A stretch of DNA of 64,000 nt from Lentisphaerae bacterium GWF2_49_21 (lineage in GTDB: Bacteria > Verrucomicrobiota > Lentisphaeria > Victivallales > GWF2-50-93): the NCBI GenBank assembly GCA_001804805.1, contig MHBH01000068.1, positions 1-64,000 of the forward strand, in the 5' to 3' direction. The translations under genes and the position numbers were made by a program. Under the pieces are notes generated by a model that was given only the letters and a program-made list of their open reading frames with translations, did not search any database and was not told where the DNA came from. Of the stretch, positions 1-64,000 are shown one piece after another; the first letter of the stretch is position 1, and every line of letters starts with the position of its first letter.

Positions 1-92
1 CCTTTGAGGGCCGGGAGCAGCAGCGCAAGGAGAATTGCTATGATCGCAATAACAAGAAGCAACTCTATCAAGGTGAACTTATTCGTTTTCAT
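1..92 (-). CDS. Prepilin-type N-terminal domain protein (5' part only, runs off window)
   Basis: The first 30 codons of a type IV pilin/pseudopilin-like protein are visible, beginning [20 protein letters not shown]. This is the prepilin peptidase recognition motif followed by the hydrophobic assembly helix. A strong ribosome site (AGGAGG) lies about 7 bases before the ATG. The upstream DNA is an inverted copy of the upstream DNA of the pilin gene at 13829. From codon 8 on, however, the coding sequence is identical to the other pilin gene at 14611, so this copy is a hybrid of two paralogues. The remainder lies outside the window, so its length and integrity are unknown. Confidence 0.8.
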   Translation of the reverse strand, partial: MKTNKFTLIELLLVIAIIAILLALLLPALK

Positions 93-371
93 CTTTAAAT
101 TCCTCCTTATTTAAGCTATATTGCGATAGAAAAGCTCCTGCAAGATGCTGGAACGTAATATTATTGACAATTGCCTTACGCCTTATATTGTATACTATGC
201 TGACAGTCCTGACAAGAGGTTTGAATTTGATATTATTTAACATGTTGTGACATGCGATTCTATGGCTGCCTCATTTTATAACGTTCAGTCCTACGGCATT
301 ATTGCCAAGGCTCAGCACCATCTCCTGCGAGAGTTGATCCTTCTTGTCACTTCTTGTATTTCATATACCAG
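75..371 (-). repeat. Left arm of ~300-bp inverted repeat (partner 13550-13849)
   Basis: Read on the minus strand, this stretch matches 13550-13849 on the plus strand at roughly 95 percent (about 14 differences counted by eye). The shared unit runs from the last codons of a broken IS5-type transposase (ending in a WYMKYKK-like tail), through a non-coding leader, the AAGGAGGAATTTAAAG ribosome site and the first seven codons of a pilin gene. Identity to that partner stops abruptly at 371/372 and at the FTL codons. The two arms bound about 13.2 kb of saccharolytic genes. Confidence 0.9.
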
Positions 372-372
372 G

Positions 373-896
373 TGGCGTTCGAGTCATTGGAGGTGCTCCC
401 GTTGCAGTCGGCGTTCACTCAATTATTAGGTCCACGTAAACGCAAAGATGTCTGGGGGTTTTGCGCCGCTCAGGAATACACCCTTATCTCTCCGGAATTC
501 CATGACGAATTCCTTTTTCAGTACCAGTTACCGATTTTTGAGCATTTTGGACTGACCCATTACGGTTGCTGCGAAGACTTAGGTCGAAAGATTGATATGC
601 TGCGGAAACTCAAGAACCTGCGCAGCATCGCCGTTACGCCCGTAGCGGATGTGCGCAAGTGTGCCGAACAGATTGGCGCGGACTACGCCATTTCCTGGCG
701 CCCTAATCCGACAGATATGGTTTGCTGCGGCTACAATGAAGACCTGGTCCGACGCATCATCACTGACGGCCTGGATGCCTGTCGCGGTTGTTTTCCGCAC
801 ATCCATTTGAAGGATGTTGAAACCGTCGAAGGCGATGTCACCCGCCTGACCCGCTGGGTCAAACTTGTGCGCGAAACTACAGCAAGATGTCAATGA
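373..896 (+). pseudogene. C-terminal fragment of a uroporphyrinogen-decarboxylase-family (corrinoid methyltransferase-like) protein
   Basis: The frame ending at the TGA of 894-896 reads WGFCAAQEYTLISPEF, later FGLTHYGCCEDLGRKID, ADYAISWRPNP and HIHLKDVETVEGD. These resemble the C-terminal half of UroD-superfamily proteins of the type often linked to corrinoid methyl transfer. The N-terminal half is missing, because the frame begins at the end of the inverted-repeat arm (position 372), with no plausible start or ribosome site of its own. I read it as a gene truncated by the rearrangement that placed the pilin/IS segment next to it. An intact relative of the same superfamily is at 57701-58774. 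Function is inferred from family resemblance only. Confidence 0.65.
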
Positions 897-986
897 TATA
901 ATTATATTATCCTTATGCGCAATAGACCCAGCCATCAATATCCAAAGTTGTTCCGGTGATGCTCCTTCTGAGTTCTTCTTCATGAA

Positions 987-1286
987 CGGCAATGACTCCC
1001 GAGTCCAGACGAAGAGGCAGAAACTAGACGGGCGCTTGTGGACAAGTGTCCGGATCAGCTGAAATTGCCATTTGCGCTATGGAAGCGCAATGCGGTGAGG
1101 GAATTCATAAGACAGAGATTTAATGTGAAAATGAGTCTCCAGACGGTGAGTGATTACTTGAAACTATGGGGATTCACTCCCAAAAAGGCAATCCGCCGCG
1201 CCTATGAGCACAATGAGAAAAGAGTCAGGGAATGGGTGAAATACAAAGCGGCAATGGAAGTCTCCGAAGAAGCATGCAGTCAATAA
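987..1286 (+). pseudogene. IS630-family transposase fragment
   Basis: The frame reads DEEAETRRALVDKCPDQLKL, then FALWKRNAVREFI and YLKLWGFTPKKAIRRAYEHN. This is the winged-helix region between the DNA-binding and DDE domains of IS630-type transposases. A stop lies just upstream (about 984-986), and the DDE catalytic domain is absent after the TAA at 1286, so only about 100 residues of a roughly 340-residue protein remain. No terminal inverted repeats were recognised. It is one of several IS scars around this block. Confidence 0.75.
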
Positions 1287-1331
1287 TGTTCATGCCCTCC
1301 CTTTCAAATGCCAGGAAAGCGGCGAAAAGCA

Positions 1332-1377
1332 TCGCATGTCACAATATGTTAAATAATATCAAATCTAACCCTCTTGT
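1332..1377 (+). promoter_or_regulatory. Conserved upstream element of pilin genes (class A)
   Basis: The stretch beginning TCGCATGTCACAATATGTTA and continuing AATAATATCAAAT recurs almost unchanged upstream of the pilin genes at 1410, 13829 (positions 13664-13710) and, inverted, before the partial pilin at 92 (about 206-255). At 1410 it survives although the flanking DNA differs, which suggests either a functional promoter/operator or the edge of a repeated unit. A role in transcription is inference. Confidence 0.4.
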
Positions 1378-1409
1378 AGGAAGTTTCATATTGCAATAAA
1401 TTAAGAGTC

Positions 1410-2120
1410 ATGAAGAATTTGACACTTATTGAACTGCCTGCAGTGAGTTGGGTAAAGGCCAGAGCCTTTACCCTTATCGAACTCCTGGTGGTAATTGCCA
1501 TTATTTCGATCCTTGCAGCCCTGCTTCTTCCCGCACTAAGCGCGGCAAAGGAGCAGGCAAAGATCATCAGCTGCATAAACAACCTGAAGCAGATATATAC
1601 TGCAACGATTAACTATACCACCGACTATGAGGATCGTATCATGTATATTGGAGATCCTCCATCAGGAGACAATTACATGAGGAGTTTCTACCCGTATATG
1701 TCCAGCGAATCGCAATCGGCAACCAAATATATTCCTTCCCTGAACTGTCCGGCAAGCAAGCAAAACCCCGAAGCCAATAGGCTGTATTCGACATACGGGC
1801 TCAACCAGCTCTTCGGCGGTTATTCGGGTGCCGGCGGAAAAGATTACTGCAAATACACCCAGCTTACAAGGCCTTCCGTCACACCGTTGTTCGGGGACAA
1901 GGCGGGTGGATCTGGCGGCACGTCGACCTACAGCGGGGATATAACGAACACTAGCAGGGTTCCCTACATATTCCGCCACGGGAGCGCAAGCTCATATGAG
2001 CGGATGAAGGCGAATTATCTTTTCTGCGACGGGCATGCGGACACATATTCATATTCTGCGGCCTTCACTGGAACATATCCTTTGACGGTCTACAGCACCT
2101 GGGCTCCGAGAGGTAACTAG
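1410..2120 (+). CDS. Prepilin-type (pseudopilin, H-X-DGH) protein with tandem processing motifs
   Basis: This is a 236-residue pilin-like protein. After [12 protein letters not shown] comes a second and better motif, [20 protein letters not shown], giving the prepilin peptidase site and hydrophobic helix twice in a row. The globular part carries [16 protein letters not shown] and a C-terminal [21 protein letters not shown], the H-X(n)-DGH hallmark of the very large pseudopilin families of Lentisphaerota and Planctomycetota. The ATG has only a weak purine stretch in front (TTAAGAG). It is about 70 percent alike by eye to the protein at 22353. It precedes the LamG/GH2 genes in the same direction, so a surface role beside those enzymes is plausible but unproven. 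Confidence 0.85.
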
Positions 2121-2192
2121 CAAAGGTGTTTTCGGGGCTGGCTGTAGCAGGATTATTCGAGAATATTTGAAAAGATATAAGGAAAATGTGGC

Positions 2193-2218
2193 GGTCTAAG
2201 AAACCTTCACGAAATCAG
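2193..2218 (+). promoter_or_regulatory. Short leader motif shared with 9413-9438
   Basis: A 26-base stretch starting GGTCTAAGAAACCTTCAC lies before the LamG gene and matches 22 of 26 bases with 9413-9438 before the SGNH hydrolase gene. The distance to the start codon differs (28 versus 9 bases). It could be an operator or a remnant of duplication. Confidence 0.35.
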
Positions 2219-2246
2219 ATATTAATTAACAACAGGAGTGGAAAAA

Positions 2247-2978
2247 ATGAGAAAAACGGTAAAAATCGGTGCGATGTTTCTGGTGGCGGGAATGATTTCG
2301 GTTTCTGCCTTGGCGCAGGATCCATTGGCTAACGGTCTGACCTTTTACGCTCCTCTGGACGGTTCCGCAGATGCAACTCTGGCCGTTGGGAGCAAGACTC
2401 CGGCCGTGAACAAGGAAACCAAGTTTGTGGAAGGCAAGTTCGGCCAGGGAGTCGAATTGAAGGACAAGGCCCAGCTCTACTATTCAGGAGACATGAATTT
2501 CAATATATCGGAAGGTACGGTTGCCTTCTGGGTCAAGCGCTATGAGAAGTGGAGCGGCGGCAAGAAGAGCTACATCCTCTTCAAGAGCGCGGTCGCCAAC
2601 TGGAACAAGAGCTCTCTATATCTTACGGTAACCGAGTGGGGGCAGCTGCGTGCATGGGTCTTTCCCGACGACGGCAAGCAGTCCATGATCATGAGCCCCA
2701 ACGGTATTCCCTACGTCGGCAACGAATGGTACCATATGGCGATGACCTACAAGGACGGCAGCGTCAAGATCTACGTCAATGGCGCTGAAATTTCCTACGG
2801 CGCGGAGAAGTCTGATCCTATGATAGTCATGCCGACAGGAATCCCCAAGCACATTCAGTTTGGATGCGACTATGACGGTGCGAAATTGAACGGAGTCATG
2901 GATGAGCTCCGCATTTACAAGCGCGTGCTCTCAGCCGATGAAATCAAGAAGCTCTATGAGTTCGTTCCTGGAAAATAA
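2247..2978 (+). CDS. Secreted LamG-like (concanavalin A-like lectin/glucanase fold) protein
   Basis: This is a 243-residue protein with an N-terminal signal peptide (MRKTVKIGAMFLVAGMISVS, cleavage after ALA-Q). It is followed by a single LamG/laminin-G-like jelly-roll domain from about residue 30 to the end. Typical features are LTFYAPLDGSADAT near the start, FWVKRYEKWSGG, EWYHMAMTYKDGSVKIYVNG and the closing MDELRIYKRVLSADEIKKLY. I chose the ATG at 2247 because AGGAG lies 8 bases before it; a GTG at 2238 overlaps that site. It probably binds polysaccharide outside the cytoplasm. It sits 40 bases before the large GH2-like gene and is probably cotranscribed with it. Confidence 0.85.
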   Translation: MRKTVKIGAMFLVAGMISVSALAQDPLANGLTFYAPLDGSADATLAVGSKTPAVNKETKFVEGKFGQGVELKDKAQLYYSGDMNFNISEGTVAFWVKRYEKWSGGKKSYILFKSAVANWNKSSLYLTVTEWGQLRAWVFPDDGKQSMIMSPNGIPYVGNEWYHMAMTYKDGSVKIYVNGAEISYGAEKSDPMIVMPTGIPKHIQFGCDYDGAKLNGVMDELRIYKRVLSADEIKKLYEFVPGK

Positions 2979-3018
2979 TCAGTCGTTGCCAAATTGAGCA
3001 AGGACATGGAGGAAAAGC

Positions 3019-6000
3019 ATGAAGTCGCTTTTGCACAAATTTGGATTTATTGCGTTATTTGGCTGCTCGGCGCTTGCCGGTGAAGCCGCTGATGAAACTT
3101 ATGAATTTTCATCGGCCTACAAGCCCGACCTGTCATCAAATTTCAAAAAGGGAAACGCCTTCAGGAGCGAAATCAGCCTCAATGGTGTCTGGAAAATTTC
3201 CCTTCAGGACAAGATCGGCGACGCGGCTCCTGCTGACCAGTCAGCCTACGGTTATGTGTTAGTGCCATCCGCCTGGACATATCCTTCGGAATTTCCAATA
3301 ACTGGAACTCCAGATTTTAAACTTGGGAAGTGGAGCGAAGACTGCCGGTGGAAGGGCAAGCCGATGAAGGACTATCCTTGCGCCTGGTACACTCGCAAAT
3401 TCAATACGCCGCAGGACTTGGACGGACGGAAGATCTTCCTCAAGCTCGACCGCATCACCATGAGCGGTTCAATCTTTCTCAATGGGCAGAGCCTTGGCGA
3501 GCAAAACGAGCGTGAGGACTGTGAGTATGATGTAAGCGCACTTCTCAGGAAGGATGGTGTTGCCAACGAGCTTGCGGTTCGCGTTTCGGCGATTCTTAAC
3601 GAGGAGGTGAAGAGTTACCTTGGCGGCGACAACACGGTGATGACAAAGATTGTGGCATCGCTTCGTGGTATCACGGGGGATGTCTGGCTCATCTCGCGTC
3701 CGGCAGGACCGTTTGTCTCCGATGTCTTTGTGACGAGTTCCGTCAGGAAGAAGGAGATCAGGTTCGACATTGAGCTCAGCAACGATGCCAAGTCCGCAGG
3801 CAAGTGCTCTCTGCTCGCCGAGGTCTTTGAGAAGGGTGGCTCGTCTCCTGTTGCGCGCTTTGAGCAGAAGAACGTGAAGCTTGACGGAAGCACCCTCCAA
3901 AAGGTTTCCTTTGGCGGTGCTTGGACGAATCCGGTTCTCTGGGACACTGACAATCCGCATCTCTATGAGGTCAAAGTCTCGTTGCTGGCTGACGGCAAGA
4001 AGATTGACGAACAGCTACCCGAGCCCTTCGGCTTCAGGGAAGTATGGTTGGACGGCCACGACATCATTATGAACGGCAAGCCCGTTCACCTTTTTAGCTT
4101 CCATACGGCGGCGCACGATGCGTTTGTCAACGCCGCGAGGAAAAACGTCGAGCGCGAGATCGCCATCATGCGTTCGGTGGGCTTTAATTCCATTCAGTTA
4201 GGCAGCGAGGGTACTTTCACCAAGGGGCGCAGTGCCCAGTATTACGGAGACATTTTTGATATTGCGGATACGCAGGGCCTCCCTGTCATCATGCCGGTTG
4301 CGCCGGTCTACGCCTATGAGTGGCAGACCGAGGCCGGAAAGAAGAAGTGGCAGTCGGTCAATCTCAACCTTATTCGCAAGTACCGCAATCATCCATCACT
4401 TATATGCTATTCGCTCAATTTCAACTATCTCGGCTACGCTGGCGACCTGAATCCGCGCTACTGGGGCACAAACTACATGCCGCCGGACAACATAGGTGAC
4501 CTTGGCCGCAAGCGGAAGGAAGCCGGAGAAAGCGAGCAGTTTGTGCGCGGTAGCGATCCTAGCAGGTTGGTCTACCACCACGCCAGTGGCAATTTCGGTT
4601 CTTTCATCACATCCAATTTCTACACAGGGTGGCCGCCTATTCAGGAGCTTGAAGATTTTCTTTCGCTATGGAACGAGAAGGGCGTGAAGCCGTTCATCCC
4701 CGTTGAAATAGCTCTTCCGGTATACTGTCTGGACCTCAACAGGGCACGGCTAGGAAACTATGAGACGACGCGCTACTCGGAAATGCTCGAGGCCGAGTAC
4801 CTGGCGCCGTTCCTTGGGCCGTCAGCCTTCAGGATGCAGACGGACGGCTACCTCGACATCCTGTCGAGAGGAGCCACGGCTGAAAAGATTGCAGGCGCTG
4901 ACAAGTACGATGTCAACCAGAGCTATACTTGGGGCTACAATCTCAGCTTGCACGAGCCGGTCGAATCAGGCATCGTTGCTCTGCGTCCACGCTTCTTTCA
5001 ATCTTGGCGGACTTATGGCATGAATGGATTCTCACCAAACAACGCACTCGACATGGAGATAACCGGACGGACTTTCGAGCCGTGGCAGGGCGCCGTAGCC
5101 ACCTACACATACGACGACTATACTGTTCAAGGGCCCAAACCGCTCTGCAGCCATGTGCCGCTTGAACAGGACAAGAAACTGACAAAGGCCGGCCAGGCGT
5201 TTGTCGTAGGGCTTAAACCGGTGCTGGCCTATTTTGGAGGCAGCTCCAAGGATGGCTTCTCGTCAAAGGATCACGCATGGTTCGCCGGTGACAGCATCGA
5301 GAAGCAGATCGTCGTGGTGAACGATCTGCGCAGGGATCTTGATCTTGCCGTAAAGTGGAGCATGATCAGTAATGCTGATGGTGCTGCGCTTGCATCTGGT
5401 GAGGAGAAAATGACTGTTGCGGCTGGGCGCTCAGGCTTTAGGAACATAAAGATTGTCGCGCCTGAACTGAAGGAAAAAAGCTCCTTCACTCTGAAGATGG
5501 AAATTGCGGGGCTTTCCTCCAAGGACGCGGTGCCTCAAAACTTCAAGTTGCAGGTATTTCCCAAGGCAGGCAAGCCTTCTGTGGCGAGCGTCGCTCTTTT
5601 CGACCCCGCAGGAGAAACTGCCGCGATGCTAGGTAAGATGGGAGTCAAGGCTGTTAGTATCGACGCCAAATCCGACCTGAGTAATGCAAAACTCATTGTC
5701 ATCGGACGTGATGCTCTCGCTAAAGAAAAACTGCCGGTGAACGTTCTGAAGGCCGTCTGCGAACAGGGTGCGACAGCGCTCTTCTTCGAGCAGCGCGACT
5801 TGGGGATCTTTGGCCTGCGCATGCATCAACGCGGCGTCAGGACAGTCTTCCCTCTTGATGTAAAGGCACCCGTCTTTGCAGGTCTGGGTCAGGAGGATCT
5901 TTGTGACTGGCGCGGCGACGTGAGCCTTTCGGCGCCCTATTCCACGCCACAGAGCGATTCTCCCGACAGCTACCCCGAGGAAGCCTACAAGTGGGGCAAC

Positions 6001-7344
6001 CGCGGAGTTGTCTGCTCGTTCATGATCGAGAAGCCTCACGTTGGTGCTGCCCGGCCCCTGGCCGAATGCGAGTTCGACCTCAACTTTACACCACTGCTTG
6101 AGGTGAAGGACGGCAAAGGCCGCCTCATCTTCTGCCAGATGGAAGTCACCAATCGCTACGGTCTGGATCCGGCTGCGACAAGACTTGCCAACAACCTCAT
6201 GACCTTTGCCGCCTCCTCAGTTTCTCAGCCCCCTGCAAAAATAGAATGCGGATCTGACATGAAGGACTACTCGGACTTTGTCAATGCGGTGAGGGGGCAG
6301 GATGGCGGAACGAAGATAATCGTACGGCGTGGCGCAGCTCTCAAAGACAACGAAAAGGCCGAACTGCGCAGGATAGCAGAGGACGGTGGAACCGTAGTGC
6401 TCGTCAGTCAGGAGCTCATGAAGGATCTCTCGTGGTTGCCGTCGTCAGTCAAAACCAAAAACGTTAACTACTACCGCGCCGAGCCCAGGGGCGCAAGTCC
6501 GCTGATGGCCGGAGTGAGCGTGTCCGACCTCTTTCTTAAGGACAAGCGCAAGGATCTGCTTGTCGAGGAAGGCTCCGGCGTGAACCTGCTGAGCGATCCT
6601 GGAATCATCGCCGAAGTTCCAGCAGGCAAGGGCAGGTTCATTCTCTTCGCTATTGACCCGCTGAGCTACAAAAATTCCAAGATCAGCCCGGAGCGGATGG
6701 ACCGCATTTACAGCAAGCTCACGAGGACTCTTTCCACAATAATCGCCAATCTCGGCGGTAGCTTCAAGCCGCTCTCGGAGCGCTACCTGTCAGGCGCGGA
6801 GGCTGGGAATATACCGCTTCCTCCCGAATGGCGCTTCTCCATAGATCCAGAAAATACCGGCTTGAAAAAGCAGTGGCAGAGCACCGCCTTTGACGATTCC
6901 TCGTGGCGCATGCTCAAGCTAGGCGCCTGGGAAAATCAAGGTGTAAACGACCCCAATCCCAACTATTCCGACGCCAAAAGGCCCTATGATGGTTTTGCAT
7001 GGTACCGCTGCATGGTCAAGATTCCTGAAAGCTACAAGGGCAAGGAGCTCTACCTCTTCCTGGGTCCTGTCGACGACATGGACACCACCTACTTCAATGG
7101 AGAAAAGATTGGCAGCATCGGACAGGAAAACAAGGAGTACTGGGCCGCGATCCGCGACTACCCGATTCCTGCAAAGCTCATCAAGTATGGAGCTGAAAAC
7201 GTGATAGCTGTCCGTGTGCTCGATATCCGGGGAGATGGAGGTCTTATGGGCAAGGAACAGCAGATCAGGGTCGGGAATAAAAAGACCTATCCCTATTTCA
7301 ACGAGAAGCCACCATTCAACCCATATAAACTGACCCGATGGTAA
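3019..7344 (+). CDS. Large secreted glycoside hydrolase family 2-like protein, probable altered catalytic site
   Basis: This is a 1441-residue protein with a signal peptide (cleavage near ALAGEAADE). A GH2-type sugar-binding jelly roll spans about 40-215 (AWYTRKFNTP, GSIFLNGQSLGEQNE). A beta-sandwich spans about 225-340 (FGFREVWLDG) and a TIM barrel about 345-680. A gatase-like/trimerisation part spans about 860-1230, and a second jelly roll about 1270-1430 (GFAWYRCMVKIPESYKGKEL). At the usual acid/base position after RNHPSL the sequence reads YSLNFNYLG instead of the canonical W-S-L-G-N-E. A candidate nucleophile Glu remains in PFIPVEIALP (about 565). It may therefore be a non-canonical or inactive relative. 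The paralogue at 23840 keeps the Asn-Glu pair. AGGAAAAGC ribosome site before the ATG. Confidence 0.85.
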   Translation: MKSLLHKFGFIALFGCSALAGEAADETYEFSSAYKPDLSSNFKKGNAFRSEISLNGVWKISLQDKIGDAAPADQSAYGYVLVPSAWTYPSEFPITGTPDFKLGKWSEDCRWKGKPMKDYPCAWYTRKFNTPQDLDGRKIFLKLDRITMSGSIFLNGQSLGEQNEREDCEYDVSALLRKDGVANELAVRVSAILNEEVKSYLGGDNTVMTKIVASLRGITGDVWLISRPAGPFVSDVFVTSSVRKKEIRFDIELSNDAKSAGKCSLLAEVFEKGGSSPVARFEQKNVKLDGSTLQKVSFGGAWTNPVLWDTDNPHLYEVKVSLLADGKKIDEQLPEPFGFREVWLDGHDIIMNGKPVHLFSFHTAAHDAFVNAARKNVEREIAIMRSVGFNSIQLGSEGTFTKGRSAQYYGDIFDIADTQGLPVIMPVAPVYAYEWQTEAGKKKWQSVNLNLIRKYRNHPSLICYSLNFNYLGYAGDLNPRYWGTNYMPPDNIGDLGRKRKEAGESEQFVRGSDPSRLVYHHASGNFGSFITSNFYTGWPPIQELEDFLSLWNEKGVKPFIPVEIALPVYCLDLNRARLGNYETTRYSEMLEAEYLAPFLGPSAFRMQTDGYLDILSRGATAEKIAGADKYDVNQSYTWGYNLSLHEPVESGIVALRPRFFQSWRTYGMNGFSPNNALDMEITGRTFEPWQGAVATYTYDDYTVQGPKPLCSHVPLEQDKKLTKAGQAFVVGLKPVLAYFGGSSKDGFSSKDHAWFAGDSIEKQIVVVNDLRRDLDLAVKWSMISNADGAALASGEEKMTVAAGRSGFRNIKIVAPELKEKSSFTLKMEIAGLSSKDAVPQNFKLQVFPKAGKPSVASVALFDPAGETAAMLGKMGVKAVSIDAKSDLSNAKLIVIGRDALAKEKLPVNVLKAVCEQGATALFFEQRDLGIFGLRMHQRGVRTVFPLDVKAPVFAGLGQEDLCDWRGDVSLSAPYSTPQSDSPDSYPEEAYKWGNRGVVCSFMIEKPHVGAARPLAECEFDLNFTPLLEVKDGKGRLIFCQMEVTNRYGLDPAATRLANNLMTFAASSVSQPPAKIECGSDMKDYSDFVNAVRGQDGGTKIIVRRGAALKDNEKAELRRIAEDGGTVVLVSQELMKDLSWLPSSVKTKNVNYYRAEPRGASPLMAGVSVSDLFLKDKRKDLLVEEGSGVNLLSDPGIIAEVPAGKGRFILFAIDPLSYKNSKISPERMDRIYSKLTRTLSTIIANLGGSFKPLSERYLSGAEAGNIPLPPEWRFSIDPENTGLKKQWQSTAFDDSSWRMLKLGAWENQGVNDPNPNYSDAKRPYDGFAWYRCMVKIPESYKGKELYLFLGPVDDMDTTYFNGEKIGSIGQENKEYWAAIRDYPIPAKLIKYGAENVIAVRVLDIRGDGGLMGKEQQIRVGNKKTYPYFNEKPPFNPYKLTRW

Positions 7345-7397
7345 GGACAGTTTCAGTTCACTTTCTTTTAAAAGGATAAATATAAAGGATAAATATT

Positions 7398-9149
7398 ATG
7401 AGACATGTTTTTGCCCTGCGTATTCTCCCGCTTATTGCTTCCATTGCATACGCGGTGATCGTCCTGGCTATCGCCGGCTGCGATTCCCCGGCCTCTAGCC
7501 GCCCGCCGATTCCGGCAGCTGCTCCGGGCCAGGTCGCGCCGGCCCCGTCCGCCCCCGTCCCGGTCGCGACACCACCGCCGCATGCCGCCGGGCCCGTCGT
7601 ACCATCCTTTGAGGCATCCGTTAAGGTTGAGGCAAACGAGGTGTATTACACGCTGCCCAAGTATGTTTGGGGTATGAAATTTACGGGGTATGATAACGGA
7701 CGTGTAAATGACGAGAGCACTAAAAGCGCGGATGGGAAAACGTATTCAGAGTTGATTCTGGATCTAAAGATGGACTGGCTCAAAGCGGCGTATTATGCGC
7801 GTTTTGGTACGCCTGCTGAGCCCAGCATAGTAGCGCAGAACTGGAAAATACTGGCGGATAAGATCGTCGATGCGGGGGGCGCCTATTTCCCGGAAATACA
7901 TATTTTGCCCAAGGGCTTTCCCGGCTCAAAACTGCCGCCTGAGGACGTGAATAATATGGATGATGCTGTTGGGGGTGGGGGCGTTGAGAACGTCATGGCA
8001 TGGTTTGATCTGTTCGCGAAGGAGAAGGGCGTGGATAAGATTCGCGGGTACGAGCCCTATAATGAGCCGTGTACACGCACGGATATTTCGCCCTCCAAGC
8101 AGTATTGGTATTCTAAGAAGGATGGTCCTCATCCAGATCGTAAAGCTGCAGATTGGGCTACGGTTCACCAGCGTCAGATCGCGATTCCACTCATGGAGAA
8201 GTATCCTGACCTGACCGTCTGCGGCTCGGCGTTTTCCGCACCTGCGAGTTCATATGGCATAGCCGAACTCACTCGCTTCATTGAAGGTTATGAGGGTTGG
8301 CCATGGAAAGATAACAATACCAAGTATATGACCGCGCTCTCCATTCATAGCTATGGTTTTAGTGGTATTAAGATTAAGGGCATGCCTGCCGCGCCTGATG
8401 GGGGACAATCGTCAATCAATTCGTACTTCTTTCCAACGTATGATAATCCAGGTCGCAAATCAGGATACAGAGCGGCGGTCGACAAGATACGGACAGTCTT
8501 GGAAAAGAATGGCGGCGAGAATGTCAAACTCGCCAATACCGAATGGTGGGCTTTGGGCACCAAGCTCTTGGATCCGGCAGCCGGCTCGCGTTCGGCATTG
8601 GGCGACATCATCGGCACGGTTGTGCATTGCCAGAATGCCGATAAGTGGAAATTTGACAGCATTTCATTCCATGCCTCCAATGCCTCGCCGATGGCGAGCG
8701 ATTTAAGCACTTGGACCGGACCCGAGGACTGTATGGTTGGTATCGCTAACAATCAACTTTATCGCCCGGTTCGCTATTATGTGGCAAAGGATATTGTCGG
8801 AAAGTTCTTTAACAACTATAAGAAGCTGGTGCGCGTTCAGTCGACCAGCCCCATCGGGTCGCAGGGAATTGCCAATAATCCAATTGATAGTATTCAGGCA
8901 TGCGCTGGTTTAAGTGAAAAAGGCGATAAAATCGCAGTATTGATTATGAATGCGAACACTCAAGAAAAGGGAAATGTCACTGTCGCTTTTGACCGGGTTG
9001 CTTCCGGTACCGTGCAGGCAACGATACTCCCCGCAGCGCAGCCGATTGATACGCCATTGCCAGTTAAAATGATCGATGTCAAGAATAATCAGGTCTCGCT
9101 GACAATTGATCCGGCAGGTGCAGTTTTGCTTGAGGCATCATTACAGTAA
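7398..9149 (+). CDS. Lipoprotein glycosidase of clan GH-A
   Basis: This is a 583-residue protein with a lipoprotein signal peptide ending LAIAGC and a Pro/Ala-rich linker (about residues 35-65). It is followed by a TIM-barrel glycosidase. YEPYNEP near residue 220 gives the likely acid/base Glu, and LANTEWWALG near 380 the likely nucleophile Glu, the clan GH-A arrangement at ends of strands 4 and 7. The C-terminal 90 residues form a beta-sandwich (KIAVLIMNANTQEKGNVTVA). The family number cannot be fixed by eye; GH39-, GH51- or GH86-like are candidates. It is about 50 bases after the GH2-like gene and probably in the same transcript. It is predicted to be anchored in the outer membrane, facing polymer substrates. 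Confidence 0.8.
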   Translation: MRHVFALRILPLIASIAYAVIVLAIAGCDSPASSRPPIPAAAPGQVAPAPSAPVPVATPPPHAAGPVVPSFEASVKVEANEVYYTLPKYVWGMKFTGYDNGRVNDESTKSADGKTYSELILDLKMDWLKAAYYARFGTPAEPSIVAQNWKILADKIVDAGGAYFPEIHILPKGFPGSKLPPEDVNNMDDAVGGGGVENVMAWFDLFAKEKGVDKIRGYEPYNEPCTRTDISPSKQYWYSKKDGPHPDRKAADWATVHQRQIAIPLMEKYPDLTVCGSAFSAPASSYGIAELTRFIEGYEGWPWKDNNTKYMTALSIHSYGFSGIKIKGMPAAPDGGQSSINSYFFPTYDNPGRKSGYRAAVDKIRTVLEKNGGENVKLANTEWWALGTKLLDPAAGSRSALGDIIGTVVHCQNADKWKFDSISFHASNASPMASDLSTWTGPEDCMVGIANNQLYRPVRYYVAKDIVGKFFNNYKKLVRVQSTSPIGSQGIANNPIDSIQACAGLSEKGDKIAVLIMNANTQEKGNVTVAFDRVASGTVQATILPAAQPIDTPLPVKMIDVKNNQVSLTIDPAGAVLLEASLQ

Positions 9150-9447
9150 CCAAAAATAGTGGCGGGAAAAGTTAAAAACAAGATGATTTCGGGTGCCGCC
9201 GGATAAAAAGCGTGATGCAGAATATTGTGGGAGTGGCGGGAAACGAGAAGACTGTTTAAGGAAATGGAAAACAAAGAGGGAAAACGGATTTTCTGCCCGT
9301 AAAATATGGAAAGGATGTCAAGCGAGGAGAAAATATCGGAAATGGTTAGCCAAAATGATAAAATGATTCATTTCAGGCTATTTTAAAAATGAAGAATTAA
9401 CAAAAAAGTGATGGTCTAAAAATCCTTCAAGGAATCAGGGAGTTCTT
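9150..9447. other. Non-coding spacer
   Basis: About 300 bases, purine-rich on the plus strand, with no convincing gene or terminator hairpin. Its last 35 bases hold the leader motif also found at 2193-2218 (here 9413-9438). Confidence 0.6.
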
Positions 9448-11157
9448 ATGAAATTGCTGAAACTTATAATTGCAATGTTGGCTATGGTTACTGGATTCGC
9501 TGCGACCGCCGAAGTCAAGGTGGAAGTGAACGGCAGCGAGTGGAAAGCGGTTTCCCCCACTTATTCCGCCACATCGAAAAAAGGCTATATCAACAGCATA
9601 ACAATTAACAGCTCAGAATTTCTAGCACAGGCAAACATTGTGGGCGGAAGTTACCTTTGCGGTAAAAATATGCCTGCACTGAAGGAAATAAAGCAAGAGA
9701 AGCCCAATATGATAAGCGGAACATGTTCTCTGGGAAAGATTATCTACACGTTTAACGACAATGATATTGACTTAAGCTACGAAAATACTTCTCAGGAAAA
9801 TGTTGTTTATTATTTCATCATTAATCCCGATGTCAAGACGGTTCTTATTGATGACACTAAAGTCAAAGAGGTGCCTGGTACAGATTCAGGATCCAGCTTC
9901 AAGTGGGTTCTTGGGCAGTTGGCGCTGGATTTCAAGGCCGAAGCTAGAATATGGGGGCCGTGGAAGGGCTTTCAGGTATGGGAACTGGCCATTCCGGCAG
10001 GAAAAACCAAGACCGCAATAATTGTTTCAAGGCATAATGCGGATAGCGCAAAATTAAATCAACAGGCAATAAAGAACAACCAGTACAACGACTTTGACTA
10101 TTCTGCTGTCGGGAAGAGCGGACAGATTCCACTGTGCATGATAGGCGACAGCATTACCTGGTATGGAAAGGGTGATTGCTGGCGGAAAGAACTCCTGGCG
10201 CGACTGCCAAACCTGGCGTTTGTCGGCACTCATACCTCGATGTTCGGTTATAGCCACGCCGGAGAAGGCGGTAACGGTACCGGGCAGGTACTGGCAAGGA
10301 TTAAATATATCCCTGACTGCCCGTATTATAATCTTCTAATTGGAACGAACAACACTAACATCAAAAAACCTGATCTTATCCAGGAAAAATCGAATCAGAC
10401 CGCTGAGGATATAATAAAGATTGTCAATGAACTGCTGAAAAAGAAAGGTGTCGAAAAAGTGTTTCTTTCTTCAATCCTGCCATGCGCAACCGATAATCCG
10501 CTCCGAGATCAGTGCAACAGCGCCACCAATAAAATACTGCGTGAAAAATTTGACGATGCGTTTCCGAAAGACAAGGTAGTATGGGTGGAATATGAAACTC
10601 CGATCCGCCAGGTCAAAGACTGGGAAAAGAAAATCTTTCTGCACCCGAATGAGGAAGGTTATGCGCTGATCGGGGATATTACCGCCAAGACGATAAGCGT
10701 GGCACTGAATATCAAACCCGGAACTGAATCCGTACGTCCTGGCAATACCGGAGTGCGTGTTGTCAACCTGATGGGGGAAAACAATATTACGGTCTGTCCG
10801 GTGATCGCCGGATGGTACTTGCTGTCCTGCAAGGTGGATACGCTTACCGCTCCCAATCCGGAAATAATACTGGAAAGCAAGATTCCCGGCAACAACACGT
10901 TCAAGCAGACGATTCCAGTCAAGGCTGCACAGGGCGAAACAATAAACACGGAAATTTTTACCAATTATGAGGGTTACGGCTATACACGTGATTATCTGAC
11001 GCTGAAAGCCAACGGCTGTACTGTTTCGAATGTATTGCTGGAAAAAATGCGCCCGTCGAAGAAAGCGTCAATCTACGGGAAAGGCTCCTATGTTGACACA
11101 GCGTCGCCGGTCTCCAAAGGCGAACTGCTGGAATATTCTAGTAAATTGAAGGAATAG
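9448..11157 (+). CDS. Secreted SGNH/GDSL-family hydrolase (probable carbohydrate esterase)
   Basis: This 569-residue protein has a signal peptide (cleavage around ATA-EVKV). An N-terminal beta-rich domain spans about 25-220, an SGNH hydrolase core about 228-420, and a C-terminal beta-sandwich about 430-560. Block I is CMIGDSITWYGKG (Ser about 235), GEGGNGTG supplies the Gly block, LLIGTNNTN the Asn block, and FLHPNEEGYALIGD the His block. The Asp usually three residues before the His is absent (KIFLH), so the charge relay must come from elsewhere or the enzyme is unusual. The likely reaction is ester removal from polysaccharide. It follows the GH genes but has its own 298-base leader. Confidence 0.8.
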   Translation: MKLLKLIIAMLAMVTGFAATAEVKVEVNGSEWKAVSPTYSATSKKGYINSITINSSEFLAQANIVGGSYLCGKNMPALKEIKQEKPNMISGTCSLGKIIYTFNDNDIDLSYENTSQENVVYYFIINPDVKTVLIDDTKVKEVPGTDSGSSFKWVLGQLALDFKAEARIWGPWKGFQVWELAIPAGKTKTAIIVSRHNADSAKLNQQAIKNNQYNDFDYSAVGKSGQIPLCMIGDSITWYGKGDCWRKELLARLPNLAFVGTHTSMFGYSHAGEGGNGTGQVLARIKYIPDCPYYNLLIGTNNTNIKKPDLIQEKSNQTAEDIIKIVNELLKKKGVEKVFLSSILPCATDNPLRDQCNSATNKILREKFDDAFPKDKVVWVEYETPIRQVKDWEKKIFLHPNEEGYALIGDITAKTISVALNIKPGTESVRPGNTGVRVVNLMGENNITVCPVIAGWYLLSCKVDTLTAPNPEIILESKIPGNNTFKQTIPVKAAQGETINTEIFTNYEGYGYTRDYLTLKANGCTVSNVLLEKMRPSKKASIYGKGSYVDTASPVSKGELLEYSSKLKE

Positions 11158-11229
11158 CAAAAGTACTCAGAAATTCAGTAGTCAGTGTTAAGAATAAATC
11201 CGGGTTCGACAACTATGTAGTGATAGGCG

Positions 11230-11504
11230 ATGGCACTGATTGGTATGACATGGCGCGGATACAAACTGTACATCGACACGATGGATGGGGACGTTCCGAT
11301 AAGCGCACATCTGATATCGGCCTCAGTCCATGACAGCCAGGTGGCGATAATCGATTACAATAAGCGCAGGGGTGAGGCGAAAGAGCTCGAACCTCAAGGA
11401 CAACTACAAATGTGCAAGTGCAGTGACATGAGAAGGTATTTGCGCACTTGATGTTCGGGATAATAGTCATAACAGTGAACCAACTTTATAACATGTTGCT
11501 ATGA
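11230..11504 (+). pseudogene. Decayed DDE transposase fragment (IS4/IS5-type)
   Basis: WRGYKLYIDTMDGDVPISAH, then LISASVHDSQVAI, is the second-Asp region of IS4/IS5-type DDE transposases. It is joined directly to IDYNKRRGEAKELEP, which normally lies about 70 residues further on, so an internal deletion has occurred. After a frameshift and an in-frame stop, another frame continues HEKVFAHLMFGIIVITVNQL, the usual C-terminal helix. The gene is clearly inactive. Confidence 0.7.
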
Positions 11505-11589
11505 GTGGAGTTGAACTGACATGAAAGTTCGAAAGAAAAACGTTTTAAGAAAAAGCGGAAGGACTCTTATCGGCAGGAATAGAGATTTT

Positions 11590-12966
11590 ATGAGCATAAA
11601 GCCGAATTTTGTAATATTGTATCCTGATTCCCTGGCGAAAAAGGCGATTTCCTGTTATGGATGTCCTTCGGCTTTCACTCCGAACATCGACAGGTTAGCA
11701 CTCGGTGGGGCAATGTTTGAGAACTGCACCTCTCAGAACCCTGCCTGCATGCCATCGCGCGCAAGCCTTCTCACAGGAAAATATGTCTCTGCACATGGCG
11801 TCTACGACAACGGCGTGGCTGATTATCCGCAAGGGCACGTCACTTTCCAGCAGATCCTGAAGAGAAATGGATATCATACGGCATATTACGGCAAAACCCA
11901 TTCCATCAACAATCAGGAATGGGACGATGTTTTCGATCTTTATCCGGATTACAACAGATATCTCAGTTCCCGGAGGATAGATGTCAAATATCCGGAAAAA
12001 TTCCCGCTTGAAGATCTTAATGCCGGTTTCTCAAGGATTCCTGCAGAAGATTTCAGCGAAGTCATCCTCGGTAATCTAGCAGTGAGCTACATCAGGAGAA
12101 AAAAGGGCGGCAAAGATCCATTTCTTCTCTTCATGAGCTTCGAAGCACCCCATTCGCCGTGGTCCTTGCCTGAGGAATACCGCAGGTTCTACCGCCCGGA
12201 AATGGTCTCTCTTCCTAAAATTCCGCCTGAAGACAGGAGAAACAAGCCCCAGTACAGGCTTAAATATCACGGCAAAAGATCAATGATGGTCAAGACAGAC
12301 GACAAGTTGAGACATGCCATAGCCATCTACAACGCTCTCGTATCCGTCGTCGATGAACAGATCGGGCGCATAGTGTCCGCCCTTGATGAAACAAGGCTCA
12401 GGAAGAACACAGTAATTATCCTGCTTTCCGACCATGGTGATCATCTCGGCAATCACAGGACGATGGGGAAATGCCTTTCGCTTGAGGAAAATCTGATCAA
12501 TGTGCCATTCATCGTCAACAGTCCCGGCCTTTTCAAGCCTCATCGTTCAAAGGAGCTTGTCGAAAGCATTGATGTTTTTCCGACATTGATGGACCTCGCC
12601 GGAATCCCATCCCCTTCCGGCATACAGGGCACGAGCATCCTGCCATTTGCCAGAAACTCCAGAAATGCATCCGGCAAGGAGTTCTGCTTCAGCGAGGAGT
12701 ATTATGATCCGTTCCCCGGACATCTCAGCGTCAGGAACAGGGAATTCAAGCTGATTGTAAACTCGGAAGGATTCGAGGAGCTGTACAACATAATAGAAGA
12801 TCCCTATGAATGGTTCAATCTGGCCTCGAATGCGGAATACAGGAGCACGCTCTGTCAATTGAAGGATGCCCTTGTCCAGTTTAGTTTCAAACATGTCGAC
12901 AAATCACAGAAGTCCGAATCTAACTGGGTGACGGAATTCATGAAGCCCGGTTTCAACAGATACTGA
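11590..12966 (+). CDS. Sulfatase (formylglycine-dependent, type I)
   Basis: This is a 458-residue arylsulfatase-superfamily enzyme. The activation motif C-x-P-S-R is present as ACMPSRASLLTGKY, with Cys53 expected to become formylglycine. Metal-site and core motifs include LSDHGDHLGNHRTMGKC, FEAPHSPWSLP and the closing ELYNIIEDPYEWFNLA. The start at 11590 aligns with the usual MxxPNxV beginning and has AGGAA before it; an ATG at 11521 would add 23 basic residues. No signal peptide is evident with either start, so the protein may be cytoplasmic. An anaerobic sulfatase-maturating enzyme is not in the window. Likely substrate: sulfated sugars released by the neighbouring glycosidases. Confidence 0.88.
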   Translation: MSIKPNFVILYPDSLAKKAISCYGCPSAFTPNIDRLALGGAMFENCTSQNPACMPSRASLLTGKYVSAHGVYDNGVADYPQGHVTFQQILKRNGYHTAYYGKTHSINNQEWDDVFDLYPDYNRYLSSRRIDVKYPEKFPLEDLNAGFSRIPAEDFSEVILGNLAVSYIRRKKGGKDPFLLFMSFEAPHSPWSLPEEYRRFYRPEMVSLPKIPPEDRRNKPQYRLKYHGKRSMMVKTDDKLRHAIAIYNALVSVVDEQIGRIVSALDETRLRKNTVIILLSDHGDHLGNHRTMGKCLSLEENLINVPFIVNSPGLFKPHRSKELVESIDVFPTLMDLAGIPSPSGIQGTSILPFARNSRNASGKEFCFSEEYYDPFPGHLSVRNREFKLIVNSEGFEELYNIIEDPYEWFNLASNAEYRSTLCQLKDALVQFSFKHVDKSQKSESNWVTEFMKPGFNRY

Positions 12967-13072
12967 GGAAGATATGAAATATAGGGCTCCTCTAATAATT
13001 GCCTGAACATGTGCTGCAACGACGATCATCTTGATCTATATTGAAAGCAGTTGGAGAAACAACAGCTGCAAA

Positions 13073-13574
13073 ATGGGGAGAAAGATGTTCAATTGATTTT
13101 TCGATATTGATTTCCGTCTTGAAGAACTGGACAAGGCCGGGGACCCGCTCAAGAAGTTGAACGAGGTGGTAGAATGGGAAAGCATCCGCGAGGAGCTTGA
13201 GACCATACTCGAGGACGACAGGAAGAGCAATGCGGGACGGAAGCCTTTTGATGCGGTTGTCATGTTCAAGATACTGATACTCCAGTCGTTGTACAACCTT
13301 GGGGACGACTCGATATAATACCAGATATGGGACAGGCTTTCGTTCATGCGCTTCCCCGGGCTCTCCCCCCGGTGATACCGTTCTGGACACCAAGGCAATC
13401 TGGATCTACCTCGAGCTTCTCGGGAAGGCTGGACTTGTCGACAGGATGTTTGCAAAGTTCGATGGGGCAGCTCAGGGCCGAGGGGGGGGCTGCAAAGAGG
13501 GGGCAGATCATCGATACTTCGATAGTCTCCACGCCGGAGCAGAGAAACACTGGTATATGAAATACAAGAAGTGA
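13073..13574 (+). pseudogene. IS5-family transposase, N-terminal part, multiply disrupted
   Basis: The recognisable order is DFRLEELDKAGDPLKKLNEV, GRKPFDAVVMFKILILQSLY and YQIWDRLSFMRFPGL, then in other frames DTKAIWIYLELLGKAGLVD and RGQIIDTSIVSTPEQRNT. This is the conserved N-terminal half of IS5-type transposases. There are stops near 13096 and 13318, and frame changes near 13365 and 13470. The catalytic C-terminal half is missing. Its last bases belong to the inverted-repeat arm 13550-13849, and the same tail occurs at 340-371. So the IS end has been copied together with the pilin leader. Confidence 0.8.
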
Positions 13575-13849
13575 TAAGAAGGATCAACTCTCACAGGAGA
13601 TGGTGCTGAGCCTTGGCAATAATGCCATAAGACTGAACGTTGTAAAATGAGTCAGCCATAGAATCGCATGTCACAATATGTTAAATAATATCAAATTCAA
13701 ACCTCTTGTCAGAACTGTCAGCATAGTATACAATATAAAGCGTAAGGCAATTGTCAATAATATTACGTTCCAGCATCTTGCAGGGACTTTTCTATTGCAG
13801 TATAGCTTAAATAAGGAGGAATTTAAAGATGAAAACGAATAAGTTCACC
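13550..13849 (+). repeat. Right arm of ~300-bp inverted repeat (partner 75-371)
   Basis: The arm contains the 3' end of the IS5-type remnant, a 230-base non-coding leader including the class A element (13664-13710), the strong site AAGGAGG, and the first codons of the pilin gene at 13829. Its partner on the minus strand has about 14 substitutions or small indels, so the duplication is not recent or has been under relaxed selection. Confidence 0.9.
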
Positions 13850-14494
13850 CTTATCGAACTCCTGGTGGTAATTGCCATTATTTCGATCCTTGCAGCCCTG
13901 CTTCTGCCCGCCCTCAGGTTAGCAAAGGAGTCGGCAAAGACCATCAGCTGCACAAACAACCTGAAGCAAATATCTATTGCGACGTTCAATTATAGCACCG
14001 ACTATGAAGATCATGTCATGTATATTGGAAATCCTCAGACAGGAGACAACTACATGAGGGGCTTCTACCCGTATATGTCCAGCGAATCGCAACCGGCAAA
14101 TAAATATATTCCTTCCCTGAACTGCCCGTCAAACCTCAGCACGCCTTCCAACAGCCGCAATTACTCTACCTATGGATTGAACGCACCTTTTGGAGGCTAT
14201 GCCGGTTCAGCCAGCAAAGACTGGTGCCTATTCGCGCAGCTTAGACGCCCTTCGGTAACTCCGCTTTTTGGCGACAGCGGCGGCAATACGAGTGGCGCTT
14301 ACATGTGGAGCGACTCTGTCAACGCTTCGAACATAGAACAATATCAAAAACACATTTTCCGTCATGTAAAACGCCTTGGTGTGGGCGTCTTTTCCCGATG
14401 CGATGGCCACGTGGATACGGTCAAATATCAGGATGCGTACAGCGGGGAGGCGCCTTTGTCAAGCATTTTGACATGGAGACCAAGACATTACTAA
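13829..14494 (+). CDS. Prepilin-type (pseudopilin) protein
   Basis: This 221-residue protein begins [20 protein letters not shown], the prepilin peptidase motif and assembly helix. [16 protein letters not shown] follows, and a C-terminal [17 protein letters not shown] (H-X-DGH type). AAGGAGG sits 8 bases before the ATG, the strongest ribosome site of any pilin gene here. The protein is related to those at 1410 and 22353 over its whole length, but the region [17 protein letters not shown] differs from their [17 protein letters not shown]. The protein is expected in the inner membrane or on the surface after processing. No pilus assembly genes are in the window. Confidence 0.85.
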
Positions 14495-14539
14495 TAGTCG
14501 TGGAAGAAAACTTCTTTTAAATGGGAATTTTTTCAAAAA

Positions 14540-14566
14540 GTCAACTTTTAAACAGTGGACTATTGC
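14540..14566 (+). promoter_or_regulatory. Conserved upstream element of pilin genes (class B)
   Basis: The stretch GTCAACTTTTAAACAGTGG continuing ACTATTGC matches 22 of 27 bases of 30162-30188, which lies before the pilin gene at 30204. It lies 44 bases before the ATG at 14611. Promoter, operator or duplication remnant are all possible. Confidence 0.35.
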
Positions 14567-14610
14567 CGACGACATGCTGGGAAGGCTGGAGCAAGAATGA
14601 GTTTGAAAAA

Positions 14611-15199
14611 ATGAAAAAGTTTACCTTGATAGAGTTGCTTCTTGTTATTGCGATCATAGCAATTCTCCTTGCGCTGCTGCTCCCGGCCCTCAAAGGGGCG
14701 AAGGACATGGCAAAAAACATGGTGTGCATGGACAATCTGAAACAACTAGGACTGGTTCTTCCATCTTATGCGCTTGAAAATAATGATTATGTGCCACTAT
14801 GGGAGGGTTGCCCTAACATATATATTAAGCTGGCCATAGCGGCGACAGGAAAAAGTCTTGGTGGAAAAGCAACAAGGACATGATTTTGAACTGTTCCCAC
14901 CGCTGCAATGCGGCAGAAGGTTGGGCGATTACAGGACACCCACGTATTTTGTGAATACCCAGAAAGTATTCCTGAGTTCACTAAAGCAGCCTGATAAATT
15001 TGTCTTTTTAGGTGAATCCAGCACGTCTATCGCGAACGTCGCCGGGCTCTCCTGGAATTATATTGACTGGTGGAGACACACAACGGGAACAGCCTGCGAC
15101 AAGTCATATTTCCTGTTCGTGGACGGTCATGTAGTTATGATCAACAGGAATGATGGAGAAAACACTTGTAGATGGGTGAGACCGCTGTTGAACTGCTGA
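14611..15199 (+). pseudogene. Prepilin-type protein gene, frameshifted
   Basis: The gene begins [20 protein letters not shown] and continues [20 protein letters not shown], then closes in its first frame at 14883. The expected pilin continuation is in other frames: a stretch reading [19 protein letters not shown] (14880-14937), then TPTYFVNTQKVFLSSLKQPD and the C-terminal YFLFVDGHVVMINRNDG. At least two indels between about 14863 and 14945 would restore about 196 residues. The first 74 bases from codon 5 are identical to the minus-strand copy at 1-74. The 3' end runs directly into a regulator scar (15172). Sequencing error cannot be excluded, but two indels make decay more likely. Confidence 0.7.
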
Positions 15200-15273
15200 A
15201 GAAAACCAGCAACTATGATAAGATTGGAAAAACTAGGAACATTGTGCCATTGAAAGGAAAATCCTCAAAGTAA
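15172..15273 (+). pseudogene. 3' scar of a GntR/LacI-type transcriptional regulator
   Basis: In the frame overlapping the pilin tail, the DNA encodes MGETAVELLKKTSNYDKIGK then TRNIVPLKGKSSK and stop. The intact regulator at 39798-40889 ends MGETAVELLKKMINDDKIRK then LRNVVPLKG. These are therefore the last 33 codons of a close relative with the rest deleted. Its stop overlaps the heparinase start (TAATG), implying that the ancestral regulator gene was translationally coupled to the polysaccharide lyase gene. Confidence 0.8.
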
Positions 15274-17249
15274 TGAACTCTAAAATGGAAGTTTGCCGGC
15301 GTTCGCGTATAAATGAAGCCGCTGACAGGTACAGGAAGATAGATCCTGATGTCAAATATCTGCGCTCCAAGGCGGAGAAAACAGATATTGCCAATGTTTC
15401 ACGGCGTTTTTTTTCATCTCCGGAGGAGATAGCCGCCAAGGCTGCGATTGTCGCAAAGGACTTTCCTGAAGAAGCAATTGCCTTGAAAAGCACTTGCAAA
15501 GACATACTTGACCACAGGTTCAATCTTCTCGGATATGGGCCTGCAGGCTTTGGATTTCCGATAAAATGGCACTGCGACTATCGCAGTTCGAAGGAATGGG
15601 CAGGAGATGTCAATTACCTTGCATTGGGACAAAAGATGTTCGACGTCATTGTCGACAAGAAGGCCGGCTTGGAAGTGAAAGTCCCCTGGGATCTTTCGAA
15701 CATGATGTGGCTGCCCTCCCTCGCCTGCTCCTATCACCTGACAGGAAACAGGAAATATTTCGAAGCTTTCAAGAATGACATGTCCGACTGGATTGTGAAA
15801 AATCCATATCCGCTTGGAGTAAACTGGATCTGTCCGATGAATATCGCCATAAGGGCCATGAACATGATCGTCGGCCTGACAGCCCTTTATCCTGCGCTGG
15901 AGAAGGATTTCCTGCTGGAAGCCATTTGCAGCCTGTTCCAGCATGGAATTGCGATCATGGCATATCCCGAGCTGGGGAATAACGACAAGAGGAACAACCA
16001 TTATCTGACCGATCTGGCGGGGCTATACTTCCTCGGACATTTCTTCAGGGACACGGAGGAAGGTGTGGAATGGCTGGATTTTTCCACAAAGGAGCTCGAG
16101 CTGGAATTAGAATATCAATTCTATCCAGACGGCGTCAACTTCGAGGAGTCGACTAGCTATCACAGGCTTTCCTCAGAGATGCTTCTGCTCTGTGCGATAC
16201 TCGCAAGGGACAACGGGAAAGGATTTTCAAAGGATTTCACTGACCGGCTACACAAAAGCCTTAACTTCACCAGGGACATCCTTCAGGCGGATGGCAGGAT
16301 TCCTATGTTCGGAGACAATGACAATGGAAGGATGCTGCAATTCCATGGGTTTTCCAAGACTGCTTCTGCCGACCACAGGCACATCCTTGCGGTCGGAGGC
16401 GAGTTCTTCAATGATGATTCACTGCGTTTCCCTGGCAAAAATGCTGCGGCAGAAGCAGTATGGCTGCTTGGCAGTTTCAAATCCCCTTCCAGACCTGCAG
16501 ACAAGACCGGTCCCATCCTGAAAAAATATCCGGACTCAGGTTATTTCATCATAGAGGACAAAAAGACGAAGATTGTGATCAGGAATGCCAGAATAAATCC
16601 ATCATGCGGCGGAGGCCATGCGCACTGCGACCAGATGAGTTTTACATTGAGTTCCGGCTTGCAGGAGATAATCGTCGATCCAGGCACATATCTCTATTCA
16701 AGCAACTTCGAAGAACGGAACTGTTTCCGCTCGGTCGAATTTCATAACACGATCCAGCTCGGTTCCGAGCCGATGCATGAATACGACAGAAATACATTTG
16801 GCGGCCTATGGTGGATGAAGGATCTTGCCGATGCAGAGACAACAGAATTCAGGACCGAAGGGAAGAAGATTGTCTTTGAAGGGAAGATTCATTCATATGA
16901 GAAGAACTGCGGATACCTTGTCTGCCGTAAAATGACATACGAGCATGGCGTCTTGTCTCTTGTCGATTCTGCAATCCCGGTCGGGAAGAACATGAAAGAC
17001 AAATGTCCGTCATGCAGCAGATTCCTCCTCGCACCAGGTCTTGTTCCCTCGGTCGAAGAAAAGGGAATTGTGATGATAAGGAAAGGCTCGAGAATAATCT
17101 GTTTCTTTGAAATCCTTTCCGAGACCTGCAATACAAGAATCAACGATCTGTGGTTTGCTCCCGGATATGGAACAAAAATCCCAGCCAAGCAGATCGGAAT
17201 CGAATGGACGCCGGAAATAAATCTTAAATTAAAAATATTATTAGGATGA
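15273..17249 (+). CDS. Heparinase II/III family polysaccharide lyase
   Basis: This 658-residue protein has an all-alpha toroid in the first half (WLPSLACSYHLTGNRKYFEA, CPMNIAIRAMNMIVGL, NNHYLTDLAGLYFLGHFF) and a beta-sandwich C-terminal half. YPDGVNFEESTSYHRLSSEM near residue 290 and GGGHAHCDQMSFTLSSG near 450 hold the Asn/Tyr/His residues expected for lysis of uronic-acid polysaccharides in this superfamily. No signal peptide is present, so it may act on imported oligosaccharides. The start ATG overlaps the stop of the regulator scar, and the gene ends overlapping the GH36 start (ATGA), a tightly coupled pair. The exact PL family (PL12, 15, 17, 21 or 33-like) cannot be decided by eye. Confidence 0.85.
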   Translation: MNSKMEVCRRSRINEAADRYRKIDPDVKYLRSKAEKTDIANVSRRFFSSPEEIAAKAAIVAKDFPEEAIALKSTCKDILDHRFNLLGYGPAGFGFPIKWHCDYRSSKEWAGDVNYLALGQKMFDVIVDKKAGLEVKVPWDLSNMMWLPSLACSYHLTGNRKYFEAFKNDMSDWIVKNPYPLGVNWICPMNIAIRAMNMIVGLTALYPALEKDFLLEAICSLFQHGIAIMAYPELGNNDKRNNHYLTDLAGLYFLGHFFRDTEEGVEWLDFSTKELELELEYQFYPDGVNFEESTSYHRLSSEMLLLCAILARDNGKGFSKDFTDRLHKSLNFTRDILQADGRIPMFGDNDNGRMLQFHGFSKTASADHRHILAVGGEFFNDDSLRFPGKNAAAEAVWLLGSFKSPSRPADKTGPILKKYPDSGYFIIEDKKTKIVIRNARINPSCGGGHAHCDQMSFTLSSGLQEIIVDPGTYLYSSNFEERNCFRSVEFHNTIQLGSEPMHEYDRNTFGGLWWMKDLADAETTEFRTEGKKIVFEGKIHSYEKNCGYLVCRKMTYEHGVLSLVDSAIPVGKNMKDKCPSCSRFLLAPGLVPSVEEKGIVMIRKGSRIICFFEILSETCNTRINDLWFAPGYGTKIPAKQIGIEWTPEINLKLKILLG

Positions 17250-19255
17250 CTCCAATGACATCAAGTATAAGGAAAATAAACAATTCGCTGAAACTGTCGA
17301 ACGGACTGGTCGAAGCAGTGTTCAGCATTGACAGGTGCTTCAAGCTGGACAAATTCATTGATCTGGGGACAGGAAAGACGGTATGTACGCAGAAGGAGCA
17401 TATATTGGCGTTCGACAGGGAGAAGGAGGATCTTGCCGTCAAGGGTTCTGTGAAATTCGCAAAAACCTCGATCCGCAGGATTGACGATGCGTATCAGAAC
17501 ACAGGAATGGAGGTGGTACTCTTCTTCAGGATGTTAAAATCCGGATTATCCATTGAAAGGCATGTATTCATCTATGATGGTGCACCGGCGATAAGGATTT
17601 ACGATGTTTACAGCTCGGAAAAGGATCTTGCGGGCCTTTACAACTCGGACATTCTGAGTATTGAATTCAAAATGCCCTTCGAGGCAAGATGCGTGGAATT
17701 CTTTACCTGCACCGACCAGTCCAACTACAGGCTTATCGAGAAGAAGGCGGAGTTCAAGAACAGAGCTGGATTCTTCATAACTGATTCAGGAGCTTTCCTG
17801 TACAAGGAAGGACCGATGCCGGACAGCCAGCCGATAAAGGGCGAATATGATTTCATTTACCGTAAGGATTCCAGAATTGTTTCGGTCACAGGGCTAGGCT
17901 TCGAAAAGATCCGGAAAGGTGAGAAGCGAAGGGCGAACGGAATAGTCATTGGGCTCACGGAAGACAACAGTTCTTTGGGAGGGCTAAAGAAATATCAGCA
18001 GGCAAGGTATAAGATAAATTACGGGAATGACATTGAATATCTCGCAAACTCCTGGCCTGCGTTCCATCTTGACGTTACTGAAAAGAAGATCCTGAAGGAA
18101 ATTGAGGCCGCTTCAAGATGCGGAATCAAAACCGTTTTCATCGACGATGGATGGTTTGATACATTCATGGGAGAGATCGACAAGGAGAAATTCCCGCATG
18201 GCTTTGACAGGATTTCCAAGTTCGCCGCATCAAAGGGAATCAATGTCGGGCTCTGGATGAATCCGTTAGGCCTTGACATAAAGGACAAGAACGCGAAGGA
18301 ATGGGACGGTGCCGAGGCGCACGACACTTTTGTCGAGGGCAACAGGTGGAACTGGGTCGCACGCACAAACGATTTCAGATATGCCGAATACCTGGGTTCT
18401 GAGGGCGTGAGAGCATACTGCGCCATGGATATCATGGACAAAGGATATTTCGAGCATATCAGGGACAAAATCCTATCTCTCTACAGGAGATATGGCATAA
18501 GAAGGTACAAGTTCGACCTTTATCAGCTTCATCTTTTCGATACTCTGATCGGAGATCCGAACCGGCATTACGAGAAATATCGCGAGCTGCTACAAGTTTT
18601 GAAGAAAGATATTCCAGGTCTTGTGATTTCCATGGATATCACGAGAAGGAACCGTCCGTGTTTCGATTTCGGAATGGACTTCGGACGCCTGTTCATGGAG
18701 AACAGGGGAAGGAATCTGAAGGACCATCGTTACTATCATCCTTATGTGAGCTTGAGGAACCTCTGGTACACCGCGAAATATTTCCCGGCGCAGAAGATGG
18801 AACTGGAAATGATGCCGCAGATAGACGACTACCCGATTGAATACGTCCTGTCGACAACGATATTCGCAAATCCGCTTTATTGGGGAAGCCTTGCTGATCT
18901 TCCTGAAGAAAAAGTAAAACGCATGAAGTTATTCATTGACACATTAAAACCGTACAAGGAGGAAATCATGAAGGGGCTTGTTTTCCCTGTCGGCGAAATG
19001 CCTGAAAAGGGGAACTGGTCTGGCTTCATATCCATGCGGAGTGAGACAAAAGGCTATCTTGCAGTCTACCGCAATGGTTCAAAGTCAGGTAAATACAGGC
19101 TGAACACGAAGCTTTTGAGTTCCAGAAAATATATTTTCAAAGATGTTTTCAATTCAGGCAGCTTTATCATCCTGGATCCAGGCAAGATGGAATTCGCAAT
19201 TGAAGAAAAGTTTGGTTTCAGGTTGTACCGCATGGAGAAGGCAAATGATTCTTGA
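17246..19255 (+). CDS. Glycoside hydrolase family 36-type alpha-galactosidase
   Basis: This 669-residue cytoplasmic enzyme has no signal peptide. The N-terminal beta-supersandwich is followed from about residue 270 by a TIM barrel with IKTVFIDDGWFDTFMGEIDK and INVGLWMNPLGLD. GIRRYKFDLYQLHLFDTLIG gives Asp about 423, the expected nucleophile in the KxD motif. VISMDITRRNRPCFDFGMDF supplies the acid/base region. It likely removes terminal alpha-linked galactose (or a related sugar such as N-acetylgalactosamine). It overlaps the heparinase gene by 4 bases, so both are made from one transcript. A truncated relative of its N-terminus survives at 40895. Confidence 0.85.
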   Translation: MTPMTSSIRKINNSLKLSNGLVEAVFSIDRCFKLDKFIDLGTGKTVCTQKEHILAFDREKEDLAVKGSVKFAKTSIRRIDDAYQNTGMEVVLFFRMLKSGLSIERHVFIYDGAPAIRIYDVYSSEKDLAGLYNSDILSIEFKMPFEARCVEFFTCTDQSNYRLIEKKAEFKNRAGFFITDSGAFLYKEGPMPDSQPIKGEYDFIYRKDSRIVSVTGLGFEKIRKGEKRRANGIVIGLTEDNSSLGGLKKYQQARYKINYGNDIEYLANSWPAFHLDVTEKKILKEIEAASRCGIKTVFIDDGWFDTFMGEIDKEKFPHGFDRISKFAASKGINVGLWMNPLGLDIKDKNAKEWDGAEAHDTFVEGNRWNWVARTNDFRYAEYLGSEGVRAYCAMDIMDKGYFEHIRDKILSLYRRYGIRRYKFDLYQLHLFDTLIGDPNRHYEKYRELLQVLKKDIPGLVISMDITRRNRPCFDFGMDFGRLFMENRGRNLKDHRYYHPYVSLRNLWYTAKYFPAQKMELEMMPQIDDYPIEYVLSTTIFANPLYWGSLADLPEEKVKRMKLFIDTLKPYKEEIMKGLVFPVGEMPEKGNWSGFISMRSETKGYLAVYRNGSKSGKYRLNTKLLSSRKYIFKDVFNSGSFIILDPGKMEFAIEEKFGFRLYRMEKANDS

Positions 19256-19289
19256 AAAAATAACAATACAAGCAAGGGAATAATCAACT

Positions 19290-20204
19290 ATGGCACGATT
19301 TGTCAACATTGCCACCATTCATTTTCAAGTATCGGAAAACCTTGAGGAACGCACCCGCGAGTCAGCTTATGCACAACTTGCGGAAGCTGCCGCCATGCTT
19401 AATGGCACGGGAGTAGACTTGGTGGTCACCTGTGAAGGGATGGAATCAGTCGGACAGACGATGGATCAGGCTGAAAATGTGTCCAGCCCAGGACCGCTTT
19501 TGCGCGCATATCAGGCAATTGCGGAAGCAAACCACTGTACGGTGGCTGGTTCCATCAAGCTGGAGGATGGCGGCAAAGTTTATAACGCTCTGGCCTTTAT
19601 CGGACCGGACGGCGGCGTCCTGGGCGACTATCGCAAAACTTTTCCTACGACCGGAGAACTGAAAAAAGGAATCCAGCCGGGAAGCGGCGCAAAGGTGGTG
19701 GAAACACCCGCAGGACGACTCGGCGGGGCAATCTGCTACGACTTGAAGTTCGACGACTTGCGTGACCAGTATCAGCACCTCTGTCCGGATGTGTTGTGTT
19801 TTTCGAGCATGTTCCATGGCGCGCATACCCAGGCGAACTGGGCGTTTCAGTGCCGCTGTTTTTTTGCCGCCGCCTGCAAGGATATCAGCAGCGACATACT
19901 CAGTCCCCTGGGGCATAATCTCGCATCCACCAGTTATTATGGACGCATTGCCCGTGCCCGCGTCAACCTGGATCGCTTCATCACCGGTGATGGAGGTTAT
20001 TACGCTGAACTCTCTGACATTTATCGAAAATACCGGAATGAGGTAGTCATTGAGAAGGATCTTGGGCTTGGTGTGTCCGTACTTTACAGCCAGTCGGATA
20101 GGCGCAGCGCCGCCGAGATCGCGAAGGAATTCGGTCTGGTGGATATTGACGAGCAGTTTTTGGCATATCGCTCTATGCTGCGGCAAAGACAAGAAAGGCT
20201 GTAG
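19290..20204 (+). CDS. Carbon-nitrogen hydrolase (nitrilase superfamily amidase)
   Basis: This 304-residue protein has the full Glu-Lys-Cys set: Glu about 48 in VTCEGMESVG, Lys about 116 in GDYRKTFPTTGELKKG, and Cys about 149 in LGGAICYDLKFDDL. It is of normal length for the superfamily and has no signal peptide. It follows the GH36 gene by 34 bases in the same direction. A second nitrilase-family gene (41603) closes the other GntR-linked operon, so an amide-bearing sugar derivative may be a shared substrate. That is inference from synteny. Confidence 0.85.
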   Translation: MARFVNIATIHFQVSENLEERTRESAYAQLAEAAAMLNGTGVDLVVTCEGMESVGQTMDQAENVSSPGPLLRAYQAIAEANHCTVAGSIKLEDGGKVYNALAFIGPDGGVLGDYRKTFPTTGELKKGIQPGSGAKVVETPAGRLGGAICYDLKFDDLRDQYQHLCPDVLCFSSMFHGAHTQANWAFQCRCFFAAACKDISSDILSPLGHNLASTSYYGRIARARVNLDRFITGDGGYYAELSDIYRKYRNEVVIEKDLGLGVSVLYSQSDRRSAAEIAKEFGLVDIDEQFLAYRSMLRQRQERL

Positions 20205-20266
20205 TAAATAAAATTGATATTAAAAAGAAGCATCAGAATGAATTCTTTATTGGACAATTAAACTAA

Positions 20267-20362
20267 GCACTCGACATTCTTGATATCGGCGGCAAACTTG
20301 TTGAAGCTGACTGGACTCTCAGCAAGGATGTTATTTTAATAAAAATATCAGATTACATTTGA
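20267..20362 (+). pseudogene. Possible 3' gene remnant
   Basis: A short open stretch reads LDILDIGGKLVEADWTLSKD then VILIKISDYI and stop. It looks like the end of a glycosidase C-terminal beta-sandwich, but has no start codon context and is preceded by a stop. I cannot assign a family; it may be chance. Confidence 0.25.
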
Positions 20363-20398
20363 CATAATTTATAATAGACATATAGTATTATATAAGAC
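20359..20398 (+). promoter_or_regulatory. Promoter with near-palindromic operator (GntR-type site)
   Basis: TTGACA (20359-20364), a 16-base spacer and TATAGT (20381-20386) form a good sigma-70 type promoter. GTATTATATAAGAC (20385-20398) overlaps the -10 and early transcribed region. It differs by one base from the perfect palindrome at 36856-36869. Binding there would block transcription of the truncated regulator gene at 20431. Confidence 0.6.
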
Positions 20399-20430
20399 CA
20401 GTACATGCCATGTATAAATTAGAGGCAATT

Positions 20431-20658
20431 ATGAACATAGACAGGCGCAAGAGGGAGCAGGCAAAAGGAAAGATATCCTTTTATTTACAGGCCGAACAGA
20501 TGCAGCCCGGAGAGAGGATACCGGCAGAAAGAAGACTGTGCGATGTGCCTGGAGTAAGCCACATCAACGTGCGATCGGCATTGTCAGAGCTTATACAGGA
20601 ACGGAATACAACCAGTCCACACCGCATCCTTTTCCTTTCAACATATTTCGATAGATAA
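20431..20658 (+). pseudogene. Truncated GntR-family regulator (DNA-binding part only)
   Basis: 75 residues from MNIDRRKREQAKGKISFYLQ carry GERIPAERRLCDVPGVSHIN and VRSALSELIQE, the winged-helix core of GntR regulators. The frame then departs into NTTSPHRILFLSTYFDR and stops, and no effector domain follows before the next gene. AGAGG lies a few bases before the second ATG at 20431. The upstream palindrome suggests that the ancestral gene was autoregulated. The remnant could still bind DNA, but dimerisation and sugar sensing are lost. Confidence 0.6.
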
Positions 20659-20826
20659 TGGCAACTGGTTCGAAAAAAGGCTTGAAATCTGGAAGCGCCC
20701 TCCCTGCGGGTTCAAGGCGGCTTTATGAACTCGTGGCGAATCCTTCCCGGGGGCCGCGAGAATACGGTTGCCAGTCAGAAAAGCTGAGAAGCTCACGATA
20801 ATCGGTTAAAAAGAAAGGAGGTTCGA

Positions 20827-22305
20827 ATGAAATTGTATTCGGGATTTGTCCTGACAGCACTGTTTTTATCGGCAGTCGCCGAGGCCCAGCAGAACGGGGC
20901 ACCGGGTTTGAACCACCGCCTCAAGCCGGGCGAGCACCTCCAATTTACCGTTGATGCCCAAAAACGGCTTCAGAACGTTCCACGTGGAGTGACAGGAATA
21001 GCCATCGGTAGCATTACAGGATACGCACAACCGTATTTTCCATATGAAAAAAATCCGGAAGGGACGTATGTGCTACCTCAGGAAACTGAGGATGCGGCAC
21101 GAGAATTGAACCTGTCTATGACGCGGTTTTATGGACTCTCCCTTATGCCTTTCGGATTGAACGGAACAATAGACCGCTGCGCTGAACTCTGTAACAAGTT
21201 CGGCATCCCACAGGAAAGCACCCCTATTGAGCTGGAAGGGGCAAAGAAGTTTCTTTCGGTCGAAGAATGGATATCAACAGTGAAATATTCTCTGTCCAAG
21301 GGATATAAGTTCAAGATGTGGGAAATCACCAATGAACCTTGGGACCATTTCAAAGCCGAGGATTATGCAAATCATGTCATTGAGATAAGCAAAGCCATCA
21401 AGTCCATCCAACCCGACGCGCAGATCGGGATGGCCCTCAAACGTGCGAATGACCTGGAGTTCAAGCACGAAATGCTTCTGGAAAAGGCTGCCGGACACTA
21501 CGACTGGATTTCCGCTCATTATTATGATTTTTCAGATGCATACGCAACTCCTTTTGAAGGCATAGTGCTTGCAGGAAATTTCCGCAGCCTTGACTGCATC
21601 CTTCATAACGCCGAACTTATTAAAAAGTATAATCCTGCAAAACCTGTATACCAGTATGACACTGAATGGGGGCTGCACAGCATCGCTCCCAAGGGTAAAA
21701 AGACCGATGATCTCAGCAGGAATGCAAATATCCATGGTGCCTTATATAGGGCGGTAAGGCTGATCTATTATGTCCGTGAAAATTTCGTCCGTGGCGCGGG
21801 TGCCTGGTCGCTTTTCTCATATCCGAACCGCCCGGGATTCGCTCATCTGGGGAAGGATCCCGGAAAGATCGCCATGCCTTACTGGGTACATTACTATTTC
21901 AACCGTCATCTGGGGGAGCTGGCGCTTGATTTGGACGGTACTGCTCCTTATTACAGCGGATCTCCAGGCGAACCTTACAAAAGCAAGAAAAAACAGACTT
22001 TTTCCGGACCTCTCACCCCCTTGGTTGTTACAATGAGCAAAGATGGAAATTCATTGTTTCTGATTGTCGCAAACGGCTCATGGAACAGGGAAATCCCATT
22101 GAGCATGGACATGAAAAATTTCACTGCCGCAAAATCGGCAGGTGTTGCGCTATCGAGTTCCAATCCCGACGCGCATCCGTTTCTTGAGAAGAAAGAGGAT
22201 TTTGTCTCCGATCTGCCCATAGGTCTGGAGCAGAACACCTTGACATGCACTTTGCCGCCACACTCGGTCGTTTTCGTCACAATGACCGGCGTGGCGGGCA
22301 AATAA
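20827..22305 (+). CDS. Secreted clan GH-A glycosidase
   Basis: This 492-residue protein has a signal peptide (cleavage after AEA-QQNG) and AAAGGAGG before the ATG. The TIM barrel carries FKMWEITNEPWDHF (acid/base Glu about 170) and VYQYDTEWGLHSIAP (nucleophile Glu about 280), followed by a C-terminal beta-sandwich (LFLIVANGSWNREIPLSMDM). The arrangement resembles GH39/GH51/GH30-like enzymes and the lipoprotein at 7398; the family cannot be fixed by eye. It is followed after 47 bases by a pilin gene, as elsewhere in the window. Confidence 0.82.
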   Translation: MKLYSGFVLTALFLSAVAEAQQNGAPGLNHRLKPGEHLQFTVDAQKRLQNVPRGVTGIAIGSITGYAQPYFPYEKNPEGTYVLPQETEDAARELNLSMTRFYGLSLMPFGLNGTIDRCAELCNKFGIPQESTPIELEGAKKFLSVEEWISTVKYSLSKGYKFKMWEITNEPWDHFKAEDYANHVIEISKAIKSIQPDAQIGMALKRANDLEFKHEMLLEKAAGHYDWISAHYYDFSDAYATPFEGIVLAGNFRSLDCILHNAELIKKYNPAKPVYQYDTEWGLHSIAPKGKKTDDLSRNANIHGALYRAVRLIYYVRENFVRGAGAWSLFSYPNRPGFAHLGKDPGKIAMPYWVHYYFNRHLGELALDLDGTAPYYSGSPGEPYKSKKKQTFSGPLTPLVVTMSKDGNSLFLIVANGSWNREIPLSMDMKNFTAAKSAGVALSSSNPDAHPFLEKKEDFVSDLPIGLEQNTLTCTLPPHSVVFVTMTGVAGK

Positions 22306-22352
22306 TATAAATCTTTTCAAATGAATGATCATAAAAAAAGAGCCTGGCGAAA

Positions 22353-23009
22353 ATGAAAAAGTTCACATTGATAGAACTTCTGATTGTGATTGCGATAATC
22401 GCAATTCTCGCGGCGCTTCTTTTGCCGGCCCTGAAAAACGCGAAGGAACAGGCCAAGCTGATCAGCTGCATGAGCAATCTAAAGCAGATATATCTTGGAA
22501 CGCTCAACTACAGCATCGACTATGAGGAGCATGTCATGTATATTGGAGATCCGGCCACAAACAACTACATGAAAGGTTTCTACTCCTATGTTGCCAGTGA
22601 ATCACATCCTTCCAACAAATATGTCCCTGTCCTAAACTGCCCTTCAAACAAGGAAAATCCATCGAACAATTATCTTTATTCGACATACGGGCTCAACACC
22701 ATATTCGGCGACTATTCCGGTGCCGGTGGAAGGGATTACTGCAAGTTCTCCCAACTTACAAGACCTTCGGTGACACCGCTGTTCGGGGACAAGCAGGGGA
22801 CGACCTCCGGGACGATAACCTACAGCGGAGACATAACAAACAGTTCCAGGGCTCGGCATATATTCCGCCACGGGGGAGCGAGCTCATATGCCCAGATGAA
22901 GGCAAATTATCTTTTTTGTGACGGGCACACGCTCACATATCCGTATCCTGAAGCTTTTACAGGCAGTGCGCCACTTACGGATTACGACACTTGGCGGCCA
23001 CGGTATTAA
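22353..23009 (+). CDS. Prepilin-type (pseudopilin, H-X-DGH) protein
   Basis: This 218-residue protein begins [59 protein letters not shown] and [21 protein letters not shown] match the protein at 1410 almost throughout. It is a member of the expanded Lentisphaerota/Planctomycetota pseudopilin family, processed by prepilin peptidase. It lies between a GH-A glycosidase and two secreted proteins (23047, 23840), all in one direction with gaps under 50 bases, so it is probably cotranscribed with them. Confidence 0.85.
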
Positions 23010-23046
23010 GGAATGATTTAAAATTAACCATAAAGGAGTAATGAAA

Positions 23047-23817
23047 ATGAAAAGAATGTTTGCGAGTCCAAAATGTCTTGTGTCGTGTGTTGTTGCTTTG
23101 GGACTTTTATCCTCGGCAATTTCCGCGGAACCGTTCAGCGGAGGTGACATTAAGAAAGGCGATTTGGAAATCAAAATCACCAACACCGGCGTTTTGGAAA
23201 CTATCAATTACAAGGGAAAGAAGATTATTGCGAATTCCGGTATATGCACCACCGGCTCCGCGAAGGACGAATGGAAACCATGGGTCCCGCAGGCATGGGG
23301 CAAGGAAATGAAGATGGAATCCGAGGATACTCCGGAAGCCTTGACTTTTACCGCAAAAGGCATACTCAAATCTAAAGAGCTTGAAGGTACGAGCTCTTTC
23401 AACGTAAAAACAACCATTGATGCTTCGGGCAAGATAAGATTGGCTTGCAGTGTTGAAACCGATACGGCAGGACTGTGGAAACGGTGCGGATCCGGGTTCA
23501 GGCTGGACACTTCAATTATCGGCGTTCCGAAATATTCTAGTGATGGCGGTGAACAGAAACAGGTTCCAGAAGTTAAGAAAAGTAGAAATCTGGTTCAAGG
23601 TGCATCGACAATTGAAATCGAAGGCACAGATTGCATCATCAAATTTACCTTTGAAGGAATAAAGGCTTACTTGTTTGACAACAGGAAGGAAAATTCATCC
23701 CTGCTACTTCTGGAATTCAACAATTCTCCTGCTGAAATTGTAGACGAAAGAGGCGGAAAGAAATACGGTTCGTCATACACGGTGACAATCGAGGTCAAAG
23801 ATAAACCAGCGAAATAA
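23047..23817 (+). CDS. Secreted beta-sandwich protein of unknown function
   Basis: This 256-residue protein has a signal peptide (cleavage after AISA-EPFSG). The mature part is rich in beta strands (DLEIKITNTGVLETINYKGK, SSFNVKTTIDASGKIRLACS, SYTVTIEVKDKPAK). Its fold may resemble the N-terminal domains of GH36-like or mutarotase-like proteins, but I do not recognise a family. I chose the ATG at 23047 because AGGAG lies 8 bases upstream; the ATG at 23041 is too close to that site. It sits between a pilin gene and the GH2-type gene with 22 bases to the latter, suggesting a partner role, perhaps substrate binding. Confidence 0.6.
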   Translation: MKRMFASPKCLVSCVVALGLLSSAISAEPFSGGDIKKGDLEIKITNTGVLETINYKGKKIIANSGICTTGSAKDEWKPWVPQAWGKEMKMESEDTPEALTFTAKGILKSKELEGTSSFNVKTTIDASGKIRLACSVETDTAGLWKRCGSGFRLDTSIIGVPKYSSDGGEQKQVPEVKKSRNLVQGASTIEIEGTDCIIKFTFEGIKAYLFDNRKENSSLLLLEFNNSPAEIVDERGGKKYGSSYTVTIEVKDKPAK

Positions 23818-23839
23818 ACTGCGAGGATAAACCAAGACT

Positions 23840-26800
23840 ATGAATTTCATTACAGGCAAAGTCTTAAGTCCGTTTTTTAAACCGCATTTTGCCGCATTAA
23901 TCTTTTCAGTTGCGGCAACGGTACTGAATGCCGCTGAATCTCAAATAGCGAGCTCGGATGCGCCGGCCTTCATCGACACATCCGAGCCGAATCGGATGAT
24001 TGAAAGGGGAGATTTACGCTCTCGTTATAACCTTGACGGGCAATGGGACCTGATGAAAGTGGGAACAGATCGCAACTTTCCCCAGTCTTTATTCAAGTAT
24101 CCTGTAAAATGGGAAAAGGTATCAAAAGTCGATGTGCCCGTCAAGGATTTTCCAAGCGACGCATGGACACCCGAGCATGCGGCCTGGTATCGCGTGGAAT
24201 TTAAAATTCCGGAAAGCGCAAGGAACAAAAGACTGATCCTGAACTTTGACGAGATAAGCTTCTCCTGCGTCTTCCTCCTGAACGGGAAAGAGGCAGGCAG
24301 AAGCTTCGGCGAATTCGCCCCGGTGAGGGTTGAGATCACAAAACTTGTGAAAGAAGGGAACAACACGCTTGAAATCTTTGTCGGCGACAATTTTGCAGCC
24401 CTTGAAGAAAAAGCCTACGGCAACGTTCCGCCAAAAAATGCAGGATTCAACACTGCCAGCGCTTCAAGCATCAAGGCTTTCCTGTATGGATCCCGAAGGG
24501 GTATTCAGCAGGGTGTCTCCCTTGACGTCATTCCTTTTATATCTGTCGGCAATGTGTTTGTAAGGACATCGCTCTCCAATAAGACAATTGAAGCCGATGT
24601 GTCAGCGGTCAACTCCTCAGCCAAGCCCGTGGAACTGACATTGAAATCCTCAGTAAATGACAAATCCGGCAAAACCGTGCTGACGCTCCCCGACAAGAAT
24701 ATTTCCCTTGCCCCGTCTGCTGAACAGACGGTCACGGTCTCCCAGAAGTGGGAGAATCCCGAGCTCTGGAGTGTCGGGAAGCCGAATCTCTATTATCTGA
24801 AGACGGAGCTGATGGAAAAGGAAGCCGTGGCCGATTCCTGCACTACTCGCTTCGGATTCAGGGAATTCACAATCGTCAAGGACTCCTTTTACCTCAATGG
24901 CGTCCAGATAAGGCTCAGGGAACTTCCAACACATATCGGCTACCATCCTGGACGGCAGAATTGGAACAATAATCCGTATTATGGAAAGCCATATGAAGGT
25001 GCCAAGGCTGAAATGGAGTCCATCCTGTGGGCGAATTTCAACTGCACGAGGATGGTACACCGGCCACACCCGGAATTTTACTACGATCTGGCCGATGAAC
25101 TCGGCCTTCTTGTGATATCCCACTTCCCTGTAGGATTCTACAAGGATCAATATGACTTCAAGAACCCGGAACTTTACGAGAATGCCGGAAGAGTCATCGT
25201 GAATCTGGTCAAAAAAGAGAGAAACCATCCTTCAATAATAATATGGGAAGGGGAGAACGAGGGACTTGCCTATGGAGAAAACGAACTTCCTCTCAAAACT
25301 GCGAAATTCTACAAGGAATATATCGGCGATGTCTGCGCCAGGACAGATCCGACCAGGCCGGTCAAGTACGGCGGAGATGGAGATTTGTTTGGAGCCGCGG
25401 CGATAGTGGATATGCATGGTGGCGATTCGCGCAGCTGCCCTCCAAATTCGAGCTGGGCGGTTTTGGAAAATCCTATGGGCAGGCCCTATGGAATTACGGG
25501 CGCTACAAAATGGCGCTGGAACCGTCAAAAGCCCCTTTACCTCGGGGAAACCCTCTACTGGATGTACAATGAGCCCAAAAGCGCAGGCGCACGCTTCATC
25601 GGAGAGGAAGTCTTTGAAGATACAAAACAAGGGGATGTAAACTACCAGTACGTAAAAGGCGCGGAAAAATACAAGTTTGAAGCCGCACTCGAATATTATA
25701 CCATCGCCATTCCGGTGCTGCGAGGGCTGGATGTCTCAGGTTACGCCCCATGGAACATCATTCCGGGCTTCGGCCTTTTCCTTACGGACCGCGACGCTCC
25801 GATGATATCGAGATGCAGGGAGCTTATGAAACCGGAAAGATTCTTCCTAAAACAGCAATACAGGAATTTCTATTCCAAGTCCAACCTTTCATATGACCTA
25901 TATGCTGTGAACGATGATCTGAAGGAACATGAATATGAAATTTCCTGGAAGACATCAGGAATGGACAAGTCCGGCGCATCAGGTTCATTCAAGATCAAGT
26001 CAGCACCGGCATCGATCCTATTTAAAAAGATTGAATTCACCGTGCCTGATACGGCCTCTTGTGGAAAATTGAACCTCGTCATTTCAATGAAAAAGGAGAG
26101 CGGAGTCGTTGTGCATGAGGAAAGTTTTGATATTTCAGTTTATCCGCGCCAGAGCTTGACGGTGACTGAAGGTCTCAGCATTGTTGTCTATGATCCGTCC
26201 GGTTTCACTTCCAATCTCCTGAAAGAGAACAAGATCAAATTCAGCTCGAAGCCATCTATTCCCGATGCCATAGCCACAGCTCCATCACTTATCATGATCG
26301 GACAGAACGCATTTGGCGAAGACACAAAAGTGCCGATAATTCTCGATGAATATGTCCGTGGCGGAGGGAAGGTACTTGTCTTTTCCCAGAAACACATGAA
26401 AAACTATGCACCTCTTGAACGGACTGACATTGAAACCCAGAGAACCCAGGAGAGGGCTTTCATAACGAGCCCGGGGCATCCTCTCTTGAACGGGATAAGC
26501 GCAAATGAGCTAATATACTGGAATCATCCCGACTGGGCGCAGTCCCATTCAGTCGCCATGAATGCGCCGATGATGTTCATCCGCGGGAATTTCCACTCCG
26601 TGCTAGAGTGTGACAACACCTATTTCACGCCGCTCCAGGAGCTCTATTATGGTAAGGGCTTCTACATTGAATGCTCGCTCGACCTGATAAGCAAGTTCAA
26701 GAGCGAGCCAGTCTGCGGGAAGCTCCTTCAGAACATTTTTGACAGGTTCTCAAAGAGGGGGCCTGTGGAATACAAGCCGTTATACGTGCTGAGGGACAAG

Positions 26801-27991
26801 GACATCTTCAAGACAATGAAAGACAGTGGAATAATCTGTTCTCTTACGGAACAAGTTCCTGACAACGGTATTGTGCTGGTGACCGACAAGTCGCGTGCGG
26901 ACCAGGATGCCGATGCGCTTGCGCGTTTTGCGGAAGCGGGTAATACGTTGTGGCTCCACCAGGGAAAAGGATCTTCGCCAAAGCTGGCTGAACGCCTGAC
27001 CGGACATAAGTTCACAACCTCGAAATATCCTAGCAAACCCGAAGAAAGAGCGGTCAGGATAACGACAGAAGGGCACAAAAGTGCTGCACTTGCCGGCATT
27101 TCAAGCTCGTTGATCTATGAGAAGGAATCGGTTGATGAGCTCTGGGAATGCGACAACGGTTCAGGAATTTCAATTCTTGCCACAGGCGGCGCCATCCTTG
27201 AATCTAAGCGTGGAAAGGGATCGTTGCTCATTGAAAGGATCAACTGGGAGCCCCCCCATGGGCTCGCACAGAAATATGCGATGTCCACATTCCTGCATGC
27301 CCTGGCGACAAATCTCGGCGCTGAAATCGACATATACAGGAACACTTCCCAGAACCAATACTCCCCTGACAAATTCGTACAAGTCAACTTGAAAAAGGAA
27401 TCCAACCGCGGTTTCCGGGATGATGTTGCCGGAGATGGAAAAGGCGGATGGACGGATCAAGGACCGGAAAGTGATCTGCGAGGCATTAAGATGGGAATCC
27501 AGACTTTCCAGCAGGTCCCGTTTGACATAATCAAGCCAGAGGACAACGGAGGAAATTCGTGCATCGTCCTGTATTCGCAGAAAAATTCGCCGCAATGCCC
27601 TCAGGCGACAAAGGAGATCACCGTCGGTTCCAACGCCGACAAGGTATTCTTCCTGCATACTGCGGCCTGGTACAACAAGGGCAGCCTTCAAGACAAGCCC
27701 ATCATAAAATACAGGATAATTTATGATGACAAGACTTCGGCTATCGTAGAGGCTCTCGGGGGAAAACATATAAGGGACTGGTGGGCTCCCGGCGATTGCG
27801 AGCTGGCAAAAGGAGTCCTGCTGACCCTTAACACCGAGACTGAAACCGACCAGGTCGCGAAGAAGCGCGGACTACAGATCCTGGAATGGACGAATCCTTA
27901 TCCTGCGAAGAGGATATCCTCGATTGTCGTCGAAAGCGGCAAAACGGATGCCATTCCTATCCTGCTTGCGATAAGTGTGTATAAAAAGTGA
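23840..27991 (+). CDS. Large secreted glycoside hydrolase family 2 protein
   Basis: This 1383-residue protein has a signal peptide (cleavage near LNAAES). A sugar-binding jelly roll spans about 60-200 (AAWYRVEFKIPESARNKR, CVFLLNGKEAGRSFGEF). A beta-sandwich spans about 225-345 (TTRFGFREFTIVKDSFYLNG) and a TIM barrel about 350-690. RNHPSIIIWEGENEG supplies the acid/base Glu (about 473) and KPLYLGETLYWMYN the nucleophile (about 570). Gatase-like regions follow (about 790-1160), then a C-terminal region with a discoidin/NPCBM-like look. Its architecture parallels the 1441-residue protein at 3019, but here the catalytic pair is intact. Beta-galactosidase- or beta-glucuronidase-type activity is likely. 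Confidence 0.87.
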   Translation: MNFITGKVLSPFFKPHFAALIFSVAATVLNAAESQIASSDAPAFIDTSEPNRMIERGDLRSRYNLDGQWDLMKVGTDRNFPQSLFKYPVKWEKVSKVDVPVKDFPSDAWTPEHAAWYRVEFKIPESARNKRLILNFDEISFSCVFLLNGKEAGRSFGEFAPVRVEITKLVKEGNNTLEIFVGDNFAALEEKAYGNVPPKNAGFNTASASSIKAFLYGSRRGIQQGVSLDVIPFISVGNVFVRTSLSNKTIEADVSAVNSSAKPVELTLKSSVNDKSGKTVLTLPDKNISLAPSAEQTVTVSQKWENPELWSVGKPNLYYLKTELMEKEAVADSCTTRFGFREFTIVKDSFYLNGVQIRLRELPTHIGYHPGRQNWNNNPYYGKPYEGAKAEMESILWANFNCTRMVHRPHPEFYYDLADELGLLVISHFPVGFYKDQYDFKNPELYENAGRVIVNLVKKERNHPSIIIWEGENEGLAYGENELPLKTAKFYKEYIGDVCARTDPTRPVKYGGDGDLFGAAAIVDMHGGDSRSCPPNSSWAVLENPMGRPYGITGATKWRWNRQKPLYLGETLYWMYNEPKSAGARFIGEEVFEDTKQGDVNYQYVKGAEKYKFEAALEYYTIAIPVLRGLDVSGYAPWNIIPGFGLFLTDRDAPMISRCRELMKPERFFLKQQYRNFYSKSNLSYDLYAVNDDLKEHEYEISWKTSGMDKSGASGSFKIKSAPASILFKKIEFTVPDTASCGKLNLVISMKKESGVVVHEESFDISVYPRQSLTVTEGLSIVVYDPSGFTSNLLKENKIKFSSKPSIPDAIATAPSLIMIGQNAFGEDTKVPIILDEYVRGGGKVLVFSQKHMKNYAPLERTDIETQRTQERAFITSPGHPLLNGISANELIYWNHPDWAQSHSVAMNAPMMFIRGNFHSVLECDNTYFTPLQELYYGKGFYIECSLDLISKFKSEPVCGKLLQNIFDRFSKRGPVEYKPLYVLRDKDIFKTMKDSGIICSLTEQVPDNGIVLVTDKSRADQDADALARFAEAGNTLWLHQGKGSSPKLAERLTGHKFTTSKYPSKPEERAVRITTEGHKSAALAGISSSLIYEKESVDELWECDNGSGISILATGGAILESKRGKGSLLIERINWEPPHGLAQKYAMSTFLHALATNLGAEIDIYRNTSQNQYSPDKFVQVNLKKESNRGFRDDVAGDGKGGWTDQGPESDLRGIKMGIQTFQQVPFDIIKPEDNGGNSCIVLYSQKNSPQCPQATKEITVGSNADKVFFLHTAAWYNKGSLQDKPIIKYRIIYDDKTSAIVEALGGKHIRDWWAPGDCELAKGVLLTLNTETETDQVAKKRGLQILEWTNPYPAKRISSIVVESGKTDAIPILLAISVYKK

Positions 27992-28037
27992 TCTGTCCGA
28001 AGTCAATCATTTGGAAGCATGAAAAAAAGAAGTGGCA

Positions 28038-28700
28038 ATGAAAAAGAAAGAAAAAGGAGAATCCTTGTCATTCACCCTTATCGAACTATTGGTTGTCATA
28101 GCCATCATCGCGATTCTGATTGCAATGCTTTTGCCGGCCCTAAAAGCGGCAAAAGACAAGGCAAAAGAGGTGTTATGCATGAGCAACATCAAGCAATTAT
28201 GCTACGCCTCCTGTCTCTATGCCGGCGACAACAGCGGCTGGTTGCCGGTAGCAGGAGGGGCTTATCCATGGAGGAGTTTATATTTGATCGAATATGTATA
28301 TCCCGGCAATCCAAATAATTGGTATGGGAAAAACGCCGGAATCTTCCTGTGCCCTCTTTTCGACCGCTGGGATGTGAACAAGGTTTATCATTCAGGCTAT
28401 GGCTGGAATTTTTATTATCTTGGCCATTGGGCTCCTGATCATGTGAATCTGCTCACGGTAAAAATACCTGTTGAAACAATAGAACTCGGCGATGCGACTG
28501 ATTGGTATACAACCGGAGACTGGCAACTCGGATTTATTTACTCGCCCAGTTCGACCACTCCTGTTCCCCCCGTTGGAAATCGTCACAGCAAGGGGATAAA
28601 TTTCGGATGGGTCGACGGGCATGCTTCATGGATGTCGCAGAAGTCCATCATGCAGGGAGTCAATGGCAATTTGGATTACTATTACAAGGTCAGCAAATAG
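28038..28700 (+). CDS. Prepilin-type (pseudopilin) protein
   Basis: This 220-residue protein starts with a basic stretch (MKKKEKGES), then [20 protein letters not shown] with the Glu5-type helix and [20 protein letters not shown]. It ends with [19 protein letters not shown]. The globular domain is more divergent than those at 1410 and 22353. A GTG six bases upstream is an alternative start. The next gene, a carbohydrate esterase, starts 38 bases later. Confidence 0.82.
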
Positions 28701-28738
28701 TCGCGATTAGATGAACAACATTATGGAGAAAGATTAAG

Positions 28739-30061
28739 ATGAAGAAAATGATGAAAGCCGGAAAACATCTTCATTGTTTGATTTTATTTGCCGTGTCATG
28801 CGGAGTGATACAATTTCACTCACAGGGGGCGCCACAAGCATCCAACAAGATCGCGGTCAATACAGATCGCCCTTCAGCCATATACAAGGTCTCAGAAAAG
28901 GTTGTCTTCACCGTTTCACTGGAGGACTCTTTCAGCAAGGAGGTCAAGGTACACTTCACGCTGCGTGAAGACGGGCGGGCCAAGCCCTGCGCGGAGGGAG
29001 ATCAGGTCCTCTCCCCCGGCAAAACAAGCTTCACGGTGGAACATGAATGGGAACGACCCTCTTTTGTCCTTTTAAAGATCACGGCTCCAGACGTGGATGA
29101 CACGCCAACGCTGGCAGGTGCGGCATGCGAACCTGAGAAATTGAAGCCATCGCTACCCAAGCCGGAGGATTTTGACGCCTTCTGGAACGCAATGAAGACA
29201 TCCATGGATGCCATGCTGTTTAATGAAGTCCTTGTTCCGGTGCCCGAAGCCACCAACCAGAAGATCGAAACGTATGCCATTACTCTGGACGGCATCAACG
29301 GGAGCAAAATCCGGGGCTACTTCTCAAAGCCAAAAGGGAACGGGCCCTATCCTATTATCATGTTCGTCAATGCCGCTGGCATCTATTCGATAGGCACTCG
29401 TACAGTGACAGGCTATGCCGAACGCGGCGCAATGGCTATTGACATCAATGCGCACGACATTGAAAACGGTCAGCCGGTACAATACTATAAGGAACTGGAA
29501 AATAGCACTCTCAAGGGATGGAACCACATAGGCAATTCGGACCGAGAAAAGACATACTTTCTCCGCATGTTCTGCTCCTGTTACCGCACTGCACAGTACA
29601 TCAGCTCAAGGCCGGAGTGGAATAAAAAACAATTCGTCGTTCAGGGCTCTAGCATGGGAGGAGGTCAGTCCTTTGTAACGGCCTACCTGTGCCCCCGGGT
29701 AACAGCTTTCGCCGCCAATGTGCCTGCGCTTTGCGACCACAGCGGGCCAATCGTAGGCCGGCTGGCCGGCTGGCCAAGATGGGTGTCGTACGCCAACGAC
29801 AAACCGGACGAGAAGGCTCTTGCCGCTTCTCGGTACTATGACTGCGTGAATTTTGCGTACACGATTCACGCCAAGGCGCTGGTATCGGCGGGCTTCATTG
29901 ACACCAACTGCCCGCCATCATCGGTTTATGCTGCCTTCAACGCCTTGCCGGGAGAAAAGACTTTCTTTAACATGCCGAAAGCCGGGCATAAAGTGCCTCC
30001 TGACTGGGTCAAAGAGCGTGACAAGTTCATTGCAACAGAACTCGGATTGGAGGAGAAATGA
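28739..30061 (+). CDS. Secreted acetyl xylan esterase / cephalosporin C deacetylase-like hydrolase (AXE1, CE7-type)
   Basis: This 440-residue protein has a signal-type N-terminus (LHCLILFAVSCGVIQFHSQG) and a leading beta-domain (about 40-135). An alpha/beta hydrolase follows. The nucleophile elbow is VQGSSMGGGQSFVTAYLCP (Ser about 305), the acid is in AGFIDTNCPPSSVYAAFNAL (Asp about 388), and the base is in PKAGHKVPPDW (His about 417). KPSLPKPEDFDAFW before the core is typical of the CE7/AXE1 family. It probably removes acetyl groups from sugars, exposing glycans to the neighbouring glycosidases. Confidence 0.85.
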   Translation: MKKMMKAGKHLHCLILFAVSCGVIQFHSQGAPQASNKIAVNTDRPSAIYKVSEKVVFTVSLEDSFSKEVKVHFTLREDGRAKPCAEGDQVLSPGKTSFTVEHEWERPSFVLLKITAPDVDDTPTLAGAACEPEKLKPSLPKPEDFDAFWNAMKTSMDAMLFNEVLVPVPEATNQKIETYAITLDGINGSKIRGYFSKPKGNGPYPIIMFVNAAGIYSIGTRTVTGYAERGAMAIDINAHDIENGQPVQYYKELENSTLKGWNHIGNSDREKTYFLRMFCSCYRTAQYISSRPEWNKKQFVVQGSSMGGGQSFVTAYLCPRVTAFAANVPALCDHSGPIVGRLAGWPRWVSYANDKPDEKALAASRYYDCVNFAYTIHAKALVSAGFIDTNCPPSSVYAAFNALPGEKTFFNMPKAGHKVPPDWVKERDKFIATELGLEEK

Positions 30062-30161
30062 GCAAGCATCGTTTGAGTAAACAGACCCAAAGCCGGACAC
30101 GGCCCGAGGCAAGCCGTCACTTCCCTCTCATAAAATTGTTCGTCATCATGAATGTCAAAGG

Positions 30162-30188
30162 GTCAACTTTTAAGCACTAAACTATTAC
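30162..30188 (+). promoter_or_regulatory. Conserved upstream element of pilin genes (class B)
   Basis: GTCAACTTTTAAGCACTAA continuing ACTATTAC is the second copy of the motif seen at 14540-14566. It is 15 bases before the pilin start at 30204 and just before the ribosome site GGGAGG. Confidence 0.35.
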
Positions 30189-30203
30189 AAAAAGGGAGGG
30201 GCA

Positions 30204-30911
30204 ATGAAAAAGAATGGAAAAGGAGATTCTATTCCATTCACTATGATTGAGTTACCCGTAGTGAATTGGGGAAAGGCGCAAGTCTTCACCCTTATCGAAC
30301 TATTGGTTGTAATCGCAATCATAGCTATTCTTGCAGCTCTCCTTCTTCCCGCTCTTCAGACCGCGAAGGAAATGGGCAGACGCACTGTGTGCATCAACAA
30401 CCTCAAGCAGTTCGGCATAGCCACACATTCCTACGCTGAGGACAACAAGGATTTCCTCCCCGGCCGCGGTGCTACTTATCCCAAAATCGCATTCGTGGTA
30501 AATGTCGCCTACTGGGATGATGGTAGCGACAGGGCTACAGCCCAGCACGGGGAATATAATCCTGATTATATAGCCAGCAAGGACACTTATTACTGTCCCA
30601 GTGTCTATAATGAACTCTACACTGTTAAAAAATGGAAGGATTTGAGCAGCTACGGCTATTATATACCATTTCCCCTACAGCCGCCAAATCAGAAATACAG
30701 GCGTATTCAAGAGGTTCTGTCCGGATATACTCCCTCTAGCCAGTTTCTGATTTCAGATCTTTTAAACTGGGATATAACTGTAAAGTCATGGCATAATCCG
30801 AAAGGTTATTGCGTGTTGTTCTATGATGGGCATGTCAATTTCATATCTGATAAATTCTATCAAACTACTTCCGAAACATCATCAAGAAGTTTATTCAAGA
30901 ACAATTACTGA
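30204..30911 (+). CDS. Prepilin-type (pseudopilin) protein with tandem processing motifs
   Basis: This is a 235-residue protein. An N-terminal motif [17 protein letters not shown] is followed by a second, [20 protein letters not shown], so two FTxIEL recognition sites lie 17 residues apart, as in the protein at 1410. [20 protein letters not shown] and the C-terminal [19 protein letters not shown] give the H-X-DGH signature. GGGAGGGGC ribosome site 3-8 bases before the ATG. It is followed 30 bases later by the SIS-domain gene. Confidence 0.83.
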
Positions 30912-30941
30912 TTTATAAATATTTGGAAAGGAACGGAAAAC

Positions 30942-32735
30942 ATGCAGACTGCAGAAGATAAAGCCAGTCATTTCATAGAAAATGAAACTGAATTCCATCT
31001 CGGGGAACTGCTGACTGAGCAGTCTCATCAGAAAACAAGAGGTTTCTCTACAACGATTATTTCCAGTACTGCCGACGGAGTCCGTATGCTCCGCGAAGTG
31101 GACGATGAACTGCCGCCGATCGCTGACAAGGTTTTTCACGGAAAAGAATTCTCCCGGCTTGTCAGCTCGATACACGGATGTCTTGCTGGCAACCGGCGGA
31201 TATTCCTGTCCGGTTGCGGTGCTACAGGCCGCCTGTGCATCCTGCTCGAAACGGTATGGCGGAGGTTCTGGAAAAACGGGAAGTCTCTTCATCCGGATAG
31301 CTTCAGGAGAATTTCAGATCGCGAGGGAAACGTCTTCAGCATAATGTCCGCCGGAGACCATGCGCTGATCCGCTCTGTTGAAGGATTTGAAGATTATGCG
31401 GAATTCGGGAGTCGCCAGATCATGGAGGCCGGAGTTGGAGCCGGAGACGTCGTGGTGGCCATCTCTGAAGGAGGTGAAACTTCATCTGTGATCGGGACGG
31501 CAAGGCATGGACTGGATGTTGGCGCCGAAGTATTCTTTGTTTTCAACAATCCCTCTGAGATATTGTCCAGACGGGTTAAAAGATCCAGGGAGCTCATAAA
31601 TGACAAGCGGGTCACCGTACTCGATCTGGCATCGGGCCCCATGGCTATTGCAGGTTCAACCCGCATGCAGGCGACCACGATGGAGCTTCTGGCCGTCGGA
31701 ACTGCTCTTGAACTCGGTCTTGAACGTTACCTGCAGGATACGATTGGATCAAAGGAACTCGATCTGCTTAGTTTTAATGATATGGATACTGTTGCATATT
31801 CAAGACATTTCTCAGGTATTTTAAATTCCCTCCGAAGTCCTGAAGCGATTACTGCAGCGGCCGGAATGATTGAATTCGAGGAGTCCGTATATCATCAGAA
31901 GGGACTTGTCACATATTTCGCCGACGAATATCAGCTGGACATTCTTACCGACACTACCGAAAGAGCCCCGACGTTCCGTCTTCCCCCGTTCCGTAAGTGC
32001 GATGATCGCATTTCTCCTCCCTCCTGGGCTTTTGTGAAAAATCCTATCCATCCGACAACGGAGGCTTGGGAACGGCTGCTTCACCGCCCCCCCCGCGGAC
32101 TTGACTGGACAAAGGAAACATTCAGGGAGATGGGAGCTTCGCAAGAATTTCTCAAGCAGTCGCCAAATCTCTGTGTCAGCGAGATACTGAAATACCAGAT
32201 TGGAAACGAGGACGACGTTTTCCGTCATTATCCGGAGTCGAACGCTGCCATCCTTGTGATGGCCGGAGAGGAAGATCCATCTGGCAGCAGTCCTCTGCTC
32301 TCAGGATTTACAAAACATTCAGCGAAATATCGGAAGAAGGCCGGTTTGTTTATCGGCATGGACAAGGCTCCTTCAGACTTCATAGGTATTTCATTTACCA
32401 TACCATGCCGGTTGCCCAAGTCTCCTTTGGATATCTGGACACGGCTGGCAGTGAAAATGCTGCTGAACACTGTTTCCACCGGAACCTGTGCACGTCTTGG
32501 CAGGGTTCAAGGAAACTGGATGGCATTTGTTGAAACAAGCAACAAAAAACTGATTGATCGCGCGAGCAGGCTGATTTCGGAACTTGCGCAGGTTCCATAC
32601 GAAAAGGCCTGCCTTGCGCTATTTGAGTCACTTGAACAAATTGAGCGCAACAGAAAACCTGGAGAGATTCCACCAAGCCCTGTACAGGTGTCGCTGGAAC
32701 GGATCAGGCACAGACAAGCAAAAAGCAAAACATGA
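30942..32735 (+). CDS. Double-SIS-domain protein, MurQ / glucokinase-regulatory-protein-like
   Basis: This 597-residue cytoplasmic protein has a first SIS domain at about 85-260 with FLSGCGATGRLCILL, VVVAISEGGETSSVIG and GPMAIAGSTRMQATTMEL. This is the sugar-phosphate-binding signature of N-acetylmuramate 6-phosphate etherases (MurQ). MurQ itself is about 300 residues. The second half (about 330-590) looks like another SIS-type domain with MLLNTVSTGTCARLGRVQGN, giving the size of the animal glucokinase regulatory protein. Role: binding or cleaving a phosphorylated sugar, possibly a lactyl- or carboxyethyl-substituted one. Its end overlaps the next gene by 4 bases (ATGA), so the two products are made together. 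Confidence 0.75.
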   Translation: MQTAEDKASHFIENETEFHLGELLTEQSHQKTRGFSTTIISSTADGVRMLREVDDELPPIADKVFHGKEFSRLVSSIHGCLAGNRRIFLSGCGATGRLCILLETVWRRFWKNGKSLHPDSFRRISDREGNVFSIMSAGDHALIRSVEGFEDYAEFGSRQIMEAGVGAGDVVVAISEGGETSSVIGTARHGLDVGAEVFFVFNNPSEILSRRVKRSRELINDKRVTVLDLASGPMAIAGSTRMQATTMELLAVGTALELGLERYLQDTIGSKELDLLSFNDMDTVAYSRHFSGILNSLRSPEAITAAAGMIEFEESVYHQKGLVTYFADEYQLDILTDTTERAPTFRLPPFRKCDDRISPPSWAFVKNPIHPTTEAWERLLHRPPRGLDWTKETFREMGASQEFLKQSPNLCVSEILKYQIGNEDDVFRHYPESNAAILVMAGEEDPSGSSPLLSGFTKHSAKYRKKAGLFIGMDKAPSDFIGISFTIPCRLPKSPLDIWTRLAVKMLLNTVSTGTCARLGRVQGNWMAFVETSNKKLIDRASRLISELAQVPYEKACLALFESLEQIERNRKPGEIPPSPVQVSLERIRHRQAKSKT

Positions 32736-35700
32736 AATTTAGAACAGGCATGTTTTATGAACCCGGATTCATGGACAAGGAGTTCTTCTTCGGAAAGCAT
32801 GGATCCGGACTAAAGCAGATATACCCGGATTTTTTTCTGGCTGACAGCTCTTTCCTGTCAACAAACCGGCTTGATCAGCATTTTGATGTCCTGATTTTCC
32901 CTTATGGAGGATATTTCCCCCATGACAGCTGGCCGAAGATCCTTGATTTCATCAGAAAGGGAAAGGACATCATCACTCTGGGAACCGGACCCTTTAGCTC
33001 TCCCTGCAGGAAGGAATGCGGGAAATGGGAAGTGAATGATCCTTTTGATTTTGGAGACCGCTGGCGCTGGTCGTTCACATCAATTTCAACCGGCAAACTT
33101 GGTTTGAGCTTCTGGGAAGTCCCGGACAAGTCGGTTCTTTCCAATGGAAATTATTCCATCAACATTGAACCTGGATTGGCAAAATATTTCCATGGAAAGA
33201 CGCAGTTCGGATGCAAACGTTTCACGGGCACGCTCAATCCGCTGTATACCGGCCGGAGGAAAGTTGTCGGACGATCTCCAGAAGACAGCTCAACCGCTTA
33301 TGACATGGATGAATATCTTGCAATAGTCGAACCCGGTTTTTCCCGGGAGATAAACGGCAGGTTCGTCCAGGCAGGTTTCCTCCCGGATGAGAACTGGACT
33401 ATGAAGGATTTCAAGTGTTTTATCAAAGGCATGATTGATGTCCTCAAATCTGATGAAGATGACAGGCTTGCCTATGGAATGGAGCTGTCAGGATATGTCA
33501 CCAGGAAAGATTCCGGATTGAGATGTTCCTGCTGGCAAAGAGGCGGAGGCAGGGAAATGCCCTCCCTGAATTTGACGGTGAAGAATGAGAAAGGCACTAC
33601 GCTGTCATCTTTCAGTATAGACTGCAAAAATGAAATGTCATTGCCTGTCGAATCACTTCCGGAAGGAATTTACCATGCGGAGCTTCACGAAAAGAACAAG
33701 AAGCTTGTGTCATCCCAGTTCTCAGTCCTGCCGCCACGACCTGGACTTCCACAGGTCAAAGTATGCCGTAGGAACGGTTATGCTGCCTTAGATGTCGACG
33801 GTCAGATTATACCGGCGCTGGCATATGCGTTCAACCCATACGACAGGGCACTGGATGATCTTTCCAGGAAGTTCTCCGAGAGGAATATCAACATCCATCA
33901 CTTCCTATACCCTTTGGTCTTCGGATGGGAGGATGAGAGTAGGTTTGACTGGACCAGTTTTGACAGACTTGCCGAACGAATCCTGAAAAACGATCCTCAA
34001 GGCCTGCTCTATCCCCGTGTTTTCCTACAGACCCCGGCATGGTGGGATGCAGACAACCAGGATGAAATGAAGGTTTACAGGAACGGAAGCAACTTCAAGG
34101 CGAACTATGTCTTCAACGATGATCCTCTGCATGCAAACAGCAAGTATTCAGTGCGAGGATTCAACCGCAGGATGTACGGCGCGTCCTGGCAGTCCGAAAA
34201 ATGGCGCAGGGACTTGTGCAATGTCCTGAAAAACTTCATCGAACATGTACGTAAAAGCGTATACAGGGGAAACTTCTTCGGCTGTTTCATCTGCTGCGGC
34301 CAATACGGCGAATGGGTGTCTTTCAGCAATGACAATGGATGCAGCTGGGAGGATTTGAGCAGGCCGGCGTTGCGGGATTTCCGTTCCTGGCTGAAAAAGC
34401 AATATGGAGGAGACGATTCGAAACGCCGAAATAAATGGGAATGTCTCGGAAATATTTCCTCTGACGAGATCAGGGTTCCTGCCACCGGAACAGTCAAAGC
34501 AGGGAACGACCTTCATAATTTCCTCGATCCCGACAATGCAATGAAGCTGGCAAAGGAAATCCCGCCTGCACAGATAGGGAAGGCTGTTCCCCCAAATTTC
34601 GTGAGACGGCACATTTCGAAATATGGGATATTCCGGGATCCCAACCAGAGCTGGGATACGATTGAATATTACAGGTACTGGCAGGATTCCTTCGTTGAAA
34701 CTGTCTCCTGCTTTGCGAATGCTGTCAAGGATGCATCCGACGGCAGGTCCGCAGTGGGCATGTTCATCGGCTATCTGATGCGGGAATATATGCAGGACCT
34801 AGACAGCGAATATCACCAGAACTCATTCCTCAAGATACTGAAGGGTGTCAGAAGTATAGACATCGCAACTTCACCTTATCATTATTACAGGCGATTCAAC
34901 ACGGCTGAAGCCGATGCGAATCTGAGGACCGTTCCAGGTTCGATAAACCTATCCGACAAGATATTTATCAGTGAGAACGACCAGAGGACTTGCGTGGGTG
35001 AAATCGGCGAATACTCGCACATGCTCACAGGAGAGGCGGATCTTGCGGAGACGCTTGAGGCGATCAAGAGGAATTTCGTCATCTGCATGTGCCACGGCAC
35101 CGGACTATGGTGGTACGATTTCGGACGCGGCTGGTATGACCATCCGGACATCATGAAAACAATAGGCAGATGCGCCACTATCTACAGGAAACTCATCAGC
35201 GAGCCTAATCCCTGCCCTGCCATCCACCTGTTCGACGTCTTGAACATCATTTATTCTACCAAAGCCTATGATTACATTTCATCGTGCAGCATGATCTGCC
35301 ACTCAAATACAACCATACAGGTGCAGGAGCATTTCAACCGGATAGGATTGCCATGGGAAGTTTACTTCCTGGAAGACCTGCCGAGTGCCCCACCTTCAAA
35401 AGCGTATCTTTTCCTGAATACATGCGCCATTGATGACGAAGACCGGAAATTTATTGACAAGAACCTGAAGAAGGACGGAAATCTCCTGATATGGCTTTAT
35501 GCTCCGGGTCTATACAGAAATGATGTTCCAAATCCGGAAAACTCCTCAGAACTGACCGGTATCAAACTTGACTGGTCCCTGGAGAAAAAGGAGATTGATG
35601 TGAAAATTACCGACTTCACTCATCCTATTACCCGTGGACTCTCCAATGAGGATTTAAGACAGTTCACATCCGTTTATGAACCCGGGAAGGAATCTCTCTC

Positions 35701-36124
35701 AGCAATCAATGCCGCAGCCCCGGAATTCTTCTGCGTCGACAAGGACGCGACAATACTGGGTGTCAACAGCCATTCCGGACGTCCTGCTTTTGCCGTGAAG
35801 GAATTCGACAGCTGGAAAAGCGTCTATATCTCCTGCCCCCTGGTTCCCCACAATATAATGCGCAGAATACTAGTATGGGGCGGATTAAAGCCAGTACTTG
35901 ATTCGGATGATGCGCTATACACAAACAGTGACATCATTGGAATCCGCGCAAAAGAGGCAGGCATCCGGAATATTTCGCTCAGGGAGGATTTCGAGATTGC
36001 GGATCTTTATGGTTCCGAAAAATACAAATCCAAGAATGGAAAAGCTCGTATAAATCTGAAACGCGGTGAAACTTTTATCGGAAGAATTTCCAGCGCAGAG
36101 GACGGTATAAAAAGGAAATTATGA
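32732..36124 (+). CDS. Putative GH42-like multidomain glycosidase, family not recognised
   Basis: This 1130-residue protein has no signal peptide. Residues 1-110 look gatase-like (VLIFPYGGYFPHDSWPKILD, ITLGTGPF). A beta-sandwich spans about 245-340, then a TIM barrel from about 355 (YAFNPYDRALDDLS, LLYPRVFLQTPAWWD). GCFICCGQYGEWVSF (Glu about 528) and KIFISENDQRTCVGEIG (Glu about 747) are candidate acid/base and nucleophile. A second gatase-like region lies near 890-1050 (KNLKKDGNLLIWLYAPGLYR), as in GH42 beta-galactosidases with trimerisation domains. Coupled by overlap to the SIS-domain gene, it may release a sugar that the SIS protein recognises after phosphorylation. Confidence 0.65.
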   Translation: MKFRTGMFYEPGFMDKEFFFGKHGSGLKQIYPDFFLADSSFLSTNRLDQHFDVLIFPYGGYFPHDSWPKILDFIRKGKDIITLGTGPFSSPCRKECGKWEVNDPFDFGDRWRWSFTSISTGKLGLSFWEVPDKSVLSNGNYSINIEPGLAKYFHGKTQFGCKRFTGTLNPLYTGRRKVVGRSPEDSSTAYDMDEYLAIVEPGFSREINGRFVQAGFLPDENWTMKDFKCFIKGMIDVLKSDEDDRLAYGMELSGYVTRKDSGLRCSCWQRGGGREMPSLNLTVKNEKGTTLSSFSIDCKNEMSLPVESLPEGIYHAELHEKNKKLVSSQFSVLPPRPGLPQVKVCRRNGYAALDVDGQIIPALAYAFNPYDRALDDLSRKFSERNINIHHFLYPLVFGWEDESRFDWTSFDRLAERILKNDPQGLLYPRVFLQTPAWWDADNQDEMKVYRNGSNFKANYVFNDDPLHANSKYSVRGFNRRMYGASWQSEKWRRDLCNVLKNFIEHVRKSVYRGNFFGCFICCGQYGEWVSFSNDNGCSWEDLSRPALRDFRSWLKKQYGGDDSKRRNKWECLGNISSDEIRVPATGTVKAGNDLHNFLDPDNAMKLAKEIPPAQIGKAVPPNFVRRHISKYGIFRDPNQSWDTIEYYRYWQDSFVETVSCFANAVKDASDGRSAVGMFIGYLMREYMQDLDSEYHQNSFLKILKGVRSIDIATSPYHYYRRFNTAEADANLRTVPGSINLSDKIFISENDQRTCVGEIGEYSHMLTGEADLAETLEAIKRNFVICMCHGTGLWWYDFGRGWYDHPDIMKTIGRCATIYRKLISEPNPCPAIHLFDVLNIIYSTKAYDYISSCSMICHSNTTIQVQEHFNRIGLPWEVYFLEDLPSAPPSKAYLFLNTCAIDDEDRKFIDKNLKKDGNLLIWLYAPGLYRNDVPNPENSSELTGIKLDWSLEKKEIDVKITDFTHPITRGLSNEDLRQFTSVYEPGKESLSAINAAAPEFFCVDKDATILGVNSHSGRPAFAVKEFDSWKSVYISCPLVPHNIMRRILVWGGLKPVLDSDDALYTNSDIIGIRAKEAGIRNISLREDFEIADLYGSEKYKSKNGKARINLKRGETFIGRISSAEDGIKRKL

Positions 36125-36194
36125 CGAAAGCAGAAAAAACTAAAGTCGTCATACTGCTTATTGGCTGGCATTTGTGCTCCAGCAAGAATCAACT

Positions 36195-36785
36195 ATGAAT
36201 AAATTTATTGCATTGGACATAGGAAACGTGTGCCTAAAACTGAGATTCGAGAGGTGCTTCTACGCCCTCGGATGTGCTGGAGATGAAAGACATTCAGACC
36301 GGATACTCCGCCTTGCTGAAAGACTTGGAAGAGGAGAAATATCTGAATGCGAATGGATAAAATGCATGCATAGGGAAACAAGGGAACAATTTTCAGACAA
36401 GGAAATTCTTGAGAACTGGAATCTTATTCTCGGAGATGAAATTCCGGGGATGCATGAACTGTTGGGTGAAATGAGGGAGCTCGGATATGAGATCATATTC
36501 TTCTCCGATACCTCCAGCATACATATTTCACGTATCTTCGACTATCTGAAGCTGACCGATTGCGTTGCAGGAGGAATTTACAGCTATAAAGTCGGCGCTT
36601 CAAAACCTGAAAGAAAGATGTATGAGGCTTTCGAAATAAAATACGGTAGACCGTTTCTCTATTCCGACGATAGAGAGGAAAATATTGAAGCTGGCATAAG
36701 ATCAGGCTGGTTCAGCCATCTGTTCACTTCAGTTGATTTACTTAGAAAAACCTTTATGGAACGGCATGTTTCGTCCTTGATCTGA
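36195..36785 (+). CDS. HAD-superfamily hydrolase (subfamily IA, YihX-like)
   Basis: This 196-residue protein shows HAD motif I as FIALDIGNV (the D-x-G-N-V form seen in YihX-like sugar phosphatases), motif II as IIFFSDTSSIH, the Lys of motif III in KVGASKPERKMYEAF, and motif IV as YSDDREENIEAG. Length fits the subfamily. I prefer the ATG at 36195 over an upstream GTG at 36174, because residue 1 then directly precedes motif I. Likely a sugar- or nucleotide-phosphate phosphatase, 70 bases after the glycosidase gene. Confidence 0.8.
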   Translation: MNKFIALDIGNVCLKLRFERCFYALGCAGDERHSDRILRLAERLGRGEISECEWIKCMHRETREQFSDKEILENWNLILGDEIPGMHELLGEMRELGYEIIFFSDTSSIHISRIFDYLKLTDCVAGGIYSYKVGASKPERKMYEAFEIKYGRPFLYSDDREENIEAGIRSGWFSHLFTSVDLLRKTFMERHVSSLI

Positions 36786-36848
36786 ATTAGAAGCTATTAT
36801 AAGCTAGATTAAACATCGCATGCCTTTGAAGATTGCCGATAATTATAC

Positions 36849-36877
36849 TTGACATGTCTTATATAAGACCATATGTT
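36849..36877 (+). promoter_or_regulatory. Promoter with perfect palindromic operator GTCTTATATAAGAC
   Basis: TTGACA (36849-36854) and TATGTT (36872-36877) are 17 bases apart. A perfect 14-base palindrome, GTCTTATATAAGAC (36856-36869), fills the spacer. A one-mismatch copy lies at 20385 and a half-conserved copy at 39759 upstream of the GntR-family gene. The natural reading is that this regulator represses the 36901 operon and itself until an oligosaccharide is bound. Confidence 0.7.
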
Positions 36878-36900
36878 ATTTAAACAAACAAAGGACTGTC

Positions 36901-38958
36901 ATGAAAAACACATATGAATGGCTCAGGAGATCCAGGACTTTCCTGTATGACGCATACTGGCCTCCGTTCACTCCTGAATTAAAATACACTTCGGAAGACG
37001 GGATAGCTGTCGCAAAAAAGATGAACGCAAACGTGATCCGCTTCGGTTCAATAGGCAAGTGGGCACTCTATCCAAGCAAGATCATGCCATGCCATCCGAA
37101 TCTGAAGGGACAGGACCTTCTGGGCGGAACAATCGACTTGGCCCACAGGAACGGAATTAAGATTATCGTATATATCCCCGTCTCCCATGCCCTACCCACG
37201 GAAATCGTCTGGAAGAAGAAACCCGAATGGGCGTTCCTAGGCGACGGCGGAAAATTCGTCGAGTCGGTCAAACATTTCGGCGGACTCGAGATCGTCCCCA
37301 CATGCATGAACGGAAAATACCACGAGGCCATATTAGGCATCGTGAGGGAGATTGTCAACAATTACGATCCTGACGGCATCTATCTCGACGGTCCTTATCA
37401 GGGCTGGGCCCATCACAAGACGATCTGCCAGTGCAAGGCCTGCAAGGATCTCTATCTTTCCGAGACGGGGCTCAAGTTGCCTGTAAACAAAATGCCTGAC
37501 GGGAAATGCGTCATGAACACGCCTGAAGGCGGGAAATATCTTTCTTGGATAAATGAGAAGCTCGCAAATATTCTTTCTGAGATCAGGGATATCACGAAAT
37601 CGAGGAAGGACATTCCCCTGATAATCAACAGGACGGCGGTCAAGATCACAGGGCTGGACAACGAAAGGGCGATGATAAAGCTCATAGACGGATTCCTGAC
37701 GGAGACGGATGCCGGTGGAATCGAGGGATTCAGCTACGGAGCTGTTCAAGAGAAGATCGTCTGGAACTACACGACACAGCACAGGTGGTGGCCGAGGCTA
37801 AGTTCGATAAGGCTCGAGAAGGAAAGCGCGCTTGAGGCGTACCGAACCATGTCCATGTGCGCCACGCCGATTGTCGCATATGCCGGAAGGTATTTCTACG
37901 AAAGCGAAAATTCTAATTACATGAAATCAGCTTTGTCCAGGATGAAATCTTTGGAAGAATTTTCACGGGGCTCCTCCCCGGCGAAATTCTCAGCCGTCCT
38001 TTTCCCCGGAGGAAAAGCCCAGGCGACTGTCGACTTCCATGCCCTGATGAAGATCAATCCCGATGCATATGAAATATATAAGTGTCTTCATGCGAATGGA
38101 ATCCCTGCGATGGTCCTTCCGGACTACATGATGGACGACAAGTCATTCGCCTCCTCATTCAAGATCATATGTGTTCCATCCTCACTCAAGATAAGCGGAA
38201 AGCTGTCGTTGCAGTTTAAGGAATTCGTTGAAGAAGGCGGAACTCTCCTTGTTTCCGGAAGCCGCAATACTGGAACCAGAGACAGGGAATCAAAGATAGA
38301 AGCTCTTCTTGGAATTGAAGTCCTGAAAGGGAAATGCGAGGAACGCAGGCTCATGGAGGAGCTGAGGTGGCTGGACAAGGCATATGAATTCTATATCAAG
38401 GCGTCAGACAGGGTGAAAGGTTTCAAATATGCTAAAACATTAATGCCTCAGTGCGACTTCATTCCCTTCAAACCTATGATAGGGAGCGAAATCGCGGCAC
38501 ATACGGTCTGCTGGCCGAAGGGCGAGAAGAGATTCCCGGCAGTCGTTGTCAGAAAAACCGGCAAGGGACAGTCCATATATTTCAATTCTCCTGTCGAAGA
38601 TCTGCTTTCCATCTACGGACAGATCGAGATCAAAGAATTTTTAAGCCTGCTGCTGAAAAAATATGTTGGGAGGAAATTGCCTTTTGAAATTAATTCACCT
38701 CGTCCTCTATCTGTGTCAATCGCAGAAAAGGAAGGGATGAAGATACTGCATGTTCTCAATGAGGAGAACTTCGGCGCTGAAACGGAGTTTTCACTCGTCG
38801 TGGGGATTCCGTCAGGTTCTAAGATCATATCCGCTAAATGCCTTATTGGCGGGAAGTCTGCAAAGTTCACAACCGTGAAGAACGGAATTCAGCTCAAGGA
38901 GTTAAAGATTTCGGATTACGAATGCATAGTCTTAAAATTATCGAAGCTAATTTTATAA
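36901..38958 (+). CDS. Putative TIM-barrel glycosidase (GH29-like / GHL type) with gatase-like domain
   Basis: This 685-residue cytoplasmic protein has an N-terminal barrel with DAYWPPFTPELKYTSEDGIA, IDLAHRNGIKIIVYIPVSHA and YDPDGIYLDGPYQGW. The Asp near residue 164 is placed like the nucleophile of alpha-L-fucosidase-type barrels. A following cysteine cluster, CQCKACKDLY, is common in this uncharacterised group. Residues about 375-480 form a gatase-like beta-galactosidase trimerisation-type domain (LQFKEFVEEGGTLLVSG). A C-terminal beta-sandwich closes the chain. Transcribed from the operator-containing promoter at 36849. Substrate unknown; a GH29-like exo-activity is the best guess. Confidence 0.65.
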   Translation: MKNTYEWLRRSRTFLYDAYWPPFTPELKYTSEDGIAVAKKMNANVIRFGSIGKWALYPSKIMPCHPNLKGQDLLGGTIDLAHRNGIKIIVYIPVSHALPTEIVWKKKPEWAFLGDGGKFVESVKHFGGLEIVPTCMNGKYHEAILGIVREIVNNYDPDGIYLDGPYQGWAHHKTICQCKACKDLYLSETGLKLPVNKMPDGKCVMNTPEGGKYLSWINEKLANILSEIRDITKSRKDIPLIINRTAVKITGLDNERAMIKLIDGFLTETDAGGIEGFSYGAVQEKIVWNYTTQHRWWPRLSSIRLEKESALEAYRTMSMCATPIVAYAGRYFYESENSNYMKSALSRMKSLEEFSRGSSPAKFSAVLFPGGKAQATVDFHALMKINPDAYEIYKCLHANGIPAMVLPDYMMDDKSFASSFKIICVPSSLKISGKLSLQFKEFVEEGGTLLVSGSRNTGTRDRESKIEALLGIEVLKGKCEERRLMEELRWLDKAYEFYIKASDRVKGFKYAKTLMPQCDFIPFKPMIGSEIAAHTVCWPKGEKRFPAVVVRKTGKGQSIYFNSPVEDLLSIYGQIEIKEFLSLLLKKYVGRKLPFEINSPRPLSVSIAEKEGMKILHVLNEENFGAETEFSLVVGIPSGSKIISAKCLIGGKSAKFTTVKNGIQLKELKISDYECIVLKLSKLIL

Positions 38959-38973
38959 AACAGGAGATATGCG

Positions 38974-39738
38974 ATGGGTTGTTTAAAAGGGAAAAAGGCT
39001 CTGGTAACAGGAGCGGAACAGGGCATAGGACAGGCTGTGGCGAGAGCTCTTGCCGAAAGAGGATGCGATGTGGCGATACATTATTATGCAAGCAAGGAGC
39101 TTGCCGAGGAAAATGCTAAGTTCGCAAAATCAAAGGGTGTCACGGCGGATGTCTTCCATGCCGACCTAACGAAGGAGCAGGACGCAAAGGATCTGGTGGC
39201 GGCAGCGGCGAAATTCCTCGGTGGAATTGACATTCTCGTGAACAATGTCGGCGATCTGGTTAAGAGGAAATACCTTAATGAGATTGATCTTGATTTCTGG
39301 AAGAAGGTATACGACATCAACGTAACCTCAGCCATGATGGTGACCCGCGAATCACTCCCTTATCTCGAGAAGAATCAGGATGGCGCCAGCATCATCAATC
39401 TGGCTTCCCTGGCCGGCAGGAAAGGCGGTCATCCCGGATCCCTCGTATATTCGACATGCAAAGGTGCGGTACTCACCTGGACAAAGGCTCTTTCCAACGA
39501 GCTTGCGCCTAAGGGTATCCGGGTGAATGCAGTCGCGCCTGGGCTGATCCTAGGCACACGATTCCACGCCACGCACACGTCAAAGGAATCGGCCGACGAG
39601 ACCATCAGGGGAATTCCACTTGGCAGAGCGGGTACTCCTGAAGATGTCGCAAGGACAATAGTATTCCTGGCTTCGGAATACGACGGATTCATAACTGGTG
39701 CGACCATAGATATCAACGGTGGAATTTACTGCATATGA
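38974..39738 (+). CDS. Short-chain dehydrogenase/reductase (SDR)
   Basis: This 254-residue classical SDR has nucleotide-binding VTGAEQGIGQAVARALAERG, NNVGDLVKR (the NNAG position), catalytic Ser in INLASLAGRKGG, and Tyr-x-x-x-Lys in LVYSTCKGAVLTW. It ends EYDGFITGATIDINGG. AGGAG lies 10 bases before the ATG, and the gene begins 15 bases after the glycosidase. In this setting it probably oxidises or epimerises a released sugar (for example fucose or uronate catabolism) rather than serving fatty-acid synthesis; that is inference. Confidence 0.88.
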   Translation: MGCLKGKKALVTGAEQGIGQAVARALAERGCDVAIHYYASKELAEENAKFAKSKGVTADVFHADLTKEQDAKDLVAAAAKFLGGIDILVNNVGDLVKRKYLNEIDLDFWKKVYDINVTSAMMVTRESLPYLEKNQDGASIINLASLAGRKGGHPGSLVYSTCKGAVLTWTKALSNELAPKGIRVNAVAPGLILGTRFHATHTSKESADETIRGIPLGRAGTPEDVARTIVFLASEYDGFITGATIDINGGIYCI

Positions 39739-39742
39739 TTTT

Positions 39743-39772
39743 TTGATTTGTAATTTCACAAATATATAAGAC
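39743..39772 (+). promoter_or_regulatory. Probable regulator promoter with half-palindromic operator
   Basis: TTGATT (39743-39748), 16 bases, TATAAG (39765-39770). The right half TATATAAGAC (39763-39772) is identical to the operators at 20385 and 36856, while the left half is CAAA instead of GTCT. This suggests weaker autoregulation of the GntR-type gene that follows. Confidence 0.5.
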
Positions 39773-39797
39773 TGTATACCTCTAAAATGAGGTGACT

Positions 39798-40889
39798 ATG
39801 AAAAACTTTGCCAAAATCGATAAGAATCTTCCGGTTCCGATCTATTATCAGATCAGAGAGGAAATACTGGAAAAAATCAAGTCAGGGAGGCTCGAACCAA
39901 AAACCAAGCTTCCTTCAGAGCTTGAACTCGCGAACGCCAACGGCGTTAGTCCAATGACAGTCAGGCATGCATACACTTGCCTTGTAAACGACGGTTACCT
40001 CTACCGTCGCCACGGGAAAGGCACTTTTGTAAGCGAATCTCCCAGGAAGGAAACACCGGTAGAGGAAGAGAAAAGCTCCACCGACATAGGATTGCTCTAC
40101 AGTAAATACTCGAGTGCCCTTTCATTTTACACGCAGATGCTGCTCGGGATAGAAAGCGCATGTATGAAGTATTCATACCATTTCCACATGATCGCCACAA
40201 ATGACAAAGGCATCAACAGCAGGGAGAACTTCATAATTTCCACACTGTTTTCAACAAGGCAGTTTGACGGGCTCATTGCGGCCGGGCCTCTCAAGGAAAA
40301 CGATATCCAAACGATAAGGAGTTTCGGGATGCCGCTGGTACTAGTCGATCACGACTACATTAACGACGAAGTGGTGACAGTCGTCACCGAGGATGAGAAA
40401 TTAGTGGAGATTTCCTTCAGGAAACTCCTGCAGGAAGGTAAAAAAAGGATTGCCATCCTAGGCGGGCCTCTCAGCGCAAATCCTGAAAAACTGCCGAGAC
40501 GCGGCGACAAACTCCTGAAATCCTATAAGCTATCCCTGCTGAAGGCCGGCCTGGCGTTCAGGAAGGATTATGCGAGGGCATGTGAGAATGACGAGGAATC
40601 CGGATATAAGGAAGCACGAGATCTCCTGAATATGCCTGATAGACCAGATGCAATAATAGTCAACGGCGACGTGCTTGCTAAATCCGTACTTCGTGCGGCT
40701 GAAAAATGCAGGATCAAGGTGCCAGAGGATGTTGAAATCGTAAATTATGGAGATTCGGAAGACTCGCCTTGCTGTCTCTTGAGCAAACCGCTTTTCGAAA
40801 TGGGAGAGACGGCAGTAGAGCTTCTGAAAAAAATGATAAATGATGACAAGATAAGAAAGCTGAGGAACGTTGTTCCCCTGAAAGGATAA
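39798..40889 (+). CDS. GntR/LacI-type (AraR-like) sugar-responsive transcriptional regulator
   Basis: This 363-residue protein has a GntR winged helix at about 10-75 (VPIYYQIREEILEKIKSGRL, KLPSELELANANGVSPMTVR, YLYRRHGKGTFV). A periplasmic-binding-protein/LacI-like sensor fills about 95-360 (LIAAGPLKENDIQTIRSFGM, VTVVTEDEKLVEISFRKLL, DAIIVNGDVLAKSVLRAA). The ATG at 39798 follows GAGGTGA; a GTG at 39792 sits inside that site. It probably binds the GTCTTATATAAGAC-type palindromes and releases on a sugar ligand. Its C-terminus is nearly identical to the scar at 15172. Confidence 0.88.
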   Translation: MKNFAKIDKNLPVPIYYQIREEILEKIKSGRLEPKTKLPSELELANANGVSPMTVRHAYTCLVNDGYLYRRHGKGTFVSESPRKETPVEEEKSSTDIGLLYSKYSSALSFYTQMLLGIESACMKYSYHFHMIATNDKGINSRENFIISTLFSTRQFDGLIAAGPLKENDIQTIRSFGMPLVLVDHDYINDEVVTVVTEDEKLVEISFRKLLQEGKKRIAILGGPLSANPEKLPRRGDKLLKSYKLSLLKAGLAFRKDYARACENDEESGYKEARDLLNMPDRPDAIIVNGDVLAKSVLRAAEKCRIKVPEDVEIVNYGDSEDSPCCLLSKPLFEMGETAVELLKKMINDDKIRKLRNVVPLKG

Positions 40890-40894
40890 GTTTC

Positions 40895-40990
40895 GTGATT
40901 AAGAATACTAAGGGATCCCTGTGTCTGTCCAACGGCCTGGTGGATGCGATACTCAGTAGCAACGGACACGTCAGTTTCGATGAAAATTGA
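40895..40990 (+). pseudogene. N-terminal scar of a GH36-type alpha-galactosidase
   Basis: From GTG 40895 the frame reads MIKNTKGSLCLSNGLVDAIL then SSNGHVSFDEN and stop. It resembles the start of the intact GH36 protein at 17246 (NSLKLSNGLVEAVFSIDRC). Only about 31 codons remain; the next gene starts inside its end. Together with the regulator scar at 15172, this shows that two related regulator-lyase/GH36 operons were rearranged. Confidence 0.6.
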
Positions 40991-41606
40991 TAAACTAATT
41001 GCTGAAAATAAATATACGGTCTGGCTGGCGCTTGGCGACAGCATCACCGAGTATAACCACTGCGCAGAGGGGTATGCGAACTATCTACAGCACTTCGACA
41101 ATCATCTTAGGCTGAAGTTCGGGAAAAGCAGATTTATGATTGCGAATTCCGCAGTCGGTGGCAGCAACTTAACGAAAGATCTCGAATTTGCGCTGGACCA
41201 GATAGAAAGGTTCAATCCTGGTTTTGTTACTGCGATGTACGGCATGAACGATTCAAGCAATGGCGAAAAAGGGCTCGTAGATTTCAAAACTAGCCTGAAT
41301 TCGCTCTGCGCATTCCTAAAGAAGAGGAAGATCCCCTCGGTCATCCTGACACAGAACCCCATCGACTTCGGATGCGCAATCCAGTGCATCCAGTCGCGAA
41401 AGGATTTCCCCCTATACGAGAAGGCCATTGCCGAGACCGTAAAGAAGGCTGGCATTGAATGCATAGACATATATTCCATCTGGAAGAAGGAGATCCTCGA
41501 CGTGAATCCGAACGAGCATTTTAAGCTGCTTCATGACGGTATCCATCCTAACCACAAGGGACATGAGTACATTTTCAACATAATGAAAAGGACAATGCTG
41601 AGATGA
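40980..41606 (+). CDS. SGNH/GDSL-family esterase
   Basis: This 208-residue cytoplasmic protein carries all four blocks: ALGDSITEYNH (Ser about 20), NSAVGGSNL, YGMNDSSNGEKG (Asn) and LLHDGIHPNHKGHEYI (Asp and His dyad). Size is typical of single-domain carbohydrate esterases. I start it at ATG 40980 (MKIDKLIAENKYTVWLALGD); its first bases overlap the GH36 scar. It ends overlapping the nitrilase-family gene by 4 bases (ATGA). Likely removes acetyl groups from imported sugars. Confidence 0.85.
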   Translation: MKIDKLIAENKYTVWLALGDSITEYNHCAEGYANYLQHFDNHLRLKFGKSRFMIANSAVGGSNLTKDLEFALDQIERFNPGFVTAMYGMNDSSNGEKGLVDFKTSLNSLCAFLKKRKIPSVILTQNPIDFGCAIQCIQSRKDFPLYEKAIAETVKKAGIECIDIYSIWKKEILDVNPNEHFKLLHDGIHPNHKGHEYIFNIMKRTMLR

Positions 41607-42898
41607 TAAACAGAGCAAGATGGCAGTCGTCACACCCAAACAATGTGGCAGTTCCTGTTTTCAAGGATAATTCCACTGCGGGCAGGACATCCCTGTCTAC
41701 GGAACTGAAATCCCCGGACAGCGCTGGTTTATGGACTGCTGATTTCGCAATTGAAGCAGGAGCCTCATACCGAATAATGGCTGAGGCGCATGTTACAGAC
41801 TCATCGGATGTCTTCAATGACGCTGGTGTCGTCGTCACCTGGAAAAAGACAGTGGCTTTGGAAACCCAGATACAGCGTGAATACATTGATCCGGAGATCT
41901 CCGGCGGCAAGCTGATACTTTTCTCGTCGGTTCTGACAGCTCCTGAAAATGCGAAATTCGCAGAGATCAGACTCTTCGTAAAATGGCGGAAGATGAAGGT
42001 TGAATGGAGGAATATCGGTATCAAGAAGGTGAAGGCCCAGGCACCAAGGCCGGTAAGAATTGTGACAACAAAGGTGATTCCGGCAAATTCCCCTTCGACA
42101 GTTGAGGAGAATATCCGGCAAGCAGGCGCACTGCTTGAAAGAATAAGGAAAGAAGTAAAAAATCCGGATCTGATTTTGTTTCCTGAGAACATGCTTGACC
42201 GCTGTGTGCGCAGCCCGCTTGAGGAAAAAGGCGAGACCATTCCCGGAGCTTTTACAAAATATCTTTCAGCATGGGCCCGAAGACTGAACTGCAATATTGC
42301 AACGACAATCCATGAGAAGGCAAAGGGACGCTATCACAATACCGCCTTCATACTTGACAGGAAGGGGCGGATTGCCGGTAAATACAGGAAGGTGCATCTT
42401 ACACTCTCTGAAATGGAGACTGGAATACTTCCGGGGAACGAATTCACTGTTTTCGATCTGGATTTCGGTAAGGTCGGATTCACTACCTGCTGGGACAACT
42501 GGTTCTGTGAATCTTCGAGGATATTAAGGTTGAAAGGTGCGGAAATGATATTGTTCCCTCTTGCAGGTGATGGAGACTTCAATCATCTTGAGCATATGTG
42601 GCCAACAAGGGCGATGGACAATGGACTTCCGCTGGTCGTGTCAGTATGGCAGGGTGATCCGAAGAGACCGGTGCCATCGAGGATTTATGACGGTACAGGG
42701 AAAATCCTTGCTGAGACTACAGAAAGTCTAGGTTACGCAGAAGCTCTCGTAGATCTGAACAAAAAACACAGGACCTATTGGCTTTCAGTTGGACCGTCTC
42801 TGGGAGAAGGAAGGAGCCTGTATGTCAGGGAAAGAAGACCAGAGATTTACGTAAAAAATATGAAAGACTGGGCAGGGACACATGGTGACCTCCAATAA
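41603..42898 (+). CDS. Carbon-nitrogen hydrolase with N-terminal beta-sandwich
   Basis: This 431-residue protein has two parts. Residues about 1-145 form a beta-sandwich of carbohydrate-binding look (SYRIMAEAHVTDSSDVFNDA, FAEIRLFVKWRKMKVEW). From about 150 comes a nitrilase-superfamily domain with Glu in LILFPENMLDR, Lys in GKYRKVHLTLSE and Cys in VGFTTCWDNWFCES. Most family members lack the extra domain. Translation is coupled to the SGNH esterase by ATGA overlap. The combination of deacylase and amidase suggests processing of an N-acylated or amidated sugar. Confidence 0.82.
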   Translation: MINRARWQSSHPNNVAVPVFKDNSTAGRTSLSTELKSPDSAGLWTADFAIEAGASYRIMAEAHVTDSSDVFNDAGVVVTWKKTVALETQIQREYIDPEISGGKLILFSSVLTAPENAKFAEIRLFVKWRKMKVEWRNIGIKKVKAQAPRPVRIVTTKVIPANSPSTVEENIRQAGALLERIRKEVKNPDLILFPENMLDRCVRSPLEEKGETIPGAFTKYLSAWARRLNCNIATTIHEKAKGRYHNTAFILDRKGRIAGKYRKVHLTLSEMETGILPGNEFTVFDLDFGKVGFTTCWDNWFCESSRILRLKGAEMILFPLAGDGDFNHLEHMWPTRAMDNGLPLVVSVWQGDPKRPVPSRIYDGTGKILAETTESLGYAEALVDLNKKHRTYWLSVGPSLGEGRSLYVRERRPEIYVKNMKDWAGTHGDLQ

Positions 42899-43030
42899 AT
42901 AGCAAAGTATCATAAAGGTACCGCACATGGCAAGCGGATATTGATCTTGCGATCATTGTGTTCAAATAGTTTATAATAGATTTCGAAATTTAGTCCAGGG
43001 GATTTTAATAATAAATATGAGGCATATAAT

Positions 43031-44272
43031 ATGAAAATATTGATTGCTGATTCATTCGAATCAAACGGGGTTGAACTTCTGAAAAAAGTGTTTGGCCCGC
43101 TCAATGTCGTGCAAGAATCTTCCCTCAAGGGGGATTCTCTGCGCGATGCAGTTTCAAAATACGATGTAATCGTGGTCCGCAGCAACAAGTTGACCAAGGA
43201 TATCATTTATGCGGCAAGCAATGTGAAGTTGATTGTGCGTTCCGGAGCTGGAGTGGACAATATTGATGTCGTAGCTGCCAGCGAACACGGAATCTATGTC
43301 TCAAATTGTCCCGGGAAGAATGCGGATGCAGTTGCAGAATTGACCATTGGGCTGATGATTGCCCTTGACCGGCGTATTGTAGAGAATGTTGTCGACCTGC
43401 GGGCCGGCGTCTGGAACAAGAAGGAATATTCGAAGGCGGACGGCCTTGCCGGCAAGACGATTGGAATTGCCGGATTCGGATCTATCGGACGTGCAGTTGC
43501 TGAACGAGCAAAGGGAATGAAGATGAAAGTGGTTGCGTGGTCGCGGTCCCTCACTCCAGAAGATGCGAAGGCGGCTGGAGTGGAATTTGCCCCCGACCTG
43601 GTTTCGCTTGCAAGGAGTTCAGATGTCTTGAGCCTGCACATCGCAGGCTCCTCAGGAACATCAAATATTATCAACAAGGAAGTCCTTTCGGCTCTCCCGG
43701 GAAATGCGATTCTGATAAATACGGCTCGGGCGGGCATTCTTGACCATGTCGCCCTTCGTGAAGCGGTTGCGCAGAAAAAACTCCGCGTTGCCCTTGATGT
43801 ATATCCCAATGAGCCAGGTTCAAACGACAAGCAATTCAATGATGAAATAATTTTCTTGCCGGGACTGCTTGGAACTCATCATATCGGGGCTTCAACGGAT
43901 CAGGCCCAGAGAGCTATTGCCGAAGAGGCAGTGAGGATAATCATTGAATTCAAAGAGACCGGAAACGTGCTCAACTGCGTGAACTTGTGCAAGAAATCGC
44001 CGGCGGTAGCGGATCTGATTGTAAGGCATTATGATCGTGTTGGCGTTTTGGCTGATGTCCTGACTGCGCTCAAACAGGCCAATATAAACGTCCAGGACAT
44101 GTCCAATATAATTTTTGAGGGTACAAAGGCGGCTTGTGCGCATCTTCACTTGGATACCTTCCCAGACGAGGTTCTCCTTAAGAGGATAAAGGAGTCGAAC
44201 ATATCAATCATCCAAGTCGAATCAATAATACTAAATCAAAAACAGGAATTATCAGCAAGTCCAAATGTTTAA
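43031..44272 (+). CDS. serA: D-3-phosphoglycerate dehydrogenase
   Basis: This 413-residue protein has the 2-hydroxyacid dehydrogenase fold: SGAGVDNIDVVAASEHGIYV, the Rossmann motif GIAGFGSIGRAVAERA, NTARAGILDHVALREAV with the catalytic Arg nearby, DVYPNEP, and GTHHIGASTDQAQ with the catalytic His. A C-terminal ACT domain (about 335-405, HYDRVGVLADVLTALKQANI) points to serine feedback control. It makes 3-phosphohydroxypyruvate, the first step of serine synthesis. It sits directly upstream of the glycine cleavage genes in the same direction, linking serine, glycine and one-carbon supply. Confidence 0.92.
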   Translation: MKILIADSFESNGVELLKKVFGPLNVVQESSLKGDSLRDAVSKYDVIVVRSNKLTKDIIYAASNVKLIVRSGAGVDNIDVVAASEHGIYVSNCPGKNADAVAELTIGLMIALDRRIVENVVDLRAGVWNKKEYSKADGLAGKTIGIAGFGSIGRAVAERAKGMKMKVVAWSRSLTPEDAKAAGVEFAPDLVSLARSSDVLSLHIAGSSGTSNIINKEVLSALPGNAILINTARAGILDHVALREAVAQKKLRVALDVYPNEPGSNDKQFNDEIIFLPGLLGTHHIGASTDQAQRAIAEEAVRIIIEFKETGNVLNCVNLCKKSPAVADLIVRHYDRVGVLADVLTALKQANINVQDMSNIIFEGTKAACAHLHLDTFPDEVLLKRIKESNISIIQVESIILNQKQELSASPNV

Positions 44273-44313
44273 ACATATGACTGTGCGTAAAAAAAATTAG
44301 AATTGAGGAAACA

Positions 44314-45438
44314 ATGAATCTGACAAACAACCTGAAGGCAACCCCTCTATATGACAGGCATCTGGCCCTTGGCGCAAAAATGGTTCCGTTCGCAGGCTGG
44401 CTGATGCCTGTCCAGTATGCTGAAGGAATAATTGCAGAACACAAGCACACAAGAACGCTTGCTTCTATCTTCGATATTTTCCACATGGGTGAGTTTCGTG
44501 TAAAAGGCGAAGGCTCAGCGATTGCCCTTGATAAAATACTTGCAAGGGCGGTAGCCGACCAGAAGTCAGGAACGTGCCGTTATAATTTCCTCCTGAACGA
44601 CAAGGGGACTGTCATAGACGACCTGATCGTCTACAGGATTGCTGAAAATGAATTCTTCATCGTCGTCAATGCAGGCACGAGGGACACTGACGCCGCCAGA
44701 TTCCGAGAACTCCTTCCCAAGGGCATCTCCTTCACCGATGAATCCGACTCAACAGCAAAAATTGATCTCCAGGGACCGGAAAGCGCGGACGTACTTGTAG
44801 CTCTCGGCCTCAAAAAGGAATCTCTTCCTCTTTATTACAGGTGGATGAATACCGCAATCAGCGGAATCCCCTGCCTTCTCAGCCGCACCGGATACACAGG
44901 CGAACTTGGTTTTGAGATTTATTTCCCTGCGGACAAATCGGAATTCATGTGGAACCTCCTTCTTGCACAGAAAAACGTGAAACCGGCTGGTCTCGGGGCG
45001 CGCGACACTCTCCGCCTTGAAATGGGATATCCTCTGTACGGACATGAACTGAATCTCAATACTACTCCGGTAGAGGCGGGATTCTCAGAAATCATTCGCC
45101 TAGGAGACAATCGGGACTTTATCGGATCCGACGTATTGCGGAATTCGCAGCTGAAAAAGAGGCTCGTCGGAATCGAATTGGATGGCAGACGCGCCGCTAG
45201 GGAGGGGACGAATGTATTGATCGACGGTAACCCTGTGGGAACTGTATCATCCGGAGCCTTCTCTCCATCCCTCGAGAAATCCGTCGCCATGGCTTTTATT
45301 TCCGAAGAATTCAAGATTAGTGATGGAATGGGGCTTGAACTTGCAACCGAAAAGTTCAAAGTGTCGGGTAAAATTGCATCTCTTCCGTTCTATAAGAGTG
45401 GGACGGCCAGAATTAATATTATCCAAGACAAATTATAA
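44314..45438 (+). CDS. gcvT: Glycine cleavage system T protein (aminomethyltransferase)
   Basis: This 374-residue protein of normal family length begins with NNLKATPLYDRHLALGAKMV, PFAGWLMPVQYAEGI and FDIFHMGEF. IDLQGPESADVL, SRTGYTGELGFEIYF and LGARDTLRLEMGYPLYGHEL are characteristic folate-binding and active-site segments. It transfers the methylene group from the H-protein-bound intermediate to tetrahydrofolate, releasing ammonia. First of four consecutive gcv genes; a TTGAGGA site precedes the ATG. Confidence 0.95.
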   Translation: MNLTNNLKATPLYDRHLALGAKMVPFAGWLMPVQYAEGIIAEHKHTRTLASIFDIFHMGEFRVKGEGSAIALDKILARAVADQKSGTCRYNFLLNDKGTVIDDLIVYRIAENEFFIVVNAGTRDTDAARFRELLPKGISFTDESDSTAKIDLQGPESADVLVALGLKKESLPLYYRWMNTAISGIPCLLSRTGYTGELGFEIYFPADKSEFMWNLLLAQKNVKPAGLGARDTLRLEMGYPLYGHELNLNTTPVEAGFSEIIRLGDNRDFIGSDVLRNSQLKKRLVGIELDGRRAAREGTNVLIDGNPVGTVSSGAFSPSLEKSVAMAFISEEFKISDGMGLELATEKFKVSGKIASLPFYKSGTARINIIQDKL

Positions 45439-45471
45439 AATTATTTCTTTTAAAATTACATGGAGGCGTAG

Positions 45472-45846
45472 ATGAAAAGATACACAAAAGAACACGAATG
45501 GGTGGAGATAATAGGAAGTGAAGCAGTCATCGGTATCACAGCCCATGCCGCAAAGGAGCTTGGCGATATAACTTTTGTAGAAATCCGCCCGGAAGGAACA
45601 GCCGTGATATCCGGCGATGCGATAGGGACAGTTGAGTCCGTTAAGGCCGCATCCGATGTATATTCCCCTATTAGTGGCACAATATTGGCAGCCAACTCTG
45701 AGCTTGAGGAGGAACCTGGAATTATTAATAACTCTCCTGAGGAAAATGGATGGATCTGCAGACTGAAGAACATTGACATTGAAGGTTTTCAGAAGCTCAT
45801 GAACCGAGATGAGTATAATAACTACATAAAAGAACCCTTGAAGTAA
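45472..45846 (+). CDS. gcvH: Glycine cleavage system H protein
   Basis: This 124-residue lipoyl-carrier protein starts MKRYTKEHEWVEIIGSEAVI. The lipoylation motif GTVESVKAASDVYSPISG places the modified Lys at residue 58. NPEENGWICRLK-type sequence (SPEENGWICRLKNI) follows, as in all H proteins. It shuttles the aminomethyl group between P and T proteins. TGGAGG lies 5 bases before the ATG. It lies between gcvT and gcvPA. Confidence 0.96.
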   Translation: MKRYTKEHEWVEIIGSEAVIGITAHAAKELGDITFVEIRPEGTAVISGDAIGTVESVKAASDVYSPISGTILAANSELEEEPGIINNSPEENGWICRLKNIDIEGFQKLMNRDEYNNYIKEPLK

Positions 45847-45852
45847 AAACCA

Positions 45853-47198
45853 ATGCCTTACATTCCGAATACTGATGCCGACAGGAAGGAAATGCTCGAA
45901 GCCGCAGACTGCAAAAGCATTGCCGAACTGTGGCAGAAAGCTCATATAAGGACAGCTCCCCCGGCACTTGAGAACATGCCAGCAGGAATGTCTGAATACG
46001 AAGTCACACGCCATCTCAGCTCACTGGCCTCGCAGAATGCAATACATCTCGTGAACTTTGTAGGTAGCGGATATTACGACCATCTCATTCCCGCCGCAGT
46101 CGGTACAATGGTCGGACGCTCGGAATTCTATACCGCATATACTCCGTATCAGCCCGAAGCCTCGCAGGGAACCCTTCAGGCAATATATGAATACCAGTCC
46201 GCCATATGCCGTCTGACTTCCTTGCCGATGTCGAACGCCTCCCTTTACGACGGTGGAACTGCGTTGTTCGAAGCAATCATGATGGCTGTCAGGATCACAA
46301 ACCGCCGTCAGGCCGTTATATCCGGAGCCGTATCCCCTATTTTCCGTGAAATGATCAGATGCTACAGCAGCAACCTGGATATTGAACTTATCGTCGTACC
46401 TGTCAACGATTCAAAGACCGATTCCTCGCAGAGCGCACTTGTTGACGCTGTCACTGACAAGACAGCCTGCGTAATCGTCCAATACCCGAACGTGTTCGGC
46501 ACTGTTGAAGAATGGACTGAAACAGTTGAAAGATACATGCGAAAAAAGCCATCGCCGTTTGTTCCGCCTATCCGATCGCACTTGCAATGCTGAAAACTCC
46601 AGGGGAAATGGGATTTGATATTGTAACAGGAGAAGGACAGAGTCTTGGAATTCCTCTCAGCTTCGGCGGTCCATACCTCGGATTCATGGCCGTCAAGGAA
46701 AAACTTGTCCGCAAGATGCCCGGAAGAATTGTCGGCAGGACAGTCGATCTCGACGGCAAACCCGGATTCGTCCTTACCCTCCAGGCCCGCGAACAGCATA
46801 TCCGCCGTGAGCACGCGATGTCCAACATCTGCTCTAATGAAAGTCTTTGCACGCTGACTGCCCTCGCCTATCTCACATGCATCGGAAAGGAAGGCCTTCT
46901 CCAGGTTGGAAACCTCTGCGCGGCAAAAGCGAATTTCGCAAGGGATATTCTCCTACAGATAAAAGGAATTGAGCCCGTCGGAGAAAAGGCATTCTTCAAC
47001 GAATTCGTGATAAAGCTTCCAGGAGATTCCTCTGAAATCGTCGGAAAGATGATCGACAAGGGTTTTGCCGCAGGATTCCCGCTTGGGAGATATTACAGCG
47101 ACAGGAAGAACCAGCTGCTTGTGGCCGTCACTGAAAAAAGGACCCGCGAGGAGATCAAGGCGTTTGCAAACGCAATGGAGGCAGTGCTGTGGAGCTGA
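45853..47198 (+). CDS. gcvPA: Glycine dehydrogenase (decarboxylating) subunit 1, interrupted by a -1 frameshift
   Basis: The first frame (45853-46593) begins MPYIPNTDADRKEMLEAADC and carries FVGSGYYDHLIPAAV, FYTAYTPYQPEASQGTLQ and LYDGGTALFEAIMMAVR. The family continuation VCSAYPIALAMLKTPGEMGF, GEGQSLGIPLSFGGPYLGFM and TLQAREQHIRREHA lies in the -1 frame to 47198. The join is exactly at A AAA AAG (46542-46548); shifting back one base there gives YMRKKAIAVCSAYP and a 448-residue product, the normal family length. Without a shift, translation ends 15 codons later. Whether this is programmed frameshifting, a disabling deletion or a homopolymer sequencing error cannot be told. It forms the PLP-dependent P protein with GcvPB. 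Confidence 0.85.
46542..46548 (+). other. -1 slippery heptamer A AAA AAG in gcvPA
   Basis: The 0-frame codons are CGA AAA AAG CCA, so the heptamer is in the X XXY YYZ phase used by E. coli dnaX. A tandem -1 slip gives CG AAA AAA GCC and restores the gcvPA frame. I see no strong Shine-Dalgarno-like stimulator 10-14 bases upstream and no obvious strong stem 5-9 bases downstream. Confidence 0.6.
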
Positions 47199-48646
47199 TC
47201 TATTCAAAAGGCAAATCTGGAAGACACGGTTCATCGCTGCCAAAGCTTGATGTTCCAGATGCAAATTCCATTCCGGACTCTCTCAAGAGGAAAAAAGCCG
47301 CACAGATGCCGGAAGTTTCCGAGCTCGAGGCCGTTAGGCATTTCACGCTTCTAAGCAGAAAGAACATGGGCGTCGATTCGACTTTCTATCCTCTCGGCTC
47401 ATGCACGATGAAATATAATCCGAAGGTTAATGAGAAAATCGCCGCGATGCCTGGTTTCGCGGATCTCCATCCCCTCCTTCCCCAACTCAGACGCGGTGGG
47501 GCCCTCACACAGGGCGCACTTGCAGCAACACACGAAACCGAACGCATGTTGAGCGAACTTCTCGGTTTCTCACAGACCACTATGCAACCACTCGCCGGCG
47601 CACATGACGAACTTACTGGAGTTATGCTCATCGCCGCATACCACAAGGCCCATGGCGACAAGAAAAGAAAAATCATGCTCATACCCGATGCCGCCCACGG
47701 AACAAATCCGGCAAGCGCGGCAATGGCGGGATTCGATACAGTTACAATTCCCTCTGATCCTCACGGAAATGTTGATCTTGACGCCCTCAAGAAGGCGCTG
47801 AATGAAAATGTCGCCGGAATAATGCTCACATGCCCGAACACTCTTGGAATGTTCGACAAGAACGTCAAGGAAATCTGCGATCTCGTCCATAAGGCAGGAG
47901 CTCTGGCATACTGCGACGGCGCCAATTTCAACGCGATCATCGGCAGGCTCCGTCCTGGCGACATAGGATTCGACGTGATGCACGTCAACCTCCACAAGAC
48001 TTTCTCCACACCGCACGGTGCAGGCGGCCCCGGTTCGGGCCCTGTCGGAGTCTGCGAGAAGCTTGTTCCTTATCTGCCTGTCTCATGCGTCGTAAAGCGC
48101 AGCGACGGAACCTATGCTCTTGAATACCATCACAAGGAAAGCATCGGATACATTGCACCGTTCTATGGAAACTTCGGAATAATCCTGAGAGCTTATGCGT
48201 ATCTTCTGGTCCTCGGCAGAGAGGGTATTGTAAAAGTCAGCGAAAACGCAGTCCTCAATGCTAACTATATACGTGTCAAGCTTCTTCCGTACTATGATCA
48301 GCAGTATCCCGGATACTGCATGCATGAATGCGTATTCTCCGCCACGCGCCAGACCGAAAAAGGCGTGCACGCCCTGAACATCGCCAAGGCCCTGATCGAC
48401 CGCGGAATACATCCTCCGACAATCTATTTCCCGCTCATCGTCAAGGAATCCATCATGATCGAGCCGACGGAAACCGAGTCGAAGGAAGACATCGACAAGT
48501 TTATCCAGGTGATGATCGACATTGCGAAACTCGCAGATTCAAATCCTGAGGAAGTTCAGAAATGCCCGATGACGACTCCTGTCAAACGCCTAGACGAAAC
48601 ACAGGCCGCCCGAAAACTGGATTTGTCTCTTAAAGAATATGAATAA
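47189..48646 (+). CDS. gcvPB: Glycine dehydrogenase (decarboxylating) subunit 2
   Basis: This 485-residue protein contains FYPLGSCTMKYNPKVNEKIA, MQPLAGAHDELTGVMLIAAY, PDAAHGTNPASAAMAG and HVNLHKTFSTPHGAGGPGSG. The PLP-binding Lys is about residue 270. It starts at GTG 47189, overlapping the end of gcvPA by 10 bases, which implies coupled translation. It carries the PLP site of the two-subunit P protein. No lipoamide dehydrogenase (L protein) gene is in the window. Confidence 0.95.
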   Translation: MELIYSKGKSGRHGSSLPKLDVPDANSIPDSLKRKKAAQMPEVSELEAVRHFTLLSRKNMGVDSTFYPLGSCTMKYNPKVNEKIAAMPGFADLHPLLPQLRRGGALTQGALAATHETERMLSELLGFSQTTMQPLAGAHDELTGVMLIAAYHKAHGDKKRKIMLIPDAAHGTNPASAAMAGFDTVTIPSDPHGNVDLDALKKALNENVAGIMLTCPNTLGMFDKNVKEICDLVHKAGALAYCDGANFNAIIGRLRPGDIGFDVMHVNLHKTFSTPHGAGGPGSGPVGVCEKLVPYLPVSCVVKRSDGTYALEYHHKESIGYIAPFYGNFGIILRAYAYLLVLGREGIVKVSENAVLNANYIRVKLLPYYDQQYPGYCMHECVFSATRQTEKGVHALNIAKALIDRGIHPPTIYFPLIVKESIMIEPTETESKEDIDKFIQVMIDIAKLADSNPEEVQKCPMTTPVKRLDETQAARKLDLSLKEYE

Positions 48647-49031
48647 CTAGAGTTCCCCTTGAATATTAGGATAAGAAACGGCGTTGCTTCATGTGATTTT
48701 CATGAACATGGAAAATAATTGGATATACGCAAATTTACCTCTTGCCGCAGACATCGTGAGATTTGAAGAGTAATGTAGTGCCGCGCTTGCCGCATTTGAG
48801 CAAATAACAGAATGAATTTTCTTTTCCGGAGAACTTGCCGGTGCTAACATCATTCGCGTAGGATGTAACGTCAGTGCAGGAAACCATATAGATAACGGAC
48901 GTAAAATTGGGATCTTGTCATATTAAGGTGAGGGGACGCTGTTGCGCAGGAGCGGGCAACAGTAAGATCAGTTTGAGCAAGCTCCGGGAAAGTGTCCAGA
49001 TGTTATTTACAAGGGAATGATGTATTATTTC
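48647..49031. other. Intergenic region with a possible small minus-strand ORF
   Basis: About 385 bases between gcvPB and the ald promoter. No glycine riboswitch core was recognised. On the minus strand 48887-48735 is an open frame of 50 residues beginning MVSCTDVTSYANDVSTGKFS, with cysteines in YLLKCGKRGTTLLFKSHDVC. It has no clear ribosome site and no recognised family, and may be a gene remnant. Confidence 0.35.
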
Positions 49032-49084
49032 TTGAAATATACGAAAATCGTAATAAAATATGAATAATAATACGAAAATCGTAT
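49032..49084 (+). promoter_or_regulatory. ald-lrp promoter with two Lrp/AsnC-type operators
   Basis: TTGAAA (49032-49037), 16 bases, TAAAAT (49054-49059). ATACGAAAATCGTAA (49039-49053) fills the spacer exactly, and ATACGAAAATCGTAT (49070-49084) repeats it 31 bases on, about three helical turns. Each is an inverted repeat ATACGA-n3-TCGTAT. A regulator on one DNA face, such as the Lrp-type protein encoded by the second gene of the operon, is the obvious binder. Confidence 0.7.
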
Positions 49085-49113
49085 TGTTATTCATTCTTAT
49101 AAGGAGCTTGTTT

Positions 49114-50214
49114 ATGAAAGTGGGATTGGCAAAGGAGATAAAAAAAGAAGAATACAGAGTAGGGCTTACGCCCCTAAGTGCAAGAGAATATGTTGATCAC
49201 GGGCATTCCGTATTGATTGAAGCAGGAGCAGGTTTGGGGTCAGGATTTACAGATGAAGAATATAAGGCGCAGGGATGTCAGATATTTGTCGACAAGAAGA
49301 AGCTTTTTGATAAAGCAGACATGATTGTAAAGGTGAAAGAGCCTCTTGAATGCGAATACGATCTCTTTCATGAGGATCAGGTTCTTTACACATATCTGCA
49401 TCTTGCCGCGGACTTGAAGCAGACAAGGGCTTTGCTCGAAAGGAAAGTCAAGGCTGTCGCATATGAAACTGTGATGGAGAAAGACGGCTCCCTCCCTCTC
49501 CTCATCCCGATGTCCCAGATCGCAGGGCGGCTAGCTGTTCAGGAAGGGGCAAAATACCTTGAGAAAAGCTACGGCGGAAGAGGAATACTTCTGGGCGGCG
49601 TACCAGGCATCAAGAAAGGCAATGTCCTGATTATAGGTGGAGGAATATCCGGTACCAATGCCTGCAAGATTGCCATAGGCATGGGTGCGGATGTCACAAT
49701 CATGGATATTTCTGCAAAAAGGCTTTCGGAAATTGACGATATTTTTGGAAATTCAATAAAGACAATGTATTCTAATTCGTATAACATTGATGAGATGATC
49801 AGAGTAGCGGATCTGGTGATAGGCGCAGTGCTGATTCCGGGGGCTGTTGCACCAAAGGTCATCAGGGGCGACGATCTGAAGAAGATGAAGAAGGGGTCGG
49901 TGATTGTTGATATTGCGGTTGACCAGGGAGGATGCACGGAGACTACCAGACCTACGGATCATGCCAACCCCACATATATAATAGATGGAGTTGTCCACTA
50001 CTGCGTGGCGAACATGCCCGGAGCTGTCAGCCTGAGCTCGACATACGCCCTGACGAGCGTGACCAACAGATACGGTCTTATGATTGCCGACATGGGACTT
50101 GAAAAGGCCGCCGAGATTTCAGGAGCCATCCTTAAAGGCATCAACTGTTACAAGGGAAAGCTTACAAACAAGCCTGTTGCAGAGGCGCATGGATTAAATT
50201 ATGAAAGATACTAG
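49114..50214 (+). CDS. ald: Alanine dehydrogenase
   Basis: This 366-residue protein of normal length starts MKVGLAKEIKKEEYRVGLTP after AAGGAG (49101-49106); an ATG at 49060 lies in the operator region and is unlikely. DMIVKVKEPLECEY and LYTYLHLAADLKQT hold the substrate-binding Lys and catalytic His. NVLIIGGGISGTNACKIAIG is the NAD-binding motif; VIVDIAVDQGGC and PTYIIDGVVHYCVANMPGAV follow. It interconverts alanine with pyruvate and ammonia using NAD. It overlaps the Lrp gene by 14 bases, so enzyme and regulator are cotranscribed and probably respond to an amino acid. Confidence 0.95.
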   Translation: MKVGLAKEIKKEEYRVGLTPLSAREYVDHGHSVLIEAGAGLGSGFTDEEYKAQGCQIFVDKKKLFDKADMIVKVKEPLECEYDLFHEDQVLYTYLHLAADLKQTRALLERKVKAVAYETVMEKDGSLPLLIPMSQIAGRLAVQEGAKYLEKSYGGRGILLGGVPGIKKGNVLIIGGGISGTNACKIAIGMGADVTIMDISAKRLSEIDDIFGNSIKTMYSNSYNIDEMIRVADLVIGAVLIPGAVAPKVIRGDDLKKMKKGSVIVDIAVDQGGCTETTRPTDHANPTYIIDGVVHYCVANMPGAVSLSSTYALTSVTNRYGLMIADMGLEKAAEISGAILKGINCYKGKLTNKPVAEAHGLNYERY

Positions 50215-50668
50215 GGATAATTTTGATGCCACGGACAGGAAGATCATTACCTTGCTCCGCGATGATGGTAGGATTACCAACAATGAGATTGCCAGGATTC
50301 TTGGAGTTTCCGAAGGCACTGTCCGCAACCGTATTAGAAAGCTCACAGATGATGGCTCCATAAAGATAACCGGACTAGTAAATCCCGACTTCCTTCCTGA
50401 AAAAAACCTGGTTCTCGTTGAGGTGAAAGTAGCTGTCAGCAAGGATCTGAAATGCATCGCGGAGAAGATATCCATTCTTCCAGGTGTAATTTCCGTATAT
50501 GTCATCACTGGTAGGATGGATGTCATGGTAGAAGCCTTTGTCGAGTCGAAGTTCGGACTCATAGAATTCGTAGGGAAGCACCTTGCCTCAGTAGGCGGCA
50601 TAGTCTCGACCGAGACCCATGTGATAATGAAGCACTACAAAAAATGGATTAGTCTGAATATTCCTTGA
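50201..50668 (+). CDS. Lrp/AsnC-family transcriptional regulator
   Basis: This 155-residue protein has an N-terminal helix-turn-helix (LRDDGRITNNEIARILGVSE, GTVRNRIRKLTDDGSIK). A C-terminal RAM/AsnC ligand-binding beta-alpha-beta domain follows (VLVEVKVAVSKDLKCIAEKI, PGVISVYVITGRMDVMVEAF). Overlap with ald and the paired operators before that gene argue for local control in response to alanine or a related amino acid, with autoregulation. Global Lrp function is not implied. Confidence 0.9.
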   Translation: MKDTRDNFDATDRKIITLLRDDGRITNNEIARILGVSEGTVRNRIRKLTDDGSIKITGLVNPDFLPEKNLVLVEVKVAVSKDLKCIAEKISILPGVISVYVITGRMDVMVEAFVESKFGLIEFVGKHLASVGGIVSTETHVIMKHYKKWISLNIP

Positions 50669-50679
50669 ACCATCAACTC

Positions 50680-50922
50680 TCAGAATTCGGGATGTTTTTC
50701 TTGTAATGCCAAGTGGCATTCGTTTTGACTCTGACATGTACAGGCATCTGATTCTACTCTTTCTTGTTCGTTGCTGGCGCAGACACCTTTGTTCCAGCGC
50801 AGTCCTGCTTGCGCACGCCTTTTCAAAACTCGCATGCTGTCCGCCCGGATAATGTCTCCCCCCTGAAAGTCATATACACATTCCACTTTCCTCTCTTTCT
50901 GATCCAGGAGACACCCCGTCAT
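50680..50922 (-). CDS. Small protein of unknown function (doubtful)
   Basis: An 80-residue frame begins MTGCLLDQKERKVECVYDFQ and ends CHLALQEKHPEF, with five cysteines. It overlaps the stop of the upstream HNH-like gene by 4 bases (ATGA), which is the main argument for translation. No family is recognised and the composition is not clearly protein-like, so it may be a chance frame. Confidence 0.3.
   Translation of the reverse strand: MTGCLLDQKERKVECVYDFQGGDIIRADSMRVLKRRAQAGLRWNKGVCASNEQERVESDACTCQSQNECHLALQEKHPEF
50705..50720 (+). terminator. Hairpin between convergent genes
   Basis: AATGCCA-AG-TGGCATT is a perfect 7-base stem, followed by CGTTTTG. It lies 36 bases after the Lrp gene and inside the end of the small minus-strand ORF. 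Short T tract, so termination strength is doubtful. Confidence 0.45.
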
Positions 50923-51446
50923 CCACTTGCGTTGCTACTGGGCGTTTTCGAGTGCCAGATGCGTATCTCGCTATGGTCCACAACCCGAAGGTTTTTCTTC
51001 CTGAAATCGAGGGAATCTCGGTTCAGATACGCAACAAGCAGTTTCCCGTCGCAGTCTGATATGAACCTGGAGAGCATGACGGACTTTCCTTTTATCCTGG
51101 CTTTTACACCTCTTCCGCCCAGACTCCATATGTGCCGGCCTACCTTAAGAGCATCGTCGGTATCTATCAGAGCTTCGGCTACAGTCCTGTTGGAGCTGTT
51201 CCTAAGACGGATACTGGACACAGCGCCTTCAATCTCTGTGCTATTTGGGCTAAGATGGGTATCCAGAGGAAGTATCTTCTTCTCCGCATAACGCTTGTAG
51301 TGTAGGATGCACATATTCCTTACACGCACCGGATTTGCGCAGTATTTCACCCGGCATAGGCCTCCGCTCCGGAACACCGAGTGGAACCGTTTCTTCAATC
51401 CGGTCTTCTCCACATAGGGGAGCAGATGTATCCTTTCAAGTTCCAT
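50919..51446 (-). CDS. HNH-endonuclease-like protein with N-terminal zinc motif, first catalytic His missing
   Basis: This is a 175-residue protein. CRVKYCANPVRVRNMCILHY (C-x4-C-x9-C-x2-H) is the small zinc motif often fused to phage or mobile HNH proteins. The C-terminal part, ALIDTDDALKVGRHIWSLGG then LVAYLNRDSLDFRKKNLRVV, follows the HNH pattern (V-D-H-I-N-x3-L-D-N-R-x2-N-L-R). The key D-H is replaced by A-Y, so nuclease activity is doubtful and a DNA-binding role is more likely. Such genes often come from phages or homing elements. Convergent with the ald-lrp operon. Confidence 0.65.
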   Translation of the reverse strand: MELERIHLLPYVEKTGLKKRFHSVFRSGGLCRVKYCANPVRVRNMCILHYKRYAEKKILPLDTHLSPNSTEIEGAVSSIRLRNSSNRTVAEALIDTDDALKVGRHIWSLGGRGVKARIKGKSVMLSRFISDCDGKLLVAYLNRDSLDFRKKNLRVVDHSEIRIWHSKTPSSNASG

Positions 51447-51777
51447 CCTTCTCCTGTAGGCGTCATCGAAGCTGCTGAAGAAGCGTAATTACGCAAGGGA
51501 AAGGATATGAAGGACCGACAACTTTTAATTCATGATTAACCACATGCAAAATTACGTTTACTGGCCCGAAAACGGAAAGAATACGGTGGCAGGATAGCGA
51601 AAAAAACGGATGTTTTCCGCGACAGCTTCCTTTTTCATGCTGAAAAAGAGTCCGTTTCCATTACGAAAGTCGGAGCTTTCTTATCATTTCCTGCCCGCAA
51701 AACAGAAGAAAATCATAGCTGGATTGAGAATAAAATCTGTCAATGCTATAATAAACAATGACAATGGAGACAATGGA
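51447..51777. other. Leader of the fic gene with structured repeat
   Basis: This 331-base stretch holds a structured block at about 51592-51700. An outer ACGGA/TCCGT pair encloses CTTTTTC-atgct-GAAAAAG. An imperfect palindrome GAAAGTCGGAGCTTTC follows. A related block follows the fic gene (52775-52856). An open frame upstream of 51778 in the fic frame (from 51610) passes through these hairpins and is probably not translated. Confidence 0.5.
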
Positions 51778-52611
51778 ATGAAAACATTTTTCGACGGACT
51801 GGATGAAGATATCAGGCTCAAGCTGAAGGATCAGCTCAGGGACTTTTGGACACATAATTCAACGGCAATTGAAGGCAACAGTCTTACTCTTGACGAAACA
51901 GCATTTGTTCTCAGGGAAGACCTTGCAATTGGCGGAAAACTCCTCAGGGATCATCAGGAAGTCACCGGGCATGCCAGGGCAATTGAGATGATTTATGGCA
52001 TGCTCGACAAGGGCAAGATATCGGAAAAGGATCTTTTCAAGCTTCATAAGGCCGTCCAGATACAAGGCATGTACGACATATATAATCCTGTCGGAGCTTG
52101 GAAGAAAGAGGAAAACGGAACGTATGTCGTTGACGAAAAAGGAAAGCGGATCTTCAAATATTTCGCAGCTCCTGACGAAGTTCCGTACCTTATGGACAGG
52201 TGGATTTCAAAATTCAATGAGCTTTACGGCAAGGCAAAATCAGAGTCAGAAGCTTTGAATTCTTATGATTTTCTGCATGTAAGCTTTACGAGAATCCACC
52301 CTTTTTATGACGGAAACGGCAGAATCGCACGCCTTGTTTCGAATCTTCCTGTCCTGAAAGCGGGACTTCCTCCCATAATCATATCAAAGGAAAAGCGCTG
52401 TGAATATATAGAAACACTGAGTTTTTATGATCTTGCCGCAGGTATTCCTTCAAGGAAAAATCCGGAATTACTGCCTTCGCATCCCAAATTAGACGAGTTC
52501 ACATCTCTTGTTTTTGCAGAATGGAAAAACTCCATTGACCTGGTGGAAAATGCCAGAATGGAACAAAATAAGAGAAGAAATACTCGGAAACCTGTCACTG
52601 CTTCTGGCTAA
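51778..52611 (+). CDS. Fic-domain protein (class II AMP-transferase)
   Basis: This 277-residue protein has the core motif HPFYDGNGRIARL (HPFx-D-GNGR-x-x-R) near residues 178-190. This is the fully conserved signature for moving AMP or another phosphate-linked group onto hydroxyl side chains. WTHNSTAIEGNSLTLDET near residue 30 matches the N-terminal inhibitory helix motif (S/T)xxxE(G/N), so it is class II and self-inhibited. GGAG lies about 8 bases before ATG 51778. No separate antitoxin gene adjoins it, consistent with the built-in inhibitory helix. It is flanked by two related structured repeats, suggesting that it arrived as a unit. Confidence 0.88.
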   Translation: MKTFFDGLDEDIRLKLKDQLRDFWTHNSTAIEGNSLTLDETAFVLREDLAIGGKLLRDHQEVTGHARAIEMIYGMLDKGKISEKDLFKLHKAVQIQGMYDIYNPVGAWKKEENGTYVVDEKGKRIFKYFAAPDEVPYLMDRWISKFNELYGKAKSESEALNSYDFLHVSFTRIHPFYDGNGRIARLVSNLPVLKAGLPPIIISKEKRCEYIETLSFYDLAAGIPSRKNPELLPSHPKLDEFTSLVFAEWKNSIDLVENARMEQNKRRNTRKPVTASG

Positions 52612-53040
52612 AAAGGCATGAAAAACGTTCGGCACTGACCCCGTTCGGTTCCGCTCCGACGAGCTGCTTGCGGCCCATTCTCGCGGAGAAACGACTATTA
52701 AAACGCTCGAAAACACCCTACTTTGGGTGTCTCTGAAATGAGGTAGAATTAGGCAAGAAAACACGGCAGGAGGAGTGAAAGTGTGCAACTTTCACGAACC
52801 CGGTTTTATTTCATAAAACTTTCGGGTTCCTTTCCGCGACGAAAGCCGGGGCTTTCTGCTGCAAAAACGAAATGAACCTTGAAGGAATTAAGAAATCTTT
52901 TTAAAACTTAACCTGAAGTGTTTTCTTCAAAAAGGTGACGTACAGTATTTTTCGCACATTTTGAAAGACAGGCCCCCGATTTGTTGTCAAGTTAATATTG
53001 CTTAAGTAGAAACAAACAACAAACAGAAGGACCATAGATT
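52612..53040. other. Non-coding region with three successive hairpins
   Basis: This 429-base spacer contains ACACCC-n6-GGGTGT at 52713-52730, which may end the fic transcript. It is followed by the hairpin series 52775-52856 described separately. The last 180 bases are AT-rich and presumably hold the promoter of the small gene at 53041 (AGAAGGA ribosome site). I see no further gene. Confidence 0.5.
52775..52856 (+). repeat. Structured repeat block (three hairpins)
   Basis: GTGAAAGT-gtgca-ACTTTCAC (52775-52795) is perfect. GAACCCG-GTTTTAT-ttc-ATAAAAC-ttt-CGGGTTC spans 52796-52829. GAAAGCC-gg-GGCTTTC (52841-52856) is perfect. TTTCCGCGAC sits before the last one and also occurs in the block upstream of fic. 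Confidence 0.6.
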
Positions 53041-53265
53041 ATGAGTACCACTGGAAGTGACGTTGGGCAAGTCAAAGAGCTTAAAATGATGAAGGTTGAT
53101 GAGACGGCCGTGAAGGAGCACATCGCCAAGATAGTTTTTGGTGGAGGAGACGTTGAACCAGCTTCTGCAGGACAGAGATGTACGACCTGGACTATATCCT
53201 TCCCGGTAAATCCTATTCATGCAACAGTATATTCCTGCTCCGATGCAACACCCTTTAAAACGTAA
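53041..53265 (+). CDS. Small protein of unknown function, possible secreted peptide
   Basis: This 74-residue protein has a charged N-terminal half (MSTTGSDVGQVKELKMMKVD) and then KIVFGGGDVEPASAGQRC. It ends in a Cys/Ser/Thr-rich tail (CTTWTISFPVNPIHATVYSC). The layout recalls leader plus double-glycine plus core peptides, but no maturation or export genes adjoin, so this is only a possibility. AGAAGGA precedes the ATG by about 10 bases. Its last 49 bases overlap the end of the convergent membrane-protein gene. Confidence 0.5.
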   Translation: MSTTGSDVGQVKELKMMKVDETAVKEHIAKIVFGGGDVEPASAGQRCTTWTISFPVNPIHATVYSCSDATPFKT

Positions 53266-53543
53266 AAATAATAGTAAAAAGGGAAAACAAATATATTTCC
53301 GATGACAAAAAGCAACGCCCACATAATTTTTCTATTCATAGGTATTTTGTTATAAGCAAACAAATGGATAAACATAGTCAAATAGGTTAGGACGGTAAAG
53401 CCGATAACAACCACATGCATAATTGCCATGAACTTATATGGAACCCTCTGGAAGAAAAACAGAAAGATTGCAATGAACATAATGATGTACAAAAGAGGAA
53501 TTGCGACCAACGCTCCGATTAGCCATTTTTTATATTTTTTCAT
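53217..53543 (-). CDS. Small membrane protein, three transmembrane segments
   Basis: This 108-residue protein begins MKKYKKWLIGALVAIPLLYI. Hydrophobic segments lie at about 7-32, 40-63 and 73-95 (IMWALLFVIGNIFVFPFYYY). AGGGA lies 7 bases before the ATG. No family recognised. It is oriented toward the small peptide gene 53041 and overlaps its 3' end. An immunity or partner function for that peptide is conceivable but rests only on position. Confidence 0.65.
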   Translation of the reverse strand: MKKYKKWLIGALVAIPLLYIIMFIAIFLFFFQRVPYKFMAIMHVVVIGFTVLTYLTMFIHLFAYNKIPMNRKIMWALLFVIGNIFVFPFYYYFYVLKGVASEQEYTVA

Positions 53544-53554
53544 ACCAGTCCCTA

Positions 53555-53764
53555 TTAGTTAATTTTGCAGCAGCAATTAGCTTCAATTACATAAGTGTCG
53601 CTATACCGTGTTTTATCCTTACCCCAGCTCCAACCAAGATCAATAGACCAAGGGCCAATTCCGGGGTTTAATCCGATTGACCATCTTTCTATAATGTTAT
53701 ATTTAACTGATTTTTTCAGAATTTGTCCAATATAACCAGGCGGACAGCTTTCTGTCTCATCCAA
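53555..53764 (-). CDS. Small protein of unknown function, possibly decayed
   Basis: 69 residues from a TTG (LDETESCPPGYIGQILKKSV) end in a Trp/Gly-rich and Cys-rich stretch (WSIGLNPGIGPWSIDLGWSW, NCCCKIN). The frame stays open upstream to 53854 (GISFCPAGSSISRIEHTT) without an ATG. This, together with a neighbouring frame reading NCPFCPLISLGHLPHIP, suggests a frameshifted longer protein. No family recognised. It lies just upstream of the 3-TM gene on the same strand. Confidence 0.4.
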   Translation of the reverse strand: MDETESCPPGYIGQILKKSVKYNIIERWSIGLNPGIGPWSIDLGWSWGKDKTRYSDTYVIEANCCCKIN

Positions 53765-53882
53765 TGTAGTATGCTCAATCCTTGAAATGGAAGATCCAGC
53801 AGGACAGAAAGATATCCCCAGACTATGGGATATGCGGCAAATGCCCCAGGGAAATCAAAGGACAGAATGGGCAATTCAAATA

Positions 53883-54465
53883 TCATGACAACTTGCGGGG
53901 CAATCTGTAGTTGATTTTTATCCCACACCTTTTCCTGGCTTTTACCCAGCTTCCATTCCCTAGTTTTTTCATGCCAGAGGCAAGCAGATATTGATATTTC
54001 CTCCTCATGTTGGGATACGCGAGGTCAATTTTTCTGCGATAGAGCTCCAGGATTTCCCTCTTCACATCAGATCTGCTCATCTTCCTCCTCAGTCTAATTC
54101 CGTCATAATCAATACCAGCTGCCTTGACAGCAGAACCCCAGTTCTTGAACCTCTTTACTGTCGCCATATACAAGGGCTTGTTATTTTTCTGGATATAATT
54201 GGAGTTCAATGACTGCTTTGCCTTATGAGCCATTCTTATTTCCTTTACGATTTTCCTGACAAGTCCACTTGCGATATTTACATATCTTGCCGTAATCAAG
54301 GCCGCAGGCTTCAATCGCAGCCCCCCATGAGCCAAGAACCCGTTCGGCTGCCGCATAAACAGCAGGATAGCTTGAGGCATAATAATGTGCATTGAGGGGT
54401 TTCCGCCCATGTCTTGACAGGATATGGTTTATTATCGACTTCGCATCCCATTTTCGCTTGAACAT
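53883..54465 (-). pseudogene. Homing-endonuclease-associated-repeat (HNH-repeat) protein, frameshifted
   Basis: From ATG 54465 the frame gives MFKRKWDAKSIINHILSRHG, then RVLGSWGAAIEACGLDYGKI and stops at 54223 in the tail WTCQENRKG. In another frame, from about 54260, the protein goes on with VRKIVKEIRMAHKAKQSLNS, FKNWGSAVKAAGIDYDGIRL, SDVKREILELYRRK and GNGSWVKARKRCGIKINYRL to 53883. Each unit has the W...I..I / GSW..A..A.GIDY pattern of the repeats found beside homing endonucleases; three copies are visible. One single-base indel near 54256-54262 would restore a protein of about 194 residues. It probably bound DNA. Confidence 0.65.
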
Positions 54466-54493
54466 TTTTATTCCAGTCCTTGTATGGTTTAAT

Positions 54494-54626
54494 GTAAATT
54501 ACAGCGGTAATAAAGCACTTCCCCAAGGCATTTCAATCTTTCGGTATTCCTTGCCTTTTCATGATAAGAATGGTATCTTGAGCCAATGTTCAGTCATAGC
54601 TGTCCTCTCACAAGTAAATTACAGCG
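54494..54626. repeat. Two 13-base direct repeats between divergent genes
   Basis: GTAAATTACAGCG occurs at 54494-54506 and again at 54614-54626, exactly 120 bases apart. They lie between the divergent HNH-repeat gene and the gene at 54648. GTAAATTAC is itself near-palindromic, so they may be operator sites. Confidence 0.5.
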
Positions 54627-54647
54627 ATTGCAAAATGGAGGTGGAAG

Positions 54648-54929
54648 ATGAAAAAAGGAACAACGTCCAAAAAGAACATTGACAAGTCTTCGCAGGTGCT
54701 TGTTTACAACAAAGAGGAAAACCTCAGTAGACTGTCAAGGATAAGTATCTTAAAGGACTTTGTCAAAGAAAACAACGGGAATTGGGATCATCAGAAGTGG
54801 CTTGAGCTATGCGATAGTATTGAAAAAAGTGGTTACGTCCCAGTTGATTTTGACCAGGTCGGGCTTCTGCTTGAGCAGGAAAAAGCTGAATTCAATCTTT
54901 CCAAGCCATCCTGTGATTCATGCCAATAA
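54648..54929 (+). CDS. Small hypothetical protein
   Basis: This 93-residue, mostly helical and charged protein includes SRISILKDFVKENNGNWDHQ, KWLELCDSIEKSGYVPVDF and FNLSKPSCDSCQ at the end. GGAGG lies 7 bases before the ATG. Its 3' end overlaps the next gene by 10 bases, suggesting coupled expression with the zinc-ribbon protein. Family unknown. Confidence 0.6.
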   Translation: MKKGTTSKKNIDKSSQVLVYNKEENLSRLSRISILKDFVKENNGNWDHQKWLELCDSIEKSGYVPVDFDQVGLLLEQEKAEFNLSKPSCDSCQ

Positions 54930-55135
54930 AGCTGTCTGAACACGTAGGCGATTCTACTGAGACCACTCCTATTCCTGTATCGGACATTGGAAGGAAGACA
55001 ATCCCTGTCATATGTCCTTGGTGCAACAAACTTTTCAGAGTGGCGAAATGGGATATCAAGGATGGCGCTAAAACATCTCCAACTCATGGAATTTGCCCTG
55101 ACTGCTTAAGGAAGATAAAAAAAGATACATATTGA
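54920..55135 (+). CDS. Small zinc-ribbon protein
   Basis: This 71-residue protein has two Cys pairs: ICPWCNKLFRVAKWDIKDG and then HGICPDCLRKIKK. They form a C-x2-C...C-x2-C zinc ribbon over residues about 32-65. The N-terminal 30 residues look unstructured. It is probably a nucleic-acid- or protein-binding accessory factor. Overlaps the upstream gene and precedes the pRiA4b-type gene by 60 bases. Confidence 0.55.
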   Translation: MPIKLSEHVGDSTETTPIPVSDIGRKTIPVICPWCNKLFRVAKWDIKDGAKTSPTHGICPDCLRKIKKDTY

Positions 55136-55195
55136 GCTTGATTTCATCTGTCATTTAGCCGTCTTTCCCTTTTGAAAAATGAAAGGAGCCGAATT

Positions 55196-55852
55196 GTGCC
55201 AAAGAAAATGTCAATGACCTCGAATACCGGAACCTGCAATCTTTGCGAAGGAGTGTTTTCCCAAAAGGAAATATTGAAGCATGTCCGTGATTGCGCGACT
55301 TCAAAATGCGCCGGGCAGAAACAGGAAAAGATGTTTCTTGTCAATGTGAACAGCAGCGGCTTCTGGCTTTATATCGCTGCAAGCGAGAATGCAAAACTTA
55401 GCGACCTCGACAGTTTTCTCAGGCGAATCTGGCTTGAATGCTGCGGTCATCTTAGCGCGTTTAGGATAGGGGGCTCTTCATATCAGTCTGGTACATCAGA
55501 CGTGACATCCAGTAAATCCATGAACTTCATTTTGAAGGATGTGCTTCATCCTGGAACTAGATTCGAGCATGAATATGATTTTGGTTCAACGACGTATCTG
55601 GCTCTTGCAGTGGAGGATTTCATTCAACTCCCTGCCGACAAGTCGAGAATCCTTCTTCTGTCCAGAAACAACATGCAGGACATCCCGTGTGGAGTCTGCG
55701 GAAAGAAGGCAACTCAAATTTGCGTTTTCTGTTTTGGGAACAAGAGCAACTGTTTCTGCGAGAAATGTTCAGAAGGGCATGACTGCGGGGAGGACGGTCT
55801 TTTGCCGATTGTGAATTCCCCCAGATGCGGAGTCTGCGGATATACCGGGTAA
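55196..55852 (+). CDS. pRiA4b ORF-3-like protein with zinc motifs
   Basis: A 218-residue protein. An N-terminal C2H2-type finger (CNLCEGVFSQKEILKHVRDC) is followed by the pRiA4b ORF-3/IS1096 TnpR-like domain: LDSFLRRIWLECCGHLSAF and GTRFEHEYDFGSTTYLALAV at about 70-150. Two cysteine clusters follow (IPCGVCGKKATQICVFC, CFCEKCSEGHDCGEDG), ending CGVCGYTG. I start at GTG 55196, since AAAGGAG lies 7 bases before it. The domain is common on plasmids and mobile elements; its biochemical role is not established. Confidence 0.75.
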   Translation: MPKKMSMTSNTGTCNLCEGVFSQKEILKHVRDCATSKCAGQKQEKMFLVNVNSSGFWLYIAASENAKLSDLDSFLRRIWLECCGHLSAFRIGGSSYQSGTSDVTSSKSMNFILKDVLHPGTRFEHEYDFGSTTYLALAVEDFIQLPADKSRILLLSRNNMQDIPCGVCGKKATQICVFCFGNKSNCFCEKCSEGHDCGEDGLLPIVNSPRCGVCGYTG

Positions 55853-56003
55853 CGGAAAGGGTTGTATGCTTATTGTATGTGTATGTTGTAGAATGCAGAC
55901 ATGGACACAGAGTCTCCGGAAGAGCCATTTAGCCTCATTGCTTATGCCGATGAGTTGAGGCACTATAGACTTCCAGCCTGTGATTTTTTACTTTGATGTA
56001 GAG

Positions 56004-56182
56004 TTCGCCGTCCCGGCGAAGAATCTTAATTCCTCAGTAGGTACGGCCTTTAGGCTGTACCAGAAATTTTGCAATTTTAAGAACTAAGAATGGTACAGGC
56101 TAAAGCCCGTACCTACTAGCGTCTCAGCGAAGAGTCTTGTTCTTGGACGAGTGCTTTCTTACTCCTTGCCCGTGACGGGCAA
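56004..56182. repeat. Cluster of intergenic palindromes
   Basis: TTCGCCG-tcc-CGGCGAA is at 56004-56020. A 27-base inverted pair starts AGTAGGTACGGCCTTTAGGC (56036-56062) and faces 56091-56117 with 25 of 27 bases complementary. TTGCCCG-tga-CGGGCAA is at 56166-56182. No gene lies here. They resemble the degenerate hairpin repeats that fill gaps in PVC-group genomes. Confidence 0.65.
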
Positions 56183-56198
56183 CCCTACATTTTCCGAC

Positions 56199-57089
56199 TC
56201 ACCGAAAGTGCAATTCAGCCCAAACCGGGAAATGGTCGGACGGCCACACGTCCCCTTCGTGATCGTAAATCACCTCAGCCCGCGAAACGCTGAAGGCGCC
56301 TTTGCTGCACAGCAGATAGTCGATGCGTGCTTTACCCTTGCCGCTGAAGTTGTGGAAACTGAAACCGTCCTCTCCGGGATGGGCCAATCCCCAAGCGTCT
56401 TCCAAGGCCAACGGCCTTTCCTTATCAAGCATCCAGGCCAGTCCCTTGCCGTTCGGTGACGAGTTGAAATCACCCATCACGATCACAGGCTCGTTCATAT
56501 GGGTTCTCTGGGCCATGCGCTGCTGAAGCAAGGCGCCCGCCCGGAGATGGAAGTCCTCGCTGAAATCCAAATGACTGTTGTAGATGTAAAAGCCCCGCCC
56601 AGTCTCCTTGTCGATCAGCCTGGCCCAGGTGCAGATGCGCACCCATTTGTTGCCCCAGTGGGTGCTGCCCGGCTCTTCAGGAGTGTCGGAATACCAGAAG
56701 GTACCGGTCTGGCCCTGGTCGAGATCCCAGCGCTGCTTGAGGTAAAAGACCGTACAGCTTTCTCCGCCCTTGTCTTTTTCCCTGCCCAGTCCGAAGGCGG
56801 CGTAATCTTTTGTGGACGCCAGCAGGTCATCCCGTTGCTGCAGCACCATCTCCTGGAATCCCACTACATCTGGCTGGCGTGAAGTCAATACCCGGGCCGC
56901 AACATCCCGGCGGCGTTCCCAACTTTTATCTCCCGAATCCGCCGGAACGCGGACATTGAAAGTCATCGCCTTGATCGTCAAGCCCTGCCCGACCGCAGCG
57001 TCGCTCTTCAGATCTCCCGGAGATGGATGACAACCGGCGATAAGCACCAGGGATCCAAGCAGGGAAATTACGTTCGTGCCAATGCGCAT
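56199..57089 (-). CDS. Lipoprotein endonuclease/exonuclease/phosphatase-family hydrolase
   Basis: This 296-residue protein has a lipobox (LGSLVLIAGC) after MRIGTNVI, then the EEP fold: TIKAMTFNVRVPAD, DVVGFQEMVLQQRDDL (metal-binding Glu), YIYNSHLDFSEDFHLRAG, PVIVMGDFNSSPNGKG (Asp/Asn pair), RIDYLLCSKG and the closing VWPSDHFPVWAEL (Asp-His). It probably cleaves phosphodiesters or sphingomyelin-like phospholipids, or nucleic acid, outside the cytoplasm. Start chosen at ATG 57089 with AAGGATG upstream; earlier in-frame starts would bury the lipobox too far in. Confidence 0.85.
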   Translation of the reverse strand: MRIGTNVISLLGSLVLIAGCHPSPGDLKSDAAVGQGLTIKAMTFNVRVPADSGDKSWERRRDVAARVLTSRQPDVVGFQEMVLQQRDDLLASTKDYAAFGLGREKDKGGESCTVFYLKQRWDLDQGQTGTFWYSDTPEEPGSTHWGNKWVRICTWARLIDKETGRGFYIYNSHLDFSEDFHLRAGALLQQRMAQRTHMNEPVIVMGDFNSSPNGKGLAWMLDKERPLALEDAWGLAHPGEDGFSFHNFSGKGKARIDYLLCSKGAFSVSRAEVIYDHEGDVWPSDHFPVWAELHFR

Positions 57090-57294
57090 AGTGAAACATC
57101 CTTTATAAATATTTTTTTCTTTCCTGCATGACTGAATAGAGCGCAAGAAAACCAAGACCAAAGCCCAGTCCCAAAGCAACAACACCGTAAACCTGAGATT
57201 TCCCCTTTGAAATATATTTTTCATTTGTACTACCGTCTGAACTAATATATCATATAATCATAATATTATCTTTAATTCGTTAACAGGCAAATCC

Positions 57295-57483
57295 ATGAAA
57301 ACGCCCTCTTATAAATGCACAAATACCCTCAGCAAGCTGAGAACTACACATGTAACACCGCTAAAAACCAAGGTCAATCCCGTATGGGGTTCCCTCAAAG
57401 GCAAATTGGTTTACATCTCACCAAGTTTTGACAAGCCACTCGGTGACAAAGAATGGACGAACATAAATAAAGCGAATCAATGA
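57295..57483 (+). CDS. Small antitoxin-like protein (DUF2281-like tail), no toxin partner
   Basis: This 62-residue frame has the C-terminal half VWGSLKGKLVYISPSFDKPL then GDKEW. It resembles the G-S-x-K-G-x-(IV)-x-(I)-x-x-x-F-D-x-P-L end of VapB-like DUF2281 antitoxins. The usual N-terminal DNA-binding part is not recognisable and no PIN-domain toxin follows, so this may be an orphan or decayed antitoxin. The ribosome site is weak. The next 215 bases hold only hairpin repeats. Confidence 0.4.
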   Translation: MKTPSYKCTNTLSKLRTTHVTPLKTKVNPVWGSLKGKLVYISPSFDKPLGDKEWTNINKANQ

Positions 57484-57590
57484 TTTATTGATGATCCGAA
57501 GCGAATCACATGGAGTGCTGAAGCGAAGGTCTTACGGAGATTCAGCTTTTCTTGAGGCGAAAGAATATAGACGTCATTAATAACCAATAA

Positions 57591-57667
57591 CCGGCAATCT
57601 GGCGCTTGCCGGAAAACAAAGCGGCATCTACGCTGCCGCACTCCAAGGTCAGGTCAGAGCACCTGAC
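57591..57667. repeat. Cluster of three perfect short hairpins
   Basis: CCGGCAA-n8-TTGCCGG (57591-57612), GCGGCA-tctacgc-TGCCGC (57621-57639) and GTCAGGT-cagagc-ACCTGAC (57648-57667). They lie after the antitoxin-like ORF and downstream of the minus-strand UroD-family gene. Same general style as the clusters at 56004 and 61701. Confidence 0.65.
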
Positions 57668-57700
57668 AAAATAAAACCAAGATAAGATTCCCCAGGGGAT

Positions 57701-58774
57701 TTAGTGCACCGACTCGTACATCCTCTCAAATTCTTCAGGAGTGCCGCTCGTCATTATGTAGATCCCGTCCCTGCCGATCTTGTCGAGAATGGATTTCAAA
57801 TCATCCGGATTGACACCGATGATCTGCACTGATTTTCCAGCACCGATTATCTTTTTGTAGAGTTCGAACCAGCGAGGGTGGCCTCCTGGTTCGATGCCTG
57901 CCTGAGGCGTCCATTCAATTGCATCGAGTTCTTCGATCGCAAGAAGTGCATCGAGATGGCACATGGCCTGAGTACCGTCGAGATGATAGAGCGAATAGTC
58001 AAGCCATTTGCATTGTTCCGTCAGGCATGGCACGACAAACTCCTTGAACATTTCCGGTGAGAACATTGCAGAGGCGTCGCACTGCACCTTGGCGGTCTTG
58101 CCCGCGCCCCAGATGCGGAATGCGGCCCATGAGGAACTGCCGTCCTCAAGCTTGATGATGTCATATATGCGCTGATATGCCTCGAACCAGACCTGGTTGA
58201 TCTCCCGGACCTTCTGCTTGACCCAATCGGGCCTTTCAATCATGTCAAACATGAGTGTCTGCGGATCTCGCAGAGATGAAAGAACATCGACGTTCTCGAT
58301 GAGGTCGGGGGCGGCTGTCATGTATTTACCCTTGCCAAGCTTCACGCATTCCTTCATGGTCTGCTCCGTAAGCTTCCACCATTTGTTCTGCGGATCTAAC
58401 TTTAGCGGAGGGAGCTTTTCCGGCTCGGGTTCATTCATCATGCAAGGTTCGAACCAGACAGTCTCCTTGGAGATTCCGGGTTCGCTGCCTATGAATGTCG
58501 CCAGGGAGCCCGGACCGAAACTGGTATCGCTGACAGGAAGTATGTCGGCACCGTAATAACCTTCGGATACCCGGAAATGGTTCACCTGCGCGCGATGGAC
58601 AGGATCCAGATAGTATTTGTTGATGTCAGGAGCTTCCACCTTCCTGACTTTTTCCACGGGACGCGCAGCCTTCGGAGCACCCCATGAACTGATGATTACT
58701 CCCTTGCGGTTCCAGAAATTGTTGAAATTCCTCTTCGTATCCTCCCAGTTCGGCTTCCATGAAATTTCAGACAT
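57701..58774 (-). CDS. Uroporphyrinogen-decarboxylase-superfamily protein (corrinoid methyltransferase-like)
   Basis: This 357-residue protein begins SWKPNWEDTKRNFNNFWNRK. FGPGSLATFIGSEPGISKET, DLIENVDVLSSLRDPQTLMF, VPCLTEQCKWLDYSLYHLDG, IEWTPQAGIEPGGHPRW and the closing MTSGTPEEFERMYESV fit the UroD superfamily. They lack the N-terminal arginines typical of true HemE. Members like this usually serve methyl transfer with corrinoid proteins, but no corrinoid protein gene adjoins. It is divergent from the MurC-type gene. A fragment of another superfamily member is at 373. Confidence 0.78.
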   Translation of the reverse strand: MSEISWKPNWEDTKRNFNNFWNRKGVIISSWGAPKAARPVEKVRKVEAPDINKYYLDPVHRAQVNHFRVSEGYYGADILPVSDTSFGPGSLATFIGSEPGISKETVWFEPCMMNEPEPEKLPPLKLDPQNKWWKLTEQTMKECVKLGKGKYMTAAPDLIENVDVLSSLRDPQTLMFDMIERPDWVKQKVREINQVWFEAYQRIYDIIKLEDGSSSWAAFRIWGAGKTAKVQCDASAMFSPEMFKEFVVPCLTEQCKWLDYSLYHLDGTQAMCHLDALLAIEELDAIEWTPQAGIEPGGHPRWFELYKKIIGAGKSVQIIGVNPDDLKSILDKIGRDGIYIMTSGTPEEFERMYESVH

Positions 58775-58858
58775 ATATCTCCCCTATGATTTAATTTTGG
58801 GAATAAAGCTATAAAATATATCGAATCATTTGCAACACAAGGACTATTTTAAAGGAGT

Positions 58859-58936
58859 GCGGGGTTTCCCTGGCCGAAAGGCACGGGCAGGCCAACCCGC
58901 GATTTTTTAATTAATTGGCGGGCTAGAAAGCCCACC
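58859..58936. repeat. Intergenic hairpins before the MurC-type gene
   Basis: An imperfect stem runs from GCGGGGTTTCCC to the facing AACCCGC and is followed by GATTTTTT (58901-58908), so it could terminate read-through on the plus strand. GGGCT-agaa-AGCCC (58920-58933) lies 16 bases before the start codon. The gene has no clear Shine-Dalgarno sequence. Confidence 0.45.
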
Positions 58937-58948
58937 TTACTCAATACA

Positions 58949-60346
58949 ATGAAAATTCCATCAAAAATTCATTTCGCAGGCGTCGGGGGGATCGGCATGA
59001 GCGGCCTCGCCCAGATGCTCAAATGGCTCGGTTGCAATGTCAGCGGCAGCGACCGCGACATGGCAAAGCCTGAAAATGAAAGAATAATCAACTCTCTCAG
59101 GAAATGCGGAATATCTCTTTTCCCGCAGGACGGATCATACATTAAAGACGGCAAGCCGGATTTCATCGTATATTCCACCGCCATCGAAAAGGACAATCCT
59201 GATTTCAAAGTTGCCGAGGATGTCCCGAAGATCCACAGGGCCGAGGCTTTGGCCGCAGCAATCCTTACTATGAAGAATGTAATTTCTGTAGCTGTCACAG
59301 GCACCTGCGGAAAGACCACTGTTACCTCCTGGCTAGCGGAAACACTCGTCAGGATGGGACAGGATCCCATCATGCTCTCCGGTGGTCTCGTCAACAGCTT
59401 TTCAACTGCGAAATTCGCAGGAAACTTCCGTCCGGGAAAAGGAAAATACTTCATCTATGAGGCTGACGAGAGCGACAAGAGCCTCCTTGCGTTCAAACCT
59501 GATTACTCCTTGATATTGAACATAGGCAACGACCATTATCCGATCAGCGAGCTCGCCAAGGTCTTCAGGAAATTCATCACCAGCACTTCCAAAGGCATCG
59601 TCATGGATGAGTCGGTAAAACAGAGCATCGGCAGCTTTGCCTGCGGTACGACTGCCTGTATAGTTTTCGGATCTGAGAAATCAAACGACTGGCGTCTTCT
59701 CTCCTATAAAATCCAAAAAGGTTCGCCCGTCGCAGAAATCATAAAAACAGGAAAGCCAATCAGGATGTCACTGCCCTCGCCCGGACAGCATACTGCCATG
59801 AATGCGGCCTCCATCCTTGCCGCACTCGACATTCTCGGGTTATACAAGGAAGGCTGCGAAAAGCACATTTCCTCATTTGGAGGTGTCTGGAGGCGTTTCA
59901 ATATAAAAGGCAGGCTTCCGTCCGGAGCGCTGGTGATAGACGACTATGCTCACAATCCCGAGAAGATAGCCTCGTGCATCAGGACCGCCCGTGAAATTAC
60001 AAAAGGAAAAGTCTTCGCCGTTTTCCAGCCGCACGGATTCGGTCCGCTGAAATTCATGAAGGATAATCTTTTCGAGGAGCTCGAAAAGATTATAAGTGAA
60101 GAAGATGAATTCATATTCCTACCTGTGTTTTATGCAGGAGGATCTACGACCTTCAGCCCAAGCTCGGAAGAGGTCGCCAGTGAGTACAGCAAAAAGAGCA
60201 GGAAGGAATATCTTGCCTTCAAGAGCCGTGAAGAGATTGAAAAACATATTGAGGCATCCACGTCTGAAGGAGATACTGTTCTTATAATGGGTGCGCGCGA
60301 CAACTCACTTTCGACCTGGGCAGAGAAGTTAGCAGGCCAAGTTTAA
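58949..60346 (+). CDS. murC: Mur ligase, probable UDP-N-acetylmuramate--L-alanine ligase
   Basis: This 465-residue cytoplasmic protein has an N-terminal UDP-binding domain (KIHFAGVGGIGMSGLAQMLK, CNVSGSDRDMAKP) and a central ATPase domain with P-loop AVTGTCGKTTVTSWL. YEADESDKSLLAFKPDYSL and NIGNDHYPI follow, and the C-terminal domain has FGGVWRRFNIKG and VIDDYAHNPEKI. Length and motifs match MurC; the recycling ligase Mpl is a near relative and cannot be ruled out without a tree. It stands alone between repeats, outside a division/cell-wall cluster. Confidence 0.8.
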   Translation: MKIPSKIHFAGVGGIGMSGLAQMLKWLGCNVSGSDRDMAKPENERIINSLRKCGISLFPQDGSYIKDGKPDFIVYSTAIEKDNPDFKVAEDVPKIHRAEALAAAILTMKNVISVAVTGTCGKTTVTSWLAETLVRMGQDPIMLSGGLVNSFSTAKFAGNFRPGKGKYFIYEADESDKSLLAFKPDYSLILNIGNDHYPISELAKVFRKFITSTSKGIVMDESVKQSIGSFACGTTACIVFGSEKSNDWRLLSYKIQKGSPVAEIIKTGKPIRMSLPSPGQHTAMNAASILAALDILGLYKEGCEKHISSFGGVWRRFNIKGRLPSGALVIDDYAHNPEKIASCIRTAREITKGKVFAVFQPHGFGPLKFMKDNLFEELEKIISEEDEFIFLPVFYAGGSTTFSPSSEEVASEYSKKSRKEYLAFKSREEIEKHIEASTSEGDTVLIMGARDNSLSTWAEKLAGQV

Positions 60347-60413
60347 AATCAGGGTATGGTCAAAATTCCAAGTTCAAACTTCCAAATCTCAAACAAGTTC
60401 CAATATTCAAAAC

Positions 60414-60443
60414 AATAAGGCGCGGGTAATCCCGCGCCTTATT
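60414..60443. terminator. Bidirectional intrinsic terminator
   Basis: A perfect inverted repeat with 13-base arms, AATAAGGCGCGGG and its complement around the loop TAAT. It lies 67 bases after the murC stop and 22 bases after the rplT stop on the other strand. The GC-rich core flanked by A/T tracts suits termination in both directions. Confidence 0.85.
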
Positions 60444-60465
60444 GGATGCAAAAGGTTATAAGCAG

Positions 60466-60822
60466 TTATTTGACTGCGGCCATCGCCTTTTCGACGAAAA
60501 CCTTGAATGCTTCCGGATCCCTGACGGCGACATCGGCGAGAACCTTGCGGTTGACGGTGATATTCGCCTTCTTGAGACCGTTGATGAACTTGCTGTAGTT
60601 GGTGCCCAGTGCACGGCACGCAACGTTTATGCGGACCGTCCAGAGGCTCCTGTATTCGCGTTTCTTCTGTTTCCTTCCGATGAAGGCGTTGGCGTCGGCA
60701 TGGTCGATCGCATCATAGACCGTGCGGATCTGCTTGCTGCTCGCGCCGTAGAATCCCTTCGCCCTGTCAAGCGCGCGTCTCCTGCGCTTGCGTGAAGGAA
60801 CTGCAAATGTTACTCTTGGCAT
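60466..60822 (-). CDS. rplT: 50S ribosomal protein L20
   Basis: This 118-residue protein of exact family length begins [20 protein letters not shown] and contains [40 protein letters not shown] and [20 protein letters not shown]. It binds 23S rRNA early in large-subunit assembly and in many bacteria represses its own operon. Last gene of the thrS-infC-rpmI-rplT series, 46 bases after rpmI, and followed by the strong terminator at 60414. Confidence 0.98.
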
Positions 60823-60868
60823 TGTAATATCTCCTGGAAATAATAGTTGAAATTAATTTGACCTGGAA

Positions 60869-61069
60869 TCAGACTCCGTACGGCAGCGCCGACCTGATTC
60901 TCCTCATTTCAGTGCTCCTCACTTCATTGCTCTTGCGCAGACGGCGCTTGCGGCTGGAGCCCTTGCCGGTCTTAAGGTGTCTGGATCCGGCCCTGAAATG
61001 CCTGAACTTGCCTGTCCCGGTCATTTTCACGCGCTTTGCGGCGCATTTCCTCGTTTTCATCTTGGGCAT
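60869..61069 (-). CDS. rpmI: 50S ribosomal protein L35
   Basis: This 66-residue basic protein begins MPKMKTRKCAAKRVKMTGTG, with KFRHFRAGSRHLKTGKGSSR and a C-terminal RRIRSALPYGV. Length and sequence fit the L35 family. It lies between infC and rplT as in most bacteria. AAGGAG precedes the ATG. Confidence 0.98.
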   Translation of the reverse strand: MPKMKTRKCAAKRVKMTGTGKFRHFRAGSRHLKTGKGSSRKRRLRKSNEVRSTEMRRIRSALPYGV

Positions 61070-61129
61070 CGTTTGTCTCCTTTGTTGTTCATCCGCTCAT
61101 GCTTCTGAAAAGGCAGATGCCAGCCATCT

Positions 61130-61645
61130 TCAGTGATGTGCAGGATTGAAGTTGATAATAATGCTTCTTCCAATCAGCCTGGGCGTGTTCTCAGCTATTC
61201 CATGTCCCTCAAGATCCTTTACGACTTTCTGCATTATGCCGAAACCGAGTTCCTTGTGGGCCATTTCACGTCCCTTAAACATCATGGAGGCCTTTAGATT
61301 ATAGCTTTTCTTCAAAAAATCAATCGCGTGATTGATTTTTATCTGATAATCATGAGGGTCGATATTACAGCCGAATTTGATCTCCTTGGCCTTGTGCGCG
61401 TGCTGGAGTTTCCTCTGCTCCTTTTCCTTCTTCCTCTGCTCGTAGATGACCTTGCCGTAATTGATAATCCTGCATACGGGAGGCGTTGCATTGTCCGCAA
61501 CCAGAACAAGATCAAGCCCAGACTGTTTTGCAACATCAAGGGCCCGCTGGAAAGTCATCACCCCAAGCTGACCACTGTCTGCACCGATCACACGAACTTC
61601 CCGACCGCTGAGAAAACGATCGCCGATTTTTACTAACCTAGCTAT
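61130..61645 (-). CDS. infC: Translation initiation factor IF-3, apparent AUA start
   Basis: The family N-terminus ARLVKIGDRFLSGREVRVIG lies in frame upstream of any ATG or usable GTG. The only codon placed correctly behind the perfect site AGGAGG (61654-61659, 8-base gap) is ATA at 61643-61645. A GTG at 61591 would remove the start of the N-domain. The rest is typical: DNATPPVCRIINYGKVIYEQ, AKEIKFGCNIDPHDYQIKIN and ASMMFKGREMAHKELGFG, giving about 171 residues. infC of many bacteria uses AUU, AUC or AUA so that IF-3 can limit its own synthesis. IF-3 binds the 30S subunit and checks start-codon pairing. Confidence 0.93.
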   Translation of the reverse strand: MARLVKIGDRFLSGREVRVIGADSGQLGVMTFQRALDVAKQSGLDLVLVADNATPPVCRIINYGKVIYEQRKKEKEQRKLQHAHKAKEIKFGCNIDPHDYQIKINHAIDFLKKSYNLKASMMFKGREMAHKELGFGIMQKVVKDLEGHGIAENTPRLIGRSIIINFNPAHH

Positions 61646-61700
61646 GAGCAGGCCCTCCTATGTTATTAAATACTAAATCCGAATTCATCTTTTAATGTAA

Positions 61701-61755
61701 CACAGGCTTCTAGCCTGTGATTTTATTCTTCTTTCCCACAGGCAAGATGCCTGTG
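61701..61755. repeat. Nested palindromes between thrS and infC
   Basis: CACAGGCTTCTAGCCTGTG (61701-61719) and CACAGGCAAGATGCCTGTG (61737-61755) are each palindromic and also pair with one another. They occupy the 218-base gap before infC, together with an AATTTCCAA-rich low-complexity stretch (about 61766-61858). They could influence read-through from thrS into infC. Confidence 0.65.
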
Positions 61756-61863
61756 CTACATTCCTCAAATTCCCAATTTCAAGACACGCTAAAGCTGTGA
61801 ACTCCAACAAAATTTCTAATTTCCAATTTCGAGTTACCAGTTACGAGTATCAAGTTACAGGTT

Positions 61864-63591
61864 TCAGAGCTTCTCTGAAACCTCCTTCTTCATCCTCTCA
61901 ATGAGCGCGTCTATGGCAATCTCCCCGATCTCCCCTTCCCTGCGGCTCCTTAGAGATACAGTTCCGGCTGCAATTTCCTTTTCACCGACTACGGCAATCA
62001 TGGGAATGCGAAGGTTCCTGGCATCCCTTATCTTCGCCCCGATCTTTTCGGTACGCAGATCAATGTCAACCCTGAATCCCAGCTCCCTGAGCTTGTCCGC
62101 AAGACTGATTATCGCCTCGTGCTGCCCCTCGGTTATCGGCAGCAGTCTGAGCTGCTCGGGTGCAAGCCACATCGGGAAAGCGCCTGCACAGTGCTCGATG
62201 AGTATCCCAAAAAATCTTTCAAGCGATCCGAAAAGGGCACGGTGCACCATGTATGGACGGTGCTTCTGTCCGTCGGCCGCAATATAATTCATGTCGAAAC
62301 GCTCAGGCAGATTGAAGTCGAACTGGATCGTCGTGGTCTGCCATTCGCGGCCGATCGCATCCTTCACCTTGAGATCTATCTTTGGGCCGTAGAAAGCACC
62401 GCCGCCCTTGTCAACCTCGCATTTGAGCCCGCACTTGCCGACGGCCTTCTCAAGCGAAGTTATAGCCTGCGCCCAGCGTGATTCCTCGCCGACGGCCTTT
62501 TCAGGACGTGTCGCGAGATACGCATTGATTTCGTTGAACCCGAAACATTTCCATATATACAGGCTGAACCTGAGGACTCTCTCTATTTCATCCTCGATCT
62601 GTTCCGGCGTGCAGATTATGTGAGCATCGTCCTGGGTAAATCCGCGGACGCGCAGAAGCCCATGCAGGACTCCGCCTTTTTCATAACGGTAGACAGTACC
62701 GAGTTCCGCCCATCGAAGAGGAAGTTCGCGGTATGAACGGTTCTTCGTCTGATAAACCTGAATGTGGAACGGGCAGTTCATCGGCTTGACATAGTAGTTG
62801 TTCTTGTCGATCTCCATCGGCGAATACATCGCGTCCTTGTAGAAGTCGAGATGTCCGCTGGTCTGCCAGAGCTTTGCAAGACCGATATGCGGAGTATAGA
62901 GGAGCTCGTATCCGTTCCTGTAATGCTCCTCGCGCCAGAAGTTCTCGATCTGGTTCCTGATCCTGCCGCCTTTCGGCTGCCAGATTATTAGTCCGGGCCC
63001 GACATCGTCGGCGACGGTATAAAGTTCAAGCTCTTTTCCAAGCTTGCGATGATCGCGTTTCTTGGCCTCTTCTATGAGTTTGAGATATATCCGGAGCTCC
63101 TTGTCATTGGCAAATGCCGTCCCGTACACGCGCTGGAGCATCGGATTGGTCTCCTTGCCGCGATAGTATGAACCTGCGATTGAAAGAAGCTTGAATGATC
63201 CGGCCTGGCCGCTGTTCTCGACATGAGGCCCTCGGCAGAGATCCAGGAAATCGCCGCACTGGTAGAATGATATGGCTTCGCCTTCCGGAATGTCGGCAAG
63301 ACGTTCGAGCTTGAAGTTCTGCTTGTCCTTCTTAAGGATATCCTGGGCATCGGTGCGGGAGAGCTCCATCCTATTGAAGGGAAGCTTCTCGGACACTATC
63401 TTCTGCATCTCGGCCTCGATCTTCTCGAGGTCTTCAGGTCCCAGACGGTATTCCATGTCGAAATCATAGTAGAATCCGTCATCGGTTGACGGACCGATGT
63501 CGAACCTGGTATCAGGATAAAGCCTTTTGACGGCTGCAGCCATGATATGTGCGCAGCTGTGACGCAAGGTTTCGATGGGGAAAGCACTCAT
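61864..63591 (-). CDS. thrS: Threonyl-tRNA synthetase lacking the TGS domain
   Basis: This 575-residue protein opens MSAFPIETLRHSCAHIMAAA, directly in the N2 editing domain (HSCAHIMAAAVKRLYP, CGDFLDLCRGPHVENSG). The roughly 60-residue TGS domain of the usual ~640-residue enzyme is absent and cannot be restored upstream, where the frame closes about 45 bases before this ATG. The class II core is complete: YVKPMNCPFHIQVYQTKN (zinc Cys), RYEKGGVLHGLLRVRGFTQD (motif 2), YMVHRALFGSLERFFGILIE (motif 3), and a C-terminal anticodon-binding domain. A TTG at 63615 is an alternative start. First gene of the translation cluster. Confidence 0.93.
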   Translation of the reverse strand: MSAFPIETLRHSCAHIMAAAVKRLYPDTRFDIGPSTDDGFYYDFDMEYRLGPEDLEKIEAEMQKIVSEKLPFNRMELSRTDAQDILKKDKQNFKLERLADIPEGEAISFYQCGDFLDLCRGPHVENSGQAGSFKLLSIAGSYYRGKETNPMLQRVYGTAFANDKELRIYLKLIEEAKKRDHRKLGKELELYTVADDVGPGLIIWQPKGGRIRNQIENFWREEHYRNGYELLYTPHIGLAKLWQTSGHLDFYKDAMYSPMEIDKNNYYVKPMNCPFHIQVYQTKNRSYRELPLRWAELGTVYRYEKGGVLHGLLRVRGFTQDDAHIICTPEQIEDEIERVLRFSLYIWKCFGFNEINAYLATRPEKAVGEESRWAQAITSLEKAVGKCGLKCEVDKGGGAFYGPKIDLKVKDAIGREWQTTTIQFDFNLPERFDMNYIAADGQKHRPYMVHRALFGSLERFFGILIEHCAGAFPMWLAPEQLRLLPITEGQHEAIISLADKLRELGFRVDIDLRTEKIGAKIRDARNLRIPMIAVVGEKEIAAGTVSLRSRREGEIGEIAIDALIERMKKEVSEKL

Positions 63592-63898
63592 GACAGGAAC
63601 AACTCCCGTCGGCAACTTTTCTGGCAGGATTTGATTACAATCATCTTAAGAAATATGAATCCTCATTCTGTTTAAATTGAGGCTGACAATATACCGCCTG
63701 TCCGGATTATGTCAATCCCTTATAAATTTTTCATGGGAATGAAAAATTTATGACTTGAGAGCCTCCGCAGAAACCTATCGGGCTTGGACATGAATTCAAA
63801 TATGGCTGGATTTGCTAGTAGTCGCGTATGTTTGCGCGTTCTTTTATATGTATCCCGGAGGCCCATCTTTGCCGAAAGGTTAGCCCCATTTCAGTTTT
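63592..63898. other. Spacer upstream of thrS
   Basis: 307 bases between the thrS start and the end of the next minus-strand gene. It presumably contains the thrS promoter. No tRNA-like or T-box-like structure was recognised. Confidence 0.5.
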
Positions 63899-64000
63899 TT
63901 ATTTTTCGAAATATTTGATCAATTCGTCCCAGCTTTTTTTCTTGCCATGCCCCTTTTGCGCTTGCCCTTTACACCATTCTATTGTTGCCTTGCCTATTCG
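63899..64000 (-). CDS. C-terminal end of an unidentified protein (runs off window)
   Basis: The last 33 codons read RIGKATIEWCKGQAQKGHGK then KKSWDELIKYFEK and stop. The composition is clearly protein-like and basic. No family can be assigned from so short a piece. Confidence 0.55.
   Translation of the reverse strand, partial: RIGKATIEWCKGQAQKGHGKKKSWDELIKYFEK

Follow-up and report, generated by a model that had tools for sequence, protein, structure and literature searches.

The window, the 64,000-nucleotide stretch of DNA that we analysed, carries on its forward strand a double-SIS gene and a gene for a GH42-like enzyme, followed by a gene for a HAD-like hydrolase, with these features:

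30942..32735, + strand: double-SIS protein of the GKRP/MurQ superfamily, 597 aa (ORF list; Pfam, NCBIfam and PDB matches)
31212..31232, + strand: phosphate-loop motif GCGATGR (GAGTSGR in MurQ), codons 91-97; T95 in 73/76 family members
31380..31394, + strand: EGFED motif, codons 147-151; E147, E150 and D151 in 76/76 members
31947..31976, + strand: TDTTERAPTF in SIS2, codons 336-345; E340 is the proposed match to the glutamate of MurQ DASECPPTF
32541..32561, + strand: lid motif NKKLIDR, codons 534-540; GKRP counterparts Asn512/Lys514/Leu515/Arg518
32732..36124, + strand: GH42-like enzyme, 1130 aa (ORF, family profile; start in an ATGA overlap)
36174..36785, + strand: HAD-like hydrolase, 203 aa (ORF, weak PF00702 match)
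Domains of the double-SIS protein (boundaries approximate): SIS1, residues ~20-260; degenerate SIS2, ~288-503; MurQ/GKRP-type C-terminal lid, ~503-560

The stop codon TGA of the double-SIS gene (32733-32735) overlaps the ATG of the GH42-like gene (32732-32734) in a 4-nt ATGA, and the HAD-like gene begins 49 nt downstream of the latter; these reading frames confirm the preliminary description of a coupled SIS protein and 1130-residue glycosidase with a HAD protein next. The ORFs and a Pfam scan of the window showed no kinase gene beside the double-SIS gene. Elsewhere in the same genome we found nagA and nagB, both above model cut-offs, and a single BadF-domain gene over the cut-off, a 716-aa frame whose product may not be a sugar kinase.

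Homologues of the double-SIS protein with 42-50% identity over almost the whole length occur in many relatives, so its SIS identity is not due to chance. GKRP_SIS_N (PF22645) matched with 31.4 bits, above the Pfam gathering cut-off of 27, and both MurQ models of NCBIfam stayed well below their cut-offs (TIGR00274, 97.1 vs. 302; PRK05441, 117 vs. 168). MurQ models and MurQ chains matched the protein in two separate segments, one being SIS1 and the other C-terminal. GKRP, likewise of ~600 residues, matched SIS1 and the lid in the same order with the middle region between them. Comparison of SIS1 to MurQ with hhalign gave E = 3.6 × 10−42, and the SIS2 profile matched no PDB chain at E up to 10, GKRP included. 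In a tree, the double-SIS and MurQ sequences each formed one clade, and the single GKRP row had a branch length of 3.6, too long to place. The score cut-offs and the separate clade rule out that the protein is outright MurQ, and its 597 residues, with motifs split over two tandem halves, differ from the single-SIS MurQ format of ~300 residues. This is a distinct bacterial double-SIS family. AlphaFold2, run on the protein with two sequences, gave no usable model (mean pLDDT 34.4).

Residue conservation was counted over 76 aligned family members, with 18 MurQ sequences for comparison. SIS1 shares its core with MurQ and retains the phosphate loop, the ExxED glutamate and the GSTR motif, SIS2 retains DxxExxPTF, the other catalytic motif of MurQ, and the lid retains the C-terminal NxKLxxR-type segment; E147, E150, S239-T240-R241, E340, N534, K536 and R540 are invariant (76/76). 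In alignment, E150 falls on the second of the two glutamates in MurQ EGAED, which we take to be E114. SIS1 lacks the DASECPPTF that follows GRL in MurQ (its glutamate presumably being E83), and the stretch from GRL to IMSAGD/IIAGG, as read from alignments, is ~35 residues long in the window protein vs. 21 in MurQ. Comparison of the SIS2 profile to MurQ places the DASECPPTF motif in register (E = 0.0035); none of 200 column shuffles reached 28.49 (highest 24.65), two unrelated profiles gave E = 0.34 and 0.37 in the same comparison, and the HH-suite probability of the match is just 9-12%. The protein holds the two catalytic glutamate motifs of MurQ in composite form, E150 by direct alignment and, on moderate evidence, E340 through the SIS2 motif. 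The earlier observation of MurQ motifs at a GKRP-like length thus holds, both in the GKRP_SIS_N match and in the glutamate motifs kept across the two SIS halves. Other positions are fixed differently from MurQ: E179 is found in all 76 members at a position that is mostly R, G or S in MurQ, and the K of MurQ GSTR(M/L)K (18/18) is Q in 76/76.

In GKRP (PMC4109836), Glu348 and His351 of SIS-2 and Asn512, Lys514 and Arg518 of the lid join the SIS-1 sugar-phosphate site, a composite site that includes Glu153 and Glu348. Counterparts of Glu153, Ser258/Arg259, Asn512, Lys514 and Arg518 are present in the double-SIS family, and one of Glu348 by position only. NagS, the Streptomyces GlcNAc-6-phosphate dehydratase, is a MurQ relative with the active site at the dimer interface, to which the other monomer contributes Arg64, ten residues past the phosphate-loop Ser54 (PMC12680351). 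In MurQ the motif glutamate likewise lies ten residues past the phosphate-loop serine (S76, E86). E103 of SIS1 (E in 72 and D in 4 of 76 members), two residues before the MurQ motif position, was also a candidate for the second catalytic glutamate. E340 was preferred on two grounds, the alignment of the SIS2 motif to MurQ and the fact that more than one subunit contributes to the site in NagS and GKRP. With E150, R241, E340, N534, K536 and R540 fixed in 76/76 members, the protein has the appearance of a MurQ homodimer joined into a single chain, with a single composite site. A pairing unique to this genome combined with loss of the SIS active-site residues would speak against the preliminary description; the active-site residues are present.

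The 1130-residue partner itself matched nothing in Pfam or NCBIfam (E up to 0.01 in both) or, as a single sequence, in the PDB (E up to 1). The profile of its 21-member family, in contrast, matches GH42 beta-galactosidases of the PDB (best 3tts, E = 2.4 × 10−17), and PF02449 is matched by 13 of the 21 members, the window protein not among them, so that the earlier label 'GH42-like' was right. With GH42 beta-galactosidases the partner shares the catalytic barrel region, by family profile, and paired conserved glutamates, of which E527 and E748 are the candidate catalytic residues. No signal peptide was evident by eye. The first 313 residues are covered, among the matches listed, solely by an orthologue in one genome (G020). 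No second full-length orthologue of the partner was found in the 59 other relatives, and the one in G020 lies 10.8 kb from a double-SIS gene. The 203-aa protein weakly resembles HAD hydrolases (PF00702, 25.8 bits vs. a cut-off of 26.4), and a homologue of its gene adjoins a double-SIS gene in one other locus (L043) among those examined. The preliminary description had suggested a search for the pairing in other genomes. As a conserved unit this particular pair is not supported, and a conserved SIS-GH42-HAD operon is rejected: the pair recurs once, 10.8 kb apart, and the HAD gene in one other locus.

What does recur is linkage to other glycosidases. Seven of 38 GH20C hexosaminidase genes lie within 1 kb of a double-SIS gene (0.07 expected), and in eight loci the double-SIS protein is fused in frame to a DUF6259-type domain. 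That domain weakly matched an alpha-N-acetylgalactosaminidase (E = 0.058), which we take to be GH129-type and to which we gave no weight as evidence. The GH20C recurrence, the in-frame fusions and the two glutamate motifs support the earlier idea of a phosphorylated-sugar step tied to a glycosidase, and the glycosidase linkage suggests that a phosphorylated amino sugar is handled. Other partners are diverse (GH31-like, GH109, DUF4838, GH130 and non-glycosidases), and 20 of the 77 double-SIS loci have no same-strand neighbour within 200 bp, as determined by script. The sole models in the NCBIfam tally of neighbours were Cys/Met-type PLP enzymes (3 of 92 neighbours). One locus (L077, genome G021) has the gene order nagA-doubleSIS-nagK-nagB, its kinase gene being NagK-like; adjacency to nagA once in 77 loci could be chance, with ~0.3 expected by hand estimate.

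We tentatively favour, at a probability of roughly 0.45, an active MurQ-type lyase or etherase acting on an N-acetylhexosamine 6-phosphate over a GKRP-like sensor, judging from sequence. The double-SIS protein would be a MurQ-like enzyme with both halves of a pseudo-dimer on one chain. SIS1 and the lid would bind the phosphate and ring of the hexosamine 6-phosphate, and SIS1 would provide the catalytic E150. SIS2 would stand in for the second subunit of related dimers and provide E340 as the second catalytic glutamate. The adjoining cytosolic glycosidase (GH42-like here; GH20C, DUF6259 and others in relatives) would free a sugar that becomes the double-SIS substrate, MurQ-type elimination at C2-C3 would remove an ether substituent (e.g., lactyl) or water, and the product would feed NagA/NagB; the HAD-like protein may also take part. 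Invariant residues are no proof of catalysis, because GKRP, a known regulator, also has the composite-site glutamates Glu153 and Glu348. The fixed differences from MurQ (GSTRMQ, E179), the independent occurrence of MurQ and double-SIS, the diversity of partners, the loci with no close same-strand neighbour, the lack of a PDB match to SIS2 and the low HH-suite probability weigh against this reading.

It is unlikely, in our estimate, that the protein is instead a catalytically dead, GKRP-like sensor of sugar phosphate that binds an enzyme, either a sugar kinase or the glycosidase coupled to it, and regulates it by the level of hexose phosphate. The GKRP_SIS_N score, the GKRP order of SIS1, middle region and lid, and the counterparts of GKRP ligand residues are all consistent with such a sensor, and varied glycosidase partners and direct fusions fit the sensing of a common metabolite. 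However, the window has no adjoining kinase, and among the singly scanned neighbours kinases were found in L077 only (NagK-like and FGGY kinase); the tally of 92 neighbours lists 25 of 119 families, so kinases may occur at other loci. Invariance of E147, E150, E340 and E179 is in our judgement more typical of catalysis, and E103 has no counterpart in GKRP. The family further differs from GKRP in being bacterial and gene-linked to glycosidases, in TDTTERxPTF, GSTRMQ and the invariant E179, in a SIS2 that matches no PDB chain and in the very long branch between them.

A NagS-like dehydratase, which would remove water from GlcNAc-6P or a similar amino-sugar phosphate and so yield an unsaturated compound that might serve as a signal or be a toxic intermediate, is quite improbable. 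NagS is a MurQ-related SIS enzyme on GlcNAc-6P (PMC12680351), and the GH20C and nag linkages point to GlcNAc/GalNAc; NagS uses amino-sugar phosphates in a site between two SIS units, as proposed here for the double-SIS protein. NagS, however, is a single-SIS homodimer with Arg64 and Ser91 where the family, at positions matched by spacing, has the MurQ-type glutamates E340 and E147.

The MurQ-like SIS1, the NagA, NagK-like and NagB genes of L077 and an Amidase_3 (N-acetylmuramoyl-L-alanine amidase) gene adjoining double-SIS in another locus (L058) would also suit an ordinary MurNAc-6-phosphate etherase of peptidoglycan recycling, double-length by happenstance and with incidental glycosidase neighbours, a reading made quite improbable by GH20C linkage far above chance, the fixed substitutions, the separate clade and the presence of MurQ as well in 12 double-SIS genomes. 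By our own cut, the family occurs in 81 of the 288 genomes sampled from the phylum, and the 12 genomes with both proteins compare to 11.5 expected (Fisher p = 0.85). The two occur independently, so there is no pattern of replacement, and the double-SIS protein as a substitute for MurQ is ruled out.

More broadly, and on balance rather unlikely as a whole, such proteins could be widespread bacterial single-chain MurQ pseudo-dimers, equivalent in architecture to vertebrate GKRP but catalytically active, that work in series with, and are sometimes fused to, cytosolic glycosidases in a new pathway that breaks down N-acetylhexosamines with 3-O-substituents or other modifications, and could represent the type from which GKRP arose. 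Descent of GKRP from MurQ was reportedly put in print by Veiga-da-Cunha in 2009. GKRP is a drug target, and a bacterial family with seemingly the same pseudo-dimer layout, an intact two-glutamate site and wiring to glycosidases is a tractable test case for two questions: how an etherase-type dimer turns into a protein of one chain, and which of the two, enzyme or sensor, is the older. For polysaccharide-degrading bacteria it also offers a lead to the function of many genes that lack annotation.

A search of the open-access literature (GKRP+MurQ, SIS, DUF6259, tandem-SIS) found no title or abstract with the family as its topic. The double-SIS gene had no match in 3/3 genomes of the same genus and 4/4 of the same family (77-93% complete), and 14 candidate viral stretches contained no relatives. 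A contig scan gave a single relative, in an Armatimonadetes MAG (L021).

As the preliminary description had it, the double-SIS gene overlaps the gene of a large enzyme, with a HAD gene next; the three stand in a row on the plus strand:

30942-32735, plus strand: double-SIS gene, open reading frame of 597 aa
32732-36124, plus strand: GH42-like gene, 1130 aa, its ATG overlapping the double-SIS stop codon as ATGA
36174-36785, plus strand: HAD-like gene, 203 aa, third in the row

Nearby lie genes for an acetyl-xylan-esterase-like and a GH2 protein (each with a signal peptide as judged by eye), a GHL6-type glycosidase, an SDR protein, a GntR/LacI-type regulator and pilin-like proteins, surroundings that we read as a polysaccharide-use locus. 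The five pilin-like genes (1410-2120, 13829-14494, 22353-23009, 28032-28700 and 30204-30911), whose products carry a 12-residue signature, are interspersed among the glycan-use genes of the window, and similar pilin-like proteins are also found near double-SIS genes of relatives (cluster 1: nine loci, window included).

The earlier proposal that the double-SIS protein is kin to MurQ (MurNAc-6-phosphate etherase) and GKRP (the animal glucokinase regulator) is borne out: the protein scores high enough for Pfam's N-terminal SIS domain of GKRP but too low for the MurQ models, and profile comparison of the family's first SIS half (SIS1) with MurQ gives E = 3.6 × 10−42. MurQ and GKRP chains in the PDB match it over two separate segments (SIS1 and C-terminal lid), and a phosphoheptose isomerase is a weak further match to SIS1; the region of ~200 residues between these segments had no PDB match in the profile search at E up to 10. 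The first part of the degenerate second half (SIS2) resembles MurQ residues 45-95, including the DASECPPTF motif (TDTTERAPTF in the window protein), with an hhalign E of 0.0035 for this stretch vs. 0.34 and 0.37 for unrelated control profiles, and a column-filtered score of 28.49, which none of 200 column shuffles reached (highest 24.65) and which compares with 15.97 when the profile is reversed. Because the HH-suite probability is low (9-12%), we consider the evidence for this likeness moderate, not strong. Of 80 SIS-family proteins, 78 have the pattern D..E..PT[FY] (three MurQ proteins, which carry it too, included), vs. 1 of the 862 other proteins in our set; it is absent from L043 (I for T) and L075 (a fragment). 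Within 31227-31350, in SIS1, the stretch after GRL is longer than in MurQ, which has DASECPPTF there, and E103 is conserved (E in 72 and D in 4 of 76 proteins).

Across 76 aligned double-SIS proteins, E147, E150, D151, E179, S239, T240 and R241 are invariant, as are E340, R341, N534, K536, L537 and R540 in SIS2 and the lid (window protein numbering); the phosphate loop retains T95 in 73 of them, and 75 have T344. In the alignment, E150 falls opposite the second glutamate of the MurQ ExxED motif, and E340 is the motif glutamate within SIS2. Structures of relatives are described in which a second subunit or a second SIS domain completes the sugar-phosphate site (PMC12680351, PMC4109836): in NagS, a MurQ-related dehydratase, Arg64 of the adjacent monomer is reported as part of the site and essential for activity (PMC12680351), and in GKRP the site is described as completed by SIS-2 Glu348 and His351 and lid Asn512, Lys514 and Arg518 (PMC4109836). 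Given the fixed residues and these shared sites, the double-SIS protein resembles a MurQ dimer joined into a single chain, with one site remaining. SIS2 gave no alignment with GKRP SIS-2, and E340 is matched to GKRP Glu348 by position only.

Judged from sequence, the likeliest reading is that the double-SIS protein is a lyase of the MurQ type acting on an N-acetylhexosamine 6-phosphate, the sugar of which would be released by a cytosolic glycosidase; the lyase product would enter the NagA/NagB route, and nagA and nagB are present elsewhere in the window's genome. We only infer this activity, because GKRP, a known regulator, has glutamates at its sugar-phosphate site as well; the protein may instead be a GKRP-like sensor or a NagS-like dehydratase.

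The tie between a sugar-phosphate step and a glycosidase that had been envisaged for this locus is supported in relatives by GH20C adjacency and by DUF6259 fusions. The 60 relatives hold 69 GH20C domain hits and, counting fragments, 38 double-SIS entries, of which seven double-SIS/GH20C pairs fall within 1 kb vs. 0.07 expected (P = 6 × 10−13 under a random-placement model); the pairs span four genera (g21, g28, g31 and g32) and two families, with events not all independent. The genome G055 provides an eighth case (GH20 ORF directly adjacent, domain hit 1.3 kb off), and GH20 adjoins the double-SIS gene in L153 and is next but one in L152. By eye, no signal peptide was found in the GH20C partners with a readable start (L043, L048, L049, L051 and L059). 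S. pneumoniae GH20C is reported co-crystallised with GalNAc and with GlcNAc, with some bias to GalNAc (PMC11308363).

The double-SIS ORF runs on into a domain of ~650-730 aa in nine loci (L115-L123), with tails homologous to one another and a DUF6259 match in all four tails scanned (L115, L117, L118 and L119). L118 (5567-9445) differs from the other eight in that, by eye, its junction carries a signal-peptide-like stretch; it was left out despite its in-frame ORF, leaving eight clear fusions, all in family f10 and spread over five genera. Further f10 genomes carry the gene unfused (e.g., L124, L125, L127 and L128), and L130 has a freestanding DUF6259-type gene two genes away from double-SIS.

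Nine loci have, by sequence similarity, an IclR-type regulator gene close to double-SIS; all eight regulators scanned match Pfam HTH_IclR, six above cut-off. The G021 locus (L077) has the order nagA, double-SIS, NagK-like, nagB, DapA/NanA-like, then others including an FGGY kinase; double-SIS overlaps nagA by 23 nt in our ORF call, and nagA and nagB exceed the NCBIfam cut-offs, NagK falling below (226 vs. 370 bits). In G020 the distance from a double-SIS gene to nagA and a nagB-like gene is 10.4 kb, and in G048 it is 7.6 kb. By a rough hand count, a single nagA adjacency among 77 loci could be chance. Counting against the linkage, adjoining genes also encode RNase II-like, PP2C-like, GTPase, PhoU-like, GH130, GH31-like, Cys/Met-type PLP and other unrelated proteins, the commonest domain among 92 neighbours (GH20) occurs only 8 times, and 20 of 77 loci are without a same-strand neighbour within 200 bp.

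The GH42-like call for the 1130-aa enzyme holds by family profile; E527 and E748 are nearly invariant, and we infer that they are the acid/base and nucleophile. The exact pairing is not supported as a conserved unit: among 59 other relatives, one full-length orthologue was found, in G020 (39%, E = 6.6 × 10−258), on a contig that also has nagA, the nagB-like gene and a double-SIS gene. More distant members of the partner superfamily lie on both sides of the double-SIS gene in L064, flank it in L068 and come after the fused gene in L115; we attach little weight to this because the superfamily is abundant in these genomes. Nor does the HAD gene recur as a third member: among the loci examined, only in L043 does the double-SIS gene have a HAD homologue (40% over 182 aa) next to it.

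Matches occur in 33 of 60 relatives, window's genome included (gene calls approximate, genomes partly incomplete). As none of three same-genus and none of four same-family genomes match, some of them incomplete, the gene may have been gained by transfer or lost in surrounding lineages. In a sample of 288 genomes of the phylum, 123 match the family profile at all (single-SIS MurQ included), 81 have the double-SIS form (our cut, E 1 × 10−100) and 41 have MurQ proper (our threshold being a TIGR00274 score of at least about 180 bits); both proteins co-occur in 12 vs. 11.5 expected (Fisher p = 0.85). The family probably reaches past the phylum, since one relative (L021) is in an Armatimonadetes MAG. 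In a rapidly built 53-row tree without bootstrap (34 of 76 available double-SIS, 18 of 23 extracted MurQ and one GKRP), double-SIS and MurQ rows each occupy one side of a branch (SH-aLRT 98 and 96), so the proposed phylogeny separates the family from MurQ; the lone GKRP row sits at the end of a very long branch and has no reliable position. In several families of the phylum, MurQ forms the C-terminus of open frames of 585-718 aa (L155-L157, L159, L161-L164, L166, L168, L169, L171 and L173), behind about 300-430 extra residues that are probably a fused domain.

Elsewhere in the window, a second 4-nt gene overlap lies at 17246 (ORFs 15273-17249 and 17246-19255), and a glycine cleavage P-protein-like gene (first subunit, by eye; 45853-47198) appears split between the overlapping ORFs 45853-46593 and 46587-47198, which hints at a frameshift or an assembly error.

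Follow-up and report, generated by a model that had tools for sequence, protein, structure and literature searches.

AraR of Bacillus subtilis combines an N-terminal GntR winged helix with a LacI/GalR-type sugar-binding domain, governs the arabinose regulon with L-arabinose as the inducer, and uses palindromic operators that lie in its own promoter and in those of genes for polysaccharide degradation. Its operator has the form At(T/A)tGTaCGTAcaa(A/T)T, with a GT-N4-AC core (PMC4218819). Another point of comparison is SdhR, a GntR regulator of the HutC subfamily, whose predicted motif TCTTATGTCTTATATAAGACATAAGA is listed as deviating from the usual consensus and contains, as its core, a 14-bp palindrome identical to the one described below; SdhR is cited there from work which, according to the title of the reference, concerned malonate/propionate catabolism in proteobacteria (PMC4494728).

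Our analysis covered a window of 64,000 nucleotides (the whole stretch of DNA considered here) from the genome of Lentisphaerae bacterium GWF2_49_21, in which this palindrome, GTCTTATATAAGAC, precedes an operon encoding a GntR-LacI chimeric regulator. Judged by its predicted domains, the regulator is of the AraR type in architecture, and its putative operators, like those of AraR, are palindromes located in the promoters of polysaccharide-degradation genes and of the regulator's own gene. The likeness does not extend further. GTCTTATATAAGAC has no GT-N4-AC core, unlike the operators of AraR and most operators of the HutC type; the G-contacting arginine at position 38 in the recognition helix of AraR's DNA-binding domain corresponds to a proline (Pro52) in all three of the regulators compared below; and, according to Pfam annotation, arabinose genes are absent from the operon at 36901. 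From the SdhR motif only the inner 14 bp are found here, without the outer TCTTAT/ATAAGA repeats, and the effector domain of SdhR is of the HutC type, whereas that of the regulator studied here is LacI-like. In the literature searched, the 14-mer turned up in a single paper, the one that gives the SdhR motif, so it has a precedent as a predicted GntR motif, though not for the GntR-LacI architecture.

The operon at 36901 and its candidate operator

The perfect 14-bp palindrome GTCTTATATAAGAC occupies positions 36856-36869 of the window. A previous sequence-only reading of this DNA had placed it between the -35 and -10 elements in front of the operon at 36901, and this is where it lies: the sigma-70-like promoter at 36849-36877 on the forward strand reads exactly TTGACA-17 bp-TATGTT, contains the palindrome inside its spacer, and was the top forward promoter-like site within 36100-43050 in the promoter scan. 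By itself, a 14-bp palindrome is unremarkable in the window, where 5 perfect ones were observed and 3.9 were expected, and it is the comparison with other loci that makes the case. Matches to the palindrome with up to three mismatches were not enriched in the window (3 observed against a mean of 1.58). The exact 10-bp half-site TATATAAGAC was enriched, with 4 matches against 0.04 expected and none of 100 shuffles reaching this number; two of these 4 matches come from GTCTTATATAAGAC itself.

The operon starts with the gene for a GHL6-type glycoside hydrolase (36901-38958; PF14871, E=4e-19), which is followed, all on the forward strand, by genes for an SDR oxidoreductase (38974-39738; adh_short_C2, E=1e-59), the GntR-LacI regulator (39798-40889), a GDSL lipase/acylhydrolase, or GDSL esterase (40944-41606), and a carbon-nitrogen hydrolase (41603-42898). 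The forward-strand scan revealed no promoter in 36877-41751 and no forward terminator, so that the regulator is most simply transcribed from the promoter at 36849. Its gene is third in the operon, and the operator at 36856 would therefore suffice for autoregulation, with no need of a separate promoter.

This regulator is the proposed operator-binding protein, a role to which comparison with its ortholog also points. Residues 16-78 correspond to an N-terminal GntR winged helix-turn-helix (PF00392, E=2.7e-18) and match the DNA-binding domain of AraR (4egy) with E=1e-9. The C-terminus is a LacI/GalR-type effector domain (Peripla_BP_3/BP_1; PF13377, E=8.8e-19; PF00532, E=5.2e-18), the best matches of which belong to the CcpA/RbsR/LacI family and include CcpA structures. 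Repressors of this family share the type of effector domain, but their DNA-binding domain is that of LacI, while here it is that of GntR. Their operators have a central CG, unlike GTCTTATATAAGAC.

The paralogous operon and the distant ortholog

Two exact copies of the palindrome exist in the 5.9-Mb genome, the second one at C61:194365. Both occupy the same promoter position in front of paralogous operons, each of which has its own regulator. The order of genes in the C61 operon is GHL6 glycosidase (77% identical), SDR, regulator (62%), heparinase-like, melibiase-like and carbon-nitrogen hydrolase, the last being a paralog of the gene at 41603. When the two loci are aligned on the palindrome, 28 of 30 bases agree, from TACTTGACAT through AGACCATATG, whereas the 60 bases upstream of this promoter block give 0-4 matches per ten and the flanks are unalignable. 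The two glycosidase genes are identical at 53% of third positions and 41% of fourfold sites, rates at which the binomial probability of at least 28 matches in 30 would be about 2e-6 and 2e-9, respectively. Selection has retained promoter and palindrome in the paralogous operons, which share descent and are, as bearers of the palindrome, not fully independent. All three regulators (that at 39798, its C61 paralog, and the G055 ortholog described below) share an identical recognition-helix core, SPMTVR, and an identical wing, LYRRHGKGTFV, and because of this identity the first two probably recognise the same sites.

Another part of the window bears traces of the same gene set. A remnant of a third copy of the regulator (15166-15258, C-terminal 31 residues, 74% identical) is followed, on the same forward strand, by a heparinase II/III-like gene (15273-17249; PF07940, PF16889), 79% identical to its paralog located behind the C61 regulator, and by a melibiase-like gene (17246-19255; PF02065), a paralog of the next C61 gene. 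Since a scrap of the regulator is joined here to paralogs of the C61 genes, the ancestral operon has been split within the window. Pseudopilin-like genes (13829-14494, 22353-23009, 28032-28700 and 30204-30911) are interspersed among glycosidase genes, as they are in the C61 locus; the first of them was recognised by Pfam and the other three by their similarity to the pseudopilin-like genes of that locus.

Among 198 genomes of the class (716 Mb), the regulator was detected at E<=1e-45 in two only, namely the genome of the window and G055, a member of another family. The G055 regulator is 43% identical; GACTTATATAAGAC is located 20 bp before its ATG, just 3' of a TATAAT, and the gene next in line is orthologous to the GDSL gene at 40944. 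The second copy in G055 is exact and is likewise found just 3' of a TATAAT; 12 bp separate it from the ATG of a gene for a predicted secreted protein, about 510 residues long. This protein gave no Pfam or NCBIfam match, and our impression, formed by eye only, is that its N-terminus resembles polysaccharide deacetylase. The candidate operator is conserved at operons or genes encoding the regulator in the window, on C61 and in G055.

The 198 genomes contain six occurrences of GWCTTATATAAGWC: two in the genome of the window, two in G055, and one each in G005 and G271. The four places in the regulator-holding genomes are all just 5' of genes; the matches in G005 and G271, neither of which precedes a gene start, were rejected as operators. 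Four occurrences in the two regulator genomes, compared with 0.03 expected from the rate outside them, correspond to P of about 3e-8, or 4e-6 when the paralogous pair is counted once and 3e-4 when calculated by genome (hypergeometric). A wider phylum sample contributed one further exact GTCTTATATAAGAC, in G404 of the same phylum (L089:1501-1514, extended to CAGTCTTATATAAGACTG); it precedes a predicted lipoprotein gene, no close relative of the regulator was found in G404 at the threshold used, and this copy speaks against the assignment of the palindrome to the regulator. In G007, a Lentisphaeria metagenome assembly from the family to which the genome of the window belongs, the glycosidase is present (77% identical), and neither the regulator (E<=1e-45) nor the palindrome was detected; at 81% completeness of this assembly, the regulator may have been missed. 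Only one relative of the glycosidase was found in the named genome collection. The core idea of the sequence-only reading, that one GntR/LacI-type regulator has this palindrome as its operator in a small carbohydrate regulon, is supported by the C61 paralog, the G055 ortholog and the co-occurrence in the 198 genomes; the half-site at 39763, on which it also relied, is unsupported as a working operator.

Further copies of the palindrome

A one-mismatch copy, GTATTATATAAGAC (20385-20398), had been described as overlapping the promoter before a truncated GntR gene at 20431. It is present and overlaps the TATAGT hexamer of the promoter TTGACA-16-TATAGT (20359-20386, 11 of 12 matches), both features being read on the forward strand. 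The frame behind it (20431-20658, forward strand) comprises only the DNA-binding part, positions 2-52 of 64 in the Pfam GntR profile, with neither wing nor effector domain. No DNA relative of this frame was found in its own genome or in five relatives, and its protein relatives are weak only. It is a decayed GntR frame, and the promoter at 20359 may now serve the next gene, at 20827. The placement of the 20385 site at the promoter resembles that in G055, and the copy is credible as an operator.

The half-site TATATAAGAC at 39763-39772 (forward strand), 25 bp before the ATG of the regulator, fared differently. Its presence exceeds chance, but the proposal that it overlaps a -10 element found no support, as no sigma-70-like promoter was recognised at this place in the forward scan. 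The half-site is not present in the paralogous C61 locus either, and its role as a working operator is unsupported. It could be what remains of an older, separate autoregulatory promoter and operator, since the regulator gene of G055 is preceded by a full operator in the equivalent location (20 bp before its ATG, compared with 25 bp here).

A scan of the genome with up to two mismatches, which had been proposed together with these claims, was run and yielded 12 further sites, nearly all of them in coding sequence or far from gene starts. Such two-mismatch matches, and genome-wide matches to the half-site, are mostly noise. One two-mismatch copy, ATATTATATAAGAC at L017 (C9:46049), is located 275 bp before a ribulokinase gene and constitutes a weak lead. 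Matches to TATATAAGAC in L090, L092, L093 and L107 were discarded, as they belong to an unrelated dispersed repeat, catatgTATATAAGACtta...aaaatagaccacaa, and other genome matches to it fall in coding sequence. A half-site on C63, taken to precede a relative of the GHL6 gene, was also rejected, the gene there encoding an unrelated protein of 105 residues.

Proposed regulation and its alternatives

It is quite probable that GTCTTATATAAGAC is the operator of a sugar-responsive, AraR-like repressor encoded at 39798-40889, and of its C61 paralog, each of which would block its own operon. We infer that, when the inducer is absent, a dimer of the regulator bound to the palindrome would block RNA polymerase, because the site either falls between the -35 and -10 elements or spans the transcription start. 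A sugar released by the enzymes of the locus itself would bind to the LacI-type domain and lift the repression. This would derepress the operon from the glycosidase through SDR to the regulator, perhaps together with the GDSL and carbon-nitrogen hydrolase genes, and the regulator would in this way control its own synthesis. As their operators are the same and their recognition helices nearly so, the regulator and its paralog probably cross-regulate both operons, and the copy at 20385 probably represents a third target. An inducible and self-regulating repressor is suggested by the combination of sites at all of which a bound dimer would exclude the polymerase, an effector domain of the LacI type, and a catabolic operon. 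The heparinase-like and melibiase-like genes of the paralogous operon suggest that the inducer is an oligosaccharide derived from a uronate- or galactose-containing polymer.

It is conceivable, though rather unlikely, that the palindrome serves some other GntR-family regulator of this genome and not the one encoded in the operon. There are 51 matches to the 39798 protein at E<=0.001 in the genome, other GntR- or LacI-type regulators among them, to any of which the site could in principle belong; moreover, the 14-mer forms the core of the motif predicted for SdhR, a GntR protein of the HutC type, and a decayed GntR frame is situated behind the 20385 copy. Nevertheless, the motif tracks regulators of the 39798 type, accompanying one in the C61 operon, standing 20 bp before the regulator's own gene in G055, and being undetected together with it in G007, while the decayed frame at 20431, which has no wing, is too short to work.

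In this genome the site separates -35 from -10 in each of the two operons, which could alternatively indicate that the regulator activates transcription from within the spacer. This we consider very improbable: the spacer already has the optimal length of 17 bp, which makes realignment unnecessary, and the sites in G055 and at 20385 are at or after the -10 element, positions from which activation would not be anticipated. Given that the two operons are clearly paralogs, the similarity of their promoters might be a mere leftover of a recent duplication, with a functionless palindrome; this is hardly credible when 28 of 30 promoter-operator bases match despite only 41% identity at fourfold sites and unalignable upstream flanks, and when the site recurs in another family, in different surroundings and at a different position. 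The idea that an AT-rich palindrome happens by chance to accompany an ordinary promoter, favoured by the approximately four 14-bp palindromes expected per 64-kb window and by the lack of enrichment of matches with up to three mismatches, can practically be set aside in view of the genome-wide rarity of the site, its promoter placement and its co-occurrence with the regulator. Repression of the operon by its own AraR-like regulator would represent an ordinary kind of bacterial regulation, with unusually good comparative support for a reading first made from the sequence alone.

Sister-clade regulators found in another class (G165, G233) are 34-38% identical to the regulator and have the same helix, with the wing RLQGRG. 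ATAACTATAGTTAT or its one-base variant is located about 50 bp before the start of two of the three sister-clade regulators (L077:9151-9164; L075:10938-10951), which suggests that the wing may set the outer bases of the operator. Tentatively, one might imagine that a GntR-LacI lineage with proline in place of arginine took on a 14-bp, TATA-centred operator coinciding with the SdhR core, and that the change of the wing between RRHGKG and RLQGRG shifts the outer bases (GTCTTATATAAGAC versus ATAACTATAGTTAT). If this were true, the variation of wing and operator would provide a small natural series for reading the operator specificity of GntR proteins. A search of the literature for GntR-LacI regulators in Lentisphaeria found no characterised one. 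The analysis presented here gives one of the many GntR-LacI regulators encoded in a Lentisphaeria genome a candidate operator and, with it, a first regulon. If correct, it would also show that regulators built like AraR can work with an operator devoid of the GT-N4-AC core.
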